64,000 nt of DNA from Xylona heveae TC161 (taxonomy: Eukaryota; Ascomycota; Xylonomycetes; Xylonales; Xylonaceae), in the NCBI RefSeq assembly GCF_001619985.1, contig NW_017264196.1, positions 2,232,001 to 2,296,000 of the forward strand, written 5' to 3'. Under the pieces are notes generated by a model. The model was not told the DNA's origin and did not search any database. It worked only from the letters and a program-made list of their open reading frames with translations. Both the position numbers and the translations under genes were made by a program. Of this stretch, positions 1 through 64,000 are shown piece by piece (the first letter of the stretch is position 1; every line of letters begins with the position of its first letter).

Positions 1-1209
1 TTTGGAATAAACCCCGGCTTATTGATTTAGCCTGTCAAAACGATTTTTTGATTAACATAATGAAACAAAAATTTAAAATTTGATGAGTTAGAACTACAAG
101 CGTTCGAGTCACATAAGCTTTCTCTAGCTATGTAAGCAAGCAGGTACTTTACTAATTGCACGTATTAGCACCAAAAAGCAAATTTATTTCGCAATTTAGC
201 CTCATAATTCATCCAAGCAGAACATCAAACAATAGACAGCTTCCCATAGAGGACACAAGAGGACTAACCTACACGTAGGTCTAGTTGCCTACTCGGTACA
301 ATACTGATTAATTATATCCGAAAGACGCCTCAAAAACCTAAAGCTTCAATAGACAAGTTTCCGGATAATAGGCCGAAGAATCGAGACAAGTAGTGGTGTC
401 TGCCCCCATATGCTAACGTGGATAAGTAGAAGCAAATTATAGCGAAGAATGCTAGGTAAGCCTATTGAATTATGGTGGACGATCTTATTGTCAGGCTAAG
501 TACCAGTATCGACCATGAAGTTGTCTATCGCTTAGAATAAGAGATCCATTTAATCATTTAAGTATTTGTCATAGAATACAGTGAGGTACTGTGGAGAGAG
601 GGACGACCAACTAAGGCCAATAGGCAATGGCTTAGTCCGTAGATAATGGGCAACGGATAAGCGACTATAGCTATGGAATGGCTGAGGATAGTGGATAATG
701 GCTATGATTTGCTTTGTGAATAAATAAGAGACAGACACCCTCCAACCCCCACCGCCCCCAAAATAAAACCAAGGGGAGGTCTTTGCTGAGATTGATCGCT
801 CTATTCTCATTTAATAGTTATACTGAATGTTACCCCTAGCCGTGACCCATACTACGCTGAACCCCTCAACGAACCTCTCCCGGTCGTCTGCCTGGCAGTG
901 CTACTTCCGTAGGGTACTCCGTACTCCGCTTCGGAACTGCGAACCGCGTTGACTGGCCCTTCGGCTGGATATCCGAAAACACACCTACAACCTCGTATCT
1001 AACTTCCGACGGCGGATAGGGTATCCAACGGATTGCCCGACGGTCAACAGGCCTGATCGCACCGAATAATAAGATTCAAATACAGAACACCATCATGAAT
1101 GCTAGATCTATAAGAGATATCCCCTGCCGTAAGCGCGTAGTGATCGACTATGAGTCTATGACTTTGTGACCCATAGATATATACAACAACCAAGAATCAT
1201 TATCAGAAG
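1..1209. other. Gene-free left flank and aminotransferase promoter
   Basis: No convincing coding region is seen. The first 550 bases are AT-rich. A dispersed-repeat copy lies at about 591-830. The last 380 bases are the promoter of the aminotransferase and are more GC-rich. They contain two inverted CGG/CCG pairs of the kind Zn2Cys6 regulators bind: CGG-N9-CCG at 932-946 and CGG-N8-CCG at 962-975. A TATA-like atatata lies about 30 bases before the start codon. Confidence 0.6.
591..830 (+). repeat. Dispersed repeat relic, copy 1
   Basis: This stretch shares a block with 23385-23560 in the same orientation. Shared words are ggataagcgac, gctgaggata, atggctatgatttgcttt, cagacaccctcc, a run of C-rich sequence, and aaaataaaa, in the same order. 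The copies differ by substitutions and small indels. No terminal repeats or coding capacity are visible, so the family is unknown. It is probably an old, decayed mobile-element fragment. Confidence 0.6.
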
Positions 1210-2688
1210 ATGGCGACCCAAACACAGACAACGACCGCTGCTCCCGCGCAATCACTGTTCCAGACAGCTCCCTACATCCCACCAGATGCCATCTTTGCCC
1301 TGACTGCCGACTATCTGGCAGATCCATCCCCGAAGAAGGTCAATCTCGGCCAAGGAACATACCGCGATAGTAACGGCCAGCCGTGGGTATTGCCGTCCGT
1401 GCGGAAGAGCCGCCAAATTCTGCAAGACCAGCAATTGAATCATGAATATTTGCCCATCCTCGGCCACGCTGGATTCAGAAAGGCTGCTGCAAAGCTGGTC
1501 CTTGGAAATTCGCTCTATCAACCTCTAGAGAAAAAGGTAAATTGAAAAGTGGAAAACGTCAATTCCATAACCGAATCACCACCCCGCTAACCATTTATTT
1601 TCTCCTATTCAAGATTGCCAGTTGCCAGAGTCTCTCAGGAACGGGTGCGCTTCATCTGGCGGGCTTGTTACTGCGGTACTGTCGAGGCACATCCGAAACT
1701 CCCACAGTGTACATTCCCACACCGACATGGTCAAATCATTTCCAGGTCTACTCTTCGCTTGGGTTCAAATGTCAGCCCTTTAAATACTACGACTCGGACC
1801 GAAAGGGTCTCGACTTTGAATCGTACATTTCCGCATTAAAATCAGCTGAGCCGAACTCAATCGTGATCCTGCATGCATGTGCTCATAACCCTACCGGTTG
1901 CGATCCCAGCCAGGAGCAATGGCGGGAAATCGGCGCAACCATGAAAGAGAGACAATTGTTCCCTCTCTTTGATGCCGCATATCTTGGATTCAACTCTGGA
2001 AATGTCGACAATGATGCGTTTGCCATTCGGTACTTTGTGCAAGAATTGAAAATGGAGATTGGACTATGTCTTTCTTTTGCAAAGAATATGGGACTATACG
2101 GTATGTCTTCCCGGTGTGGGGGGTGGGGGGAGAGGAAAGGGAAAAAACAGCTCTTACCAGCACTAGAATACTGACTCGTTACAGGTGAGCGTGTTGGGTG
2201 CTGTTTCGTCGTCACGGAAACAGAATCCGCAGCCAAGAATACCCAGTCTGTTCTCGAGATGCTGCAGCGGTCAGAAATCTCGAATCCTCCGGCCTATGGT
2301 GCCAAGATTGTGACTACAATCCTCGAGGACGAAGAATTGACGCAATTATGGTTCCAAGACCTCATCACGATGAGCTCACGCATCCGGTCAATGCGAGAGG
2401 CACTCTACAATCACTTGAATACCCATAAAGCGGCTGGCACATGGGAGCATCTCATTCAGCAGTCAGGCATGTTTGGATTCTTGGGCCTGTCGCCAGAAGT
2501 TGTTCGCACGCTCAAAGGTAGGGAATTGATTCTCATTTACTACTTTACGTAATTCAAAGAGTTTTCTAATGTCTTTGGCAGAGCAATATCACATCTACAT
2601 GGCTGATAATTCCCGCATTTCTATTGCCGGTTTGAATCCCAGCAATGTCGAATACGTCGCTCAGTCGATTGCAGAATGCCTGAAATGA
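1210..2688 (+). CDS. Aspartate aminotransferase (class I PLP enzyme)
   Basis: Four exons are inferred: 1210-1536, 1614-2100, 2185-2517 and 2582-2688, giving about 417 residues, a normal length for the family. The enzyme moves the amino group between aspartate and 2-oxoglutarate. Aspartate aminotransferases are also known to convert 4-hydroxyglutamate to 4-hydroxy-2-oxoglutarate. Family marks are the GQGTYRD start, SLSGTGAL, HACAHNPTGCDP, and SFAKNMGLYGERVG, which holds the lysine that binds pyridoxal phosphate. The N-terminus (MATQTQTTTAAPAQS) shows no strong mitochondrial presequence, so a cytosolic form is likely. Introns are 63-84 nt with GT-AG ends. It sits 5 kb from a group of proline-type catabolic genes, with COQ2 and YOS9 between, and its promoter carries CGG-N8/N9-CCG pairs like those genes. 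An aromatic aminotransferase of the same fold is less likely. Confidence 0.9.
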
Positions 2689-3552
2689 ATCGGGTGTTAC
2701 GAATTTTGAGCTTAATGAATATTCAGAGGGTATAACCTTGGAGAAGGAATGAGTCGATGACATTTTGCAAGTATTAGAAGTGTCAGGCTCTTAGACCATG
2801 TGCACTACCAAGATATAATTGAATGATGACGATGATGATGTTTTAAGCACACTATGAGACTACCAGTTTTCCAATTCAGATTCGTTGGCATTATTTGCAT
2901 ACTATGTGAATCGTAACGAAGTGTTGGCCGCTGACTAGAACTAATTAGAACCCCAGAAAACCTGAAAACCAATCACTAAGTTCCTCTGTAGAAAAGTTTA
3001 AACTATAATAATAGAATTTCTAGATCAAGCCGAGTAAATAAGATTAGATAGTTGTAATTTTAAGCAATCTTTCTGAATTATAATCAACTGAAAAGGTGAG
3101 GCAAAATGGTTTGCCTGTTTGCACTTCGGCACTAAGAATTGAGACACTTCAATTCTCAAAGGACACTTGGTCTTTTCTCCACGAAACCCCAGGCTCTTCG
3201 ATATCTGAGGTTTATGTAACATATTCTTTTCGGAAAATCTATGCCCAGTTTCTTCTATGACTATGACTTCTACAGTCGAGTCTATGCTACATGATTGAGA
3301 TGCGCTTGTGGAAGAAGTGCTATTTACAATATAGAGAAAGACGAAGACGAAGACGAAGACGAAAGGGGAGACAAAGGGAAAAAAAAAAAAAAATTGAAAA
3401 GAAGATGATGATGATGATGGGAACGAAGAAGAAGATGAACAATGCAGTAATGTTACAAACATACAGCTGGATCAACGAGTCAGCCACACCCTTTTTGTCA
3501 ACGCCTTTATACCATGATTTTATCTTATTAAACTACATATCGGACGGAAGTT
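2689..3552. other. Intergenic, simple repeats
   Basis: This lies between the 3' ends of the convergent aminotransferase and COQ2 genes. No gene is seen. A purine-rich low-complexity stretch occupies about 3336-3440, with an acgaag hexamer repeated about four times, a poly-A run, and a gat trinucleotide run. Open frames across it are an effect of the repeat. Confidence 0.6.
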
Positions 3553-4857
3553 TCAACTCTCCACACGCTCCTGCTGCTCATACAGTCCCAGCAGCTGTGC
3601 GAGATATTCCGCGCCCAGACCCGCGGTAATAGCACCGCCGGTGAGCCAGCAGCCGTAGCGGAACCACCACCAACAGTCTGCAGGACTCTTTAAACGGACT
3701 CGCCAGATCATGTACGCCAGCGAGGCCGCCGCGCCTCCGCACGTTCCGGCGAAGAAGACTGGACCTGCTCCAGCCGCGACACCAGCCGCGGCAAGCAGAC
3801 CCACCTGGGTGACCGCGAGACCGGACAAGATGGCCTTGGTGTCCTTTTCGTGTTTGAGCGCAATGGACTTGATGCCTGCTTTGACATCGTCCCGGATATC
3901 CATGTGTGCATAGATGAAATCGTAGAGAATCACCCAGGCGACGTTGCTGGCGTACAGGCACGCAGCGGCCGTGAGGGCGGACGTGTTGGAAAGCAAGTCC
4001 ACTCCGAGCGCAGGGAAGCCCATGATGGCGCCCCAGGAGAAAGTCAAGCCGAGGACGAATTGCGGGTAATGCGTGATGCGCTTGGCCAGGGGGTACACTG
4101 TCACAAAGGCGAGCGAGGGCACCGCATACCAGAAGCACTGCCATGGGAATTGGACAAGGACTGCTAGGCCGGCTAAGCCCTGGGCACCAGTGTAGACAAG
4201 GGCGTTGGTAGGTGAGACGGCGCCCCGCGCAATAGGTCGGAACCGCGTACGCGTCACATGGGGATCAAGCTTGCGGTCCCAAAAGTCGTTGATGGTGCAT
4301 CCAGCGCCGCGCATGATTAATGCGCCTGCGAAGAAAAGTGCGCCGGTAGAAAGGACGGCTAGGGGGGCTGCAATGGGAGTTGCCAGTGGCGCAGCCATCA
4401 AAGTACTCCACGCACAGGGCCAGAAAAGATAGTATGTTCCAGTCGGCTTATCCAGTCGAATCAACTCAGCATATGGTACCCAGGAGGAGGGCAGTTTCGA
4501 GAGCAGGCCCGTTTTCGGAGGTTCGTAGCGCGCGGGCAGAGGGTCTTCGATGTTAGAGATTTGGGGTTGGATCGCAGACGTCATTTGTGATCTGGTCAGC
4601 GGTTTCGAGATAAGGCTGAGAGGTGTTCTTTGCGTAGAGATAGATAGTGGTGAATGGCTTGTTGTGATAGCGAGTGGATGCTCATTAGCGGTCCGGCCGT
4701 CGCGCCGCGAAGATGTCAAGGACGAGGTTGATCGCAAGGCACAACGCTGTATGCTGAGAGCGCGTCCAAGGCGCGGATTGCAAGAAGGATATAGAGAGAC
4801 ATTCTTAGCAGCGGCGCAATGAAGCGCTCGCGCTCGTGGTAAGCTCCTAGCTAACAT
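3553..4857 (-). CDS. coq2: 4-hydroxybenzoate polyprenyltransferase (COQ2)
   Basis: This is a single exon of 434 residues. The enzyme joins the polyprenyl chain to 4-hydroxybenzoate in ubiquinone synthesis and sits in the inner mitochondrial membrane. It belongs to the UbiA superfamily. The two aspartate-rich motifs that hold magnesium and prenyl diphosphate are clear: NDFWDRKLDPHVTRTR from residue 190 and YDFIYAHMDIRDD from about 312. The first 90 residues are rich in Arg, Ser and Ala with few acids, as expected of a mitochondrial presequence. Several hydrophobic segments follow. The start at 4857 is taken because it gives the full presequence. A later start at the MTSAIQPQ methionine would remove it. 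The gene is probably housekeeping and not part of the neighbouring catabolic group. Confidence 0.93.
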   Translation of the reverse strand: MLARSLPRARALHCAAAKNVSLYPSCNPRLGRALSIQRCALRSTSSLTSSRRDGRTANEHPLAITTSHSPLSISTQRTPLSLISKPLTRSQMTSAIQPQISNIEDPLPARYEPPKTGLLSKLPSSWVPYAELIRLDKPTGTYYLFWPCAWSTLMAAPLATPIAAPLAVLSTGALFFAGALIMRGAGCTINDFWDRKLDPHVTRTRFRPIARGAVSPTNALVYTGAQGLAGLAVLVQFPWQCFWYAVPSLAFVTVYPLAKRITHYPQFVLGLTFSWGAIMGFPALGVDLLSNTSALTAAACLYASNVAWVILYDFIYAHMDIRDDVKAGIKSIALKHEKDTKAILSGLAVTQVGLLAAAGVAAGAGPVFFAGTCGGAAASLAYMIWRVRLKSPADCWWWFRYGCWLTGGAITAGLGAEYLAQLLGLYEQQERVES

Positions 4858-5716
4858 TGTGACAAGCTTCTAAGGAGATCATTAATAACGGAACGGCCAT
4901 TGCAACCGGAAAGGCGTACCACTTGTCTGGACTTTGCTGCAGTTTCCCGGAAAGAAGTGAATCCAATTGAGATTTGGCAGGTTTTCGAGACAAAATGCTT
5001 CCGCGGACTCAACTGACCAAAGCTTATTTCGACGTATTTCTACTCCTATCGGACCGAGGATGAGGCAGTTTCAGGCGAATGTCTGAGCGGAAGATCACGG
5101 ACAATTGAAACACTCGGTTCTCAATGCGAGGCCGTCTTGCAATAATCACCAACACAAGGCCAAGGGAAAGTTCCCAAAAGGTCCTCCGCCGCTGTCCCAA
5201 AAGGCCGACTCTTATCGTAGACTTGTCGGTTGTCGTCGGAGATTGAAATGTTGAAGATCCCCGGCGATACCTGGACGCGCGGTACGGCGGACGACGTGAG
5301 CCTCTCAAGCAGAACCCTTCGGCCAGACCTTCCTTGCCAGTGTTACATCAAGCAGATATATAAATTGGCGTTGGATTTCAATGTAATTCGTCCTACTACT
5401 AAGCCAATAGTTGGTTGCTTCATGTTTTCAAGAAGTAACATATAGACTCCAAGATAAAGAGTATCTCAATTAGACATCGTATTATTGTAAGCTTGTCAGA
5501 AAACGGAGAGCCATATACCAGCTGATAGGATATCTCGTGCGGTTAATTCAAGTTCAGTATGTTATATACTCCACCTTGTCTCTTTGCTGCTGTATCGCCG
5601 AGGTATGAAACGCCTAACCATGCAAGGTGTGCTAAGAGAAGAAAGAAATGAAGCAAAGTAGTAAGACAGGAGAAAACTGCAAATAACGGTTCAGGATATA
5701 AGAGGATGAAAGCAGG
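4858..5716. other. Intergenic, COQ2 promoter and YOS9 3' region
   Basis: No coding region is supported. The COQ2 promoter contains a CGG-N9-CCG pair at 4894-4908. This matters as a control, because the same pattern is found in front of the nearby catabolic genes. Confidence 0.5.
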
Positions 5717-7389
5717 TCATAATTCCTCCTTAAAAGTCCATCCCTTATCCTTCTCATTCTCATCATCATTCTTTTCTTCGCGCTTTGTACCCTCTTTTTC
5801 GCCTTGGGGATGTTTCTCGCCATCGTCCTCTCCATAATACTCCTCGTCATATCCTTCTTCTGTTTCTTCATCAATGTCGAGAACTCCACGAAGGCCACGT
5901 GTGCCGTCGCTCAGCTCGATGATCTCCAATCTCCACCCTTTTTCGCCTGCGAGCTCTTGAACCTCTTTACGTAGGTCTTCAATATTTTTCGGGTCGAGCT
6001 CTAGCTTTCGCAGATCTTCGTCTCCAAGGGACTGGACTCGTCCACCTTTGGCCACGGAATCACCCACCGCGACTACTTCCACAATCTCGTCCTTCCCTTC
6101 CAACGCTTGTAATTTGGCAGCCGTCGAGGACGTTTCAATGCGCCGGCCATCACCGCCGACCTCTTTTTTGGCACCCACTTCAATCCCGCCAATAATCGGT
6201 CGAGCCTTGACGCCTTCTCCCTCCCGAGTTTCATACGTCGTGCGCATTAACCTTTCCTGGATTTCCGTAGATTTCCGTGACTTCCACGCAGGCACGTCAG
6301 CTGCCGGGGTTATTTCACGGCATGTTATTGGATGGGCTCGATTCTCGCGCGGCGGTAGAAATGCTACGTCATTGCAAAGACGAGGTGTATAGACAACCAT
6401 AAGGTATGAGCATGTCGAAACTTCTTTGATCCAGCCGATACGGTCAATAGATTGTGGGTGGCAATGAAACTTGATTGGTCGACCAAAGTTAGCTTTAATT
6501 CTCAACGAATAAACCGGCATCGCAAATCGTGATTCTTACTTGGACTTCAATTTTCCTTTCCCTGCCCGTCAAGTCGCACGTAGTGCCTCCACCTAGCTTC
6601 TGTACGAGATATCGTGTTTCACCACGGGCTTGAAGCTGGGCAACGCCCATCTGACCCTTGGCTGCATCCGGATCATCTTTTGTCGTGCCGCCTTTGGCAG
6701 ATCCCCGCCCTTTGGATTCATATTGCCCAAGCACAAATGATGGTACCGAAGGGTCTTCGGCGGGTGGATAATTGGGGACACCCTTCCCCGGAGAAAGCTG
6801 GTGGAATTGCCTGACCTGATTATTGTGGCAGAACGAGTACGACCACCATCCTGAAATATAGTATAGACAGCCTTCCATATTGCTCAGCAGCTCCCAGCCA
6901 CGGTCAGTAGCGCGAGCGAGCTCTTGCTCGTGCTCCTGCTGTTTCTCTGCTTGAAATGTCGCATTCTTCTCCGGAGCAGCAACTTTTGGGATAGTGCAGA
7001 GATATTCCTTGTCTTTTAGAAGTAACTTTTCGTAAAGCTCACCAGTCGGTTCATCATCTGCCCTGGTGCCCTTGGGAGGGCGATCGTCAGCAGGAGCATT
7101 GTGACGGGTCAGCTCCACAGCAGGCTGTTGCTCCTTCAGGTGAGCCTCAGATGGCGGCGAACGAAGGTGCCTTTCGGCTTCAATATCTGTAATGAAACCA
7201 TCGGATATAATAACTTGATACTATTTATGTAATATGGGTTAATTGGCCGTTCACAGTGGGTTAACTGATTGGGTAAGGGCGAGCACAGCTTACCTGGGGA
7301 AAGGCGAGGAGGTCATCATGAACGCTGAACACAGCCTTGCTAGCAAAAGCAGCTGAGACAATAGTCAACAGCACCACGATGACTTTCAT
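5717..7389 (-). CDS. yos9: ER quality-control lectin Yos9 / OS-9
   Basis: Three exons are inferred on the minus strand: 7389-7294, 7220-6540 and 6469-5717, giving 509 residues. Yos9 binds trimmed N-glycans on misfolded proteins in the ER lumen and passes them to the Hrd1 ligase for degradation. A signal peptide (MKVIVVLLTIVSAAFA) opens the protein, followed by FSVHDDLLAFPQ, typical of fungal Yos9. The mannose-6-phosphate-receptor-homology domain starts near residue 149 with GCLYYISGWWSYSFC, which holds the WW sugar-binding pair. It continues across intron 2 into DRIGWIKEVSTCSYLMVVYT. The C-terminus is acidic and ends in KEEL, which resembles an ER-retrieval signal. Splicing at intron 2 gives IEVQ-FHCHPQ, matching the family. 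Confidence 0.9.
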
Positions 7390-7898
7390 ATTGCCATTCC
7401 TTGAGAATACGGCGACTAGCCTTAGCAATATGTTGCACGGCGTGAGGGCCAAGTGTCCCCAATATGCTCGGAGGTTCGGGATAACCCAACGCCGCGATGT
7501 TGTCATAGCACAAGGCATTACCCGGAGCCTGTCACTAACCACAACCCCGGACCGACGCGGACGAAATAAGCTAAATAATGCTCGAATGGTGTTGATCCAC
7601 CAAATGTTATTATCTCTGAAATGTAGCATGAAAACGGAAAGAGAGGTGCACCAAGCTCACAAAACGAGTAGATTTAAATTGGCTAGAAGTTCTTGCTTAA
7701 TTTTTTCACACAAAGGCAGCTCCGTTTTGGCTACGCTCTCACTAAAGGCAGGTTGAAAGTTCTGTAGAAGATTCTTCCGGCTTGGCATGGTCTTCAACCT
7801 TGGAAGCCTCTATGAGAGGTCATTATGAGATAAAAAAAATTTGAATACATGGAAACAGCTGAATAAAGAAATAGATATCTTTAAATTGCAGCGAATGT
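7390..7898. other. Intergenic, YOS9 promoter
   Basis: Only the upstream region of YOS9 and the 3' region of the next minus-strand gene are seen. No gene is supported. Confidence 0.5.
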
Positions 7899-9082
7899 TT
7901 ATTTTCCGCCTTGTCGACTCTTTTCATTCCAGAAGCTCAATCCAGCTTCTTGCCGCAAAACGCCATACATAGAGCTGGTATCCAAACATTCTCCGCCGTA
8001 TTCTCTCGCCGCTCTCATGTTCTGGTCAGCGAGTGTTAAGCCTGGTAGTTTGACATTGCGCTCTTTGGCCATCGATAGTGCATGTTTGGCATCCTTAATA
8101 GCCAACGACACTCCAAACCCAGGTCGGGTGTCGAGCTGAGGGGCATATGCTCCAGAAGTCAAGCTTGTACAGGGTTAGTCTTGACCTACATCAAGATGTC
8201 AGGTGTGCATGGACGCGACATACCGCTTGGAATATCCTCCTGCAACCGCTCCAAATGACTCTCCGATCAAATTCTCCATGGCTTCGGTGCCGAGACCGGT
8301 TTGCTCTGCAAACACCTGGGCTTCTCCAACAGCCTCCATCAGACAGATGGTGATGATGTTGCTAATTAGTTAGTTATTTGAACGTATGGAAGACAAAATT
8401 AGTAGAATGATATGCGGTAATGTGCTTACCCGCCAATCTTCAACAGAGACGAATTTGCCGGGTCCTCTCCGCACTGGATAACCTTTCTTCCCATGACATT
8501 ATTGATGTATCGTTCCACCGACTCACAGGCAGACTTGGGGCCACCGATGGCAAACACGAGAGTTCCCGGAACCGCAAGGGCCGGGCCACCAAACACTGGG
8601 GCTGAAACAAGCACAGCCTCATGGCTGGCCAGATCGGATGCCAATTTGCTAATAGTTTCTGGATGCACCGTGGAGCAATCGACAAAAATCTTGCCCGACA
8701 ATGTTTGGCATTCAGAAATAGCAGACTCGATGAGTCCTGAAAGAACCTCGTCATTTGGGACCTAGTATGGTTTAGCCTTCGTACATGAATATCTCGACTT
8801 ATAAAATTACCATTGTGAAGACAATATTACACTGCTTCACCAAGTCAACAAATCCGGTAGCTGGCACAGCGCCTAGTGCCTTCAATGTCTCGCCCGAACT
8901 CATAGACCGGTTGAAGTATTTCAACGGCTGTTCAGCGTTCTTTGCGATGTATTTCTGCAAATTCTCGGCCATGGGACGGCCCATGGAGCCCAGTCCATAC
9001 TTTGGCATGTTAGCAATAGGAAATCTTTAGCACGTGGCATTATTTCTCATACCCAGCCAATTTGTGGTTTATCCAGCGTCAT
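7899..9082 (-). CDS. Beta-hydroxyacid dehydrogenase family oxidoreductase
   Basis: Five exons are inferred: 9082-9053, 8999-8811, 8761-8430, 8361-8224 and 8163-7899, giving 317 residues, normal for the family. Members are NAD(P)-dependent and include 3-hydroxyisobutyrate dehydrogenase, tartronate semialdehyde reductase and plant glyoxylate reductase. The dinucleotide-binding turn is spliced together across intron 1 (IGW-YGLGSMGRPMA). Other marks are FTMVPNDEVL, DCSTVHPETISKLA, SAPVFGGPALA, and LLKIGGNIIT with the catalytic lysine. A helical C-terminal domain follows. Exon 1 codes for only ten residues. The substrate cannot be read from sequence. Its place beside P5C dehydrogenase and a 2-oxo-acid aldolase makes reduction of glyoxylate, or of another short oxo-acid, a reasonable guess. 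Confidence 0.85.
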
Positions 9083-9705
9083 CTTGCGGGGTAAGTTCAA
9101 AAATTAGTCGCCTAGAATTTCGATGAAGGAATGCATCAAAGAGCCTGTCGCTCTTCTTTTGTATTGGAATAGCAAGCCCCGTCCCCTTCGGACCCTGAGG
9201 GGAACTAGGCATTTTCTTGCGTCCAATAGTCCAATGGAGTGGAAAGAGACCCATCGTTATCATCGTGGTTTGGCTGGGGATCCGCAACCTCGGGAACTGA
9301 TCCGAAAGCAACCCATACGGTGGGACGGAGACAATGCCGATGCCCACCACTCTACTACTCTTGATCTATACCTGCAAATGCTTCGAGAAAACCTCGATGA
9401 TTAGATTCTGGTACTCCACCCCGAGATCAAATATTACGGAGTAAGCCATTCGATAGCTGACGCGGATCGATCCGGGGAAGACCCATCCTGAATTGATGTA
9501 CCAAAATTAACTTGTTCACAATTTAGATTGCAGATTTCAATTTGAGTCAATTCGACCTTGGTTCATCAAAATTCCAGTTGATAAATTGATCGTATCTCTA
9601 TCTATTATACCGAGACATATCCAGCCATTCCAAAAGCCATGCGAAACAACTTTACTGATGATGGACTCAGTTCTTCAGAATGGACCAGTACCCCGCCGCG
9701 TCTTA
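9083..9705. other. Intergenic, oxidoreductase promoter
   Basis: No gene is supported. A CGG-N8-CCG inverted pair lies at 9291-9304, about 210 bases before the oxidoreductase start. Confidence 0.5.
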
Positions 9706-11031
9706 TCAATCGAACCTGGAACGACTATCCGCTTCCGATTTTAAACCGTCGTCAATTCCCGTCAGTTTTAGCCTGTCAAGGGTTGGGGCATCGCTGCGGA
9801 GGTGGATATTGCGCTCGGTTATTGCATAGCTTGCCCTTCTCCCCGATCTCATCCCAGGAACTTTCGAACAACCTCGACCCTGTTGCTTTTCGATTAAACA
9901 TGTTCCCGGGAAAAAACTTGGCTTTGCTTTTTCACTTACGTAGCAAATGTACCAGCACTCACTGGCATGGCACGAAGTAGAGCAGGTCCGAGGCCGTGAA
10001 ACAGTCCCTTTACGCCACCAGTTGCCCAAGTTTGACGGAAAGCGTGTCTCATGGTAGAGTATTTCTTGTCGGAGCCGAAGCCATCGCTCTGCATCTTGCT
10101 CTTGATCACATCTAGCGGATGGCTCAGCAGCCAGAGCGTCTCGCCTGCAAGACCTCCGCACAGCGCAATCTGCCAGCTGGGAAGCTCTTCTCGTCTCTTC
10201 TGCTGGTGATGCATTGCCATTCCTACGAGGCCCTCATACGCGGCAAACCAGACACCATAGCCGTGGAATTCTCTGAGAAGAGTGACCGCTTGGCCGCGAT
10301 ACACTCCAGAGATACCGGCACTTTGGATGATCTTCCGGGTACAATCCCAGGGCCCATTGTAGATTCTCGCTGCTCCATGAGGCTGGGTTTGCAAGCGAAT
10401 ACGAATATGTTCGACAGGACCCGAGACCACACTGTTTACCACTCCGGCTGCTCCACCGGCGAGGTAGAACTGGGTCAAAGATAGAGTAGGATCAACCCCT
10501 GGATATGCATCTTTGTTGTAGGATTCAATGGCTTGTCGAAATCCATGGAAGGCGCCAAATTGGATGCTAACCTGCAGCGCAATGAGTCGGAGACGATGTT
10601 GAATGGACGGGTGAATGGACTTACACATGCACCAATGCCGAGCAATGGCAGAAGGGAACCCTATAAGATCTGCATCAAAAACAAAAATAAAGCCAAAGGC
10701 AATACATACCTTGTAAAATGCTAGAGGTCCTTCTTTTACCCAGACGTTTCGAGCGGTCGAAAAGGCATTTCCTCCGCCTTGGGTTTGCAACCGGACTTTG
10801 ACCAGATCTGAATGGTCCCATTAGAATAGCCACAAGCATGTTTCTACCATACATAACATACCAAATGGTTGGCCTAGAAGCTTTTAGTTACAATATTTAC
10901 CATTCTCCCTGTGATCATTACTCACCTATTAAAACTTGAGCAATTCCGCCGGCCGCACCGGCTGTTAGATCCTTAGCAATCTCCCTCCAGCCGGCCACAT
11001 TGGCCGCTCCTGTTTCAAAATCCAAAGCCAT
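9706..11031 (-). CDS. Mitochondrial carrier (SLC25 family, Ymc/acylcarnitine-like)
   Basis: Inferred exons are 11031-10926, 10873-10862, 10807-10710, 10660-10625, 10571-9940 and a short last exon. The product is about 316 residues, typical for the family, with three repeats and six membrane segments. Carrier signatures are QPFDLVKVRLQTQ in repeat 1, GPVEHIRIRLQTQ in repeat 2 and HPLDVIKSKMQ in repeat 3. Exon 2 is only 12 nt and supplies part of the first signature (G-Q-P-F-D). The likely membrane is the inner mitochondrial one. The cargo is not readable. The closest families move amino acids or acylcarnitines, and import of a substrate for the neighbouring mitochondrial enzymes is plausible. 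The last exon is uncertain: acceptors after 9772 or 9715 both keep the frame to the stop at 9706. The start at 11031 fits homologues, and an in-frame ATG at 11103 is less likely. Confidence 0.85.
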
Positions 11032-11310
11032 AATAATACACTCATTGTTATCAATTGCAAAGAGGGCCCAAATTTTAAATGTGCTCTGGGGAGAGCTGAT
11101 CACTTGTCACAGGGCGTGGCATGGTGGCGGATTGGTCTGAAAAGCGTCGGAAGCTGGGTCCGAGCTACTCGTGCTTCGGCCTCCCTCCCGACAAGGGCGT
11201 AAAGTTGATTCCTCCTCCGCAAATAAATACAAAGCTAGACACTTCATGAAGTGCAGCTGACAATCTTTAAGTTTGCTCACACTTTTTTCATATCTATCCA
11301 TATTTTTGCC
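11032..11310. promoter_or_regulatory. Shared divergent promoter, carrier and P5C dehydrogenase
   Basis: Only 279 bases separate the divergent start codons of the carrier and the P5C dehydrogenase, which favours joint control. The stretch holds CGG-N9-CCG at 11148-11162 and CGG-N8-CCG at 11177-11190, layouts used by Zn2Cys6 dimers. Binding by the nearby Zn2Cys6 protein is inference. Confidence 0.5.
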
Positions 11311-13196
11311 ATGTCGTTTGCTCTGAGAAAACGTTCCTTCCCACTGGCTCGCGCGCTCGAAGGTGGAGCACGCAGGCATCTTGGAGGCCTGGCAGCGTTC
11401 AAAACTCCTCCCGTCCGCAATGAACCCAATGTACGATAAACAAACTCCTTTTTACAACTCCCGTGGCTAATTCAAACTCCAGCCGTCGTATGCCAAAGGC
11501 TCAGCAGAGCGGGCAAGACTTCAAGATGCCATCGACAAGCTCAAGAGCCAGGTTCCCGTCAAGGTTCCTTTGACTCTCAATTCAAAACTGGTATGCACGG
11601 TCATGGTAAATGTCCAATTCTCTACACTTGTCTAATTCTGTTTGTAGATTCAATCTTCTTCAGTTTGCACCCAGACCAATCCGTCAGTACACAAGGAAGC
11701 GCTTGCATCTTACTCTGAGGTCACTGCAGACCAAGTCAAGGAGGCGATTGAAAAGGGATTGGAGGCCAAACCTGCCTGGGAAAATATGTCCTTCACCAGC
11801 CGGGCCTCCATCTTTTTGCGAGCAGCAGAATTGGTCTCGACCAAATATCGCTACGACATTATGGCGGCCACCATGTTGGGTCAAGGCAAGAACATCTGGC
11901 AGGCAGAGATTGACGCTGCTGCAGAGACGTGTGATTTCTACCGTTTCAGCGTGCACTATGCGTCGGAGCTTTACAAGCAGCAGAATACCGTGAACGAGTC
12001 AGGAATGTGGAAGTAAGTCACTCTCATTATTTTGTGTATCTCTTTGACTGGGGCTAAAATCAAATCTTGTTTACAGCCGGTTGGAATACCGTCCCCTTGA
12101 AGGCTTCGTCTATGCCGTCAGTCCGTTCAACTTTACTGCCATACCCGCCAATTTGATTTCTGCCCCAGCACTCATGGGCAACGTCGTCATCTGGAAGCCT
12201 TCCGACTACGCCATCTATTCCAACTATCTGCAGATGAAGATTTTAGAGGAAGCCGGTCTGCCTCCAAATGTCATCCAGTTCCTTCCCGGCAATCCCAAGA
12301 CGGTGACTGATGCAGTCTTGGAACATCCCAAATTTGGTGCCTTGCATTACACCGGATCGACCGAGGTTTTCCGAGACGTCTATGGTCAAATCTCTGATGG
12401 TGTCCGAGCCGGACGCTACGACAGCTACCCTCGCATTGTGGGAGAAACTGGCGGCAAGAACTTTGGAGTGGTTCATAGCAGCGCGGACATTCGGAACGCC
12501 GTCGTGCATACGATCCGGGGTGCCTTTGAATACCAAGGCCAGAAGTGTTCCGCCACCTCTCGACTTTACGTGGCAGAGTCAGTGTGGCCGGCATTCAAGG
12601 AGCAGTTGGTCAAGGAAACCGAGAAGCTCAAAATGGGCAAACCAGATCAATTCGACAACTTCATCGGGCCGGTCATTCACCAACGGTCGTGGGAGAAGTT
12701 GAACAAAGTCATCGAAGAGGCCAAGAATGATTCAACCGTGACCCTCCTCGCAGGTGGAAAGACGGACCGTGACGAGGGCTGGTTCATCCAGCCAACCGTC
12801 TTCCAGACCCAGGATCCTCACCATTCCCTCATGTCAACCGAACTCTTTGGTCCCATCCTCTCCGTCTATGCCTACCCGGATAGCAAATTCGAGGAGACTC
12901 TCTCGCTCGTCGATTCAACGTCAAAGTTTGGCTTGACTGGTGCTGTCTTTGCCAAAGACCGTGCTGCCATTGACACCGCCGAGAAGCTTTTGCGCCAGTC
13001 TGCAGGCAATTTCTATATCAACAGCAAGAGCAGTGGTGCTGTTGTTGGCCACCAACCCTTTGGAGGCTCCAGAGCTAGTGGCACCAATGACAAGGCGACC
13101 AGCGCCAACTTACTGTCTCGTTTTGTCAGCGTCAGAGGCATCAAGGAGGATTTCCAGTTGGCGGATGAGATTACATATCCTTCAAACGAGGTATGA
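11311..13196 (+). CDS. Delta-1-pyrroline-5-carboxylate dehydrogenase
   Basis: Four exons are inferred: 11311-11430, 11483-11590, 11648-12012 and 12077-13196, giving 570 residues. The enzyme oxidises glutamate semialdehyde (P5C) to glutamate with NAD in the mitochondrial matrix. In animals the same enzyme turns 3-hydroxy-P5C into 4-hydroxyglutamate. It belongs to the aldehyde dehydrogenase superfamily. The N-terminus (MSFALRKRSFPLARALEGG) is a mitochondrial presequence. VSPFNFTAIPANL, GETGGKNFGVVH with the active-site glutamate region, FEYQGQKCSATSR with the catalytic cysteine, and GHQPFGGSRASGTNDKA are all intact. It corresponds to fungal prnC/PUT2, but whether it is the main copy or a cluster-specific second copy cannot be told here. 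It is divergent from the carrier and tail-to-tail with the Zn2Cys6 regulator. Confidence 0.94.
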
Positions 13197-13436
13197 GCGT
13201 AGAAGATATGATGGTATAGCCTTTTCCGGATTCATTGTATAGTACTATTAGCGGGCAAATGTTTCTTTTTGCATTATTTCATGCGTATATATATGTTGGT
13301 TATTCTGTATCTAAAAAATAGGGAATAGTGATGAAAAAAAAAAAGAAGTTTACTCCATTTATCGCTCCATCGATCCATCAAGTCTCCAATACAAAAGCTA
13401 ACAAGAAAGGTTTAAAAGAAAGTAAATCCAGAAAAT

Positions 13437-16075
13437 TCAATCCCCATTCTGCCTGTCAAATATTTTCTCAATCTCTTGCCAATCCGAGTGATCGACGCCG
13501 GTAAGAGGCATCGATGGGTCGAAGAAGCTGGAATAAATCTCCTCAGCCTCGACCGAAAGATCCAGGTTCCAGTCTCCCTGCATGTCAAAAGTCGTATTAT
13601 TGGCATCCGGGTGCATCCACGGCTCAAGTAATCTACTTTCGTCTGTGTCATTAGTCCAGCCTTCCGCCGCTACGGTGGAACGTTGAGGAGGTGGTGGTGA
13701 TTGAGGCAAGCGTATATCACTTGCACCTGCAGATCTAGATCCCTGTGCTGTTTCGGCATGCTGTCGGTTTCTTTCCAGGGCAAAGTTTGACCAGACATGC
13801 AAGCAAGAGTGTGTAATGTCTTGTAAACGGCGTTCCGCAGCCAAGTTACCGGCTCGGGACAAGAACCGAAGAATCTCAAACGCCTGATCCAGGGCAGCGG
13901 GCGGTCGGTCCTGAGCCTTATCGACAAAGCCCATCATTACCAGGACGAATGCAGCTGAAAATGTGGCATCTAGGTCAAAAAAGCCATATCGGGCTGCAGA
14001 CTATGTTAGTATGAGACATAAGTATTTAGAACATAGGAAGGCATGGCATACGAATGATTTGTTGACGCTTTAGGGCGTAAAGAATGGCCAGGCTTTTAGC
14101 GGCTGCCTCGCTACATGTTTCACACAGACGTGCTAATACAACAGGGACGGATTGCGGAGGCTGCTGGTTGTTTTGCCTCTCGACCTCCTGACGAACGCGT
14201 TGTAAGAGAATAGGACGAACACACAGGATAATGGCCTGTCAATTTTCAAATTAGCTCAAAACAGTACTATGGTCATTTAGGACAGACGAACCTGGAACAA
14301 CATGAGATAGAGCGATGCTCCTGTCCGTGTTACTGCCTGAGGAGGGCGACTAAAGTCCAGGACAAGAGCAGGGGGGAAAGAACGGCCAATGTCATAGAGA
14401 CTGTGAAGGATTGCCTGAATCTTGTGGACAAGTTCCATTTGGGTAGTGCATGCATTCCCATACAAGCCTTGACTTTGTATTAGATGCTGATGATTGTAAC
14501 TTCAGTTCGAATATATGGGTTGGTACATACACGACATGATATCATCCGTGGCCCGTGCAATGCGGACGTTGATAGAAAGAGGAATGGGAGATTGAAATCC
14601 AATGGCGTTATGAGGAAGCTCTGCATGTAGCTGTCGTTCGTCTGCACCGGCCGCTAGTCCAAGACTAGATGAAAGACGTCTACACCATCATACTGTTTAG
14701 TCAAGGGTTGTGTATGCGGGCCAAGGGAAAACAAAAAAAAGAAAAAGAAAAGAGAATGCCTACCGGTCTAGCATATAGACAGTCCACCACAATCTCACCC
14801 GATGGGCAGATTTTGAAGGCAAACAGCATTGCTCTTTGGGTGGTTTATCACAACCCAGAGCAATGGCCAGCCGTAATGCAAGGCCAATCTGTATCCAATT
14901 AGTCATGATAGACAATTCAGATATGAAACATCAAGACGCACATATAAATATGCATCATGCTTCCGGTCACACCATTGAAGATATGTAGTGATAAGCGTTA
15001 GGATCTCAACAGCAATGACGCCCTCCTCGCCCAATTGGTATAATCGCGGCAATCGTCTCATCGCCTCTGCAAATAAATCTGCTCCTGGTGGTTGAAACGA
15101 AGGGTCTTCCACATCGATCAGCTTTGCCATTGCCATGACAAGCAGATACTCTGTAAACCATGTTGTGCGCATTTGATTTTCCCGTGTTTCCTCATTTTGA
15201 AAGAGCAGCGTCATGCAGTCGGAAAAGGTGCGAGGGTCAAAGAACTGCTGGCTAACACCCAGGTAGAAAAGAAATCGATCAAGTAGTTGTTGCGATTCCT
15301 CTGGAGATGGGATTGTCGGCGCACCATGGTCATTTAGTAACGGCCTGGCCGATGTCCATTGCGTAGATATTTCGTTTGAGGCTGTGTTCTTGGGAATATG
15401 AGCATTATAGCTTCTGGTTGCATGGTTCCTATCAAGAAGTGACTTGACTCGTGATTCAAATGCTGGGCCCGATGTCAAATCGGTCACTGATTTCGTCAAT
15501 TGAAGCCGGAATATGTAAAGATGGCAGCTTACTTGGACTAACGCCCTGCTCGCTATCATGAAAAGATCCGGTCTCCACTGTTGGCTCATCAAGGGCAGTC
15601 ACGTTGGGTGTGGAAGGGTCAGGGTGTGCAGGAGGAAGAGGAACTGGTGGCTGTGCTGAATCTGCTGGTCGTCAAAAGTTCGTGGTATGGTCGTATTGTA
15701 AGATATGCTTATTGACATACCTTGAGAGCGGGCATTGAGTTGCTCTTCGTATGATTGTACCTTATCTAATAAACCCTTCACATAGCTTCTCGACGGTCAA
15801 TGAAGGGGTATTGCTCGCACAAGGAAGTGCAGACATACGCTTCGGAATACCGCTTACGCCCGACATGGCCAAACGTACATTCCCAATTATGTCTGGAGCA
15901 GCTGCGACATGGCTGTTCCCCAGAGCACTTAACTTTACGTCGCCGGCAGGACTGACATCTACAGATATATCAACATAAACAATTTAGACTCACTGAACCG
16001 CTCGTCGGAGGGAGCATCCGAAGGAGAGGATGATCCGACTTACGCATTGGTCGCCCGCGGATTTGGAGCCACCAT
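13437..16075 (-). CDS. Zn2Cys6 transcription factor with fungal-specific domain
   Basis: Ten exons fit in one continuous frame: 16075-16044, 15958-15839, 15785-15721, 15661-15533, 15486-14942, 14888-14764, 14664-14533, 14472-14292, 14235-14052 and 13993-13437, giving 689 residues. The binuclear zinc cluster begins at residue 11, is split by intron 1, and reads CQSCRRRKVKC then CRSC then C in WECTFG. A linker with coiled-coil character (LLDKVQSYEEQLN) follows. The middle region (LYIGLALRLAIALGCD, VRLWWTVYMLDR) is typical of the fungal-specific transcription-factor domain. The tail is acidic and Trp/Asp-rich, possibly activating. It sits between P5C dehydrogenase and the aldolase, so it may regulate this catabolic group. 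That role is inferred from position only. Its own promoter has CGG-N9-CCG at 16190-16204. Confidence 0.88.
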
Positions 16076-16450
16076 CCTAAATTTTCAATGAATTGAACAG
16101 TAACATCAAAGGAGGAAACTATTGTATCAGCTGTTCAATCATTGCAGGCAATAAAATTTGGGTTGAGATAGAGCATTGCTGGATGTCGTCGGCACTGGAA
16201 CCCGTTGAGGTTGGCCGGAGTAGAGGTTAATCCGCCACCCGAATGCAATTGGTTTGCCACCTGAGACCCTGAAGAAGCCTTATCTTATCATTTGATAACC
16301 CACATTAAATTTGGACAGAACATTCTTGCAAAATGATGTTATACAGACTTTTATTTTGTCAATCTGTGACATATGGGCTATAGAGGCTGAATAAACTCAT
16401 ACAGTACGGAAATATGTACAGCAACATGCTGACACTGGCATTATTTCATA
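16076..16450. promoter_or_regulatory. Promoter of the Zn2Cys6 regulator
   Basis: This 375-base gap lies upstream of the regulator and downstream of the aldolase. A CGG-N9-CCG pair at 16190-16204 is 115 bases before the regulator start and could allow self-control. No gene is seen. Confidence 0.4.
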
Positions 16451-17462
16451 TTACAACTGTTTCTCCAAGTCTACCATAACTTGAAGAGCATCCAAGATTT
16501 CTCCTTGAATTGCACCCACCTCTGCCCGAGGCAATGGCTTCCGTGGCTGTGAGCTGCCATAGCCAAAAAATTTGGTGCTGGCCGCCTTAACCCCCGAGAT
16601 ACCCAGCTTCAAAAGCGCCCAGTCGGCAACGGACAGCTTTCGTTGGATTTCTTGTGCCTTCTCGAACTCTCCAGATTGATAAAGTTGAATTGCCTTGACA
16701 TGGACTTTGGGGACGACATTTGCTAAAGCAGCAATGACACCATTAGAGCCCGCCGTTAAGCCGGGAAGGAGAAAGTCTGATTTTCCAGCAAAGGGAGCAA
16801 ATTCGGATGCAGCAAAAGACGCAGAAAGACGCTGCAGCTTGCCCAAATTTCCGCACGTAAGCTTGACGCCAACAATCTGTGGGTAGGACCGGGCTAGATC
16901 AATAATGAGATCCGAGTCAAGGTCAATGTTAGATGTTACGCCGGGGAAATTGTAGATGACTATCGGAAGCGCTGACTTGCTAGCAACCTAAGCGATCGTT
17001 AGCCAAATTCTGTAAACTTAAGTCGATTATAGAGGACGGGTAAAATAGGTAGATAAGAAGGCTTACTTCGGCGTAGAATCCTCTGATAACTGGCTTGCTC
17101 ATCGCGGCACTCCAGTAGCTGGGAGGCAACACCAAAGCATAATTTGCCCCCGCCTTTTCGGCCTCTGAAATGTTCAACAATGTCTCGCGCACACTGTTGG
17201 CACTGCATCCGGCAATGATGACAGCTTCGGGGTAATCTTTGCTGGCAACCGTGCGAACGTGACGGATTATCTGGGCTCGTTCTTCACGTAACAAATGTGT
17301 GGCTTCGCCATTGCTTCCGTGCACGACTAGACCAGCGACGCCGCTTCCAAGGAGCCTCTGGACATGCTGGGTGATGCTGTCATAATCAATGTCCTCATTC
17401 TCGTGGAAGAATGTCACCATGGGAGTATAAACCCCATACCGCGGAGGTTGTATGGAAGGCAT
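16451..17462 (-). CDS. DHDPS-family aldolase, candidate 4-hydroxy-2-oxoglutarate aldolase
   Basis: Two exons are inferred: 17462-17067 and 16987-16451, giving 310 residues, the usual family length. This is a TIM-barrel, Schiff-base aldolase of the dihydrodipicolinate synthase family. VHGSNGEATHL has GSNGE where true DHDPS has GTTGE. The same change is found in animal HOGA1 and in fungal 2-keto-3-deoxy-sugar-acid aldolases such as GaaC. VIYNFPG carries the catalytic tyrosine and VGVKLTCGN the Schiff-base lysine. Fungi make lysine by the aminoadipate route, so a DHDPS function is not expected. Beside proline-type oxidation genes, cleavage of 4-hydroxy-2-oxoglutarate to pyruvate and glyoxylate is the best guess. 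A sugar-acid aldolase is the main alternative. The promoter has CGG-N9-CCG at 17614-17628 and CGG-N7-CCG at 17637-17649. Confidence 0.85.
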
Positions 17463-17759
17463 GATGTGGGTATCTTAAAAAATTAAAATTACTCAAAAAT
17501 TCAAAGGAAGATAAATGCACTCGGACATTAGGCATCTCGAATCTATTTAAATGTAGAAATCCTGACTCTTCGGTGTCTTGGCTGAGAAGCCGAGAATTGA
17601 AGGTGAAGCATTTCGGCTCTTTTCGCCGGATGCCTTCGGCAATAGCCCGATATCGTCGGACCACCCCGCTATTCAACCGCAGATAAGATTGGAGCCCCAA
17701 ACACTTTCTATAATGCAGTCTATGCGATCGTGGAAATCCCTATAATACAGTCTGTATAT

Positions 17760-18691
17760 TTAAAACGTGAAAATATTCTTCATGCGCCGCTTGACCTCCG
17801 TCTTGAGGGCGAGGTATTCCTGCCTAGTTATCCCTACCGCATCACGATTCTCCACCGCACGGCGCAGAAGATAGGACAGGCAGTCCCCGAGAGTTCCCCA
17901 ACTGAGACATTTGTACACTTCAGGAGAGGCCCGTTGCGCCGCTGGGCTGCTATCGTCACGAAGTTGTAATAACCGGCAGCTGACCTCATCAGCCATTCCC
18001 AGCAATTTTCCGTATTGCACCTTGGATGTGGGTTGCCCAGCGGCAAGTCGCTGTTTGTATAGTGAATCGGCCAGCAAAGCACTTTCCTTATTATGGGTGG
18101 CGACATAAGAGAAACTTACTTCAAGGCCAAAAAGTCGTCCGTCCCCACCATATCAGCCGTCTCCAAAACTCCCTCTCTCCATGCCTCAATCTCTGGATTC
18201 TTGATCTCAGTTGGCCGTTTCTCCACGCTCCCTTTGACAGTTGCAGGGCCATTAGATGAGGCATCAATCACAATTTCTCGAGCATAAGTGAGAATGACTC
18301 CCTTGAAACCCATGTCCTTAATCCGGCCGATAGTGCCGGTGACTTCAGCAGCATTTTCTCCAGCACAGAAATGGTTGTAGAATGTTGTTTTCAAGAATCC
18401 TCGCAGCAGCGGATTCTTGTTTACGTCCAGTAAAGACAGGCGAGGGTGCGCTATGATGGTGAGTATCCTCAGTGCTGGAGTCAACAGCCAAGGATGGGAA
18501 GAGACCGTAGCCACCAGGAGAGATCGCCATAGCATTTTATTTGGTAATAGAGAGTGTGGTGGCAATTCATCCTTGGTCACATTTAATGTTGATTTGGAGC
18601 GATACAATGAGCGCGTGTTGTATTGATAGCAAAACGCATTGGCTACCAATCCAGCCCTTCGTGCAGGGCGAATAGCCATTCTGGTGACCAT
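17760..18691 (-). pseudogene. Proline/hydroxyproline dehydrogenase with lost central domain
   Basis: The two ends of a proline-dehydrogenase-family protein are present, but not the middle. The 5' half (18691-18119, 191 codons) opens with a mitochondrial presequence (MVTRMAIRPARRAGL) and has the family segments FYNHFCAGENAAEV and MGFKGVILTYARE. It ends after GTDDFLALK at a TAA that overlaps a gtaagt donor-like site. Only about 15-40 bases later, in another frame, the 3' half resumes with VATHNKESALLADSL, YGKLLGMADEVS and YLLRRAVENRDAV, and stops at 17760. Intact fungal enzymes are about 450-500 residues. Roughly 170-200 codons of the FAD-binding barrel are missing, probably one deletion starting inside or beside an intron. 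No splice choice I tried joins the halves in frame. Without the barrel core it should not oxidise proline or hydroxyproline. An assembly error is possible. Confidence 0.85.
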
Positions 18692-19154
18692 GACAATGGG
18701 CGAACATCAAATAGAGTAGGGAATCTAATAAAGCTCCCTGATGGAAGTGGCTCAGCAAGCAAGCATTAAATGAGTTCCAAATGGTCTGTAAATGTTTGAA
18801 AAAGAATACGCCACCAAGGTCAAAGGTCCAAGGACGGAGCCTTGTCCGAGAAGTTTCGGACCACATCCGAGGGCCCCGGTTGTGTCACCGAAAGGGCGTT
18901 TGGATTTGGATCCCATTGGAATTGAATGCCAATACAGATAATACCCAAGAACCAGCTTATTGAGCCACCTAGCCTGAACTATTGGCTATCGTGATGAATC
19001 TATACGTAAACGGCCCCAACGAGCCCTCTCTCCGTACAAGCGTGTTCTACCTAGTATTTGCAAGGCCCGTACGGATAGGCGGTCATTCGAGCCACTTTGG
19101 TGGTATATATATATATTTTATCGCAACTCTTCAGAAAGAAGAACCAATTAAAAA
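18692..19154. other. Intergenic upstream of the proline-dehydrogenase relic
   Basis: No gene is supported. CGG-N7-CCG lies at 18857-18869, 166 bases before the relic's start codon. Confidence 0.4.
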
Positions 19155-19249
19155 GCGTTGTTGGTTTAGTGGTAAAATTCGTCGTTGCCATCGTGGTTGA
19201 ACCCGCAAGCGTTGTCGACGAGCCCCGGGTTCGATTCCCGGACGACGCA
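19155..19249 (+). tRNA. tRNA-Gly (GCC) with intron
   Basis: The acceptor strands GCGTTGT and ACGACGC pair, with one T-G wobble. The D-arm region GGTTTAGTGGTAAAATT matches the usual tRNA-Gly box A. The anticodon stem CGTCG pairs with CGACG, and the loop TTGCCAT has anticodon GCC. The TPsiC arm CCGGG-TTCGATT-CCCGG is perfect (box B). An intron of about 24 nt sits after the base 3' of the anticodon, the standard place for nuclear tRNA introns. A T-run for Pol III termination follows at about 19252-19257. Confidence 0.93.
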
Positions 19250-19388
19250 ACTTTTTTGCATTGTAGGGAGACTTTCATTATTTTCATCTCTCTTTTTTTT
19301 TTTCGCCTCTTTAATCTAAAATCTTTCCATCTCCGTATATTGTCTACAGTCAAAAATGTTCGTATGCACTATGTACGTTAAACTACTA

Positions 19389-21504
19389 CTAACATGATTG
19401 ACCAAGTCCACCAGATCCAGACCTCATGTAGCATATGAGTTTCGTGACACATGTAGCAGATTTACAAGGCTTTGTCAAAGCACTTGATTTAGTTGAAAAG
19501 TAGTTGTAAGTGTCTACTACGTCTTGACTGTGTTCCATTTCCTCAGTCATCCTGTGCCAGTAGGTAGCATTCAGAGGTGCCTTCTGAGGCCAGTCATGAA
19601 CATAAGTCATTCTGGTATCGTACTCGAACTCCCATTGTGGAGTGGTCCAAGAGTCACTGTTGCTGATATTAGCAAAGAAGGTCTGGGCATTTAGAATGCT
19701 GAATGTTTCACTGTCGACCTGAAGAAGCCGCCAGCCAGCATTCAAGCCGCTCATTGGCGTTATCGAGGGCGCGATCCACCCTGCTGTAAGAGGTTTCATG
19801 AAATCGACAAGGCTCGTGTTGCGCAATGTTGTGCCGTTCTGGTGCACAGTCGAGTTGGCGAGGAAGTCATAGTAGACGAGCATCTGATCGCTATGCGTGT
19901 GCCCGAAAAAGATGGCCGCGATGGTGGAGGGCGAATAGCGCGTGACGATGCTGTAAAAGAGAGCGGTGGGATTGGGAAGAGCAGAAATTCCAATTGGTCC
20001 TGAGGGGACATGTCCGATGATCCAAACTCGCTGGTTGATATCTTCCGAAGCCTGCAGTTCCTCGGCAAGAAACGCGAGCATTCCGGTCGGATCTGGGTTC
20101 GTGAAGTTGTAGTAGTTGTAGATATTGTCGGGGTATTGCGACGTGTACCAAACGTTAGTGTTGATCGAAATGACCTTCAAGCCCTGCGGTGTGATAGTGG
20201 CATATGCTGCATAATGGGTCTTTGCATAGTGAGCAGCAGACGACTCGATCCAACCCTCGTTCTTCCACAGGCTAGCAAGGAAGCTATAATGCCACGAGAA
20301 TTCGTTGCTTTGATTACCCCGAAGGTCGTTCGGAGTGAGTAGCGCCTGTGGTAGACTGTCATGGTTCCCAAGAGTGGAATACAGCGGTCCGCTGAGCCAT
20401 GACTTGAATGTTTCGTAGGCAGTCTTCTCTTCGTACTTCACCAATGCTCTGCTCAGTTCGTCGTCATCGTCATGGCTTATAATATCTCCCGTGAAAATTG
20501 TGAAGTCTATGGTGGACCTATCAATGAACTTGTCCATCTCATAGAAAGTTGAGAGAGCAAGATCGGCAGGAGTGTCGCAAGAAAAGGCCCCGAATCGCGA
20601 TGCAGGCATAGAGGCATTGCCTGCAGACGTTTGCAATTTAGTATTCGAGGAACGTGGGCGGCAGCACTGATACTGAGAGCAATTTGCCTCACTTCCGATA
20701 TCGTATCTGGCATCAAGATGCCAATCTGATATGTGCAGGACATTTAGAGTATTTCCTGGGGTGCTGCGTTAGTAGAAAAATACGGCAAACCGGGCTTGGA
20801 GAGGTATCTAACCAGACGGTTGTGGAGACACGGTTCTGTTTGCAGGCTTTGGTTTAAAATATCGGCTTTCGTCAATAAGAATGGTTGGGGGTGCGTCACA
20901 AACGCTCCACTTATAATGGCAGTATGCTTGCATGTCCCCTGTTGACATGCTCATTTTGTAGAAAAGTTGGGCCATATATGGTCCCATCCCTCCAACGTTG
21001 CTGAAATAATCTCGACATGAGTTGGCTGAGATGCTTGCTTTCAGAGTAGGGATCACATCGCAAAGTCTAATAAGCAGGTTTGTCACTGTATCAACAGGTT
21101 GTGTAATGGCTGCAATGTGCATTATCTCAGCTGATGCAATGCATTTCGAACAGTTTGAGCCAAGTGCATTTCCAAAAATGACGGAACTGAGCTCAGCAAA
21201 AAGATTATCTTCAATGAGTGCATTCCTGCATTGCTGTTAGTCAAGACCATCTTAGGACATTGAGGGGATATATTTACTTTAGATGGGGCAGTGAGCTAGG
21301 TAGAGGTGACGTCTCATTTGTCGGTGGTACATTGCCACTGCCATTGTAATAGAGGATCGGGCCTCCAGGGCCATTTGGGATTAAGTTTTGCTGGCACTGA
21401 TTTGAAGCCGATAAATTGTTTGGGTTGCATTCCTGGTCAGGTTGTTTGCTGTGAGCTGCGACGAGATAGCTAGCTGATAGCAAGTAGAGCAGGTTCAGAC
21501 GCAT
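19389..21504 (-). CDS. Secreted acid sphingomyelinase-like phosphodiesterase
   Basis: Three exons are inferred: 21504-21278, 21225-20813 and 20755-19389, giving 668 residues. The family hydrolyses sphingomyelin or related phosphodiesters in acidic compartments or outside the cell. A signal peptide (MRLNLLYLLSASYLVAAHS) leads. A saposin-B-type domain with paired cysteines (NCSKCIASAE, LCDVIPTLKASIS) lies around residues 90-170. The calcineurin-like metallophosphatase domain follows with its metal ligands in order: HISDWHLDARY, FTGDIISHD, STLGNHDSLP, WIIGHVPSG and FFGHTHSDQM. Many N-glycosylation sequons agree with secretion. The acceptor of intron 1 after caatgcag is chosen because the nearer AG breaks the frame. 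Substrate choice among sphingolipids is not readable. Confidence 0.92.
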
Positions 21505-24219
21505 GGTAAATTCGTTGTAGAAGCCAACGACAATAACAAAACCTAAAGAGCCAGTCAGATTTCTTACTCCATAATTGCCTCAGCATGGGTCCGACTTATA
21601 TTTCTTTGCTAATTATGTGATTATCATCTAGCAGATAATTAGAAAACAACATTGATAGATAACCTGTTATCAAACTTCCTAATTTAGCAAGGTCTGTACA
21701 TAAACTTATCTCAAGAAAAAGCTAACGGGGATGCCCGGTCACCCTAGGAGATGCCCGGCTACCATAAGAATAAAAAGGTCATGAGAGAGTAGATTATGAT
21801 GAATTAATGCTATGGCTTAACCATCTCTTATCTATTTCCGTGTTCGAGAGGGCACTTTCTTAGGTGAAGATTGCTGATCATCAGCGACGTCCGGTAACCC
21901 CGCCTCGCCCGCACTCGTTACGAGAGCTAGTCACTTCCTGGTAAAGTACATACTGTGGAGGAAAGAACGAAGGCAGTGTTAAGCTCGCTAATGGCTCAAT
22001 CTATACCTAGTTATAGTTATGGCTTCAATTAATTCATCCAACTAAAACTGCTTGTATATAACTACCCCACTGCCTCAATTACAGGGGATGAACTTATGCC
22101 TTCACTCCCTGTAAATTTCCACCTCTCGATGTCGCCTGCCAGCAGCTAAGCCAGGACAATACGGTAGTTACCTTAGATGTCTAAGGTATATAGCAATATC
22201 CACACAAACTTCAGAAGAAAAATCCTTGCTCATATAATTATTAGTCAAACCTGGGGAAGGTTTGGAGATATTCCCTTTGAGTTCTCTTCTGCAATTACCT
22301 TATCTAGCGCGCACTAGCACAGGAGAAGTTTCGATTCACCACCAAAGCAATGTTAGGTGTGAAAGAGAATATTCAATCAACATTTAACAACTTAAAAGGA
22401 AGCCCGAGAAGGGCTGCATGAGATCTCCCGCCGAAATTATGTCAAGCAAAATGCCATCGAAGAGAAATACATGAAATATACAATCTCTCAAAACAAAGAT
22501 TACATAGCATATACCAAGCATCTGGCATTTTGCACAAGGAAGTTTGTACCAAAAGGCTCCCGACGCGATGGATCTTCAAGAGTCAGGTTGCGAACGAACA
22601 CATAACACAACATTGAACTTTATAGGCACAAAATTTTGCATGATAGACTGTGGCTTCTGCTCTAGTGCTTCTAGATGCTCGAGATCAGTGTCGATTTCTC
22701 CCTCAAGTAAAGAAAAGCGACAAAAAAGAAAGGATCCACATTACAAATGGGTCGCAAGCCCTCAGACAGTCGAAAATATAAACAGTCGTTGGCAGTCATT
22801 GGTACACCGGACACCTTGCCGAGATGATAGTTGTCAAAATTGAACTCAGTCGTTATGAAGACTCAGCAGCTGAAAAGGATGAAAAACCATTACGGAGCCA
22901 CAAGATCCGTTAGCAACAGAGTAAGAAATTTCCTCGTCTCACAGCTGCTCATCCAGTCACTCGAAAAGATAGGTCTTTCCGCATCTCCAGCAGAATCCTA
23001 ACAGACTTTTTACTTTGAGACAACGACGGATATATGCAAGAAGGTTTTGTGGACAGCATCATACATACCTAGGCCCGGGAAATTGAGTGGCATCTGAAAG
23101 GCGCGTTCGCCTCGATCTCCAGCCTCTTGATATGCGTTTGCTTTGGCAGTGAAAGTTTCAATCACTTAATTGTTTCGAAAATTGCCTTGATAAGATAGAA
23201 CCGGATAAGCTGCAATTTCAAGGGGCCGCATATGAATCTTCTATTCCTGCCGATCTCGCCCTCTGTCATCTTACCAATGGCGCCGCGAGAAGTTTGTGCT
23301 TCTTTAACATAAAACAGAAGGGCATAAAAGCCAGTCAACGGCATGGGCTCGTGCAGTCGAGGTACCACCAAATGCAAAGGATAACGGTTAAATGATAAGC
23401 GACAATGGTTATGGAGGATAAGCAACAGTAATTATGGGTTAGCTGAGGATAATGAACAATGGCTATGATTTGCTTTTTATATAAAAACCAGACACCCTCC
23501 CCCCCACACCCCCGCGAAAATAAAAAGGAGAAGGGAGGAAACGGAGGGGTAGCCTTTGTACCTGACTTCTGATGTTCAAATTGTCTTACCGGGAATATAG
23601 CTCCACGTCCTTTTTAAAGAATGTACTGCGTGAACAATAAAGTGGTTTTACTCGCTAAGAAGCAGCTTGATAGAAATTTACTGTGCTGACATGGAGGTCC
23701 GCATGATTCTGAAAATATCGTAAGCAAGGTTTAGATGCAAGATTGCATATTCGATCCTGGGGTCTAAACGAAAAACCATATTCACTCGTAAGATGTATAA
23801 CAACAGCTCCTCGAGGGGCTATCCAGGTAATTGAGAGGTGCAAGGGAAGAAACAAATTCATGTAATATTCAAGCAGTATGGGCTTTCAAGACAAGCAGTC
23901 TCTGTCTTGTTATCCGCCAATAACGCGGCCTAAAGAGTCAAATGCAGTGATATATACAGACTATAATCAAGGAACAAAGAAAACTTCTGCGTTACAGGTC
24001 GGTGCCCGATTGAAAAACGGATAAGCTACATGCAAAACAAGTTTTTAGAAAAAGGGGTCATTTCAAATTAGATACGAGAGAAAACCCCTCCGATCCGCAG
24101 GTTCGGCTGTAGACGGTTTCAACTTGATGGCATGGATAAAAAAGGAAACAGGAAAAGACACCTTTCAATGGGCCGATTCGCAGTAATACGTGAAAGTACA
24201 ACCTAAGTACTTTGAACCT
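21505..24219. other. 2.7 kb gene-poor stretch
   Basis: I see no credible gene. The first kilobase is AT-rich with scattered stops in all frames and a short near-duplicate (gatgcccgg-tacc) at about 21728-21765. A dispersed-repeat copy sits at about 23385-23560. The last 600 bases are probably the SLA1 3' region. The make-up fits decayed repeat sequence. Confidence 0.5.
23385..23560 (+). repeat. Dispersed repeat relic, copy 2
   Basis: This matches 591-830 in order and orientation: gataagcgac, gctgaggata, atggctatgatttgcttt, cagacaccctcc, a C-rich run and aaaataaaa. No target-site duplications or terminal repeats were recognised, so the element class stays open. Confidence 0.6.
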
Positions 24220-27200
24220 CTAGAATCCAAAAGGATTTTGAGGCGCTGTAGACAGTTAGTTAGCAAAGCAATAGTGGCAGTGTTTTCAATATACTCACTA
24301 GCTTGGGCAAGATTAGCTTTTCTTCCAGTAGGTTGTGGTGTGAGTCGCTTTGTTTCTGGCGCAACGCCAAAACGGACCGGCGGCGCGGGTCCTGTCTTCT
24401 GGGGCTGCAGGGGCTGCATAGGTGGCGGTTGGGGTACAGGCGGAGGCGGCGGTACTTGACCAAATCCCTGCCCTCCAAAGCCACTAACACCAGTTTGTTG
24501 TGGCTGCAAGGCAGGTGGAAGGAATGAGTTGACCGAGCCGGTCATTTGGGGCTGAAGTTGCGGAGGTTGCGGTTGCTGTTGCTGAATGGGCTGTGGTGAG
24601 AAAGAAGTCTGGAAGCCGGTAGGTTGAGAGAGCATAGCCTGGAATCCGGCGGGTTGTTGCGGCGGTGGGTTCGCAAATGGACTCCCAGTCTGTTGACCGT
24701 TTAAGAATGGCTGCGCCTGCTGGAAGCCGGTCGGCTGAGCTTGAACCGGTTGACCAAATCCGGGCTGTTGTTGCTGCATCATAAACGGACCTACACCAGC
24801 CTGCTGCTGGCCAAAGCCAGTCATTTGAGGTTGGATCTGTTGTTGAGCAAACTGTTGCTGCAACTTCTGTTGGTTGATCTCGTTAAGACTCTGTCCGGGA
24901 GGAGCAACAGACGGCTGGAAACCAGCGGCACCCTGGTACCCAGTCAACTGAGGTTGGAGTGGAGGAGGACCAAATCCGTTCGGTTGAGAGGGATTTTGTG
25001 GGGCTGAGAAGGGACGAGCGGGTGGCGGAGGTACTAAGCTGCCTGCAGCCATGGCCGCCGGAGGAGGTTGAGGTCGCTGCCGTGGAGGCATAGGCTGAGA
25101 AGGGGAATCAACAGAGAACCCGGTTTGCTGAGGGGCGAAGGTGGGTACAGGGCCCGGCTGCGGAACGGATGACTGAAACTGCGGTCCGGTCTTTTGCTGG
25201 CCTAGCTGAGCAAAAAAAGATGGATTTGCTACATTCACCTGAGCTTGTGGTTGCGGTGGTTGCGGCGCCGGAGGGATTGCTTGTGTTTGAGTTTGTGGGA
25301 CAGGCGCCGGAGGTGGTGCGGCTTGCTGCGCTCCTGTTGTATGAACAACTGCGGGCTCAAGTGGGGGCGAAAGAAGGGAGAGTTCTTTCATTGATCCCGT
25401 CAATGTAGGCTGTTGTGGAGGTGCCGGCTGCGCAGCAGGCTGGGTTGCCGGGGGAGGTGTTGCATCTCGAGCCGGCGGTTGCGGTTGTTGTTTAGACGGC
25501 TTCACGTCCCAGGCATCGTCATCGAAACCGGTATTTGCACGTTTGGGGGCAGATGGAGCCGAAACCAACGGCGTAGGCGCCTTCTTTGTATCGAGGTTTG
25601 GCTCCTTTTTCTGCTCGAATACCTTCTCATCAACAACATCATTTGTCTGTACAGGCGGGGCAGGTCTGCCTTTCCGGGTGTTGTTTCTCAGGGCTCCTCC
25701 AGGACCGGAGAACAGCCCGCCTGAGGCCGCACCATCTGCTTCGTCTTCCCCTTCATCGTCCTTTCCGATAACTTCAGCGCCACCGAAACTAACATTTCTC
25801 TTTGTACGCCCTGCTGCACGTCCGAACTTGTTGTCAAGGTATTTCATCACGCGCAGTATGTCTCCTTCCTTCAAGCCTAGCGTGCGCAGAACCTCTGGCG
25901 TAATATCCGGCAGGATACCCTCGTCCATTGAATCCTTGACAAAGTTGGCTGCGTAGCGTTCACAAAGATGAGGCCCTACCCCACAGCTCAGGAAGAAGTC
26001 AAACCAGTCATATTCAGGCTTCACTGGTCCTACGGAGGCTCCAGCAGCAGATGTAATTCTTGCCTTTCCGCGGTCGCCAGATTTCTGAAGGTTGCGATGA
26101 CGTATATCTGATAGCGGCTTATCTTCGTCCAGCGAGACGCCAGTCACACGTTCGACATATTCAAGGTCATCCACAGACATTTTTGGAACTGGCACCGCAA
26201 TTTTAACTCCATTGAGCTTATGAAGGTGAATTTTACCATCCTTGAGGCCGATGAATTCAGCTTCGACCTTGAAAGAGCCTGATCGGTCTGTCCATGTTCT
26301 CGTTTTCGACGCATCGGGTTCTTTTACATTATTAGCAACATTCAGGGAAGAGAGCTGGTACCATGGACCTACTCGGTTTGGAGGTTGACGGTGCCTTAGC
26401 ATCCGATCTACTGGAATGTCTGCTACGCTGTGTAGAAAGCTCGTTACCATCGCTATGTCCGGCCAAGCTACTTCCCCGCGCAGGTAATCGCATGCCAGGG
26501 CCTACCTCAGAAACCCTCGGATCACTCTCTCCCCGCTTCCTGCTGGACCTAATTGCTTCTTTCGCCAGCCGTTCTTCCTCCAGTCTATTCTGCTCGACAG
26601 CAGAACGGCCCGCATTGATACCGGTTGTACTCGGATTCGAAACTGACGTCGTACCTGTCAACTCAACGTAACTGCTGGGTACCACGCCCTCTTTTCCATT
26701 CTTCAGTCGGCGAACCATCCACCACTCCTCACTCTTGCTATCATCCAAGACAATGACCTCATCACCGACGGCCACAGTTACTTCGTCCTCGCCTTGGGCC
26801 ATAAAATCATAAAGCATCTGCCCCTTTTTATGCGTTGAGCCTGTACCGGATCCAGCGGCAATGACCTCACGCAGACCTTCTGCCCTTACAGCCCCCGCCA
26901 TATCGCCTAATGCTGCAACTATTTCCTGTGCAGTGTCCTTTGCTCCGGCATGGAAGTCAACGCTTTTGCTTGGGCGGACTAATTCTAGAAAGACATGCTT
27001 CCCCTCGATGGAGTAATGCGTTAACTTGTCGGCGGTCCATTCCTGCTGAGGCCCATCACGGGACTTCTCCGGAGAGATCATTATGGTCCCAGTACCGATA
27101 TTTATGCCGAGTGTAGTAGGAAGTTTCTTTCTTTTCCCCATGGCTGAGACCATTTCATTAATGTTATAGAGATGGTAACCGCCAGGTGAGGGATATGCCG

Positions 27201-28038
27201 CTTCATCCACATGTCGATGCGATAGCCGATTGTATGGGGGCGAGGCCACAACTCCTGGAGGTTCAAGAGGGAGAGGTTTCGTATAGTGCGAAGGTGGGGA
27301 TATCTGTAGCGACTGCGGCCGCTGCGGTAGCACAGGGGCTGGAGGCGTGACTTCATCGTCTGACTCTTCGGGAGTATAATCCGCAGGTCGCGAAGGAGGA
27401 CTCATAGAAGAGTATTGCGGAGCGGCTGGACTTTGCGCAGCTATTGCGGGTTCGGACGCTTTTCTGTGAATTATATCTGCTAAGGCGGCAGCTGGGCTTT
27501 GCAGGGGACTGCCAGCGGAACTGAGAGACGCCGAACGCGTATGATCAGGCTGCTGTTCAACGACCGAGGCTGGGGGATGCCGAGGCGCCGACTCGGAGAT
27601 TTCGATGTAATTCGCCGGTGCAAATCCATATTCACCGTTCAGGCCAATGAGTGTCCAGTCCGGGTCTGACGTGTCATAGACGGAAAGAATGGCTTCCTCA
27701 GTGAAAGATAGTTCTTCATCGGTTTGACGAGTGTAGTCGTAAAGCGCTTTAGCGTTTGCAGTAGGTTGTGCCTATTGATACGCCTTCGTGAGCTTCTCCA
27801 TTTGGGTGTTTCAACCACTTGCTCACTACGGACAACTCACCTCCTCAACATAATTATTAGGAATCAGCCCTAGAGGCTCTTCCTCCTCATCATCTCCTGC
27901 CTTTTTCTTGGCTTTCCACCAATCATCCTCTGTGGATTTCTCGAGGATATAGAGCAAGTCTCCCTCTTTGATGGACAATTCGTTCTCGCCTTGTGGGCTA
28001 TAGTCGTAAATGGCCGTGTAAACGCCCACAAATCCCAT
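24220..28038 (-). CDS. sla1: Actin patch and endocytosis adaptor Sla1
   Basis: Four exons are inferred: 28038-27841, 27771-26373, 26320-24299 and 24245-24220, giving 1214 residues. Sla1 links cargo, clathrin coat and Arp2/3 regulators at endocytic sites. Two N-terminal SH3 domains start with YTAIYDYSPQGENELSI and ALYDYTRQTDEELSF. A third SH3 (LYDFMAQGEDEVTV) is near residue 400. The SHD1 cargo-binding domain (RTWTDRSGSFKVEAEF) follows, then the SAM-like SHD2 (YDWFDFFLSCGV). The C-terminal half is Pro/Gln-rich with about a dozen QxTG-type repeats, the class phosphorylated by Ark/Prk kinases in yeast. The last exon is 26 nt and yields TPQNPFGF, an NPF motif for EH-domain binding. Exon 1 opens with MGFVGVYTAIYDYS. 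The long Pro-rich coding stretch also yields spurious open frames on the other strand. Confidence 0.95.
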
Positions 28039-29282
28039 ATTTCGCCGAAGAACCCCTTTCCGATTTCACAAATAACCAATCGCTTCGAGAAACCGAGTTG
28101 ATTCCTGACGTCGAGAGCAGATATGCTGGTTCGGACTATGACGCGGAGGCTCGCCGTTCCCTCAAACCCGGTATTGAGTAAGAAGGGCGACACAGAGGCA
28201 CCAAGGGCTTGAATGACGAGCCAAATGGGGGAATTGTCAAGAAAAAGAGAGCCGCAAAGTGCATATATTATTGCGTGGAGGGTAGGTGAAGATGGGGCTG
28301 AATTACTTGAGCGATTTGGAGGTACGCCTACGGAGTACGTCGACGGGAGCATGAGGTACGGTTACGATTACGGGGCCTCTGACATGGGGCCAAGGTTGAA
28401 GCTTAGCGACTGTCCGCAACTATTGCTCGACAATGCAGAACATGGATAAATCCACCCTTCACATCATTGGTTAGCAACCGATATGGGCTGTTTATCCCCC
28501 AGGCCGATTTCCACTTTATTACGGAGTAATATTGACGTTGATAAAGGGTGAATATTTAATTGAGTCGTGCCAGATTACCCGCCAACATCATCATCAGGAG
28601 GTTGTGTATCTATCGGAGTACAAAGCCTTCTTCCGTGTTCATTATGCCATAATCCCAATGCGGGTCTGATATGACTTCTCTTCAATTAGTACCATAACCC
28701 TTTAGTTTTTAGTCGTCATAGGGGAACAACTAATCTAAGTCAAACCCAAATCTAGTAAAATTTGTAGATTTTTTTCTAGATAAATCTTAAATAATTAAGT
28801 TAAAAAATTTTTTTAAAAAAAAACGAAGACAATTGAAGGTTATGATAACATCGTGGCAAAGGGAAGGAGGGATATGCACAAGATAAATGCTTAGGGACTG
28901 CTGCGAAGAAAGATCTCCAGCTCAATTTTCTGCCCTACTCTTCTATACTGAAGATATTTGGCATTCTGCTAGGTGAGGGCAGCATATCACGTATTGCGTT
29001 CACGATTAATCCCAGATTTTTGAAGAAGTGAAATTCATTCACATTAAAAGCTGCTATATGCAAATCGAAATCTAAATAAAAAAAAATACATAACGCCTAT
29101 CTTTTTGACGTCTATCCCTGTAATCATCCACCATCTATAATCTATATGCAATGAGGGGCATGATGCGTAAATCGATGACAATTGATCAGTAAATGCGGTC
29201 ATGAAGAAAAAGAAAAAAGGAAGAGATAACTGGCTGAATCCGCCGAGGATGCTCAAAGCGGATTCGGGGTGGTATCGAGGTT
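28039..29282. other. Intergenic, SLA1 promoter and transporter 3' region
   Basis: No gene is supported. The stretch at about 28740-28830 is very AT-rich with A and T runs. An open frame overlapping the start of SLA1 on the plus strand lacks any recognisable feature. Confidence 0.5.
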
Positions 29283-31145
29283 TTAGCGAGCACCAGAGAG
29301 CTCGGTGGGATGGTTAGCAGGGAGGTCGCCCTCAACCTGCTCTGCCGTACCGGCCAGACCCTCAGTGTGGGGATCCCGCTTGCGAATGCCGCGGGCGCCA
29401 GCGTCAAGGTGAAGTCTGTCGACGGAGACGAGATCCTCATTGACTGGAGGAGTCCAGTTCTCGCTCTGCCAGGGGCGAACGCGCATAATGTACATGGTGT
29501 CGATCTCCTCCAAACTCCTGCCCTTGCTTTCACAGACGAAGAAGTAGACGACAAAAGCAGCGGCAAAGCAGCAGGCAGCGAAAATGTAGCCGTAGCGGTA
29601 CTCGATCGCTTCGGTGATGAAGGGAGTGAAGAAACCAATGAGGAAGACGAAGATCCAGTTGCCGCAGGTGGCGAGACCCATGCAGAGGGCACGGTAGCGC
29701 GAGGGGTAGAGCTCTCCAACGACACCCCAAACGATGCAACCCCAGGTTGTGGCAAAACCACAGATAAAGAAGCAGGCAAAACAAATCATGGCAGCGCCAG
29801 CCTTGGGGGTCATTGTTGGATTATTTTGGTCGAGAGAGTAATGGCCGACTGATGCGAAGATCATGAAGCAGACGAACATCCACAGGGCGCCATAGATCAG
29901 GCATTTTCTGCGTCCAAAAGTCTCAACAACCCAGAGTCCGACAAAGGTCATGGCAAAGTTGACGACGCCCAAAATGATCTGAGTTTCATAGCTGTCACTG
30001 AGACCAGTAGCTTGGAAGACGGTGTTGCCATAGTAGAAGAAGAAGTTGGCACCAGTCAACTGTTGCAGAGCCTGAAGAGCCACACCCAGGAGCGTTCTGT
30101 ATGCCATTCTTGGCCCAGTGAAAATCTCGTACCACGGGTGCTCGCCCACAACAGTCTCTGCCTCGAGCTTCTCGCGCATCTCCTCGATCTCAAGGTGAAT
30201 GATTTCGTGGTTCTCAGGGACACCATAGAACCGGCTCATAGTTTTCCGTGCAATCTCAGTCTTGCCAGCACGGTAAGCGAAACGAGGCGAATCGGGGAGG
30301 AAGACAATGCCACCGCCCAAAAGAGCAGGCCAGACGAAGCCAATACCGATCGGAATGCGCCAGCAATTTGCGTTCTGTTTCTTATGGGTACCAAAGACGA
30401 CGAGGTTACCAATGAGGATACCAAAAGTGATGAACAATTGGAAGGCACTATAATCGAGTTAATATTCGTGCCAAACGCCAATTTGAGCCGTTGATACTGA
30501 CCAGACAAGAGCACCACGAATTTGACGAGGAGAGGTTTCACTCATGTACATGGGGACCAAGACAGAAAGGGCACCAATACCACTACCGCCAACGAGACGG
30601 CCAATAGCGACTTGGTACCATTTCTCGGTGGCGCTGATCTGAACAATCAGAGACACACAGTAAATGAGAGACCAAAAGGTAATGGTGAATTTTCGTCCAA
30701 TACGGTCTGCAATAGGAGCCGCAACAAGTGCGCCAACAAGACAACCAATTGAGAGCTAGGCGGGCGTTAGCGTCATGCAAGCTTATTTTGATAAAAAGTC
30801 CCGTCAGAATTAACATACCAGACCAACAATAAGACCCTTGCGAACATTGGTAAAGTAATATTTGGAAGTATGAGGGTCTGGCTGACCGAAACGTCGCAAA
30901 AAGTCATCCATGTTCAAGATACCAGAGATAGTGCCGGTATCGTAACCAAAGACGAAACCTCCCATTGAGACGAGGAAAGCCATGCAGAAGGTTCGGAAGG
31001 TGATGAAAGGGACCTTGGAACGGTCAAGGGAAGAGACATCCTTCTCGGCGTCGAGCGTTGGCGTGCCAGGAGTGGTGGTGACCGGAGTGCCATCGGCTGA
31101 CTTGGGCACTTCGCCCTCCGGCTTGAACCTTGATAGGAAGCCCAT
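29283..31145 (-). CDS. MFS hexose transporter
   Basis: Three exons are inferred: 31145-30819, 30755-30502 and 30447-29283, giving 581 residues with twelve predicted membrane segments. It belongs to the sugar-porter family of the plasma membrane. Marks are GGFVFGYDTGTISGIL in helix 1, DRIGRKF between helices 2 and 3, VPMYMSETSPRQIRGALV, PDSPRFAYR after helix 6, QQLTGANFFFYYG in helix 7 and ETFGRRK. A hydrophilic tail of about 70 residues follows FVCESKGRSLEEID. The central QQLTGANFFFYYG resembles glucose transporters of the Hxt/Mst type, so hexose uptake is likely. Affinity cannot be told. The long upstream region (over 5 kb to the next gene) may carry much regulation. Confidence 0.92.
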
Positions 31146-34100
31146 GGTATTTACCGGGCTGTGTTGTTTTGAGGTAGTGTAGATGTGTTGTTCGAATTGA
31201 TCGAATGCTTGTGATGGTGAATGGTTTTTCAAATGGAGGGTGGAAGGGTGTTTTATAATGGCCGGTCCGATTTTTTTTTGGGGTGGATGGTCTCCGCGTT
31301 GAGGTGAACAGTGCGCATCGCCGAACAGACAATAATTGCTCTCTCCACGAGGTCCGCATGCAGACCTCCAGACTCTTGGACTATGGGGCTCCAGATGCAA
31401 AAGTGGGTCGCTGGGCCCATAGACCCCAGAGTACAAGTCGGGGCCATTGTGGGTACTCCAAAATCACCCCAATTTCACCCACAATGGCACTCCGCATGTA
31501 CAGGGAGGTATTAGGGGTCGGTGTGGGCCAAGCATTCAATCGAGGGTGACAAAAAATTTTCTCGGCTTCTCTTCAGACTCGTTCAATCCCGGCAGAAGCA
31601 CGGAAGATGTCCAGTCGTCCGGTGGTTGCCTGACTCGTCAAACTGGCCTGACCGGTCTGACATGGGCGGCAACCAGAAGAGTTCGAAGACGGAATGGACC
31701 ATCCCTAAATCATACACTAGTAGACGGCAGAGGCGCCTCGCCAACCAAGCCCCTGACTGACGTTTGAGCGAGGTTGAAAAAGCATCCCACCAAGTCGCCT
31801 GGCCAAAGAATTACGAGAGCCATGGGCCCTCCTATCCCTACGGGTCAAATTGATCCCATACCAGGGGCCCCTGAACCCCAACGCTCTGAATTGGACTACA
31901 AGCGATAACGTGGTCGGCGAGTTTCTCGGTCGTAACAGGACCTTTGTCGAAAAGACGCGAACATGGAGACCGTCCGGTTCCTGAATCGGCCGGACTGCGC
32001 TGGTCCGCCCTCTTGTCTCTACATGGATTAGTGGGAAAATGTCCAACAACGGATTGAGAAGAAGATCGACCTCATCTCACCTTAATTAAACGAGTAAAAG
32101 AAACCCTTGGAATGTTCTTTCTTTGGCATGCCATCATTCAGCCATTCAGTCATTCATCCTGGCTTCTGGTTCTCGAATTCCGGGTTATCCCTGTGTTGTG
32201 CCCGTGTGAAAAATTTTCTCTTTGGTGAAATGGGCGCTGACCATTTCGCTAACCGGAGACACGGATTCCGGACAGTGCTGAAGCTACCGGCGCTAGGCAT
32301 TTTAGACGGTCCGGTGATGGTCGAAAAAGGAAAGTTATTGGCGCCTCTGTCGCGTTATTTGGACTGAATAATAGTCGGCTAAGGTGTTTTGGGTGGGTAC
32401 TCAATCGGCCACTCCGGCCCAGGCTATACCCTCTGGTTATGTAATTTGTATCCCGCTACGGTTCTGAGTACTCTGGTAAGGGTTCATCTTGGATCGCGGC
32501 AATCATTGGTGGTTGTCCCTCGGGTTGATTATCCCCTCGCTGTCTGGCTGCTTCCGTGCCCAATTCTACACTCCCAAGCAAGTTCTGGGCATGACGTAGT
32601 GCTTGTCCTGGTATTCTCATTACTACTACTGCGTTGGTTCAGGTACAGCTCAATCGGTCCGCAGTCCTCCGTATTGAACTTGCGGACCCGGAGGAAGTTG
32701 GCCAAGCCTCCGGCCTTCTTCTTGAATTTGCCCGGCGTCTCCACTCCGGCATGTAGAATCTTGACAACCGGTGATGTTTGGCTCACCGACGATATCTTTA
32801 GGCTTACAAGAGGATTCTTATTGCTAATTGATTTTGGGATGAATAAAAGTCGTTGAAGTTTCTCTGCAAGGGATCGGTCCGATCTCTCGAAGTGTGTGCA
32901 AGCTCATTGCTTGGCCTACGTTGCATGGGACTACTGTAACTGTAGGGATTAAGTTGGCAGGTCATTTCGTGAACGATGATCACCTTAATTCAATACAATA
33001 CAGTGACCATTGGGTGTCCAATGTCGAGATGAGTGTCCCACCAGGACGTCCTTTTGATTATTGAATAGTCCCCGCATCTCAATAACCCGGACAGTTCTCA
33101 ATTACAAATTGGTCGTGCGCACCCCTTTCATCACCCGATGCGGCGATGCAAATTTCGACCTAATAATGTAGCATTTGTATCAGATCTATCAATCAACAAG
33201 ATACAGTGGGTCCGAAAGATATCGCTTCTCTTAAAATTGGCAGTCTGTGACCAGTCTGCAAGCTACGGCTGTACAGAAATGGCGATCAATTCAGGTCCAT
33301 TCTATCGTCGTTACAGCTTTAACACTCCACCACTATCGAGGTAAATTCGATTTATGGTGCGGAAATCTCAAAACAGTAACGCCTCTCGAATAGTCTCAAA
33401 CTGCAATAATGAGCAAGGGTACGGTAATCCTTGTAGCCTCGTTGGTGACATCGTGAAGAAACCCATGTCGTATCTTGTGGCGCTGGGAGTCCAGGGGTGT
33501 ACCGCCGCTGTCTCTCAACCATGGAGAAATATTTATCCCTTTTGCGGTACATTCCGGCCTCTCGGCACGGTGGTTGGTAGATGGAGGCTATCCACTTCTA
33601 CCTCATGGCCTAGTACGACCACGAGATATGGAGACTCCACTTCTCCATAGATTATTCATACCTAGCATCCACTCGAGCCTGGAAGTGATTGACCTTCCCC
33701 GTGGGCAGCTTGCTCTCCGCATTCTTCCGCAGGAGAATCTCTGGGTTCGTAGTGGCCTGAGAGCATTCTCTACCTTAATGCTCCAGCACCGGACGAGCAG
33801 TGCCGTCTGATCCGGCTTTCTCCATATCTCCGCATAGCCAGTCCCTGAAAAGCAGGGTCACAATGCTAAGCACCTGATCCTGACAAAACCAATTCAGTGA
33901 TTACGATAGAGTATTAAAATTCATCACGTGAGGCAGATGCTACATCCATAGAGTCTAGCCAATCAAACCCCAATGGCATGGATCTTGAATGTTTTCTTCT
34001 TCAATGTGCATGGCCATGAGATAATTGTCTCATCTCCAGATTTACCAGAAACTCCTCCATGACTCTTGTGGTCCCACCTGGCTGTCAGCAAGGAAGATTC

Positions 34101-36283
34101 TTTTCCCATGGGGAGGATCTCATCTCCGCATGTCTCCACGACACTCCGCAAACCTCCACTTCTTTCTCGAACACCTCCCCAGCTTTGCTTTTTTTTTTTT
34201 TTTTTTTTTAACACTATAGTTTCTTCTTGCTTTGCCGGAAGCCGCAAATTCTTGCTGGAATACACGAGGGATCAATCTGCATCGTGTCTTGATAATGGCT
34301 CATAGAGGGCCGCCAGTTGGTTGGTTCTCAGGAATCAGTGAGTTAATTTCTTTCTAAAAGGCATGTTTGTATATTCGCGAACGATTAATTAATTTTGATG
34401 ACGATACTAATAATGGCTTACAAAATCAGTTGAATTTTTCTGAATACGGCCTCATTATATCAGAACACACCCGCAATCGATGACAGCAGTCGGAATATTG
34501 TTTGGTTTGTTGAGGAACAGATGAGAAATCATCACGTTGCAGGAGTGATTGATACCAAAGGGCGAGTACGCCGGACTATGATTCTTTGACCGAAACAATT
34601 CCATATCAGGTCACTCGAGGTAGGTATCGTTCCTAGTTGTACGGTTTGGAAGCGTAATACTCAAACCGGGGCTTATTATTGGATTTACTCATCTGGGAGA
34701 ATATTGAATCGCTGCGCAAGGTGAATTGCGATAATTCTCCAAAATCTTTCTCGCAAATGAGACATCCAATGAGGTTACCATTTTCTTCTGCTGATACGGG
34801 TCCTTGTCTATGCGAGAAATTTCTTCTCGAACTGACTGAGTGGCCTGGTGGCCGAGATCACGCAGGTGGGTAGTGGGCGCAAAAGTCACCAAAAAAGAAC
34901 GCGAAAGTGGCACCGCAGTCAGCAGATTCGCTTGTCGTGAATGGAGTGTTTGTACCAAAACGGGCAAAGCTTGTGTCCAAGAATGGTAACCGAGACATGA
35001 TCCAATACATGACGTCCACAGCATGTCACACTGAGAAGGCAAGTATCCAGACCGTACTTGGTCTGATCCAGGTACGTGTGCTTGTCATTCGAGCTTCACT
35101 CTATCGCCATTACCTAGGGCCATACTGAGAAAGGCACTATCGGCTCGCGGACGAGTCATATTCTGTTGATTATACTCCCCTTGCCACTAATTGTTGGCCT
35201 TGGAGTGCGAGGGGTGGAAACCTTCAAGGCCCGTCACGCGTCCCAAAGGAGAACTTCTATCTTTAAACCAGGGGAACATCCTCCTTTTGACTCCCCTTGG
35301 GACGGGTCGAAATCCACTATCGTCAAAATATTCAACACCATTTCACAACTCTATTCTGAAAAAACGCACACCTTCTATCTGATCTGTGCACAAACTTGGC
35401 TATCAGTTCTTGTTGCCACTGTCGCCCGTTCGCTGGTTTGTGTTTGTCTAGATCAATCTAGTCATCCCGTCTCCCGGTAATTACCGACCAACCCGCATGC
35501 CCTTGGACCGCCTCTCTAACCCACACTGCCTAGTTATCGTGTCCTCACCGACTGACTCGATCCCCTCTTCCTTGACAGCAAATCGCACTGCCAAAATGTT
35601 CATGTTACCTTCGTAGGAGAAGGACTCTTGTTTGAAGCTGAATTTACAGCTCTTTACTTGGTGGAAGAAGGCGCTTTGGCAGCGTTTGACAAGTGACACT
35701 GCTGTCGTCATTTGTCGCGAAGCTCCGATCCACTTCACCTCGGTCGCTGTGTGGAGTCCCACCCCGCGTTCTATCGCCTCCTCACCACACTAAACTCCTA
35801 ATTCACGTTTCTCCCACGTCACATCATCATCTTGACGGCACAATCTCATCCATTCTGAAGTTCAAGGGAATATTTCCTTGAATTTTCTTTCCCCAATTCA
35901 CAAGCCGCCACTGCATTTCAAACGTCTCCGTTTTTCTCCATTAGACGTTGTAGTGCTTTGGCGGTGAACAACCTCCGAGTTGTTTGACCGCCCTCACGTG
36001 CACCTTGTTTTGGAGCGGCATAAGCATTGCTTAGATATCACGTCGCATTGCATCGCATCTTGCATCGACCTCGCGAACCATTGGCCGTCGATACGCCGAT
36101 TCATCGACGATTATAGACGTTGAGAACTTTGATACAGCGCATCCCCATATTTCAGGTGGTTGGGTAACTCTTGAGCCAACGATCCGTTTCGTGGCCATCG
36201 AGAGGTACGCTTCTTGGGATAAAATCGGAGATTCGCTATTCCATCAGCTGAAAAACAAACCCCAGTCCATATCTATATAGACC
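31146..36283. other. 5.1 kb gene-free divergent intergenic region
   Basis: This lies between two divergent genes. Open frames are short and overlap without domain signals. A 111-codon frame at 33475-33810 is the longest with a protein-like look, but I do not recognise it. The first few hundred bases hold the transporter promoter. The last part, from about 35500, is likely the long 5' region of the gene at 36284. A poly-T tract lies near 34190-34210. Long non-coding transcripts or a long leader are possible. Confidence 0.45.
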
Positions 36284-38155
36284 ATGTCGGAGCAAGCAGT
36301 ACCGCCTCGGCGGTTCATCCCTCAACCGATCGAGACTACAACGAAGAGCTCTCGGAAGCCCGCATCTAATTCATCGCATACCGCATCGAAACCTCGATTT
36401 CGACCGGAGCCCGTTGAGACAACGAGACGAAGCAATAGAAAGGCAGCTGAGACCCAAAATGCCTCATCCACCGAGCCACGACCTACTCGCCGGTTCGCGC
36501 CTCAACTCATTGAGACATCAACACGCTCGCGCAAGTCTGGCGACTCTCGCCCGGCAGTATTGCTATCAGATAAGACGGACAAATCACCTGGCGATGAGAT
36601 CCGTCAGCCTCGGAAGGCTATGAAGGGCAGCAAAGTGAGAGGTGGTGTGGAAAATATTTCTGCTTTGAATCAGAAACTGCCCCCTTCACGACAACCTCGA
36701 GGAGAATCTCTTTTCTCCCTAACCACTTCCCCACGTCAGCGCTCTTTCGCAACCCCTGTACTGGAACCAATTGAATCTTCCCAATCGGAAGAATCCGACC
36801 AATCTAACTGCCCATCTTTGTCCACATCTCCCTCTGTTTCTTCGGATGAGTATTCCGAATCATATAGCCATGCGAGCAGGATACGCGAGAGTTGCGATGA
36901 TCGTTTCTCTGGCTATCTGCTCGCGTTAGCGGCACGAGCAGCTGAAAAGCAGCTAAGGGAACAAGCTCTCGCCGCTTTCCCCAATGAAGATTACCATCAA
37001 ACTGTTGATCATTTCGTTGACCGCGTATCGTCTTCTTCAGAAGAAGAGGAACTTTCGAATCGAGATCAAGATGTGGAAATGACGGGAATCGACTCTGATG
37101 AGGAAGTTAATTTGGCTTTTCAAGAAATGCGAAGACAACAAGAACAGCTTCAGAAGAAGCGACGATCGACATTGCGCGCCGAGTCGGAGTCTCGCCCTGG
37201 CGATACTTCTTCCAAGTCTTTTAATCCCTTTGGGAAGTTTGCTCAACCACCAAAGGAGTATATGGAAGGTTGGCAGAAGGGAATTGGTCTTGAACAAATG
37301 CGACGAGCAGCAAGTCCACCCATGTTAGGATGGGATATCAGGTTTCCTAGATGTCGATCTCCAGAGCAAACCCAGCTGCATGTGGGTCAAATCCCACATT
37401 CACAGCAGATGTCGCGGTCAGGCTCGGTTCATCAGGCTGGAATGTGGAGTGACAAGCACTCCTCACGAAAGAGTAGCAAAGGCCCAGGCGGGTTATGGAT
37501 GGGAATGTGTACTGCGGAGGACGAGGATCCCGGACACCACCAGTCGCAGCAGGTTGGTCTCGTCACACCAGCCGGTGAAAGAGAAGACCCTTTTACTTCG
37601 GAGCCACCACGGCCTCAGGCAAAGGCAAAGTTCTTGTCACCCCTAACGGCTCAGAATGTATCCGCGGACAATCGTCCGCCCACCTCTACTCCCACCTCCG
37701 CTCCCACCTCTGCTCCTACTTCAGCGCCTACTTCAGCGCCTACTTCAGCGCCTACTTCAGCGCCTACCTCTGCACCCTCCCCTACACCACGCCTCAGTAA
37801 GGAGGATATCGAGCACGAATTCAACGATGACTTTGTCTCGCAAGTCTATAATTATCTTTCTCTTGGATACCCGGCCCTTGCTCACAAATATGATCCTGAA
37901 TTGAGCAAAATATCCCAGATCCCCGTTGAAGAGCTTCGCCAAGATGACAAACTAGCGGATGGAAAAGGCTACGTCAGAATTGGCGATGATCCTGAACCAG
38001 AAGTTGATGATGATATTCGAAATAGATGCGCAAGATGGAAAGCTTTGAAGATTTATATTAGAGAATGGGCGCGGCAATCACCCGATATGAATGACGGAGC
38101 AATCACACTGGATGCCTGGGGCGCCAGGGCTCGTCGGGGTAGTTGGGCTGTCTAA
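36284..38155 (+). CDS. Conserved disordered fungal protein, function unknown
   Basis: This is a single exon of 623 residues. The N-terminus has three related motifs, PPRRFIPQPIETT, KPRFRPEPVETTRRSNRK and TRRFAPQLIETSTRSRK, a basic repeat I know only from uncharacterised Eurotiomycete proteins. The middle is Ser/Arg/Pro-rich and acidic in places (SSSEEEELS), with a likely helical segment (MRRQQEQLQKKRR). A Pro-Thr-Ser-Ala repeat (residues about 467-498) is encoded by a 12-nt minisatellite. The C-terminal 110 residues look folded and conserved (FNDDFVSQVYNYLSLGYP, RWKALKIYIREWARQ) and end ARRGSWAV. No enzyme motif, signal peptide or membrane segment is seen. The protein is probably intracellular and phosphorylated. 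It has an unusually long gene-free upstream region. Confidence 0.85.
   Translation: MSEQAVPPRRFIPQPIETTTKSSRKPASNSSHTASKPRFRPEPVETTRRSNRKAAETQNASSTEPRPTRRFAPQLIETSTRSRKSGDSRPAVLLSDKTDKSPGDEIRQPRKAMKGSKVRGGVENISALNQKLPPSRQPRGESLFSLTTSPRQRSFATPVLEPIESSQSEESDQSNCPSLSTSPSVSSDEYSESYSHASRIRESCDDRFSGYLLALAARAAEKQLREQALAAFPNEDYHQTVDHFVDRVSSSSEEEELSNRDQDVEMTGIDSDEEVNLAFQEMRRQQEQLQKKRRSTLRAESESRPGDTSSKSFNPFGKFAQPPKEYMEGWQKGIGLEQMRRAASPPMLGWDIRFPRCRSPEQTQLHVGQIPHSQQMSRSGSVHQAGMWSDKHSSRKSSKGPGGLWMGMCTAEDEDPGHHQSQQVGLVTPAGEREDPFTSEPPRPQAKAKFLSPLTAQNVSADNRPPTSTPTSAPTSAPTSAPTSAPTSAPTSAPTSAPSPTPRLSKEDIEHEFNDDFVSQVYNYLSLGYPALAHKYDPELSKISQIPVEELRQDDKLADGKGYVRIGDDPEPEVDDDIRNRCARWKALKIYIREWARQSPDMNDGAITLDAWGARARRGSWAV
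37682..37777 (+). repeat. In-frame 12-bp minisatellite
   Basis: About eight 12-bp units encode PTSA tetrapeptides inside the gene at 36284. The four units at 37718-37765 (acttcagcgcct) are identical. Units at the two edges have drifted. The 12-bp unit keeps the frame at any copy number, so length variation between strains is expected. Confidence 0.9.
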
Positions 38156-39188
38156 CCTAAATTTGTCTTTTTTTTTGGACCTCTGGGCTTTTTTTTCACA
38201 CTCTGTGGCATGTTCTGGCAGGTGTTTGTGTGCTAAGAACCCGGCTTCCTCTGGAGTTCTCATGCTGGCCTACTTCTTTCTTTTTTTCTCCCGTCTGCGG
38301 TTTCCACCGATCCTATTCTTTTTTTCTTGTTATCAGCGTGGAGCAAAGAATTTGTCAGCAGCCAGGCAACATAGGGCATGTTTCTCTTTTTTTCCTTTTT
38401 CGTTAATTTTATGCGTTATGAGCGACGATTAGCACGAAAATGAGGGAAGCGATTTTTTTTTTGAGAGGCCTCCTACTTTATTTAACTCTATTCATGCAAA
38501 AGACTTTTTAAAGCATTTGAGATTTTTTTGCAACTTCTACTTTAAATTGATCTTTTGGATGGCAGAGCTGTCTGAAGCGTCGTTTGCGCATGTGCTCTCT
38601 TTTCTTGCGAGTTCATTCGTTTTTAAAATGCCTCTCGTTTTTTATTGTGAGTTGGGAACAACAGAAATTGTATGGCTGGTTTTTTTTTTTTTTTGGAAGC
38701 TCCATTACTCAGATTCATCCTATAAGCGCGTCATAGGCTTCATAGCAATGCGTCTGCGGTCTCCTAAGATAGAGGCTCCGTGGAGTGAATTTTACCAATA
38801 CAAAGTACACGATGTTGTTGTCCGTGTCTTCCATTTCGGAGAGATCATTCACTCGAGATGCTTACAAGTTGTGTTTCACTTGAAGCCTGCCAATTTGCCT
38901 TCACCGTCATCATTATATCCTCTCACAGAGCGAGGGAAGAGCTTGGCTTGACTGACTTTGTGCCTGGACGGCGCCGAAAAGCTTTAATTCTAACTCTATC
39001 AGTCCTTGCTGGCCAACTCACCTGGCCGTCTTCGTGACGAAGCTGACACCTTGATACAGTGAATAAAGCAAAGCACGGATGAGAAGAACTTGCTTCTGAC
39101 CTCATGAAACAATTCGGTCTCACAATTAGCTTCCGGTAGCTTCACCAGAGGACACTGCTCAATAAGAAAGATACCCAGCAATAACAGA
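38156..39188. other. Intergenic, T-rich
   Basis: This is the 3' region of the preceding gene and the promoter of the next. Many T-runs are present. A 144-codon frame at 38517-38951 is hydrophobic low-complexity and not believed to be a gene. Confidence 0.5.
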
Positions 39189-42040
39189 ATGCCAACTCTA
39201 AAACAGCTAACGTGTCAGATCGAATGGGCTAGATCTGGAGGCCCATTGCAAGAATTCGCAACCTCGTACGCAGATGGATTCGTCCAAACATATGTTGCTG
39301 TCCCGCAGGGCTCAGTACCTTTCACTATCAGACTCAAGTCAAATGGATACATAGCTCCCGGGTTAGCAATGTTTGTTTATATGGATGGGATATACCAGTG
39401 CAATCGGAATCGACAGGGCCTGAAAGCGCCGGAAGTTGCAAACAAGGCTAGCGAATATGAGGTTGACTTTCTCGTGCGTCAAAAGGAGGAAAAGTTGCGG
39501 GACGGTAATTGGCTGGGTAGAGAATGGAGGTTCGAAAAGTTGAACGTTGGTAAGTCATGCCCTGCTCCGGGGTCTCTTGGCGATTTTTTTTTTCTGAGAA
39601 CAGCTTTAGTTGCTGGTGATTCGCAGGAAGCCAAAGATACAGAAAGCGGAAAGTTCGATCAGCTTGGTACAATCGAGGTGGTGGTTTTGCGATGCACAAG
39701 GCCTAAACACGAATTTGTTCCTCCATTAAGAAAAACGCCAAACTTGCAGCGGATGACAGAGAGACAGCCAGGACAAGATGGCGAGGGTGGAATGTTAAAG
39801 GGTCTCTTCGATGGCATTGTTGAAGAGTGGGAAATCTATTCCATCCACACTTCAGAGAGCTCCAATATAGATAGCGGCGGGGGTTGGAACTCGACTCAGA
39901 TTGACGGCTCGAGTAATTCGCAGCAGAAAAAATATGATGAGCGTCAACATGACCGGGCTAGGTATACTCGTGGTGGCATACGCGACAACCCAGATATGAG
40001 CAGTGATCACGAAGAGCAGATCCTGGAGAGCTCGATTAGGCGCTATAACAGAGATTGGAGAAGAAACGGAGTGAGTATCACACCGGACGAGACAGTTGAG
40101 GAGGAGGAAAATCCAGGACCCCAGGTGTCGCCGGACAGCGCTCCCGCTCGCCGTCTCCATGAGAGATTTGGAGAATTTTCGGCCGACGGTCAATCATCTC
40201 AGGACCAGCCGTCAGTGGTTATCCACATTACGCCACCCCCGCCAGCGCCCGACCCACCCCCAGCAGTGGATCCACGACTTTGGGAGCAAAGAAGGCATTA
40301 CCGCGGCAACCCTGAAGGAGGCTCATGGAACTTCGACGAGAGTTCTTCGAGCTCCTATTCTCGAGGCCAGAGATATTCTGCCGTGCCACCACAACAGTAT
40401 AGGCAGTCATCGAATACACAACACTATGCTCATCATGGCCCTTCAGGAAGTACCTTTCCAAGGGTACCTGGAGAGTGGCCAGAACCTGAGTCAATGTCCG
40501 ACATCGATGATGGTCATCTCCCACGTCGGACTAAGCAGCCTCCGTCCAAGCCACCAGGAAGCATCGTTTTCCAAGAGCCACTGGAGCACAGAGGCAGGGG
40601 AAGTCCAAGTGGCAGACATCGCAGTCAATCCCCCAAGAAGTCATCGAGGCCGAGAAATGCTAGTCGTAACACGCGCCGCGAGTCCATGCCCACTGTTGAG
40701 GAAGACTGGGGCGGGGAAAGCAATATTGACAGTCGAGCCGGTTATGACCTGTCTAGCGAGCCAGAAGAAAACCTCAATGATGGCGAATGGGATAAAAGAG
40801 TTGGTCATCCTCGGCAATACGTGCCTGTTATGGCTCCTCAACCGTGGTCGCTTGTCCCTTCTGGATGGACGCCGTATATTCCACAATCTTGGCCGTATAT
40901 TCCAAGTGGCACTCAATGGCCGGGACCAGAACCGGCAAGTCCTGATCATTCAGCTCCAGCAAACGAAACCCTAGATGCAGATGATCGACCTCAAAGACCC
41001 AGAGGGCGTGAAGATAACGGCAGCCAGAGAACCAAATCGCCGGCCCACAGGTCGAATTGGGATACCCCTGACACGAACAATTGGGCAACGTCGAATCAGA
41101 ATGAAGACAATAATGACTGGAATAATGACAATTGGGATAACAATGACTGGGGAGCCGATACCAGTCAACCTCAACAGGAAGGTGATGCTGATGTAGCTGC
41201 AAAGGTTGAAGCAGCATGGGCCTCAGATCGCCATCCTTCTCGATCTGGTTCTCCGACAGCCTCGGCGCACTCCTCAGCCTCCACGGCCAAGCCAACATTT
41301 CAAGTGCCTCATATTTTGCCTTATACGCAGCCTTACTGGTCTAAATGGAATAGAGCTGATAACCTCGAAGAGGAAAGTCCTCTATACAATGTCCCGGAAG
41401 ATATTGCAAAAAAGAAAGCGGCTTCTCATCAGGTGCAAACTGGGCGGCCGGCACCCTACACTCACCGGACTTGTAGGCCTGTGTATGTCGACACATATGA
41501 TAAGCCATATGCGGTTTTCGTCTTCAAATATCGGTCACGAGGTATATTGGGGATTCATTGACCAAATATAAAAAGCTCGCTGATGATAGTGGTAGAGACG
41601 ATTGAGCGATTGTTCGGGATTACTATCCCAGTCAGTGCCGACGACGAAAGAAGAAGACTGGCATCTCTATCTAAGGAGCAGATAATTGAAGAGCTCCTCA
41701 AATCCAGGGTATGCGGCTTTCCAGAAGGCTGATTGGCGGATACTAATGATGTTAGACTGCTCCTTCTCACAAAGAAACAAAGTCACATGATGGTGAAGAT
41801 AATGTTACCCATAACGGACATGGCAGCCAGAAGCTATCAGATAAAGCAGGCCAAAAGGCCAAGGACACCCAAAAGGATAAATACTCTGCCAGCGAAATGG
41901 GTAACGACAAACAAGGTTCAAGCAATACCACTTGGAGAAGCGGAAAAGATACAAAGACTGCTGGCTGGATCAAGTTGAGCGAAGACAGTAAAGAGTGGAA
42001 CGATGAAGAGCACAGCGCTGTTGATGACGAACAATGGTAA
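39189..42040 (+). CDS. DUF7918-type protein with long disordered region
   Basis: Four exons are inferred: 39189-39549, 39610-41541, 41590-41708 and 41756-42040, giving 898 residues. The first 190 residues match a conserved fungal domain (start MPTLKQLTCQIEWA, then PFTIRLKSNGYIAPGLAMFVY and MDGIYQCNRNR) that I associate with DUF7918. The role is unknown. Splicing the first intron joins EKLNV to VAGDSQ and LGTIEVVVLRC. The centre is hydrophilic and low-complexity, with Asn/Trp/Asp repeats near residue 640 (NNDWNNDNWDNNDWG). A short helical part follows in exon 3 (VVETIERLFGITIP, RRLASLSKEQIIEELL), and the end is acidic and hydrophilic. Intron 1 is 60 nt and in frame, so an unspliced reading of 790 codons also stays open up to intron 2. 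The spliced model fits the conserved domain better. Confidence 0.82.
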
Positions 42041-43196
42041 AACCTCTGATAGGCAGGAAAGCATAGATCCGGGCTGAGAGCAGCCAAGCCATCAAGTGGT
42101 TCTGCTAGACTCGAGATAATTAATGGAACGTAGTTCATGGGGATAAAAACCACTAGTATGTCAGAACATTGATGAAAGGCTAAGGTCATCTGTAGCCCAC
42201 ATATCTATTCTGCTTGACATGAGACAGCTCCCAGATTCGTCAAGAGAAGAAAATGATCAAAAATATGTGCTTGAAGAGAATGAACCGCGTTATTTGACTG
42301 GAGAGTTTCTGAAAATATTAGCTTGACTATGTGAAATAACTCGACCTAGTCGGTATGATGAAGCATTGAATGTAGACACGTAGAAGCATATTTGGCTTCT
42401 ACTGAAGAACAGAAATATATAATTCAATAAAATGCGCTCAGAAGCATGCCCTGCTGCTCCCAGCGTGGCGTTGTATTGAGGTTCATTGAGCGTGAAGGGT
42501 GTTGTTGACGTTGCGAGCCGACCGAGTTCTGAACCAATCATATGCAGCCACTCTACCGGCGCTTCGTGAGACATCATGTCTACTCCAGCGCCTCCCTCTA
42601 ACTAATCTACACCTCGATGCATTTGAGTAGCCAGCCAATAATCAAGGATTTCTTCCTGTATGCTCGCAGAGCTCTACATTTGGAGGCCAACGAGCTATCA
42701 TGGATATCGACATGAACGCTTTGGCCCGTCTGGGATGGTGAAACGTCTAAGTTGCACGTTGCTGCTATATTAATCCACCCCCAATATCAAGATGAAGATG
42801 CGCGCGAGCAAATGTGCCAAGATGCTTCTTCTCGTGCCCCACAGGAGTTTGATTTCCAGGATCAGTCATGTTTTTGGAGAATGCTTTAAAAGACCATTTC
42901 CCGTGGTCGCCTTCAGCGCGACCACCATAGCATTTCCTTACTGTTTAATGACTTTATAGTTTCTTCACTTTCTGTCACTCTTTGGCTGAGAACTGTGCTG
43001 GGCACACATTCGAGTTCCAGACATTCATTCGTTTTTTTTTGCGTTCTTTTTTTGATCGCAATCGATTCATCCTCACGGGTTCTTCCAAGCATTCTTTTTG
43101 CACACTTATACAAAGTGTTGGCTTGGCGTGCCTCCCGAAAGATTGGCTTTAAAACTTTACATTACAACCCTAGAGAAAGTCTGTGGCATTTTTACA
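42041..43196. other. Intergenic
   Basis: No gene is supported. It includes the protease promoter. A minus-strand open frame over 41767-42189 overlaps the last exon of the previous gene and is a shadow. Confidence 0.5.
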
Positions 43197-45335
43197 ATGA
43201 GGCTTAGGATATTTCTTGCAGTGCAGACTGTCGTTTTATGCAAGTGTCTTGTCGGCGCTGTTCCAAAACCTTTCTTTATATACCAAAATTCTACAACCAG
43301 CCGGACAACTCTAGACAACTCACCTTCATTGTCATTCGCTTCTAGCTTAGTTGCATCCAACACCGCCAGCTCTATCGGATCTCATACGTCTTCCGCTGCT
43401 ATTATTTCTTCCTCTACCACAGCTACTGCGGCCTCATCTACCTCAACTCCATCCTCTGCGACCTCCCATCAGTCCGGGGGTGAAGAATACGTCGTCCTGT
43501 TTCACTCCAACCAATCCTCTCAAGCCAATGCGCCAGAAATCCTAAATCGGCTCGGACTTGGCACCGCACATCCAGATGTATCGCACGTCTTCAACAACTC
43601 CGCCTTTGGGGGATTCATTGCGTCCATGAAAACCCACTGCATCGACGCGCTGAGTAACATGGTCGAGGTCCAACACGTTGAAAAGTCTGTCCAGATCAGC
43701 TCTTTCGCTACCGCCGAACGCACCTCTGCAACATGGGGGCTGGAAAGGATTTCCCAAGCGGAAAAAGTCTCTGGAGACCCATCCCAAGTCGACTTTACAT
43801 ATACCTTTGACGACCAAGGCGCCTTGGGGTACGGCGTGGACATATATATAGTCGACACGGGGATCAACACGGCTCACGCAGCGTTTGGCGGAAGAGCGAT
43901 TATGGGCTTCAGCAAAGATGGCCCCGACGACCTCAATGCCGACTCGGACAAGGACGGACACGGCACACACGTGGCAGGCACCGCCGCCGCCGAAATATTC
44001 GGTGTCGCAAGCTCAGCCAACCTTATCGGCGTCAAGGTGCTCGGATCCGATGGCGCAGGCTCCTCAGCCGATACTATCAAGGGGCTAGACTACCTTGTCC
44101 AACGACATGATCAGCGCAAGACGGAAATGGGGTTTGTTGGATCTATTGCCTCCATGTCATGGGGGTTATCCAGCACGTCAGCTACCCTCGACCATGCCAT
44201 TGGCGCCGCCATTGCTGCTGGCGTTCACGTATGGTACGTAGAATATCCTCTGTTTACCTGACTCCTTGAATTTCCCTTGGGGGCCCCTCCCCCCTTTTTC
44301 CCTTTTCTCTCCAACACCTCGACAAACAACTAACTCCATTGCCCGTCCAGCGTAGCAGCAGGCAACCAAGCCCGCGACGCATGTGCCGCATCGCCCGCCT
44401 CGTCCGGCGGCTCCGGCGGCACCGCCATCGCAGTCGGGTCTATCAACAACAAAGACTCGATAAGCTATTTCTCCAACACGGGCGGCTGTGTCGACGTGTA
44501 CGCCCCCGGCGAGAAGGTTATGAGCACTTGGATTAACGCTACTGACTCTATTGCTACGTACGTATTCAGCTTTCTCTCCCCCCCTTCTTAGTATCTCCTT
44601 CCCTTCTCCCCCTTCTTCCCACCTTCTTCCCACCTTCTTCATCTCCCCTTCTTTTTCTTGCTACCTCCTTTCCCTTTCCCTTTCCCTTTCACCATCTCCC
44701 GCCGCTACCTCGTCTCATCGAAGCCATGGATATTATTCCTTTTATTTTTATTATTATTATTTTTATTTTTATTTTATTTTTTTTGGGTCGTGGTCGTGGT
44801 CATGGTGGGGGGAGGGAGAGGGAGAGGAGAAGTAGCTGGAAGGGTCTTTTTTACCATACGAGTCTCAGCGCCATATGAGTCTCCCGTTAACTAATCCTAT
44901 ATTATTAGACTGAGCGGCACAAGCATGGCCTGCCCCCACGTAACAGGCATCATGGCATACCTCATGACGCAGAACCCATCACTCGCCGCCTCGCCCGCCG
45001 CCATGAAGACGTATCTCCGCAGTACCGCCCTCGCTGGGCAACTCTCTCCCCCTTCTTCTTCTTCGTCCTCCTCGTCCTCCGGCTCGTCAACATCCAAGCG
45101 CAGCGTCGTCGCAGGGGACAGCGGCCTGCTCGTGAACAACGGACAACTTGGACAGTCCAATTCCAAGCGATCGCAAATAAAGCAGCGCCGGAACTCGACG
45201 AAGAATCTGACAAAGAATCTGACAAAGAATCTGAATTTACTCCTTGCCCGAAAACCAATCGCGACAAACCCAGTCGCGCATGAGCAGTCATTCTACGAAG
45301 TAAATATCGACGAGTGGTCATCTTTGCGATACTAA
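43197..45335 (+). CDS. Secreted subtilisin-like serine protease (S8, proteinase K type)
   Basis: Three exons are inferred: 43197-44233, 44351-44557 and 44909-45335, giving 556 residues. The start at 43197 puts a signal peptide (MRLRIFLAVQTVVLCKCLVGA) first. An upstream in-frame ATG would bury it. A Ser/Thr-rich stretch and an I9-type propeptide (EEYVVLFHSN to VEVQHVEKS) precede the protease. The catalytic triad is complete: Asp in IYIVDTGIN, His in DGHGTHVAGT, and Ser in LSGTSMACPHV, the last restored by splicing intron 2. The C-terminal 130 residues are Ser-rich then basic with a small TKNL repeat, unusual for a minimal secreted subtilase. Intron 2 is long (351 nt) and pyrimidine/T-rich. It faces the S41 peptidase gene tail to tail. 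Confidence 0.93.
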
Positions 45336-46013
45336 CTATGACTGCGAGGACATGAGATGGAATCGAGCCAGAGTAAACCTGGTCGTGGTTGGGAAGTAGT
45401 CTATTAATACTACTTAGCATAGTGTATAGAACAATGAGGACAAAACGAAAAGAGAAAAGTGACGATAATACGAAAAAGAGAAAAGCGACGATAACAGTCA
45501 CATAACGTATTTACGAAAATATACGGAGATATACAAAATGACTTTGCAAATTAAATCATATTTCGAAACAATCACCAATTGTCTTCACTGACAAGAACAA
45601 GATATATAGGCAATACAATGAGCAGAAAAGTATATAATCAATATAATGAGCAGAAATATAGCCTGAGCGGGCTAGTGTTTTATAAGACTGGTTTTTATAT
45701 CCTAAAAAGGCTGCGGTATTACAAAGCCAGAGGTTCGCTAAATACAAATGATGCACATAGTATCTCAACTATCGCTTGGCCTGCCGAAATGGACATATAA
45801 GGTAGGTACCTTAGTTGCGGGTAATTTATGTATACATGGCATGGAACTTCGTAATTGTCTCGCTGCAATGGGATTTTCAGATGGGTATTCGCTTTGCTTT
45901 TAAAAGAAGCAGAGCAGTTTGAAAGAAGCCCAGTGCTTCCTGTCGAAGCCAGCGATACAGCCGTAAAAGCTTCGAAAGAGAGAAAGAAAAAGAGAGGGAG
46001 AAGACGCGAGTCA
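45336..46013. other. Intergenic between convergent protease genes
   Basis: An AT-rich 3'-3' region with no gene seen. Confidence 0.5.
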
Positions 46014-48865
46014 TCATAGGTAGAGCACAGCAAACGAGAAAATGAACATGGCCAGCAAGCCAGTGGTGCCGACGCTCACTGACGGGGCTGCATTATGGTG
46101 CTTCTTGCCGCCAGATGATGGCGACGTATTATTCGCCGGAGTGGTGCCGTTGAGGACACCATTGCCACTGAGAGACGAAGGGTCGCCGGTGGAGTCCTTG
46201 ATGCACATGCTCGAGTTGCTCCAGTAGGCGTTTGCAGCACCTGCCCACATGGTCGTGATATCAGTCGTCATATCCGCCGTGTAGAAAAGGCGGCAGTCGG
46301 CCGCCTCGTAGACAAACTGAAGGGGCGTCTGATCTGTATCGTTCTCGCGAATGTTGTCGCGAACATTGGCGCTGCCGCTGGTGCCGTGCAAAGATCGGTT
46401 CAGAGCATAGTCCTGGTACTCAGTAAAGTTGCCAATCTCCGTTCCGCGCCACTATCAAAGCGAAATTGTTAGTCAAAATTGGACTTGACAAGGTAAACGC
46501 TTCGATAATCAAATACACAAGGTTCACTATACCTTCTTGAGTTGGGACGGGGTGGCGGTTTCCAGCAGAATGGCAATAAATTGCCAAATAACTGGAAAGG
46601 AATAGTCATTGGCACTGTTTGACAAACATGTTAGCGTACCCCAGAGGAACGGGCTACAAGCAGAGAAACTTGCCCTTTGGTTCCTCCAACGCCCTGCATG
46701 GGCCCTGTCTGAGGCCGTCCACCAATAGCGATACTCTTCACTTTGCCTTGAGTCTTCATGAATTCTGAAAATACAGCACAGGTTGATGCGCAGAAACCAT
46801 TGTAGAGCTGTACAAATTCCGTTAGCGAAATGCTCTTGTTTCATCACCAATGTAAAATGTCGAGACAAACCAAAACAATGTCCTCAGCAGGGTAGGGCTG
46901 AGGTGGAAGGTCTGTGCGATTAAGATAACCAGAAATAACTAAACCGGATGTGTCCACAGTCTGAAGAGGATCACTGAGGTTATACCGGATAATGGATGTG
47001 AATTGATCATTGTTGAAGGCATGGGGGCCGTAGACGTCGCTCCACGATGAGAAATCTTCCAAGTCAATGTTCAAATCTTCCTTGTAGTTGAACGGGAGCG
47101 AGGCAATCTCTATATCAGTTGCGGTAGCCGAAGGGTCGTTTGGATCGAAATTGGCAAATAGTTGTGACACTTCCTGTCCGAGAGCATCAAAGCTCTGATG
47201 AGCTCGGAAGCGTGTTCCACCATAAGGCGTCATTTGTGGGAAAAGCTGATTGAAAACCCCCTTTTTTAGCTTCACTGTGAAATTTTTGGTTGGGAACGAA
47301 AAGCTTACCTGCTTGAAAAGATCGTACGCCAAATAGACAGTACCGCCACCGTTGGAGCTGAGATCAATAACAAGTTTCTTCTTTCCGTCCTTTGTGCTCT
47401 TGGCCAAAAACTCTTGCGCCACCGCCTGAAACTCTTGAATAGACGCAGGATCCGCAGAGCCGACAAAGGAAGGAATACTGAGAACTGCGACGTCATCCAA
47501 GCCGTTGCCGCTTAGGTAGTAGCCGCCGATAAAGCCCTCAGAATGCTCGATTTCAGGTTCAGGATATCCGGGGATCTTTTGAGGCACAGAGGAGGTATAT
47601 GCAGCTGCCACGGACGAGGTTGATGCGGCCATTGATGTCTCGGAAGAGAATGCCCCAATCGAGGTCGGTACAGCGGTGTTCGAGTCTGTGGGATAAGCAT
47701 AGGACGTAAAGCCTGGAGTGTAAGAATATGTCGCAGTTGGTGTTGCCGTGCCTTCTGCCGCAGCTGGGCCGTTGCAAAATTTCTCGTAGTAAGCTTCGCC
47801 ACTGTCGACGCCAGAGAAATCTCCACGAATAATGGCATAATTTTCAAGTTCACTAGTGGTGCCATTCTCAAAGGTAAAACTGGTAGACGGTCCAGGATAG
47901 AAGAAGCCGCCAATATTTTGATCTCCTCCAGCGAAAAATCCTGGTCCCTGGCCGTTCTCGAGAAGAGAAACCTGTGCCAGGTCATAGAAGAGACTGTTGT
48001 AAGCTGCATCTGGGTCCTGCAGATTATTGAATTGGGCCAGATTTTCCAAAAAAGTTACAACATCTTGTCCATTGATTTTGGTGACGGCAGATGGAAGATT
48101 TGTCGAACCTGCCTGCGCAGACGCAAATATTTCCTCTATAGAAATGGTGCGTAAGTGTCATGCGCTCTCTACTCTACTTTAGATTGCAGCCGGAACGTGA
48201 ACCTACCGTAAATATAGATTTTTGGCAAAGCCTGTCCGTCCACGGATACGGATACTAAGGCCCTTTGCCTTCCAAATGAAATAGCATTTCCGACAGCATC
48301 CCCAATCCATATAAAATGACCGTCGTGTGCGCTCAACGTGAGACGAAGAATGTCCATTTGAAAATCATATTCTCCCGAGTACACGCCTTTAGTAACATTA
48401 CTTGCAATGTCGTTCAGTCCTCCCAAGATATCGACTGGAGGTTCTTGGTAGCCTTTGGGCGGGTTTTTGAGGTAAGCCAATGTTGACTGCCATTGAAAGT
48501 ACGGCCACAGGCCAGACACCACCGCCAAGGCCGAGTCTTTATCAATAGGGACAGATTTTAAGCACTCATATGCAACGGATGCCGGGACTATCGGAAACTC
48601 TACAAGCGCACAAAAAGAAAATGAATCAGCACGTGACCAGAGTCTGAAATGACGGGCGTTGTGCCCAACCTGTTTTGCTCGAGATCCCGCCGCCTGCAGC
48701 GAGCGAGCTGACCGCAGCACAAGCACTGGCAGTGCCAGTGGGAATTGAACCACTGGTGATGGAGGGATTGACGGTCACAGAGCCTGTCGCCAATGCTGAG
48801 CTTTGCGACGACAGAAGACCGACGGCGGTCAGGGCGACCGCAGTCGAAGATTTGGAAAAGCGCAT
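46014..48865 (-). CDS. Secreted, probably GPI-anchored S41-family peptidase
   Basis: Seven exons fit one frame: 48865-48670, 48599-48207, 48135-47309, 47245-46871, 46807-46674, 46614-46533 and 46451-46014, giving 814 residues. It begins with a signal peptide (MRFSKSSTAVALTAVGLLSS). The C-terminal-processing-peptidase core (S41, CPAF-like) includes LDDVAVLSIPSFVG, KKLVIDLSSNGGGTVYLAYDLF and LYNGFCASTCAVFSEFM, where the serine in CASTC is the likely nucleophile. A Ser/Thr-rich linker lies mid-protein. The C-terminus is Ser/Asn/Gly-rich followed by a hydrophobic tail (LLAMFIFSFAVLYL), as for a GPI anchor. The intron at 47308-47246 is 63 nt and in frame. The intron at 46673-46615 appears to use a GC donor. 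The exon 1 donor (gttggg) is weak and is the least sure boundary. Confidence 0.88.
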
Positions 48866-51820
48866 GACGGATTCCTTGGCCCTGACAATTCAATTGTTGG
48901 CTCTCGCGTGGACCAGGAAGGACACAAGATGCATGGTTGCGGAGCTGGCCGCGGTGGCAGAAGGTCCATTCTTAAATGAAAGCAAAAGAGCCTGGGCTGA
49001 TGCTCATACGACGCTAAGCTTCAGCTGGAGCTTTGTAAAACGACATTTGTATGGCTTGTTGCCTGGTCGCAGATTAGAAATGCGGAGACAAGGGCACAGA
49101 GTCGACAGGCTAGCCGCCCAAAGGGGTAGGGCTAGGTCGCTAGAGCACACTCAATAAGGGAAGCCAAGAGGCGCGGTTCCCGTTCGACCAGGCACTGTCC
49201 CGGGGTCCCTGGGGGAAGGGAGGGCCCGAGCGGATAGTGGTCATTAAACGGCTTGATTGGCCCCCACCGAATAGTGTAATGGCGGGTCGGCTGAGTCGGG
49301 GGCAGTACAAGTAAGAGTACGAGTCCTTTTAAGAAGCTTATAGCGGTCAAACTCAGCCCAAATGGTCCACTAAGATCGATCCAGCAACGGATTGACTCAC
49401 GCGCATCTCAAGCAAACGTTCCAGATTTCGCCCCCAAACTCTCATGGCTTTCTCCCAAACTAAGACCAGCTTCAAGGCAAAGCAGTTAGGTCTGCGCTTT
49501 CAAAAGAAGTGTCTTTTGGAACAAAACCTACCTGCTTCAGCATCTGCTCAGCCCTTCTCCCGCCTCCATTCTCTTCAGCCCTGGTATTGCCAAGCCCTGC
49601 CAACCGTCACATCTTCGCCGCGGCGTTTCAAATTAAAAAGGAACACCAAAAAGCATAGTGAAATTGCGTCTCTTTTCCTTCCTCGAATTCCTGTTCGCTA
49701 GCTTTGAACAAATTCCACACCCTGCCAAGTCTGCTTTCTTTTCTCCTTTGTCGGTGGCTGCGACACGTGAATTTCGCCACACATGGCTGTGCGGAATGGC
49801 TACCACGAGATTTTGCTCGTGGTCGCTTGTTAACCAGGCTGCCTTTTGAGCAATTTGCAAAAGAACCGAGTTGCCATTCACCGGATAAAGTAAAATTTAT
49901 GCACCATTTTGAAGCCGTTTTATTTCCAGGTCACATTAGACTATGTTCCAAAGCCGACCGAAATGTCAAATGCTCATCTTTGCATATCTGCAGCGGAACT
50001 GGCACCATGGTCCAGAACCGTAGTTGTTGGATTGGTGATCTCAATAACGACCGCCTAGAGAAATAGTTCGGCTCTTTCTTTTCCGAAGAAAACAAGGCTG
50101 AACTAGCTTCACTTAAGACGAAACAACAGTTAGAGAATGGGTAAGGTCCAGTCATTCATCGTCTGCGTAAATTCTCTAGGTCTTATATAACGGCTTCGAA
50201 ATTTCTAATGCCGTAATCACAGGGAACTCCGAAGCTGGAGACGTTTCCTTTCCTCTCGGTTTCGGCGGAGTGAGGAGGCCGAGCGAGGGGATATGGTCCG
50301 GTCGAGACATGACCGCATTGCAACACTGTGAACCAAGATCCCTCCCGCATCCTTCCTTCTTCAGCAATATGTCATAGAGGCGGAAGACGAGCAAATTCAT
50401 ACCCTTGGGGTTGGCCTATAAAGTGATCCTTCCCCATCTCTGATGTAACTCGAATATATTCGATCCCATGCCCAGACGGAACCAGCAGGATGCCGACTTG
50501 GCATTGCGACGGGATCTTTGAGTACAACCCTGGTAAAAGCGCGTCACCAGCATGCCAAGTAATATGTCTCTCCCTCGCGCCGGGAAAGTATTGCTGCTGT
50601 GTTGACCATTGGATCTCTTTATCCCCCGGCGTTGGGTAGAAACACTAAGATCCCAATCAGTCTGCAGACGCAGATTGACGGTGACACTGCCAAGAACACG
50701 CCTGCAGGTCGTTATTGGATCTCGATCAACAGATGAGGAAACATTTTCCATTGTACTAGAAAGAAAGAAACCCATACTCTGAAGTGATCATGGTCATCTA
50801 GATGTGTTGGAGAGCGCTGCGACGCTGCGAAAAGAGAGTAAAGTTGTGTATTGCTCAAACAATAGCAAAAGTCGTCGTTCAACCCTAACGTTCAGATAGA
50901 AAACACGATCGAGCGACTGCTTGACGTTCAATCCGCCAAGAACTTTTGACGGCAAGATGATGATATGAATATATTTCCTCATTTTGACACATGGCAGGTG
51001 GAAAGCTTTCTCGTAATCGCTTGCCAGAGTAGGCAGGAACGACTGTCTCTCGACAAAAGATATAAGAATCCGAACTTGGTAGGTGCATGCTTGAAATAGT
51101 ATCGAATGAACGAATTTATCACAATCCTTCTGCTTCTTCTCTTTGCTCAAACTTCTCATTCGGTTTCTACGGTCGGCGTTTGGATGACGCGCATTTGATC
51201 ATAGAAATGTGGTCCTCTCACTCAAACTTTACTGCAACCGAAAAAATAGAACAGAATAAAAATCCAAATCGATATAAAAAAAATTAAATGATATAAATAA
51301 AATAAGGGTCATTTTATTGCATAATAAAGGTGTATTTATATAATATATATACATATAAGTTACCAAAATTTTATCCCGCAAAGCAGGACATCCTCACAAC
51401 GCGCACAGCCCGGCGCGAAGAGCCGGGGCGGGGCGCTCAGGATTGGGGAACTGGAGACGCTTGGATTCGACCGCAGATTAGAGATAAAACGGAGGAAGAC
51501 ATAGTTAACATTTGTACCCGGCCAGTTGAAGACCCCCGTTCAATCGCTGCACGCACCATAGCTCGGTTGGTCCACTAAGCGACTCAATTATTTCATCGGA
51601 TTTTAGTTAAGCAGCCACTGACCAAGTGGCCTCGGCACAGAACACTTCGACTGAGCTTTGCATGGCGATGTCTTCCCATCTATGCATCAGATTTATAGGA
51701 TGTCAAGGACGTGAGAGGAGGCAAGGTGTGGGATTTGATCCAGCAGAGGAGCCATTCGTAATACGTAATAATCTGCATGTTCACATTAATGTAGATATAC
51801 GTCGAATAAGCAACGTCACG
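48866..51820. other. 3 kb gene-poor stretch
   Basis: I find no gene I can support. Open frames such as 49444-49701 and 50416-50775 have no domain or splice context. The segment at about 51270-51370 is AT-rich, followed by a GC-rich patch at 51400-51440. The left end is the S41 peptidase promoter. Confidence 0.45.
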
Positions 51821-53332
51821 CTACAGGCCCATTTTCTCACGCAACAGCTCCTTGATATCGGTCACTTTCTTTCCCAAGGCAGTAAATTCTTCGTGGATGC
51901 TAGATGTGCTTGTACTTTGAAGCAGACCCCAGCGAATGAGCACAATGGCCAAGTCCCGATCGACTAGATTGTCGCCAAAAGTCTGGGTATTATTGGGAAC
52001 GGTCGCGCCGCTGCCGTCCATGGATTGCACTATTCCATCAGCAGATCGAATCTGGGGTGGCAGACCCAAGGCTGCCTCAGCCTCCCTAATTGAGTCGAGG
52101 AGCATGCACACAGCCGTGTGAGTACGGCTCCATGGTGCGTTGATAGACGGTAGCTCGCCAAGACACACTGTCGGTCCAAAGTCCATACCCGTGGGCGAAG
52201 GCCTTTGCTGAGCGCTGGGCTGCAATTGAAGGTAGGTTTGCAAGTGACCCAGAACGATGACATAGATCCGAGAAAGCGTGACGTAGCAACTTAGTAGAAT
52301 ATGAGTAACAGACGTGTCGAAATAGGAAGCAGGGTTGGAGGAGGACGTCGCAGAGACAGCCGAACCTGCGCTACCGCCTTCAAATTGCGCAGGTTGTACA
52401 GCGGGAATATAGTCCCCTGAAGAGCTTGACTGTGAGGATCTCCCACTAGGAGACGAGGTCTTGTCGCCGGGCCTAACTCCCCGCAGAACGGTCGCCACGT
52501 TGGTAAATTCCTGCGACAAGTGTAATACGCTGCCAATGGGATAGCTATCAAGTGCTTGGTAGGTCCCTTCCCGCTCCCATGGCCCAGTTTCTAATGCTTC
52601 CAGCCTTTCGTGCAGATCGAAAGCAAGACTCAGGAGCGTCTTGGTGGCGATGCCGCGCTCCGAAGGTATAGCCTCTGTCACCAATGTTGGAAAGCTATTA
52701 GAGTTGTTATTCCATTTGGTGTTGTTTTCCAAGAATAGGGGTGCGTCATTCCCACGGTTTGCCAAATCCAGCTCCATGTGATTACAGTGACTGGCAAAAT
52801 TCATGTGGCTGGTCAATATCTGCTGGTCGTTCATGGTGTTATGATGACCTTGAAGCGTATTTTCGAGAGGGTCATCCTCGGGAGGAGGCGTTTCGAGGAT
52901 TCCATTCAGAGTCAATACGTCCTGCGCAGACTCTGGATTCCAATTGTAGTCAAAGGAGAAAATCTCGGTTCCCGGAGTCACTTGGCCATTGTCTATTGCG
53001 ACGTCTTTGTCCATGAGGGTTGAATATTGGGTGTCTGATAAACTCAAGGGAGGGGTCATTGTGGAGACACCAATCCCACCGTCAGAGATGGGGATCATTG
53101 CAGGTTGTCGCCCGCTTTCTTTTTGATCCAACTCGGGTGTTATTTTGCATCTGGACCTGTTCCGACGACCGAAGATGCAGGGGACCATTGCACGGACGCA
53201 TCGTTGACAGCGTGCAGTGCCATCTGGAGATTCGGTAGCTGGTGTGACAATGCATTTGAGCTTCTGAGAACGACATCTATTGCATGAAGTCCGCATCGAG
53301 AGGACGTCGCTGGAGGTTGAACTTGAGATCAT
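51821..53332 (-). CDS. Zn2Cys6 regulator, secondary-metabolism type
   Basis: This is an intronless gene of 503 residues. The zinc cluster is near the N-terminus: CNRCRSQKLKC, then a long 14-residue loop, then CQRC and C in VPCIF, followed by a basic tail (GRRNRSR). This CxxCRxQKLxC form with a long third loop is common in pathway-specific regulators of fungal polyketide and peptide clusters. The C-terminal half has the helical region such regulators share (LLSCYVTLSRIYVIVLGHLQ, AVCMLLDSIREAEAALGLP) and ends in a helix (VTDIKELLREKMGL). The DNA-binding end and tail look intact. It lies 8 kb from the assembly-line gene at the right edge and could control that cluster, though this is inferred from distance only. 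Confidence 0.9.
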   Translation of the reverse strand: MISSSTSSDVLSMRTSCNRCRSQKLKCIVTPATESPDGTARCQRCVRAMVPCIFGRRNRSRCKITPELDQKESGRQPAMIPISDGGIGVSTMTPPLSLSDTQYSTLMDKDVAIDNGQVTPGTEIFSFDYNWNPESAQDVLTLNGILETPPPEDDPLENTLQGHHNTMNDQQILTSHMNFASHCNHMELDLANRGNDAPLFLENNTKWNNNSNSFPTLVTEAIPSERGIATKTLLSLAFDLHERLEALETGPWEREGTYQALDSYPIGSVLHLSQEFTNVATVLRGVRPGDKTSSPSGRSSQSSSSGDYIPAVQPAQFEGGSAGSAVSATSSSNPASYFDTSVTHILLSCYVTLSRIYVIVLGHLQTYLQLQPSAQQRPSPTGMDFGPTVCLGELPSINAPWSRTHTAVCMLLDSIREAEAALGLPPQIRSADGIVQSMDGSGATVPNNTQTFGDNLVDRDLAIVLIRWGLLQSTSTSSIHEEFTALGKKVTDIKELLREKMGL

Positions 53333-56300
53333 GTTGAATAGCCTTCAACCCTCTGCCTATGGGACTAGCAAACGAAAAGAAAATAATAAATCCACCGGTA
53401 TTTCCGCAGCACAGCAACCAAGAGAACATAGCTATATATCTATCGTACTTTTAAAAGCGGGCGAGATTGAGGGGCCGGTGACCAGCCAAGTTGGCAGATC
53501 TCTTTGGACCCTTTACGCCCGAGACAGCTAACTGAGGGGTCCCCACTTTAGCGGCAGATCACCCACGAAACAGCTAGTTGTTGACCATCCAATTGACGAC
53601 CTTCCAAGAGACATGTTTACCAGTTTGTCCCCTCGTGGCCTTTGGCGCCTCCTTCTGGGCGGGGGATGAATAAATGGCATTACTAAAAGAGTCCTATGTA
53701 TACCTTAAGTGACTGGTACACTAAAATCTCACTGCGAACGAGTAGGGGCTTGTGCATACTTTAGTGACATTCGGCCGAGACTGGTCTTTCACATCTTCCA
53801 CGCCGGCGAATGCATGAAATAGCTTCGTGAACTGGACTCCACAGTATACTAGAGCCAAGGAGGCGATAGATGGAGAACAAGGCTGCGACTGTCGTAAATT
53901 TTTTTTTTGCACTTCTCTGAGTCCCATCTTGGTGAGACTAATGGTGATGGCAGCCATTGGCGGTTTTGCAAGTGCCTTCAAATAAGGTTTAAACCCTAGA
54001 TGTGTTACTTATAAGGCAGGAAATCGTGCCCAGCACTGATATACCCCATAGCTGTCTATATGGCCAATTCATTTTGTATCCGGGATCAACGTCTGTTTGT
54101 TGCTCGGATATTTTCGCGCAACGTCATCCCTGGCTCGACATTTTAAGGGGTCCAGAGCTAGGTAATTTACATTGGCTCCTAAGGTTTCCAATGCGTTGAA
54201 CCAGATACATGATAGGTGCAAGTGGCGAACCTCTTGAAGGCAGCCTTGGTAAGGATGTAGAGCTTGGTGAAACCCATTCACGTACACGTTCCCCTGTATC
54301 CTATCCACCATTGGTGATGAGGAGCTATCGGCACAAGGTTACGACATACGCTGCGAATATGCAATTGGCTCTTGAACGCTGCATACTATTCAACCTGCGC
54401 AAAATACTATAGGATGCATTTGTTGGCGGCGGCAAGGCGGTTTAATGGTGTGAAATTGAGCTGGTTCGACGGGTATGAAGTCCGGCAAGAAGGTTGGGGG
54501 CCGGAATTCTCCATGGCAGCGTGTCGAATCTATACTATAGTTTAACTATCAGAGGGGTGAAATGACGGCTTTCAAGAGTCGTCAGCACAAAAGTAATCGC
54601 TAAAACAAAGATTGTCATCCCTTTGAAACCAAACATGGTAGAGGTAGAGGGGGAAAAATAATGAAGACTGGATGAAGATGGAAAAACAATCGCAGAGCTT
54701 ACATGATGATCGCCATCTGCTGACGAGACCCCGCCCTTTTTTTTTTTTTTTGAGTGGGAAAATGCAGCCCCCACTACCCGTTGCGCCGCCCCGGGCCGTT
54801 CCATGAGCAGGCAACACCAAGGGTCCGGACGGGATGTGGTGATGCAGCCACGAGGCGCTCTAGGTAGGAAAGTCCAACCATCCTCCCTGCAGTGACATGT
54901 ATGGAGATGGCGGGGGGGTTATAGCATGAAATGCTACAGTGGTACAGATAGGGTAAGTGGACGGCAAGGAAGATAAAAGCTTTGGTCATTCAGTTCTGTC
55001 ACGCCTTCAGCCTTGACTGAATCAACTGTGGGTGAATAACTATCGTCAGCTATAATACAGGGGGGGGGGCTGATGAACAATGCGGGGGTGGGGGGAAAGA
55101 AGAGCGACCTTGGCGGGCGCCATTGTTCTGCAGTAACTGTCTTAGTTGTCGGTGCTTGCAGTCCACTTATGCAAACTAATGTAAACGGGAAAAATTTAGC
55201 GAAATTACCGTTGAGAGGAGCTTGCAATGAACTGGCATACCAACTACATGTGTTGATTATGGTTAAGGCGTTGTTATAACTTTCTCTCTAAATTTCTGGG
55301 ATTCAAACCTTCGAAAACTTAAGAGTATTCGTTATATGTGGTTGGAACTAGTGATTTAAGGGGATATATTAGACTTTAACATATTAGCCACTTTTTATGT
55401 GCTGACATGAACACAATGGATATTGTGAATCCTCTAGCCATCGCATACCACCACCAAATGGATCGTGATGAGACCCAACTGGCCTGGCAAATCACTTGGC
55501 ATCGCGTGGTGGTCCAGTTTCGGCCAATTGGGTGCTAGTCAAAAGCTTACCTCTGAACCTCCACTACCCATCCCACAACGACAGAAGACGGGATATAACA
55601 TCAATGAAATATGAACATGGGATGCATGCCGCAGCCCAAACCTTTACCTATCCCATAGACTGTCCGGACCATGCTTCCGCCCATCCCAAAACACTCACCC
55701 TGCAGCTCTAGCTTTCTGCGCCAGCAGATCATAATGGAGAGAGTAAACACGTGCCCGTGATACTCCCAGAGCTACCTCTTAACCCCCATCTCATTGAGTA
55801 TAACGCCATCTCACCTCAGCTCACTTTCAAGCTCGACAAATTGGAGGGTTCGGAAGAGCAAGAGCGTCAATTGCTGCCATTGCAGGAAACCAACTGGTTT
55901 TTTCTCAAAGGGAGGGTTAGTCCAGGTGACGTGCTCCCATGCTTTGGTATCGCCCAACAAAAAACCTCATCTCAATTGGGACAGCTGCATGGGTATTATG
56001 CCAGAATGCTTGTGAGAAGATGGGACCAAGGGTTCTTTCTGAACGCGAATGGTCAGGTCTTGCCGAATCCTTAAGCGGGATGCCAGATCTCACTATCTTC
56101 GTACGTCAGACCCAGATCACCAGCCCGAGACAGCGGGACAGCGGGGTATCTTCAGAGCAAGCAGTCCCTGCATAGCTGCTGAAGAATCCAAATTCGAACT
56201 ATCGCTGCCTTTTGACCTTCCTGAATATTGTGCCAACTTTTTTTTGATGCACCCTTCCACGGACTGCCACGTCTCATCAGACTCGCCATGGGTATAACTG

Positions 56301-57113
56301 TAGCCTCTCAGTGGAGAGCGTGCAAAAAGTGGAGCCTAAAAGGGATACCACGCACGGTTTGAATCCCTCAAGAATAGATATCAGTGACAACACTTCATCC
56401 GCTGAATCGACGATGCGTGCCCTCCTGATGGGCGGCGATACGGTTCTACTTTGGTAGATTCCTATTTGATGTTCAAAGCAGCTAAAAGTTGATTCATTGC
56501 ATCATGTCCTCGTATTCAATGAGTATTAGAGAAAGAAGAATAATTGACGGGATATATCCGGAAGCAATTGCAATTCGTTATGGTGATCGGCTGGCATAGA
56601 GCTAGCCCTGACGGTTCCGCCGCCGCCAAGATCAACTTCGGGTTTACCGAATCGACCGAAGGGTGGGACCGTTTTCAGAAATTTATTTCACACCCTCATG
56701 GTTTATTTTGGTTTGGATACAATTCACGAGTTGCGCTGATACTGCGCATCATCACACTCCGAATTGCAACGTTGCCGGGGGATCGCTCTAAAGTTGCATT
56801 ACCTTCTGGTTAATTGTAATTAACACCGCATCGTCCGCCCTGTAAGCGGATTTAATTCCGAAACAGCTTCAATAGCAACCCAAGAATAATGGTTCATGTA
56901 AGGATGAAAACTGGATTAAGAAGCATGAATGATGCTTCTCATTGTTCATGACACATAGGGAGAGTGGTGCGTTGATGACAGGAAGCTGGCTTCGCTTCCC
57001 AACCTGTCCCATCTGATCTCTACCTCACGTAGTACAGAGTAAATACCAAACCGACATTGCCTTGTAAGACATTCAATTGGCACAGGTCTACGTCGATATG
57101 TTCTGTTTGGGAT
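53333..57113. other. 3.8 kb gene-poor stretch
   Basis: No complete gene is recognised. A possible coding relic sits at 55496-56074 (separate entry). Poly-T and poly-G runs occur near 54737 and 55061. The rest has frequent stops in all frames. Confidence 0.45.
55496..56074 (+). pseudogene. Possible coding relic, family unknown
   Basis: One frame runs about 190 codons with a single TAG at 55709-55711. The composition on both sides looks protein-like (PIDCPDHASAHPKTL before; VILPELPLNPHLIEY and NWFFLKGRVSPGDVLP after). I recognise no domain. It may be an exon pair with an unrecognised intron, a broken gene, or chance. Low confidence. Confidence 0.25.
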
Positions 57114-58120
57114 ATGTCTGCATTTCTCCGCAATTATATGCAACTATGGCGCTGGCCACAGCCGCTGCAATGCGTTCTCCGCGGACCGTCTGCTGTATTC
57201 CATCGTATCAAACTCGCTCTATGGCTGTTGTCGGAAAAATGGGTGAATGAAACAAAACCCCAGCAAACGGGCATACCAGACGAAACTACGGCCGCAAGAA
57301 CACTGCCATATGTAAGCCAATCAACAATGCCCATTTCTGCCCTCTTTATCAGGTCTCTAAAGTCTGTCTGTCCTCTCCACAGGACTCAGTGATACAATCG
57401 AGAGGCACACTCATCTCCGGCGGCGGGGCAGGCATTGTCGAACGCCTGCCTTCCGGTGCTGTCATCAAATCACCCTGGACTGACGAGCGACGGGAGGACT
57501 GTCGCGCTGAGCTCCGCCTTGAATGGCAAATCTACCAAAGGCTGGGTGCTCACCCAGGGCTCGTCAAAATCCTCGATTGGAACGACGAAGATTGTACACT
57601 TACCATGGAACTTATGGAAAATGGCCAATTGGACGACTATATTCGAGCTCACAATGAGAGGATTTCGTCAGAACAGCGAGACAACTGGGTGAAGCAGGCC
57701 GCGGAAGTCGTTGCGCATTTCCACTCGCTAGGCGTAATTCATTGCGACCTTGAAACTCGAAATTGCCTTCTGGATGCTCATCTACGGCTTAAACTGATTG
57801 ACTTTGCCGGCTCATCCGTTGATGGCAGTCGGCCATCGGCCTTTGTTGCACCAGCATTCCTAGCGCCCGACGTCGAGGTGAATAGCAAACCCACCATCCA
57901 ACATGACTTATTTAGCTTGGGCTCGTTGATCTACAACATTGTGACTGGACATCAACCATTCGAAGGCGAATCGAGTAGAAAGATTCAGCAGCACTATAAA
58001 ACCAACAACTTCCCTAATCTCGAGAATCTGCAGTATGGAGAAATAATCCATCGTTGTTGGCATGAAGGCTTTACTTGTGCACAAGAAATTGTCGATATTC
58101 TCGCAAATAAACGGAGTTGA
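57114..58120 (+). CDS. Small protein kinase-domain protein
   Basis: Two exons are inferred: 57114-57311 and 57383-58120, giving 311 residues. The second carries a full kinase fold. A glycine loop (ISGGGAGIVERL) is followed by the VAIK-type lysine in AVIKSPW, then LTMELMENGQLDDYI as hinge. The catalytic loop is HCDLETRNCLL, with the usual lysine (HRDLKxxN) replaced by Glu. The magnesium motif is DFAGS rather than DFG. An APE-like stretch is LAPDVE. Such variants are frequent in small lineage-specific fungal kinases, and whether this one is active is unclear. The upstream exon is less certain. Without it the frame would begin at a GTG at 57389 just after a splice acceptor, so an exon before it is needed. 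Confidence 0.75.
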
Positions 58121-58956
58121 AACAAAAGCCAAAAGCTACTTTTCTAAAAATTTAAGGGAAAAAGACTGGGCACAATCCCCCAGTGATTCGCTCTCCACCG
58201 AACGATCCAGCAGCCTCTTTCTACCAAAAAAACGGGTGGCGCCCAAAGTCAACTCCATTCTAGGTTCGAGAGTATCCCTCATCGCGATGGTTCTGACATT
58301 GTTCACGACTTCTCGTACAACCAAGGTACTTGGTCGCTATGCCTTCACAGTCTCTGTTTGTCGTCTCTGCCGTCGCACACCTTTTGAGCGTCGTGACCTG
58401 TCCGGTCGCAGCTTCCTGGACAACCAGAGTAGGTGATTTTTCGTTGGAGATATTCGCACATGTTTCTTTTTAGGCCGTTTTTTACTGCTAATACAAATGA
58501 GAAATTGTCTACATCTGTCAGAGCCACTTACCCCTTACTGAAGCCCGACTACCTTGTGCAAAGCCTCTCTTTTCTATTTTGTATTTTTGCGTCTCTTCAA
58601 CAAAGGGCACTAGGTATGAGTGATTGTGGAGCAGTTCTGAAGATAAATAATTAGACTTTTTTCTTCGTTTCTTTCTTGTTCAACAGAGCAAATGTTAAAG
58701 AATATTGCAAAGCTCATACCATACATAGACTGTTCAGATCATTACCCAACTCCTTGATAGATGCCAACACCACTCTGAATACAAATTTGATTGGGCAAAA
58801 AATAGAAGCAAAATGAATGTGCGAGGTTAGTTGATCAAGCATTTGATAGCTCCCAGGCAAAGAGGGGCATTGAATGCTTTGATTCGAGCAATCTCTGAGC
58901 TATTGGAGACAGTTGTAGCCATCCTCAATGTGCATGGTTCTAAGAATTTGTCTACA
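58121..58956. other. Intergenic between kinase and HNH genes
   Basis: A 3'-3' region with no supported gene. Confidence 0.45.
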
Positions 58957-59973
58957 TTAGCCTTTGAAAATGACAGTAACAGGTTGAATGGAAGTCACCT
59001 CATGAGCAGCACGTTTCAGCCTTTCACTCACTTCCATCTCGAGTCGTTCCTTTCCGTACGGTTCAGTGGCCAATACTGCCATCTGATCTCGCCCAGAAGG
59101 AAAATCAGTCTCGAATAGTGGCTCCCCACTGCCACGCATGTTTGCGAGCACAGATTGCCAAAAATGCCATCTTAGGAGCTCATCTGACACACGATCAGGA
59201 CCAGATGGTTTACGGCAAGCTGGCTCAAGAACTCGGCCATCGATTCCCCAACTATTGGGCAAAAAGGTGGTGATCTTATAATCATCCTGTGTTGTATTAG
59301 CATGACTGCGATAAGCCCTAATTTAAAGATACTCACATCAGGGTTAACGGAAAACATGTACTGATCGAAGCGCGTGTGAAAACTTTCCAACATCAGTAAC
59401 CCATTTTGAATCGAATTTATTCCGCTCTCCAGGGAATCCTCATCGATATTGGTAATCCATCGTCTGTAGTTATTGTCTATCCATAGACTTTCTTTTGCTA
59501 ATGGGAAAACATGTGCGGCTTGTAGGCCAGTAAAATCATTCCATGGCGCTAGCTCATTCACCTCTCCGGATATCACACAATTCTGGTCTCTTCTGCGCAC
59601 ACCCCGGACGAATGCATTTTCTCGGCCGGAAATTGAGGTACTGATGATTCTTGCCACCCATGGCTCATTGGTTATGTGTACAGTCCCTATATAAATAAGT
59701 CCGTGACACAGTCTCCTTTTGACATACCCACATACCTGAGGCGCTGATCTCATACGTTCCCGGGAGGACCGGTTGTGCAGAAGGGACAATAGTTCGGTTA
59801 GTCTCCTGATGGCGAACGACCAAATCACCCTCGACGACAAGCAGAACATTCCCAAGGATCCAAATCAGAGTTTCTTCCGTCAGGGAGCCTTTCTGATAGC
59901 AACCGCCCAATGTCGATCCGTTGGAGGCATCGACAAAATGGACGTTCCGCCACGGGCTCCGATCTCTAGGCAT
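58957..59973 (-). CDS. HNH-domain protein (fungal HNH_2 type)
   Basis: Three exons are inferred: 59973-59736, 59686-59337 and 59286-58957, giving 305 residues. The middle carries the HNH region seen in many fungal proteins: CVISGE, LQAAHVFPLAKESLW with the first histidine, NSIQNGLLMLESFHTRFDQ with the Asn and last His, and SVNPD, which continues into DDYKITTF after splicing. These proteins are expanded in filamentous fungi. A nuclease activity is assumed from the fold, and the biological role is not known. The N-terminal 80 residues form a small domain of unknown function. No toxin-type partner or secretion signal is seen beside it. Confidence 0.82.
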
Positions 59974-61112
59974 TGTGACTGGAGAAGGGTCACAGTATTA
60001 CAAAAGAAAAAGGAAGCTTCCAAAAGAACGCCTCGAAGTTTAGTTAGTCTTTTAGAATGCTTCCCGGTTCTCATGAAAGCTGAGAACGCAGTATATTGAT
60101 GGAGAGAATAAATCAGAAGAGAGAGCTTATGACGATGTCAAGCAGCACAGTCTGTGCACAGTTAAGGTTGAGAGGAAGCGAGCGAGGGTGACGAGCGATA
60201 GCTAGTCCGAATCTACCCCTGAGGGCTAGCGACCGAGACGGACAGACTCCCTTGTATTGCCACTACAAAGCAAAGTTTTTACGCAGCGGATAAGGCGTCA
60301 TGTAGCTCATGTGGGCAGCATCTCTGTCTTGGAAAAATAAATAATATAAAAAAGAGAAAAAAAAAAAAAAATTTGATAAGTCAAAACAAGTTGCACGGGC
60401 GATTCCTGGGCGCTGGGCGCTGGGCGCTGGGCAATCGGATGGCTCCTGTCGTGAGGTTAGTCTGAGTGGTTAGCAATTTATACTTTGTGCTGGAGCTTGT
60501 ATTCATAGCAGTGGTTCACACAGTGGTTCTGGAGTAATCTTGACTTCTTAAGGTATATAATTAAGCTATATGCAAAGACTTCATTACTTATACAAGGGTC
60601 AATCAATTGTTAATGCAAGGCCCTCTTATTGTTTTATACTGTGTTTCATAAAGGAGGTAGACTTTGAAGTATCTTATATATTAAGGGTTATAGAGTATAG
60701 GGTTACTAGTATGGTATGGTATAGTATAATATGGTACATATAGTATGATATAATATAGTATATATAGAAGATCATATACTAGTATTCATTTCCGGGAACA
60801 AAATCTGTTAGCTCCGTCAAGAAATATAAAAATCTCCTCGACGGCGAAACACGCTGAAGCGGTTCTCATGGGGTGGAAGAAAAGAAATTAAGCCTCCCTA
60901 ATTAAGACGACCTTGAAAAACGAGAAATGACCTGGGGGATATAAGTACAGAAGAATAGCTAGACAAAGACAAAAGACAAAAGAATCTCCAATACGATGCC
61001 ACGTGCGCCAGGTATATCTTATGTACAAGAGAGATAATAACATGAACAAAAACAATAATTAAAAAACAAAACAAAAAAAACCTGACCCAAAACATGCTCC
61101 GTCAATACTAGA
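59974..61112. other. Intergenic with low-complexity sequence
   Basis: No gene is supported. About 60340-60372 is a poly-A-rich run. About 60660-60780 is AT-rich with a repeated tatggtatag-type motif. The last 200 bases are the 3' region of the assembly-line gene. Confidence 0.5.
60406..60432 (+). repeat. 7-bp tandem repeat
   Basis: The unit ctgggcg occurs nearly four times in a row. Confidence 0.9.
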
Positions 61113-64000
61113 TCAGCGCCTTGTAACTAGTTTCCCATCCTTGGAACTCATCACCAAATGGTGCGAGGTCATAAAGTATCCAAACCCAGCCTTCTTGGCG
61201 TCAGCGAACCAGTACAAGGGGTTCGTGATTGGCAATGTCTTGAGTTCATCATTATTGTCAACATAATCAGCAAAGTCCTTGACATGCAACCGGAGGCGGG
61301 CATTATGCGTCAAGACTTCCACGCTGCCAGCTTCTCCGCCGGCGCTCGTAATGGACGCAACCATGTCGCCCACCACCTGATTTACTGGAGCTACGTCCAG
61401 ATAGCCACTGACGGCAGAGAAGTCTGGCCTGGTGCCGAGCTGGCGGATAATGCTTAGCAGCTCGTCCAAAACCGCCGGGGCCGTGACATCCGAGGATGCC
61501 TTTTCGTCTTCCGAAGCAGGAAGCGGCCGGTGGAGATTGACCTGCAGGCCGAGGCGGGCGGCCTTGCGCAGGAACGTCTCTGCGGCCCACTTGCTGGCGA
61601 CATAGCCATCACTGCCGTCTGTGCGCGGGGCCGCGCCATCGTAAACCTGGACGGCGCCGGAGGTGACTATGTGGAAGAGCGCGTTATTGGTGAGAGCAAG
61701 CCGGGCGAGCTCTTTGACGGACTCGACATTGACGGGTCGCAGGGTCTCGTAGCTGTCGAAAAAAGAGCGGTTGGCGGCGCAGTGGACGACTACATCTGCC
61801 TTCTCTCCAAGAGCAGCCAATCCGGTGGACGAAAGACCGAGGTTCGGCTGAGACAGATCGGCACGAACGAACTTGACCTTGCCGCTGGGCGAGGAGAGCG
61901 AGGCTAATGCGGTGGTCTCGTCCCGGACAAGACAGAGAATCTCTCCAACCTGTGGGGTGTCGATAAGGCGACGGAGGAGATGGCGGCCTAGGTAGCCTGT
62001 TGCGCCTGCTAAGACGACAGTGAGATTCGAGCTATTCCTGGGCCGCGATGAGATTTCCTTGCCGAGTCGATTCAGACACTCTGGCACACTGGTTTCTGTC
62101 TCCCAGTCAATGACACGTGCTCCAGTGAAAGCTTTGACAATCTTCGCCATCCCTCCCAGGGTGCTGAAATTCATCAAATCGACCAGAAGTGGTGCCGAAT
62201 TCAGCTCGGCTTTCACCAGGGCCTGCAATTTCACAAGCAGGATCGAGGTCCCTCCCACATCGAAGAAGTTGGTTTCGGGCGTGAGCTCTCGAATGTTATG
62301 AGGAATCACACGCCGCCAAAGCTCTGCCATCTTCTTTTCCATTTCCATGACCAAAGCCGTATCCTGCAATCCTTCCGGCAGAGGCATTGCCTGGATGGCC
62401 TTGCGATCAAACTTGAAGTTGCTCGTCACGGGGATGTCGTCAATAGGGACGATGACAGCCGGCTGCATGTACGCAGGCAGCGGGAGCCTCGACTCAAGAT
62501 GCTGCACCATCTCCTGGCGGCGATGGTGGGGGAAATCGGGAGCGAACACGACGTGAGCAGCCAGGAACTTCTGCTCTCCCTCACCTCTCAGTGTAACGAC
62601 GGCGTGTGAGAGTGCGCCTTTGGCAGTTTCGAGTAGGACTACTTCCACTTCTTGCACCTCGATACGGAATCCACGAACTTTCACTTGATTGTCGCCTGCA
62701 ATTCGACCGAGCCAGTAAATTGCGCCATCCTCGCGAAGGCAACCGCGGTCTCCAGTGCGATACCAGGCACCACTATTGGCTGCAGATGGATGGATCTTGG
62801 ATCCGGGGAGAAACTTTTCTTTCGTCATCTCTTCCAAGCCCAAGTACCCATTGGCAATGCCAGGCCCGCCGGCGCAAATTTCTCCAGCCACGCCGACAGG
62901 CACCGGTTGGAGATGATCGTCAAGGATAGCGACCGTGTAGTTTGGCAAAATGTAACCGGCAGGGACGTGGTCCTCCAGATCCGGATCAGTGTGCTTCACT
63001 TCGCCCTTTGTAATCGCGAGCGTCGCCTCTGTAGGGCCGTAATTGTTGAACAACCTTAGCCCGGGCAGCTCGAGCGCTAGGTCGGCAAACTCTTGAATGA
63101 GTCCACGATGGAGATGTTCGCCTCCGCCAAAAGCAGCCCGCCATGCTTTACACCGGGACAGGTTCTCGCGGGCGTATCGAAACCACATCTCATACTCGGA
63201 TGGCGTAGCCACCGTGTATGTCACACCATGCTCCGCCATCAGCTTGGTAATAGATTGCGGATCGCCTCTCTTCTCAGCCGGGACGATGACGAGGCAACCA
63301 CCATCGGCGAGGCCGGCAAAGATCTGGTCCAAAGAGACGTCGAAGCTGTAGATGGTCTGCTGCAGGACCACTTTTGCCAGGTTTGGTATGTCGCAGAACC
63401 GGGAGAAGCCCTCACTTTCTGCTCGCAAATTCTCATGGGTCAGAAGAATCCCCTTGGGCTTTCCAGTGGTGCCGCTTGTGAAGAGAATGACGGCAGTTGA
63501 CCCTGGCTTTGCTCTGTTCGGGGGCGGAGTTGTCGCAGTAGAATTCGGTAGATCCGAGACCACGATTTCGACCGCATTACTGGCGCCGATAGTTTCCGTC
63601 TTGGCTGTAGTATTGCAGTCGGTCAGGAGGATAGTCGGCCGTGCGGCTTGCACGATGCTGAAGAGCCGGGCGACCGAGTTGCGGAGATCCAAAGGTATGT
63701 ACGTCGCTCCAACTCTGAACGCGGCAAGCATGGAACAAATCCAGTCGGACGATGGATCCTGGAATACACCAATGGGCGAGCCGTCGGTTGCACCAGCAGC
63801 AGTGAGAGCCGCAGCGATGACGTTGATGCGGTCTCCCATTTGCTTGTATGTGAGATTATTGCCAAGTCCATCCTTCAATGCCGGTTCCGAGCCGTGTCGC
63901 TCAATCATCTGGTCAATCCGGTGAGAAATGGTAGCCGGCCACTCGAGTTTCATTTGTGGTCCTTGAATCGTCGTCAGCTTCGACCAGGTCACACTATTCA
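61113..64000 (-). CDS. NRPS or PKS-NRPS C-terminus: adenylation, thiolation, reductase (partial)
   Basis: The frame is open to the window edge, so only the last ~960 residues are seen. An adenylation domain comes first: LFTSGTTGKPKG (A3), NNYGPTEATLAI (A5), YRTGDRG (A7), VKVRGFRIE (A8) and the A10 lysine in NFKFDRKA. A thiolation domain follows with its serine intact (NFFDVGGTSILL). The terminal reductase domain has the NADPH loop VVLAGATGYLGRHLL and an intact Tyr-Lys pair in GYVASKWAAE, which argues for reductive release over Dieckmann cyclisation. The opening stretch (LEWPATISHRIDQM, ALKDGLGNNLTY) is of the kind that follows the condensation domain in fungal PKS-NRPS hybrids. An NRPS-like A-T-R enzyme starting just outside the window is the alternative. 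It ends at the stop at 61113. Confidence 0.9.
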   Translation of the reverse strand, partial: NSVTWSKLTTIQGPQMKLEWPATISHRIDQMIERHGSEPALKDGLGNNLTYKQMGDRINVIAAALTAAGATDGSPIGVFQDPSSDWICSMLAAFRVGATYIPLDLRNSVARLFSIVQAARPTILLTDCNTTAKTETIGASNAVEIVVSDLPNSTATTPPPNRAKPGSTAVILFTSGTTGKPKGILLTHENLRAESEGFSRFCDIPNLAKVVLQQTIYSFDVSLDQIFAGLADGGCLVIVPAEKRGDPQSITKLMAEHGVTYTVATPSEYEMWFRYARENLSRCKAWRAAFGGGEHLHRGLIQEFADLALELPGLRLFNNYGPTEATLAITKGEVKHTDPDLEDHVPAGYILPNYTVAILDDHLQPVPVGVAGEICAGGPGIANGYLGLEEMTKEKFLPGSKIHPSAANSGAWYRTGDRGCLREDGAIYWLGRIAGDNQVKVRGFRIEVQEVEVVLLETAKGALSHAVVTLRGEGEQKFLAAHVVFAPDFPHHRRQEMVQHLESRLPLPAYMQPAVIVPIDDIPVTSNFKFDRKAIQAMPLPEGLQDTALVMEMEKKMAELWRRVIPHNIRELTPETNFFDVGGTSILLVKLQALVKAELNSAPLLVDLMNFSTLGGMAKIVKAFTGARVIDWETETSVPECLNRLGKEISSRPRNSSNLTVVLAGATGYLGRHLLRRLIDTPQVGEILCLVRDETTALASLSSPSGKVKFVRADLSQPNLGLSSTGLAALGEKADVVVHCAANRSFFDSYETLRPVNVESVKELARLALTNNALFHIVTSGAVQVYDGAAPRTDGSDGYVASKWAAETFLRKAARLGLQVNLHRPLPASEDEKASSDVTAPAVLDELLSIIRQLGTRPDFSAVSGYLDVAPVNQVVGDMVASITSAGGEAGSVEVLTHNARLRLHVKDFADYVDNNDELKTLPITNPLYWFADAKKAGFGYFMTSHHLVMSSKDGKLVTRR

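What the first reader, a model, noticed from the sequence alone, without database searches (positions are those of the whole stretch)
1210..18691. Candidate fungal trans-4-hydroxyproline catabolic gene cluster
Within 17.5 kb lie members of every enzyme family in the animal mitochondrial hydroxyproline pathway: a proline-dehydrogenase-family gene (17760-18691), P5C dehydrogenase (11311-13196), aspartate aminotransferase (1210-2688) and a DHDPS-family aldolase with GSNGE as in HOGA1 (16451-17462). A beta-hydroxyacid dehydrogenase that could reduce the glyoxylate product (7899-9082), a mitochondrial carrier (9706-11031) and a Zn2Cys6 regulator (13437-16075) are also there. Plain proline catabolism needs no aldolase, which points to hydroxyproline. 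I know of no described fungal cluster of this make-up, though I cannot search. COQ2 and YOS9 lie between the aminotransferase and the rest, so its membership is the weakest.
Basis: partly seen in the sequence, partly recalled or inferred. Interest (0 to 1): 0.82.

Follow-up and report, generated by a model that had tools for sequence, protein, structure and literature searches.

The report
Fungal hydroxyproline-breakdown cluster, first gene broken
A tree-dwelling fungus carries a set of neighbouring genes, probably acquired from an Aspergillus-like mould, that looks built to break down hydroxyproline by the route animals use, but its first enzyme gene has lost its core here.

Summary
The genes are there, but the organism is Xylona heveae TC161 (aldolase and P5CDH 100% identical), not a Eurotiales fungus, and the PRODH gene is broken: 156 barrel residues, including the PutA Asp370 and Arg431 positions, are gone. 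The cluster is not chance. At least two of aldolase, PRODH and second-copy P5CDH share a contig, judged by its length, in 9 of 22 other taxa; locus numbers lie 3-5 apart in three. The best trees put all three Xylona genes inside Aspergillus/Penicillium, so cluster transfer is likely. An inverted repeat, TCGG-N7-9-CCGA, lies 5' of the aminotransferase, dehydrogenase, carrier/P5CDH, aldolase and PRODH genes but not of COQ2 or YOS9: 8 sites in 18 kb against 0.7 expected. It ties in the doubted aminotransferase. GSNGE is not diagnostic. PRODH has Cys where PutA has Tyr540, which favours proline over hydroxyproline; whether the classical fungal proline oxidase also has Cys is unresolved. The genome also holds one unlinked proline-racemase-family protein. 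Best reading: a trans-4-hydroxyproline cluster, crippled in Xylona. No substrate has been assayed.

The parts
1210..2688 (+). Aspartate-aminotransferase-family gene, 4 exons, 417 aa, no basic N-terminal presequence; proposed 4-hydroxyglutamate transaminase
   Evidence: PF00155; PRK09257 415.8 bits, cut-off 377; other places in the genome match it at 34-53% identity by stretch
961..976 (.). TCGG-N8-CCGA site 5' of the aminotransferase
7899..9082 (-). 3-hydroxyisobutyrate-dehydrogenase-family gene, 5 exons, 317 aa; proposed glyoxylate reductase
   Evidence: PF03446, PF14833
9290..9305 (.). TCGG-N8-CCGA site 5' of the HIBADH-family gene
9936..11031 (-). Mitochondrial carrier (SLC25 family); last exon not fixed because the frame ends at a possible splice donor
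   Evidence: 3 Mito_carr repeats; closest other copy 59% at C3:1974423
11147..11191 (.). Two sites (11147 N9, 11176 N8) in the divergent carrier/P5CDH promoter
11311..13196 (+). [quoted passage not shown]
   Evidence: (TIGR01236)
13437..16075 (-). Zn2Cys6 transcription factor (Zn_clus + Fungal_trans), about 670 aa in a splice model that is not certain; two copies of the motif inside (13854 coding, 16005 intron 1)
16451..17462 (-). DHDPS-family aldolase, 2 exons, 310 aa, HOGA1 catalytic positions kept with Ser198 replaced by Thr
17636..17650 (.). TCGG-N7-CCGA site 5' of the aldolase
17760..18691 (-). Broken PRODH-family gene: N-terminal exon 18116-18691 and C-terminal piece 17760 to about 18110; 156 aa of the barrel missing; Cys at the PutA Tyr540 position
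18856..18870 (.). TCGG-N7-CCGA site 5' of the PRODH remnant

Best explanation
This is a catabolic regulon for trans-4-hydroxy-L-proline that uses the animal-type route, probably acquired whole from an Aspergillus/Penicillium-like donor and now crippled in Xylona heveae. Proposed steps: a Cys-type PRODH (hydroxyproline dehydrogenase) makes 3-hydroxy-pyrroline-5-carboxylate in the mitochondrion; the second-copy P5CDH oxidises it to 4-hydroxyglutamate there; the carrier moves 4-hydroxyglutamate to the cytosol; the presequence-free aminotransferase makes 4-hydroxy-2-oxoglutarate; the presequence-free aldolase splits it to pyruvate and glyoxylate; the HIBADH-family enzyme reduces glyoxylate. The Zn2Cys6 protein switches the set on through TCGG-N7-9-CCGA. 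Shown here: the genes, their families, co-location of three of them in relatives, tree placements of those three, the shared motif, the PRODH deletion. Inferred: substrate, compartments, carrier and reductase roles, binding of the factor to the motif. In Xylona the first step is lost or taken over by the intact Cys-type PRODH on contig C8.
For: Aldolase, PRODH and second-copy P5CDH on one contig (by length) in F. torreyae; aldolase+PRODH in P. daleae, I. destructans, F. mexicanum; aldolase+P5CDH in A. niger; PRODH+P5CDH in A. steynii, C. rosea, C. nymphaeae, Polychaeton. Locus numbers: P. daleae 012825/012829, F. torreyae 001536/001541, A. niger 4840/4843. P5CDH lies in a clade apart from canonical P5CDH, to which the C1 copy belongs. 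Aldolase lies in a clade apart from the three paralogues and keeps Ser77, Asn78, Tyr140, Tyr168, Lys196, Gly222 of HOGA1, with Thr for Ser198, a change reported to keep kcat but raise KM 7-fold (PMC3188589, passages). Cys at PutA Tyr540 (role of Tyr540 from PMC3718742, passages). Motif: 6 sites in 2.7 kb of cluster promoters against 0.11 expected, none between 976 and 9290, where COQ2 and YOS9 lie. Transfer: p-AU 0.052 (P5CDH), 0.029 (PRODH), 0.0065 (aldolase) against Aspergillus/Penicillium held together without Xylona.
Against: The local PRODH cannot work as it stands. All 116 homologs of 340 aa or more in the list have Cys, and the 50 of them put in a tree fall in more than one clade, one widespread; if the classical proline oxidase PrnD is among them, Cys says nothing about hydroxyproline. 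The aldolase is no closer to HOGA1 (30%) than its paralogues are (29-33%), and 111 of 116 homologs carry the same active-site letters. 13 of the 22 other taxa present in more than one list did not share a contig, though some entries are other strains or sister-clade aldolases. Motif spacing varies from 7 to 9 and was chosen after reading the promoters; 1 of 100 whole-window shuffles reached the observed 9 sites, and genome-wide the motif (977) is no commoner than its reversed control (1069). AU groups were named after seeing quick trees, and P5CDH alone is not rejected at 0.05. A single proline-racemase-family protein on C15 could be an epimerase of a different hydroxyproline route. The carrier, reductase, aminotransferase and regulator were not tested in relatives.
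Confidence: 0.6

Rival explanations
1. It is a duplicate proline-utilisation (prn-like) cluster: PRODH, P5CDH and a Zn2Cys6 activator for proline, with the aldolase and dehydrogenase serving something else.
For: PRODH, P5CDH and a Zn2Cys6 activator are part of the A. nidulans prn cluster (PMC5983819, passages). A second, divergent PRODH-P5CDH-Zn2Cys6 cluster on C8 has no DHDPS-family gene on its contig, with the same motif. Cys at Tyr540 may be a general fungal trait.
Against: The aldolase shares a contig with PRODH or P5CDH in P. daleae, F. torreyae, A. niger, I. destructans and F. mexicanum and has the promoter motif, as does the aminotransferase; proline to glutamate needs neither. No PrnA-type site (CCGG-N-CCGG or CCGG-N6-7-CCGG) in the window. 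A Tyr-type PRODH (C3) and a canonical P5CDH (C1) exist elsewhere.
Confidence: 0.17
2. The substrate is another hydroxylated or substituted cyclic imino acid (for example cis-4-hydroxyproline or another 4-substituted proline) processed through the same four chemistries.
For: Sequence does not fix stereochemistry; the Cys would open the pocket without choosing a substituent (inference and PMC3718742, passages).
Against: The aldolase step is explained only if a 4-hydroxy-2-oxo acid forms; trans-4-hydroxyproline is the abundant natural source, from plant wall proteins and collagen (general knowledge).
Confidence: 0.12
3. Unrelated neighbours: the aldolase is a sugar-acid (GaaC/LRA4-type) enzyme that lies here by chance.
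For: All are DHDPS family; GSNGE is shared with paralogues; one member of the sister clade is labelled 2-keto-3-deoxy-L-rhamnonate aldolase by its source (P0040).
Against: Linkage in several genera, shared motif, concordant tree placement, clade of its own.
Confidence: 0.04
4. A non-functional relic in Xylona: a transferred cluster whose first gene decayed and which has no present role. Compatible with the best explanation for the cluster's origin.
For: PRODH deletion; the only other PRODH matches in the genome are two complete genes.
Against: The other cluster genes read as open spliced frames with their family matches, the aldolase keeps its catalytic residues, and an intact Cys-type PRODH exists on C8.
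Confidence: 0.4

Closest known systems
Animal mitochondrial hydroxyproline pathway (PRODH2/HYPDH, P5CDH, GOT2, HOGA1)
   Same: Same four enzyme families in the same logical order (PMC8779045, passages); PRODH lacks the Tyr540-type residue.
   Different: Clustered with a regulator, carrier and reductase; aminotransferase and aldolase lack a basic presequence, so probably cytosolic; aldolase only 30% identical to HOGA1; Cys at the Tyr540 position (human PRODH2 has Ser there: recalled, not tested).
Aspergillus nidulans prn proline cluster (prnA, prnX, prnD, prnB, prnC)
   Same: PRODH, P5CDH and a Zn2Cys6 activator side by side (PMC5983819, passages).
   Different: No amino-acid permease among the genes modelled; aldolase, aminotransferase, carrier and reductase present; no PrnA-type sites in the window.
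Bacterial hydroxyproline pathway (2-epimerase, D-hydroxyproline oxidase, DHDPS-family deaminase, KGSA dehydrogenase; recalled)
   Same: Also pairs a DHDPS-family protein with an aldehyde dehydrogenase; a proline-racemase-family protein exists elsewhere in the genome (C15).
   Different: No epimerase or D-amino-acid-type oxidase among the genes modelled in the cluster; the aldehyde dehydrogenase is a TIGR01236 P5CDH and the oxidase is PRODH family.

Membership tests
Animal-type hydroxyproline pathway | PRODH-family hydroxyproline dehydrogenase with intact catalytic core | tested here: not met
   In Xylona 156 aa missing. Orthologues with the core residues exist in other fungi.
Animal-type hydroxyproline pathway | No Tyr at the PutA Tyr540 position | tested here: met
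   Cys; spacing to the Tyr552/Arg555/Arg556 equivalents (12, 15, 16) matches. Diagnostic value open because PrnD was not available.
Animal-type hydroxyproline pathway | P5CDH | tested here: met
   TIGR01236 over cut-off
Animal-type hydroxyproline pathway | Aspartate aminotransferase under the same control | tested here: inconclusive
   AAT-family gene with the shared motif 5' of it; linkage in relatives and expression not tested
Animal-type hydroxyproline pathway | HOGA: Lys196, Tyr168, Tyr140, Ser77, Asn78, Ser198 | tested here: inconclusive
   All kept except Ser198 to Thr; the same letters in 111 of 116 fungal homologs aligned
Animal-type hydroxyproline pathway | Activity on hydroxyproline and 4-hydroxy-2-oxoglutarate | not testable with these tools
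   needs assay
A. nidulans prn cluster | PRODH, P5CDH and Zn2Cys6 activator adjacent | tested here: met
   (PRODH broken)
A. nidulans prn cluster | PrnB-type proline permease in the cluster | tested here: not met
   None among the genes modelled in 1-20.8 kb; the only transporter there is a mitochondrial carrier
A. nidulans prn cluster | PrnA sites CCGG-N-CCGG or CCGG-N6-7-CCGG | tested here: not met
   0 in 64 kb
GaaC/LRA4-type sugar-acid aldolase | Groups with characterised members in a tree | tested here: inconclusive
   Window aldolase is in a 22-row clade (SH-aLRT 98) of a tree of 48 of 119 homologs, apart from the genome's other three (with a long-branch warning); no characterised GaaC/LRA4 sequence was in the set
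Bacterial 4-hydroxyproline pathway | Hydroxyproline 2-epimerase | tested here: inconclusive
   One proline-racemase-family protein on C15, unlinked to the cluster, Ser at the first and Cys at the second catalytic position by eye; its reaction is unknown
Bacterial 4-hydroxyproline pathway | D-hydroxyproline oxidase | not tested
   Not among the genes modelled in the cluster; not searched for in the genome

The most novel reading that the evidence does not exclude
A horizontally travelling fungal hydroxyproline regulon: a split-compartment version of the animal pathway in which the dehydrogenase uses Cys in place of the proline-selecting Tyr, with its own Zn2Cys6 activator reading TCGG-N7-9-CCGA, passed into a xylonomycete endophyte beside a second, divergent cluster (PRODH-RidA-P5CDH-Zn2Cys6) that reads the same kind of site.
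Probability: 0.44. Interest if true: 0.66.

Novelty: new variant of a known kind. Interest (0 to 1): 0.56.

Why it matters
Some fungi grow on hydroxyproline (A. fumigatus does, slowly: PMC2526178, passages), yet the listings of library searches (titles and abstract starts; some capped) showed no described fungal gene set for it. If the reading holds, it gives named genes to delete and express, shows the animal pathway recurring in fungi as a gene cluster, and shows a nutrient-use cluster moving between fungal classes.

Tried and rejected
GSNGE as a HOGA1 marker: rejected, in 114 of 116 aligned homologs. PrnA sites: none in the window. phmmer of the intact PRODH P0124 against solved structures: no match at 0.001, so the Tyr540 register rests on motif spacing. 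ARAGORN found no tRNA in the window (bacterial setting). GC content does not set the cluster apart. The ten paper searches listed no fungal hydroxyproline cluster; I saw listings only, one search showed 15 of 2,055 papers and 20 of 32, and most subscription papers are not held. Synteny could be read only through contig lengths and locus numbers, as no fungal genome collection was on hand.
Full report
What the sequence is. The window is contig C4:2232001-2296000 of a 24.28 Mb genome. Its aldolase and P5CDH are 100% identical to Xylona heveae TC161 proteins, class Xylonomycetes.

The genes. Spliced models and Pfam/NCBIfam confirm an aspartate-aminotransferase-family gene, COQ2 (UbiA), a PRKCSH gene that fits YOS9, a HIBADH-family gene, a mitochondrial carrier, a P5CDH over the TIGR01236 cut-off, a Zn2Cys6 factor and a DHDPS-family aldolase. 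The PRODH-family gene is broken. Its first exon ends at an old GTAAGT donor and runs into a stop, and what follows resumes at the LATHN-type motif; 156 residues present in the intact P. daleae orthologue are missing, including the positions of PutA Asp370 and Arg431. The genome search for PRODH finds only this remnant and two complete genes, on C3 and C8.

Copies elsewhere. The C3 PRODH has no P5CDH near it and the C1 canonical P5CDH has no PRODH on its contig. C8 holds a PRODH, a RidA-family gene, a P5CDH-like aldehyde dehydrogenase and a Zn2Cys6 gene side by side; its factor is the best match to the window's regulator outside the window, narrowly (28%). The genome has three other DHDPS-family proteins, 38-44% identical to the window's; HOGA1 is 30%.

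Is it a cluster? Apart from Xylona, 9 of the 22 taxa present in more than one list share a contig: F. torreyae (all three genes), P. daleae, I. destructans, F. mexicanum (aldolase+PRODH), A. niger (aldolase+P5CDH), A. steynii, C. rosea, C. nymphaeae, Polychaeton (PRODH+P5CDH; in Polychaeton the PRODH is of the other Cys clade). Where sequential locus numbers are printed for two genes they are 3 to 5 apart: P. daleae 012825/012829, F. torreyae 001536/001541, A. niger 4840/4843. The other 13 taxa did not match; some entries are different strains or aldolases of the sister clade, and only the longest contig is printed per protein cluster, so the count is noisy.

Trees. The window P5CDH is in an 18-row clade (SH-aLRT 99) of second-copy enzymes, apart from the canonical clade that holds the C1 copy (40 of 120 hits used). 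The window aldolase is in a 22-row clade (98) without the three paralogues (48 of 119 hits used; the tool warned of long branches among the paralogues). Careful trees place P5CDH beside A. bertholletiae (84% identity, bootstrap 96), aldolase beside A. wentii (79%, 97; the wider Aspergillus/Penicillium group only 80), and PRODH in a 5-row group of Aspergillus species plus Xylona (95). Holding the Aspergillus/Penicillium rows together without Xylona lowers the likelihood in each case, p-AU 0.052 (P5CDH), 0.0065 (aldolase) and 0.029 (PRODH). The groups were named after seeing quick trees, and the P5CDH result alone is not below 0.05. Three concordant genes make transfer of the cluster from a eurotialean donor the simplest account; retention of an old cluster with many losses is not excluded.

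Substrate. PutA Tyr540 restricts the pocket in favour of proline over hydroxyproline (PMC3718742, passages, citing Ostrander 2009, which is not held). The window PRODH and the C8 PRODH have Cys there, C3 has Tyr, and all 116 homologs of 340 aa or more in the list have Cys (4 shorter ones dropped). The register is fixed by the spacing to the Tyr552, Arg555 and Arg556 equivalents. The weak point is that these homologs fall in more than one clade (50 placed), one widespread, and I could not learn whether the classical proline oxidase PrnD is in it. The aldolase keeps the HOGA1 residues, with Thr for Ser198; the S198T human variant kept kcat with 7-fold higher KM (PMC3188589, passages). Those letters are common to 111 of 116 fungal homologs, so the case for 4-hydroxy-2-oxoglutarate rests on the company the aldolase keeps. 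One proline-racemase-family protein lies unlinked on C15, with Ser and Cys at the two catalytic positions by eye; it could belong to another hydroxyproline route and its neighbours were not read.

Regulation. Among 42 CGG/CCG pair patterns with spacing 0-20, CGG-N8-CCG and CGG-N9-CCG occur in the most cluster promoters (4 of 6 regions each). The longer form TCGG-N7-9-CCGA, chosen after reading the promoters, is in 5 of 6 regions; 0 of 2000 dinucleotide shuffles of the promoters reached 3. It occurs 977 times in the genome against 1069 for the reversed control, 9 times in the window (1 of 100 whole-window shuffles reached 9, mean 2.2) and 8 times in 961-18870, where 0.72 is expected from the genome rate. 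There is a site 5' of the aminotransferase and none between it and 9290, where COQ2 and YOS9 lie. The region 5' of the regulator has none, but the motif occurs in its intron 1 and in its coding sequence. L008, the C8 cluster, has 4 in 10 kb (0.40 expected; 0 of 200 shuffles reached 4), two of them between the RidA-family gene and P5CDH. No PrnA-type site occurs in the window.

Mechanism. The PRODH remnant and P5CDH have basic N-termini and the aminotransferase and aldolase do not, so oxidation in the mitochondrion, export of 4-hydroxyglutamate by the carrier, and transamination and cleavage in the cytosol is a reasonable inference. In animals all four steps are mitochondrial (PMC8779045, passages). 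The HIBADH-family enzyme as glyoxylate reductase is a guess from family.

Known or new. The chemistry is that of the animal pathway and the layout recalls the prn cluster (PMC5983819, passages), but prn's permease and PrnA sites are absent. A. fumigatus has been grown on hydroxyproline (PMC2526178, passages), and the passages I saw name only a proline oxidase and permeases. The listings of searches showed no fungal hydroxyproline cluster. I file it as a new variant of a known kind. In Xylona it is incomplete.

Noticed in passing
L007:8695-9894, L008:878-9923, L009:202-2119 (G000 C8:1030695-1044119): A second Cys-type PRODH cluster: DUF1932 dehydrogenase, flavin-reductase-domain protein, PRODH, RidA-family protein, P5CDH-like enzyme and a Zn2Cys6 factor, with four TCGG-N7-9-CCGA sites; its substrate is unknown and its P5CDH is very divergent.
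   Followed up: partly
G000 C15:70683-71663 (L062): The genome's only proline-racemase-family match (405 bits); Ser and Cys at the two catalytic positions by eye. Possible hydroxyproline epimerase or dehydratase; neighbours not read.
   Followed up: partly
P0206, P0213 (Fusarium PRODH entries): Two PRODH proteins are named 'aspartate aminotransferase, cytoplasmic' by their source, which may mean that an aminotransferase gene lies next to PRODH in these fungi.
   Followed up: no
P0268 (Colletotrichum karsti, 856 aa): One predicted protein holds both Pro_dh and aldehyde dehydrogenase domains: either a fused gene or a gene prediction that merged neighbours.
   Followed up: no
P0126 and P0200 (Penicillium argentinense N7532_002758 and _002804): Two PRODHs of two Cys clades carry locus numbers 46 apart on contigs of the same length.
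   Followed up: no
L027:5381-9996 (G000 C11): A GTNAE-type DHDPS-family protein (70% to 3qfe) lies beside a gene that matches the window's Zn2Cys6 factor: another possible small catabolic cluster.
   Followed up: no
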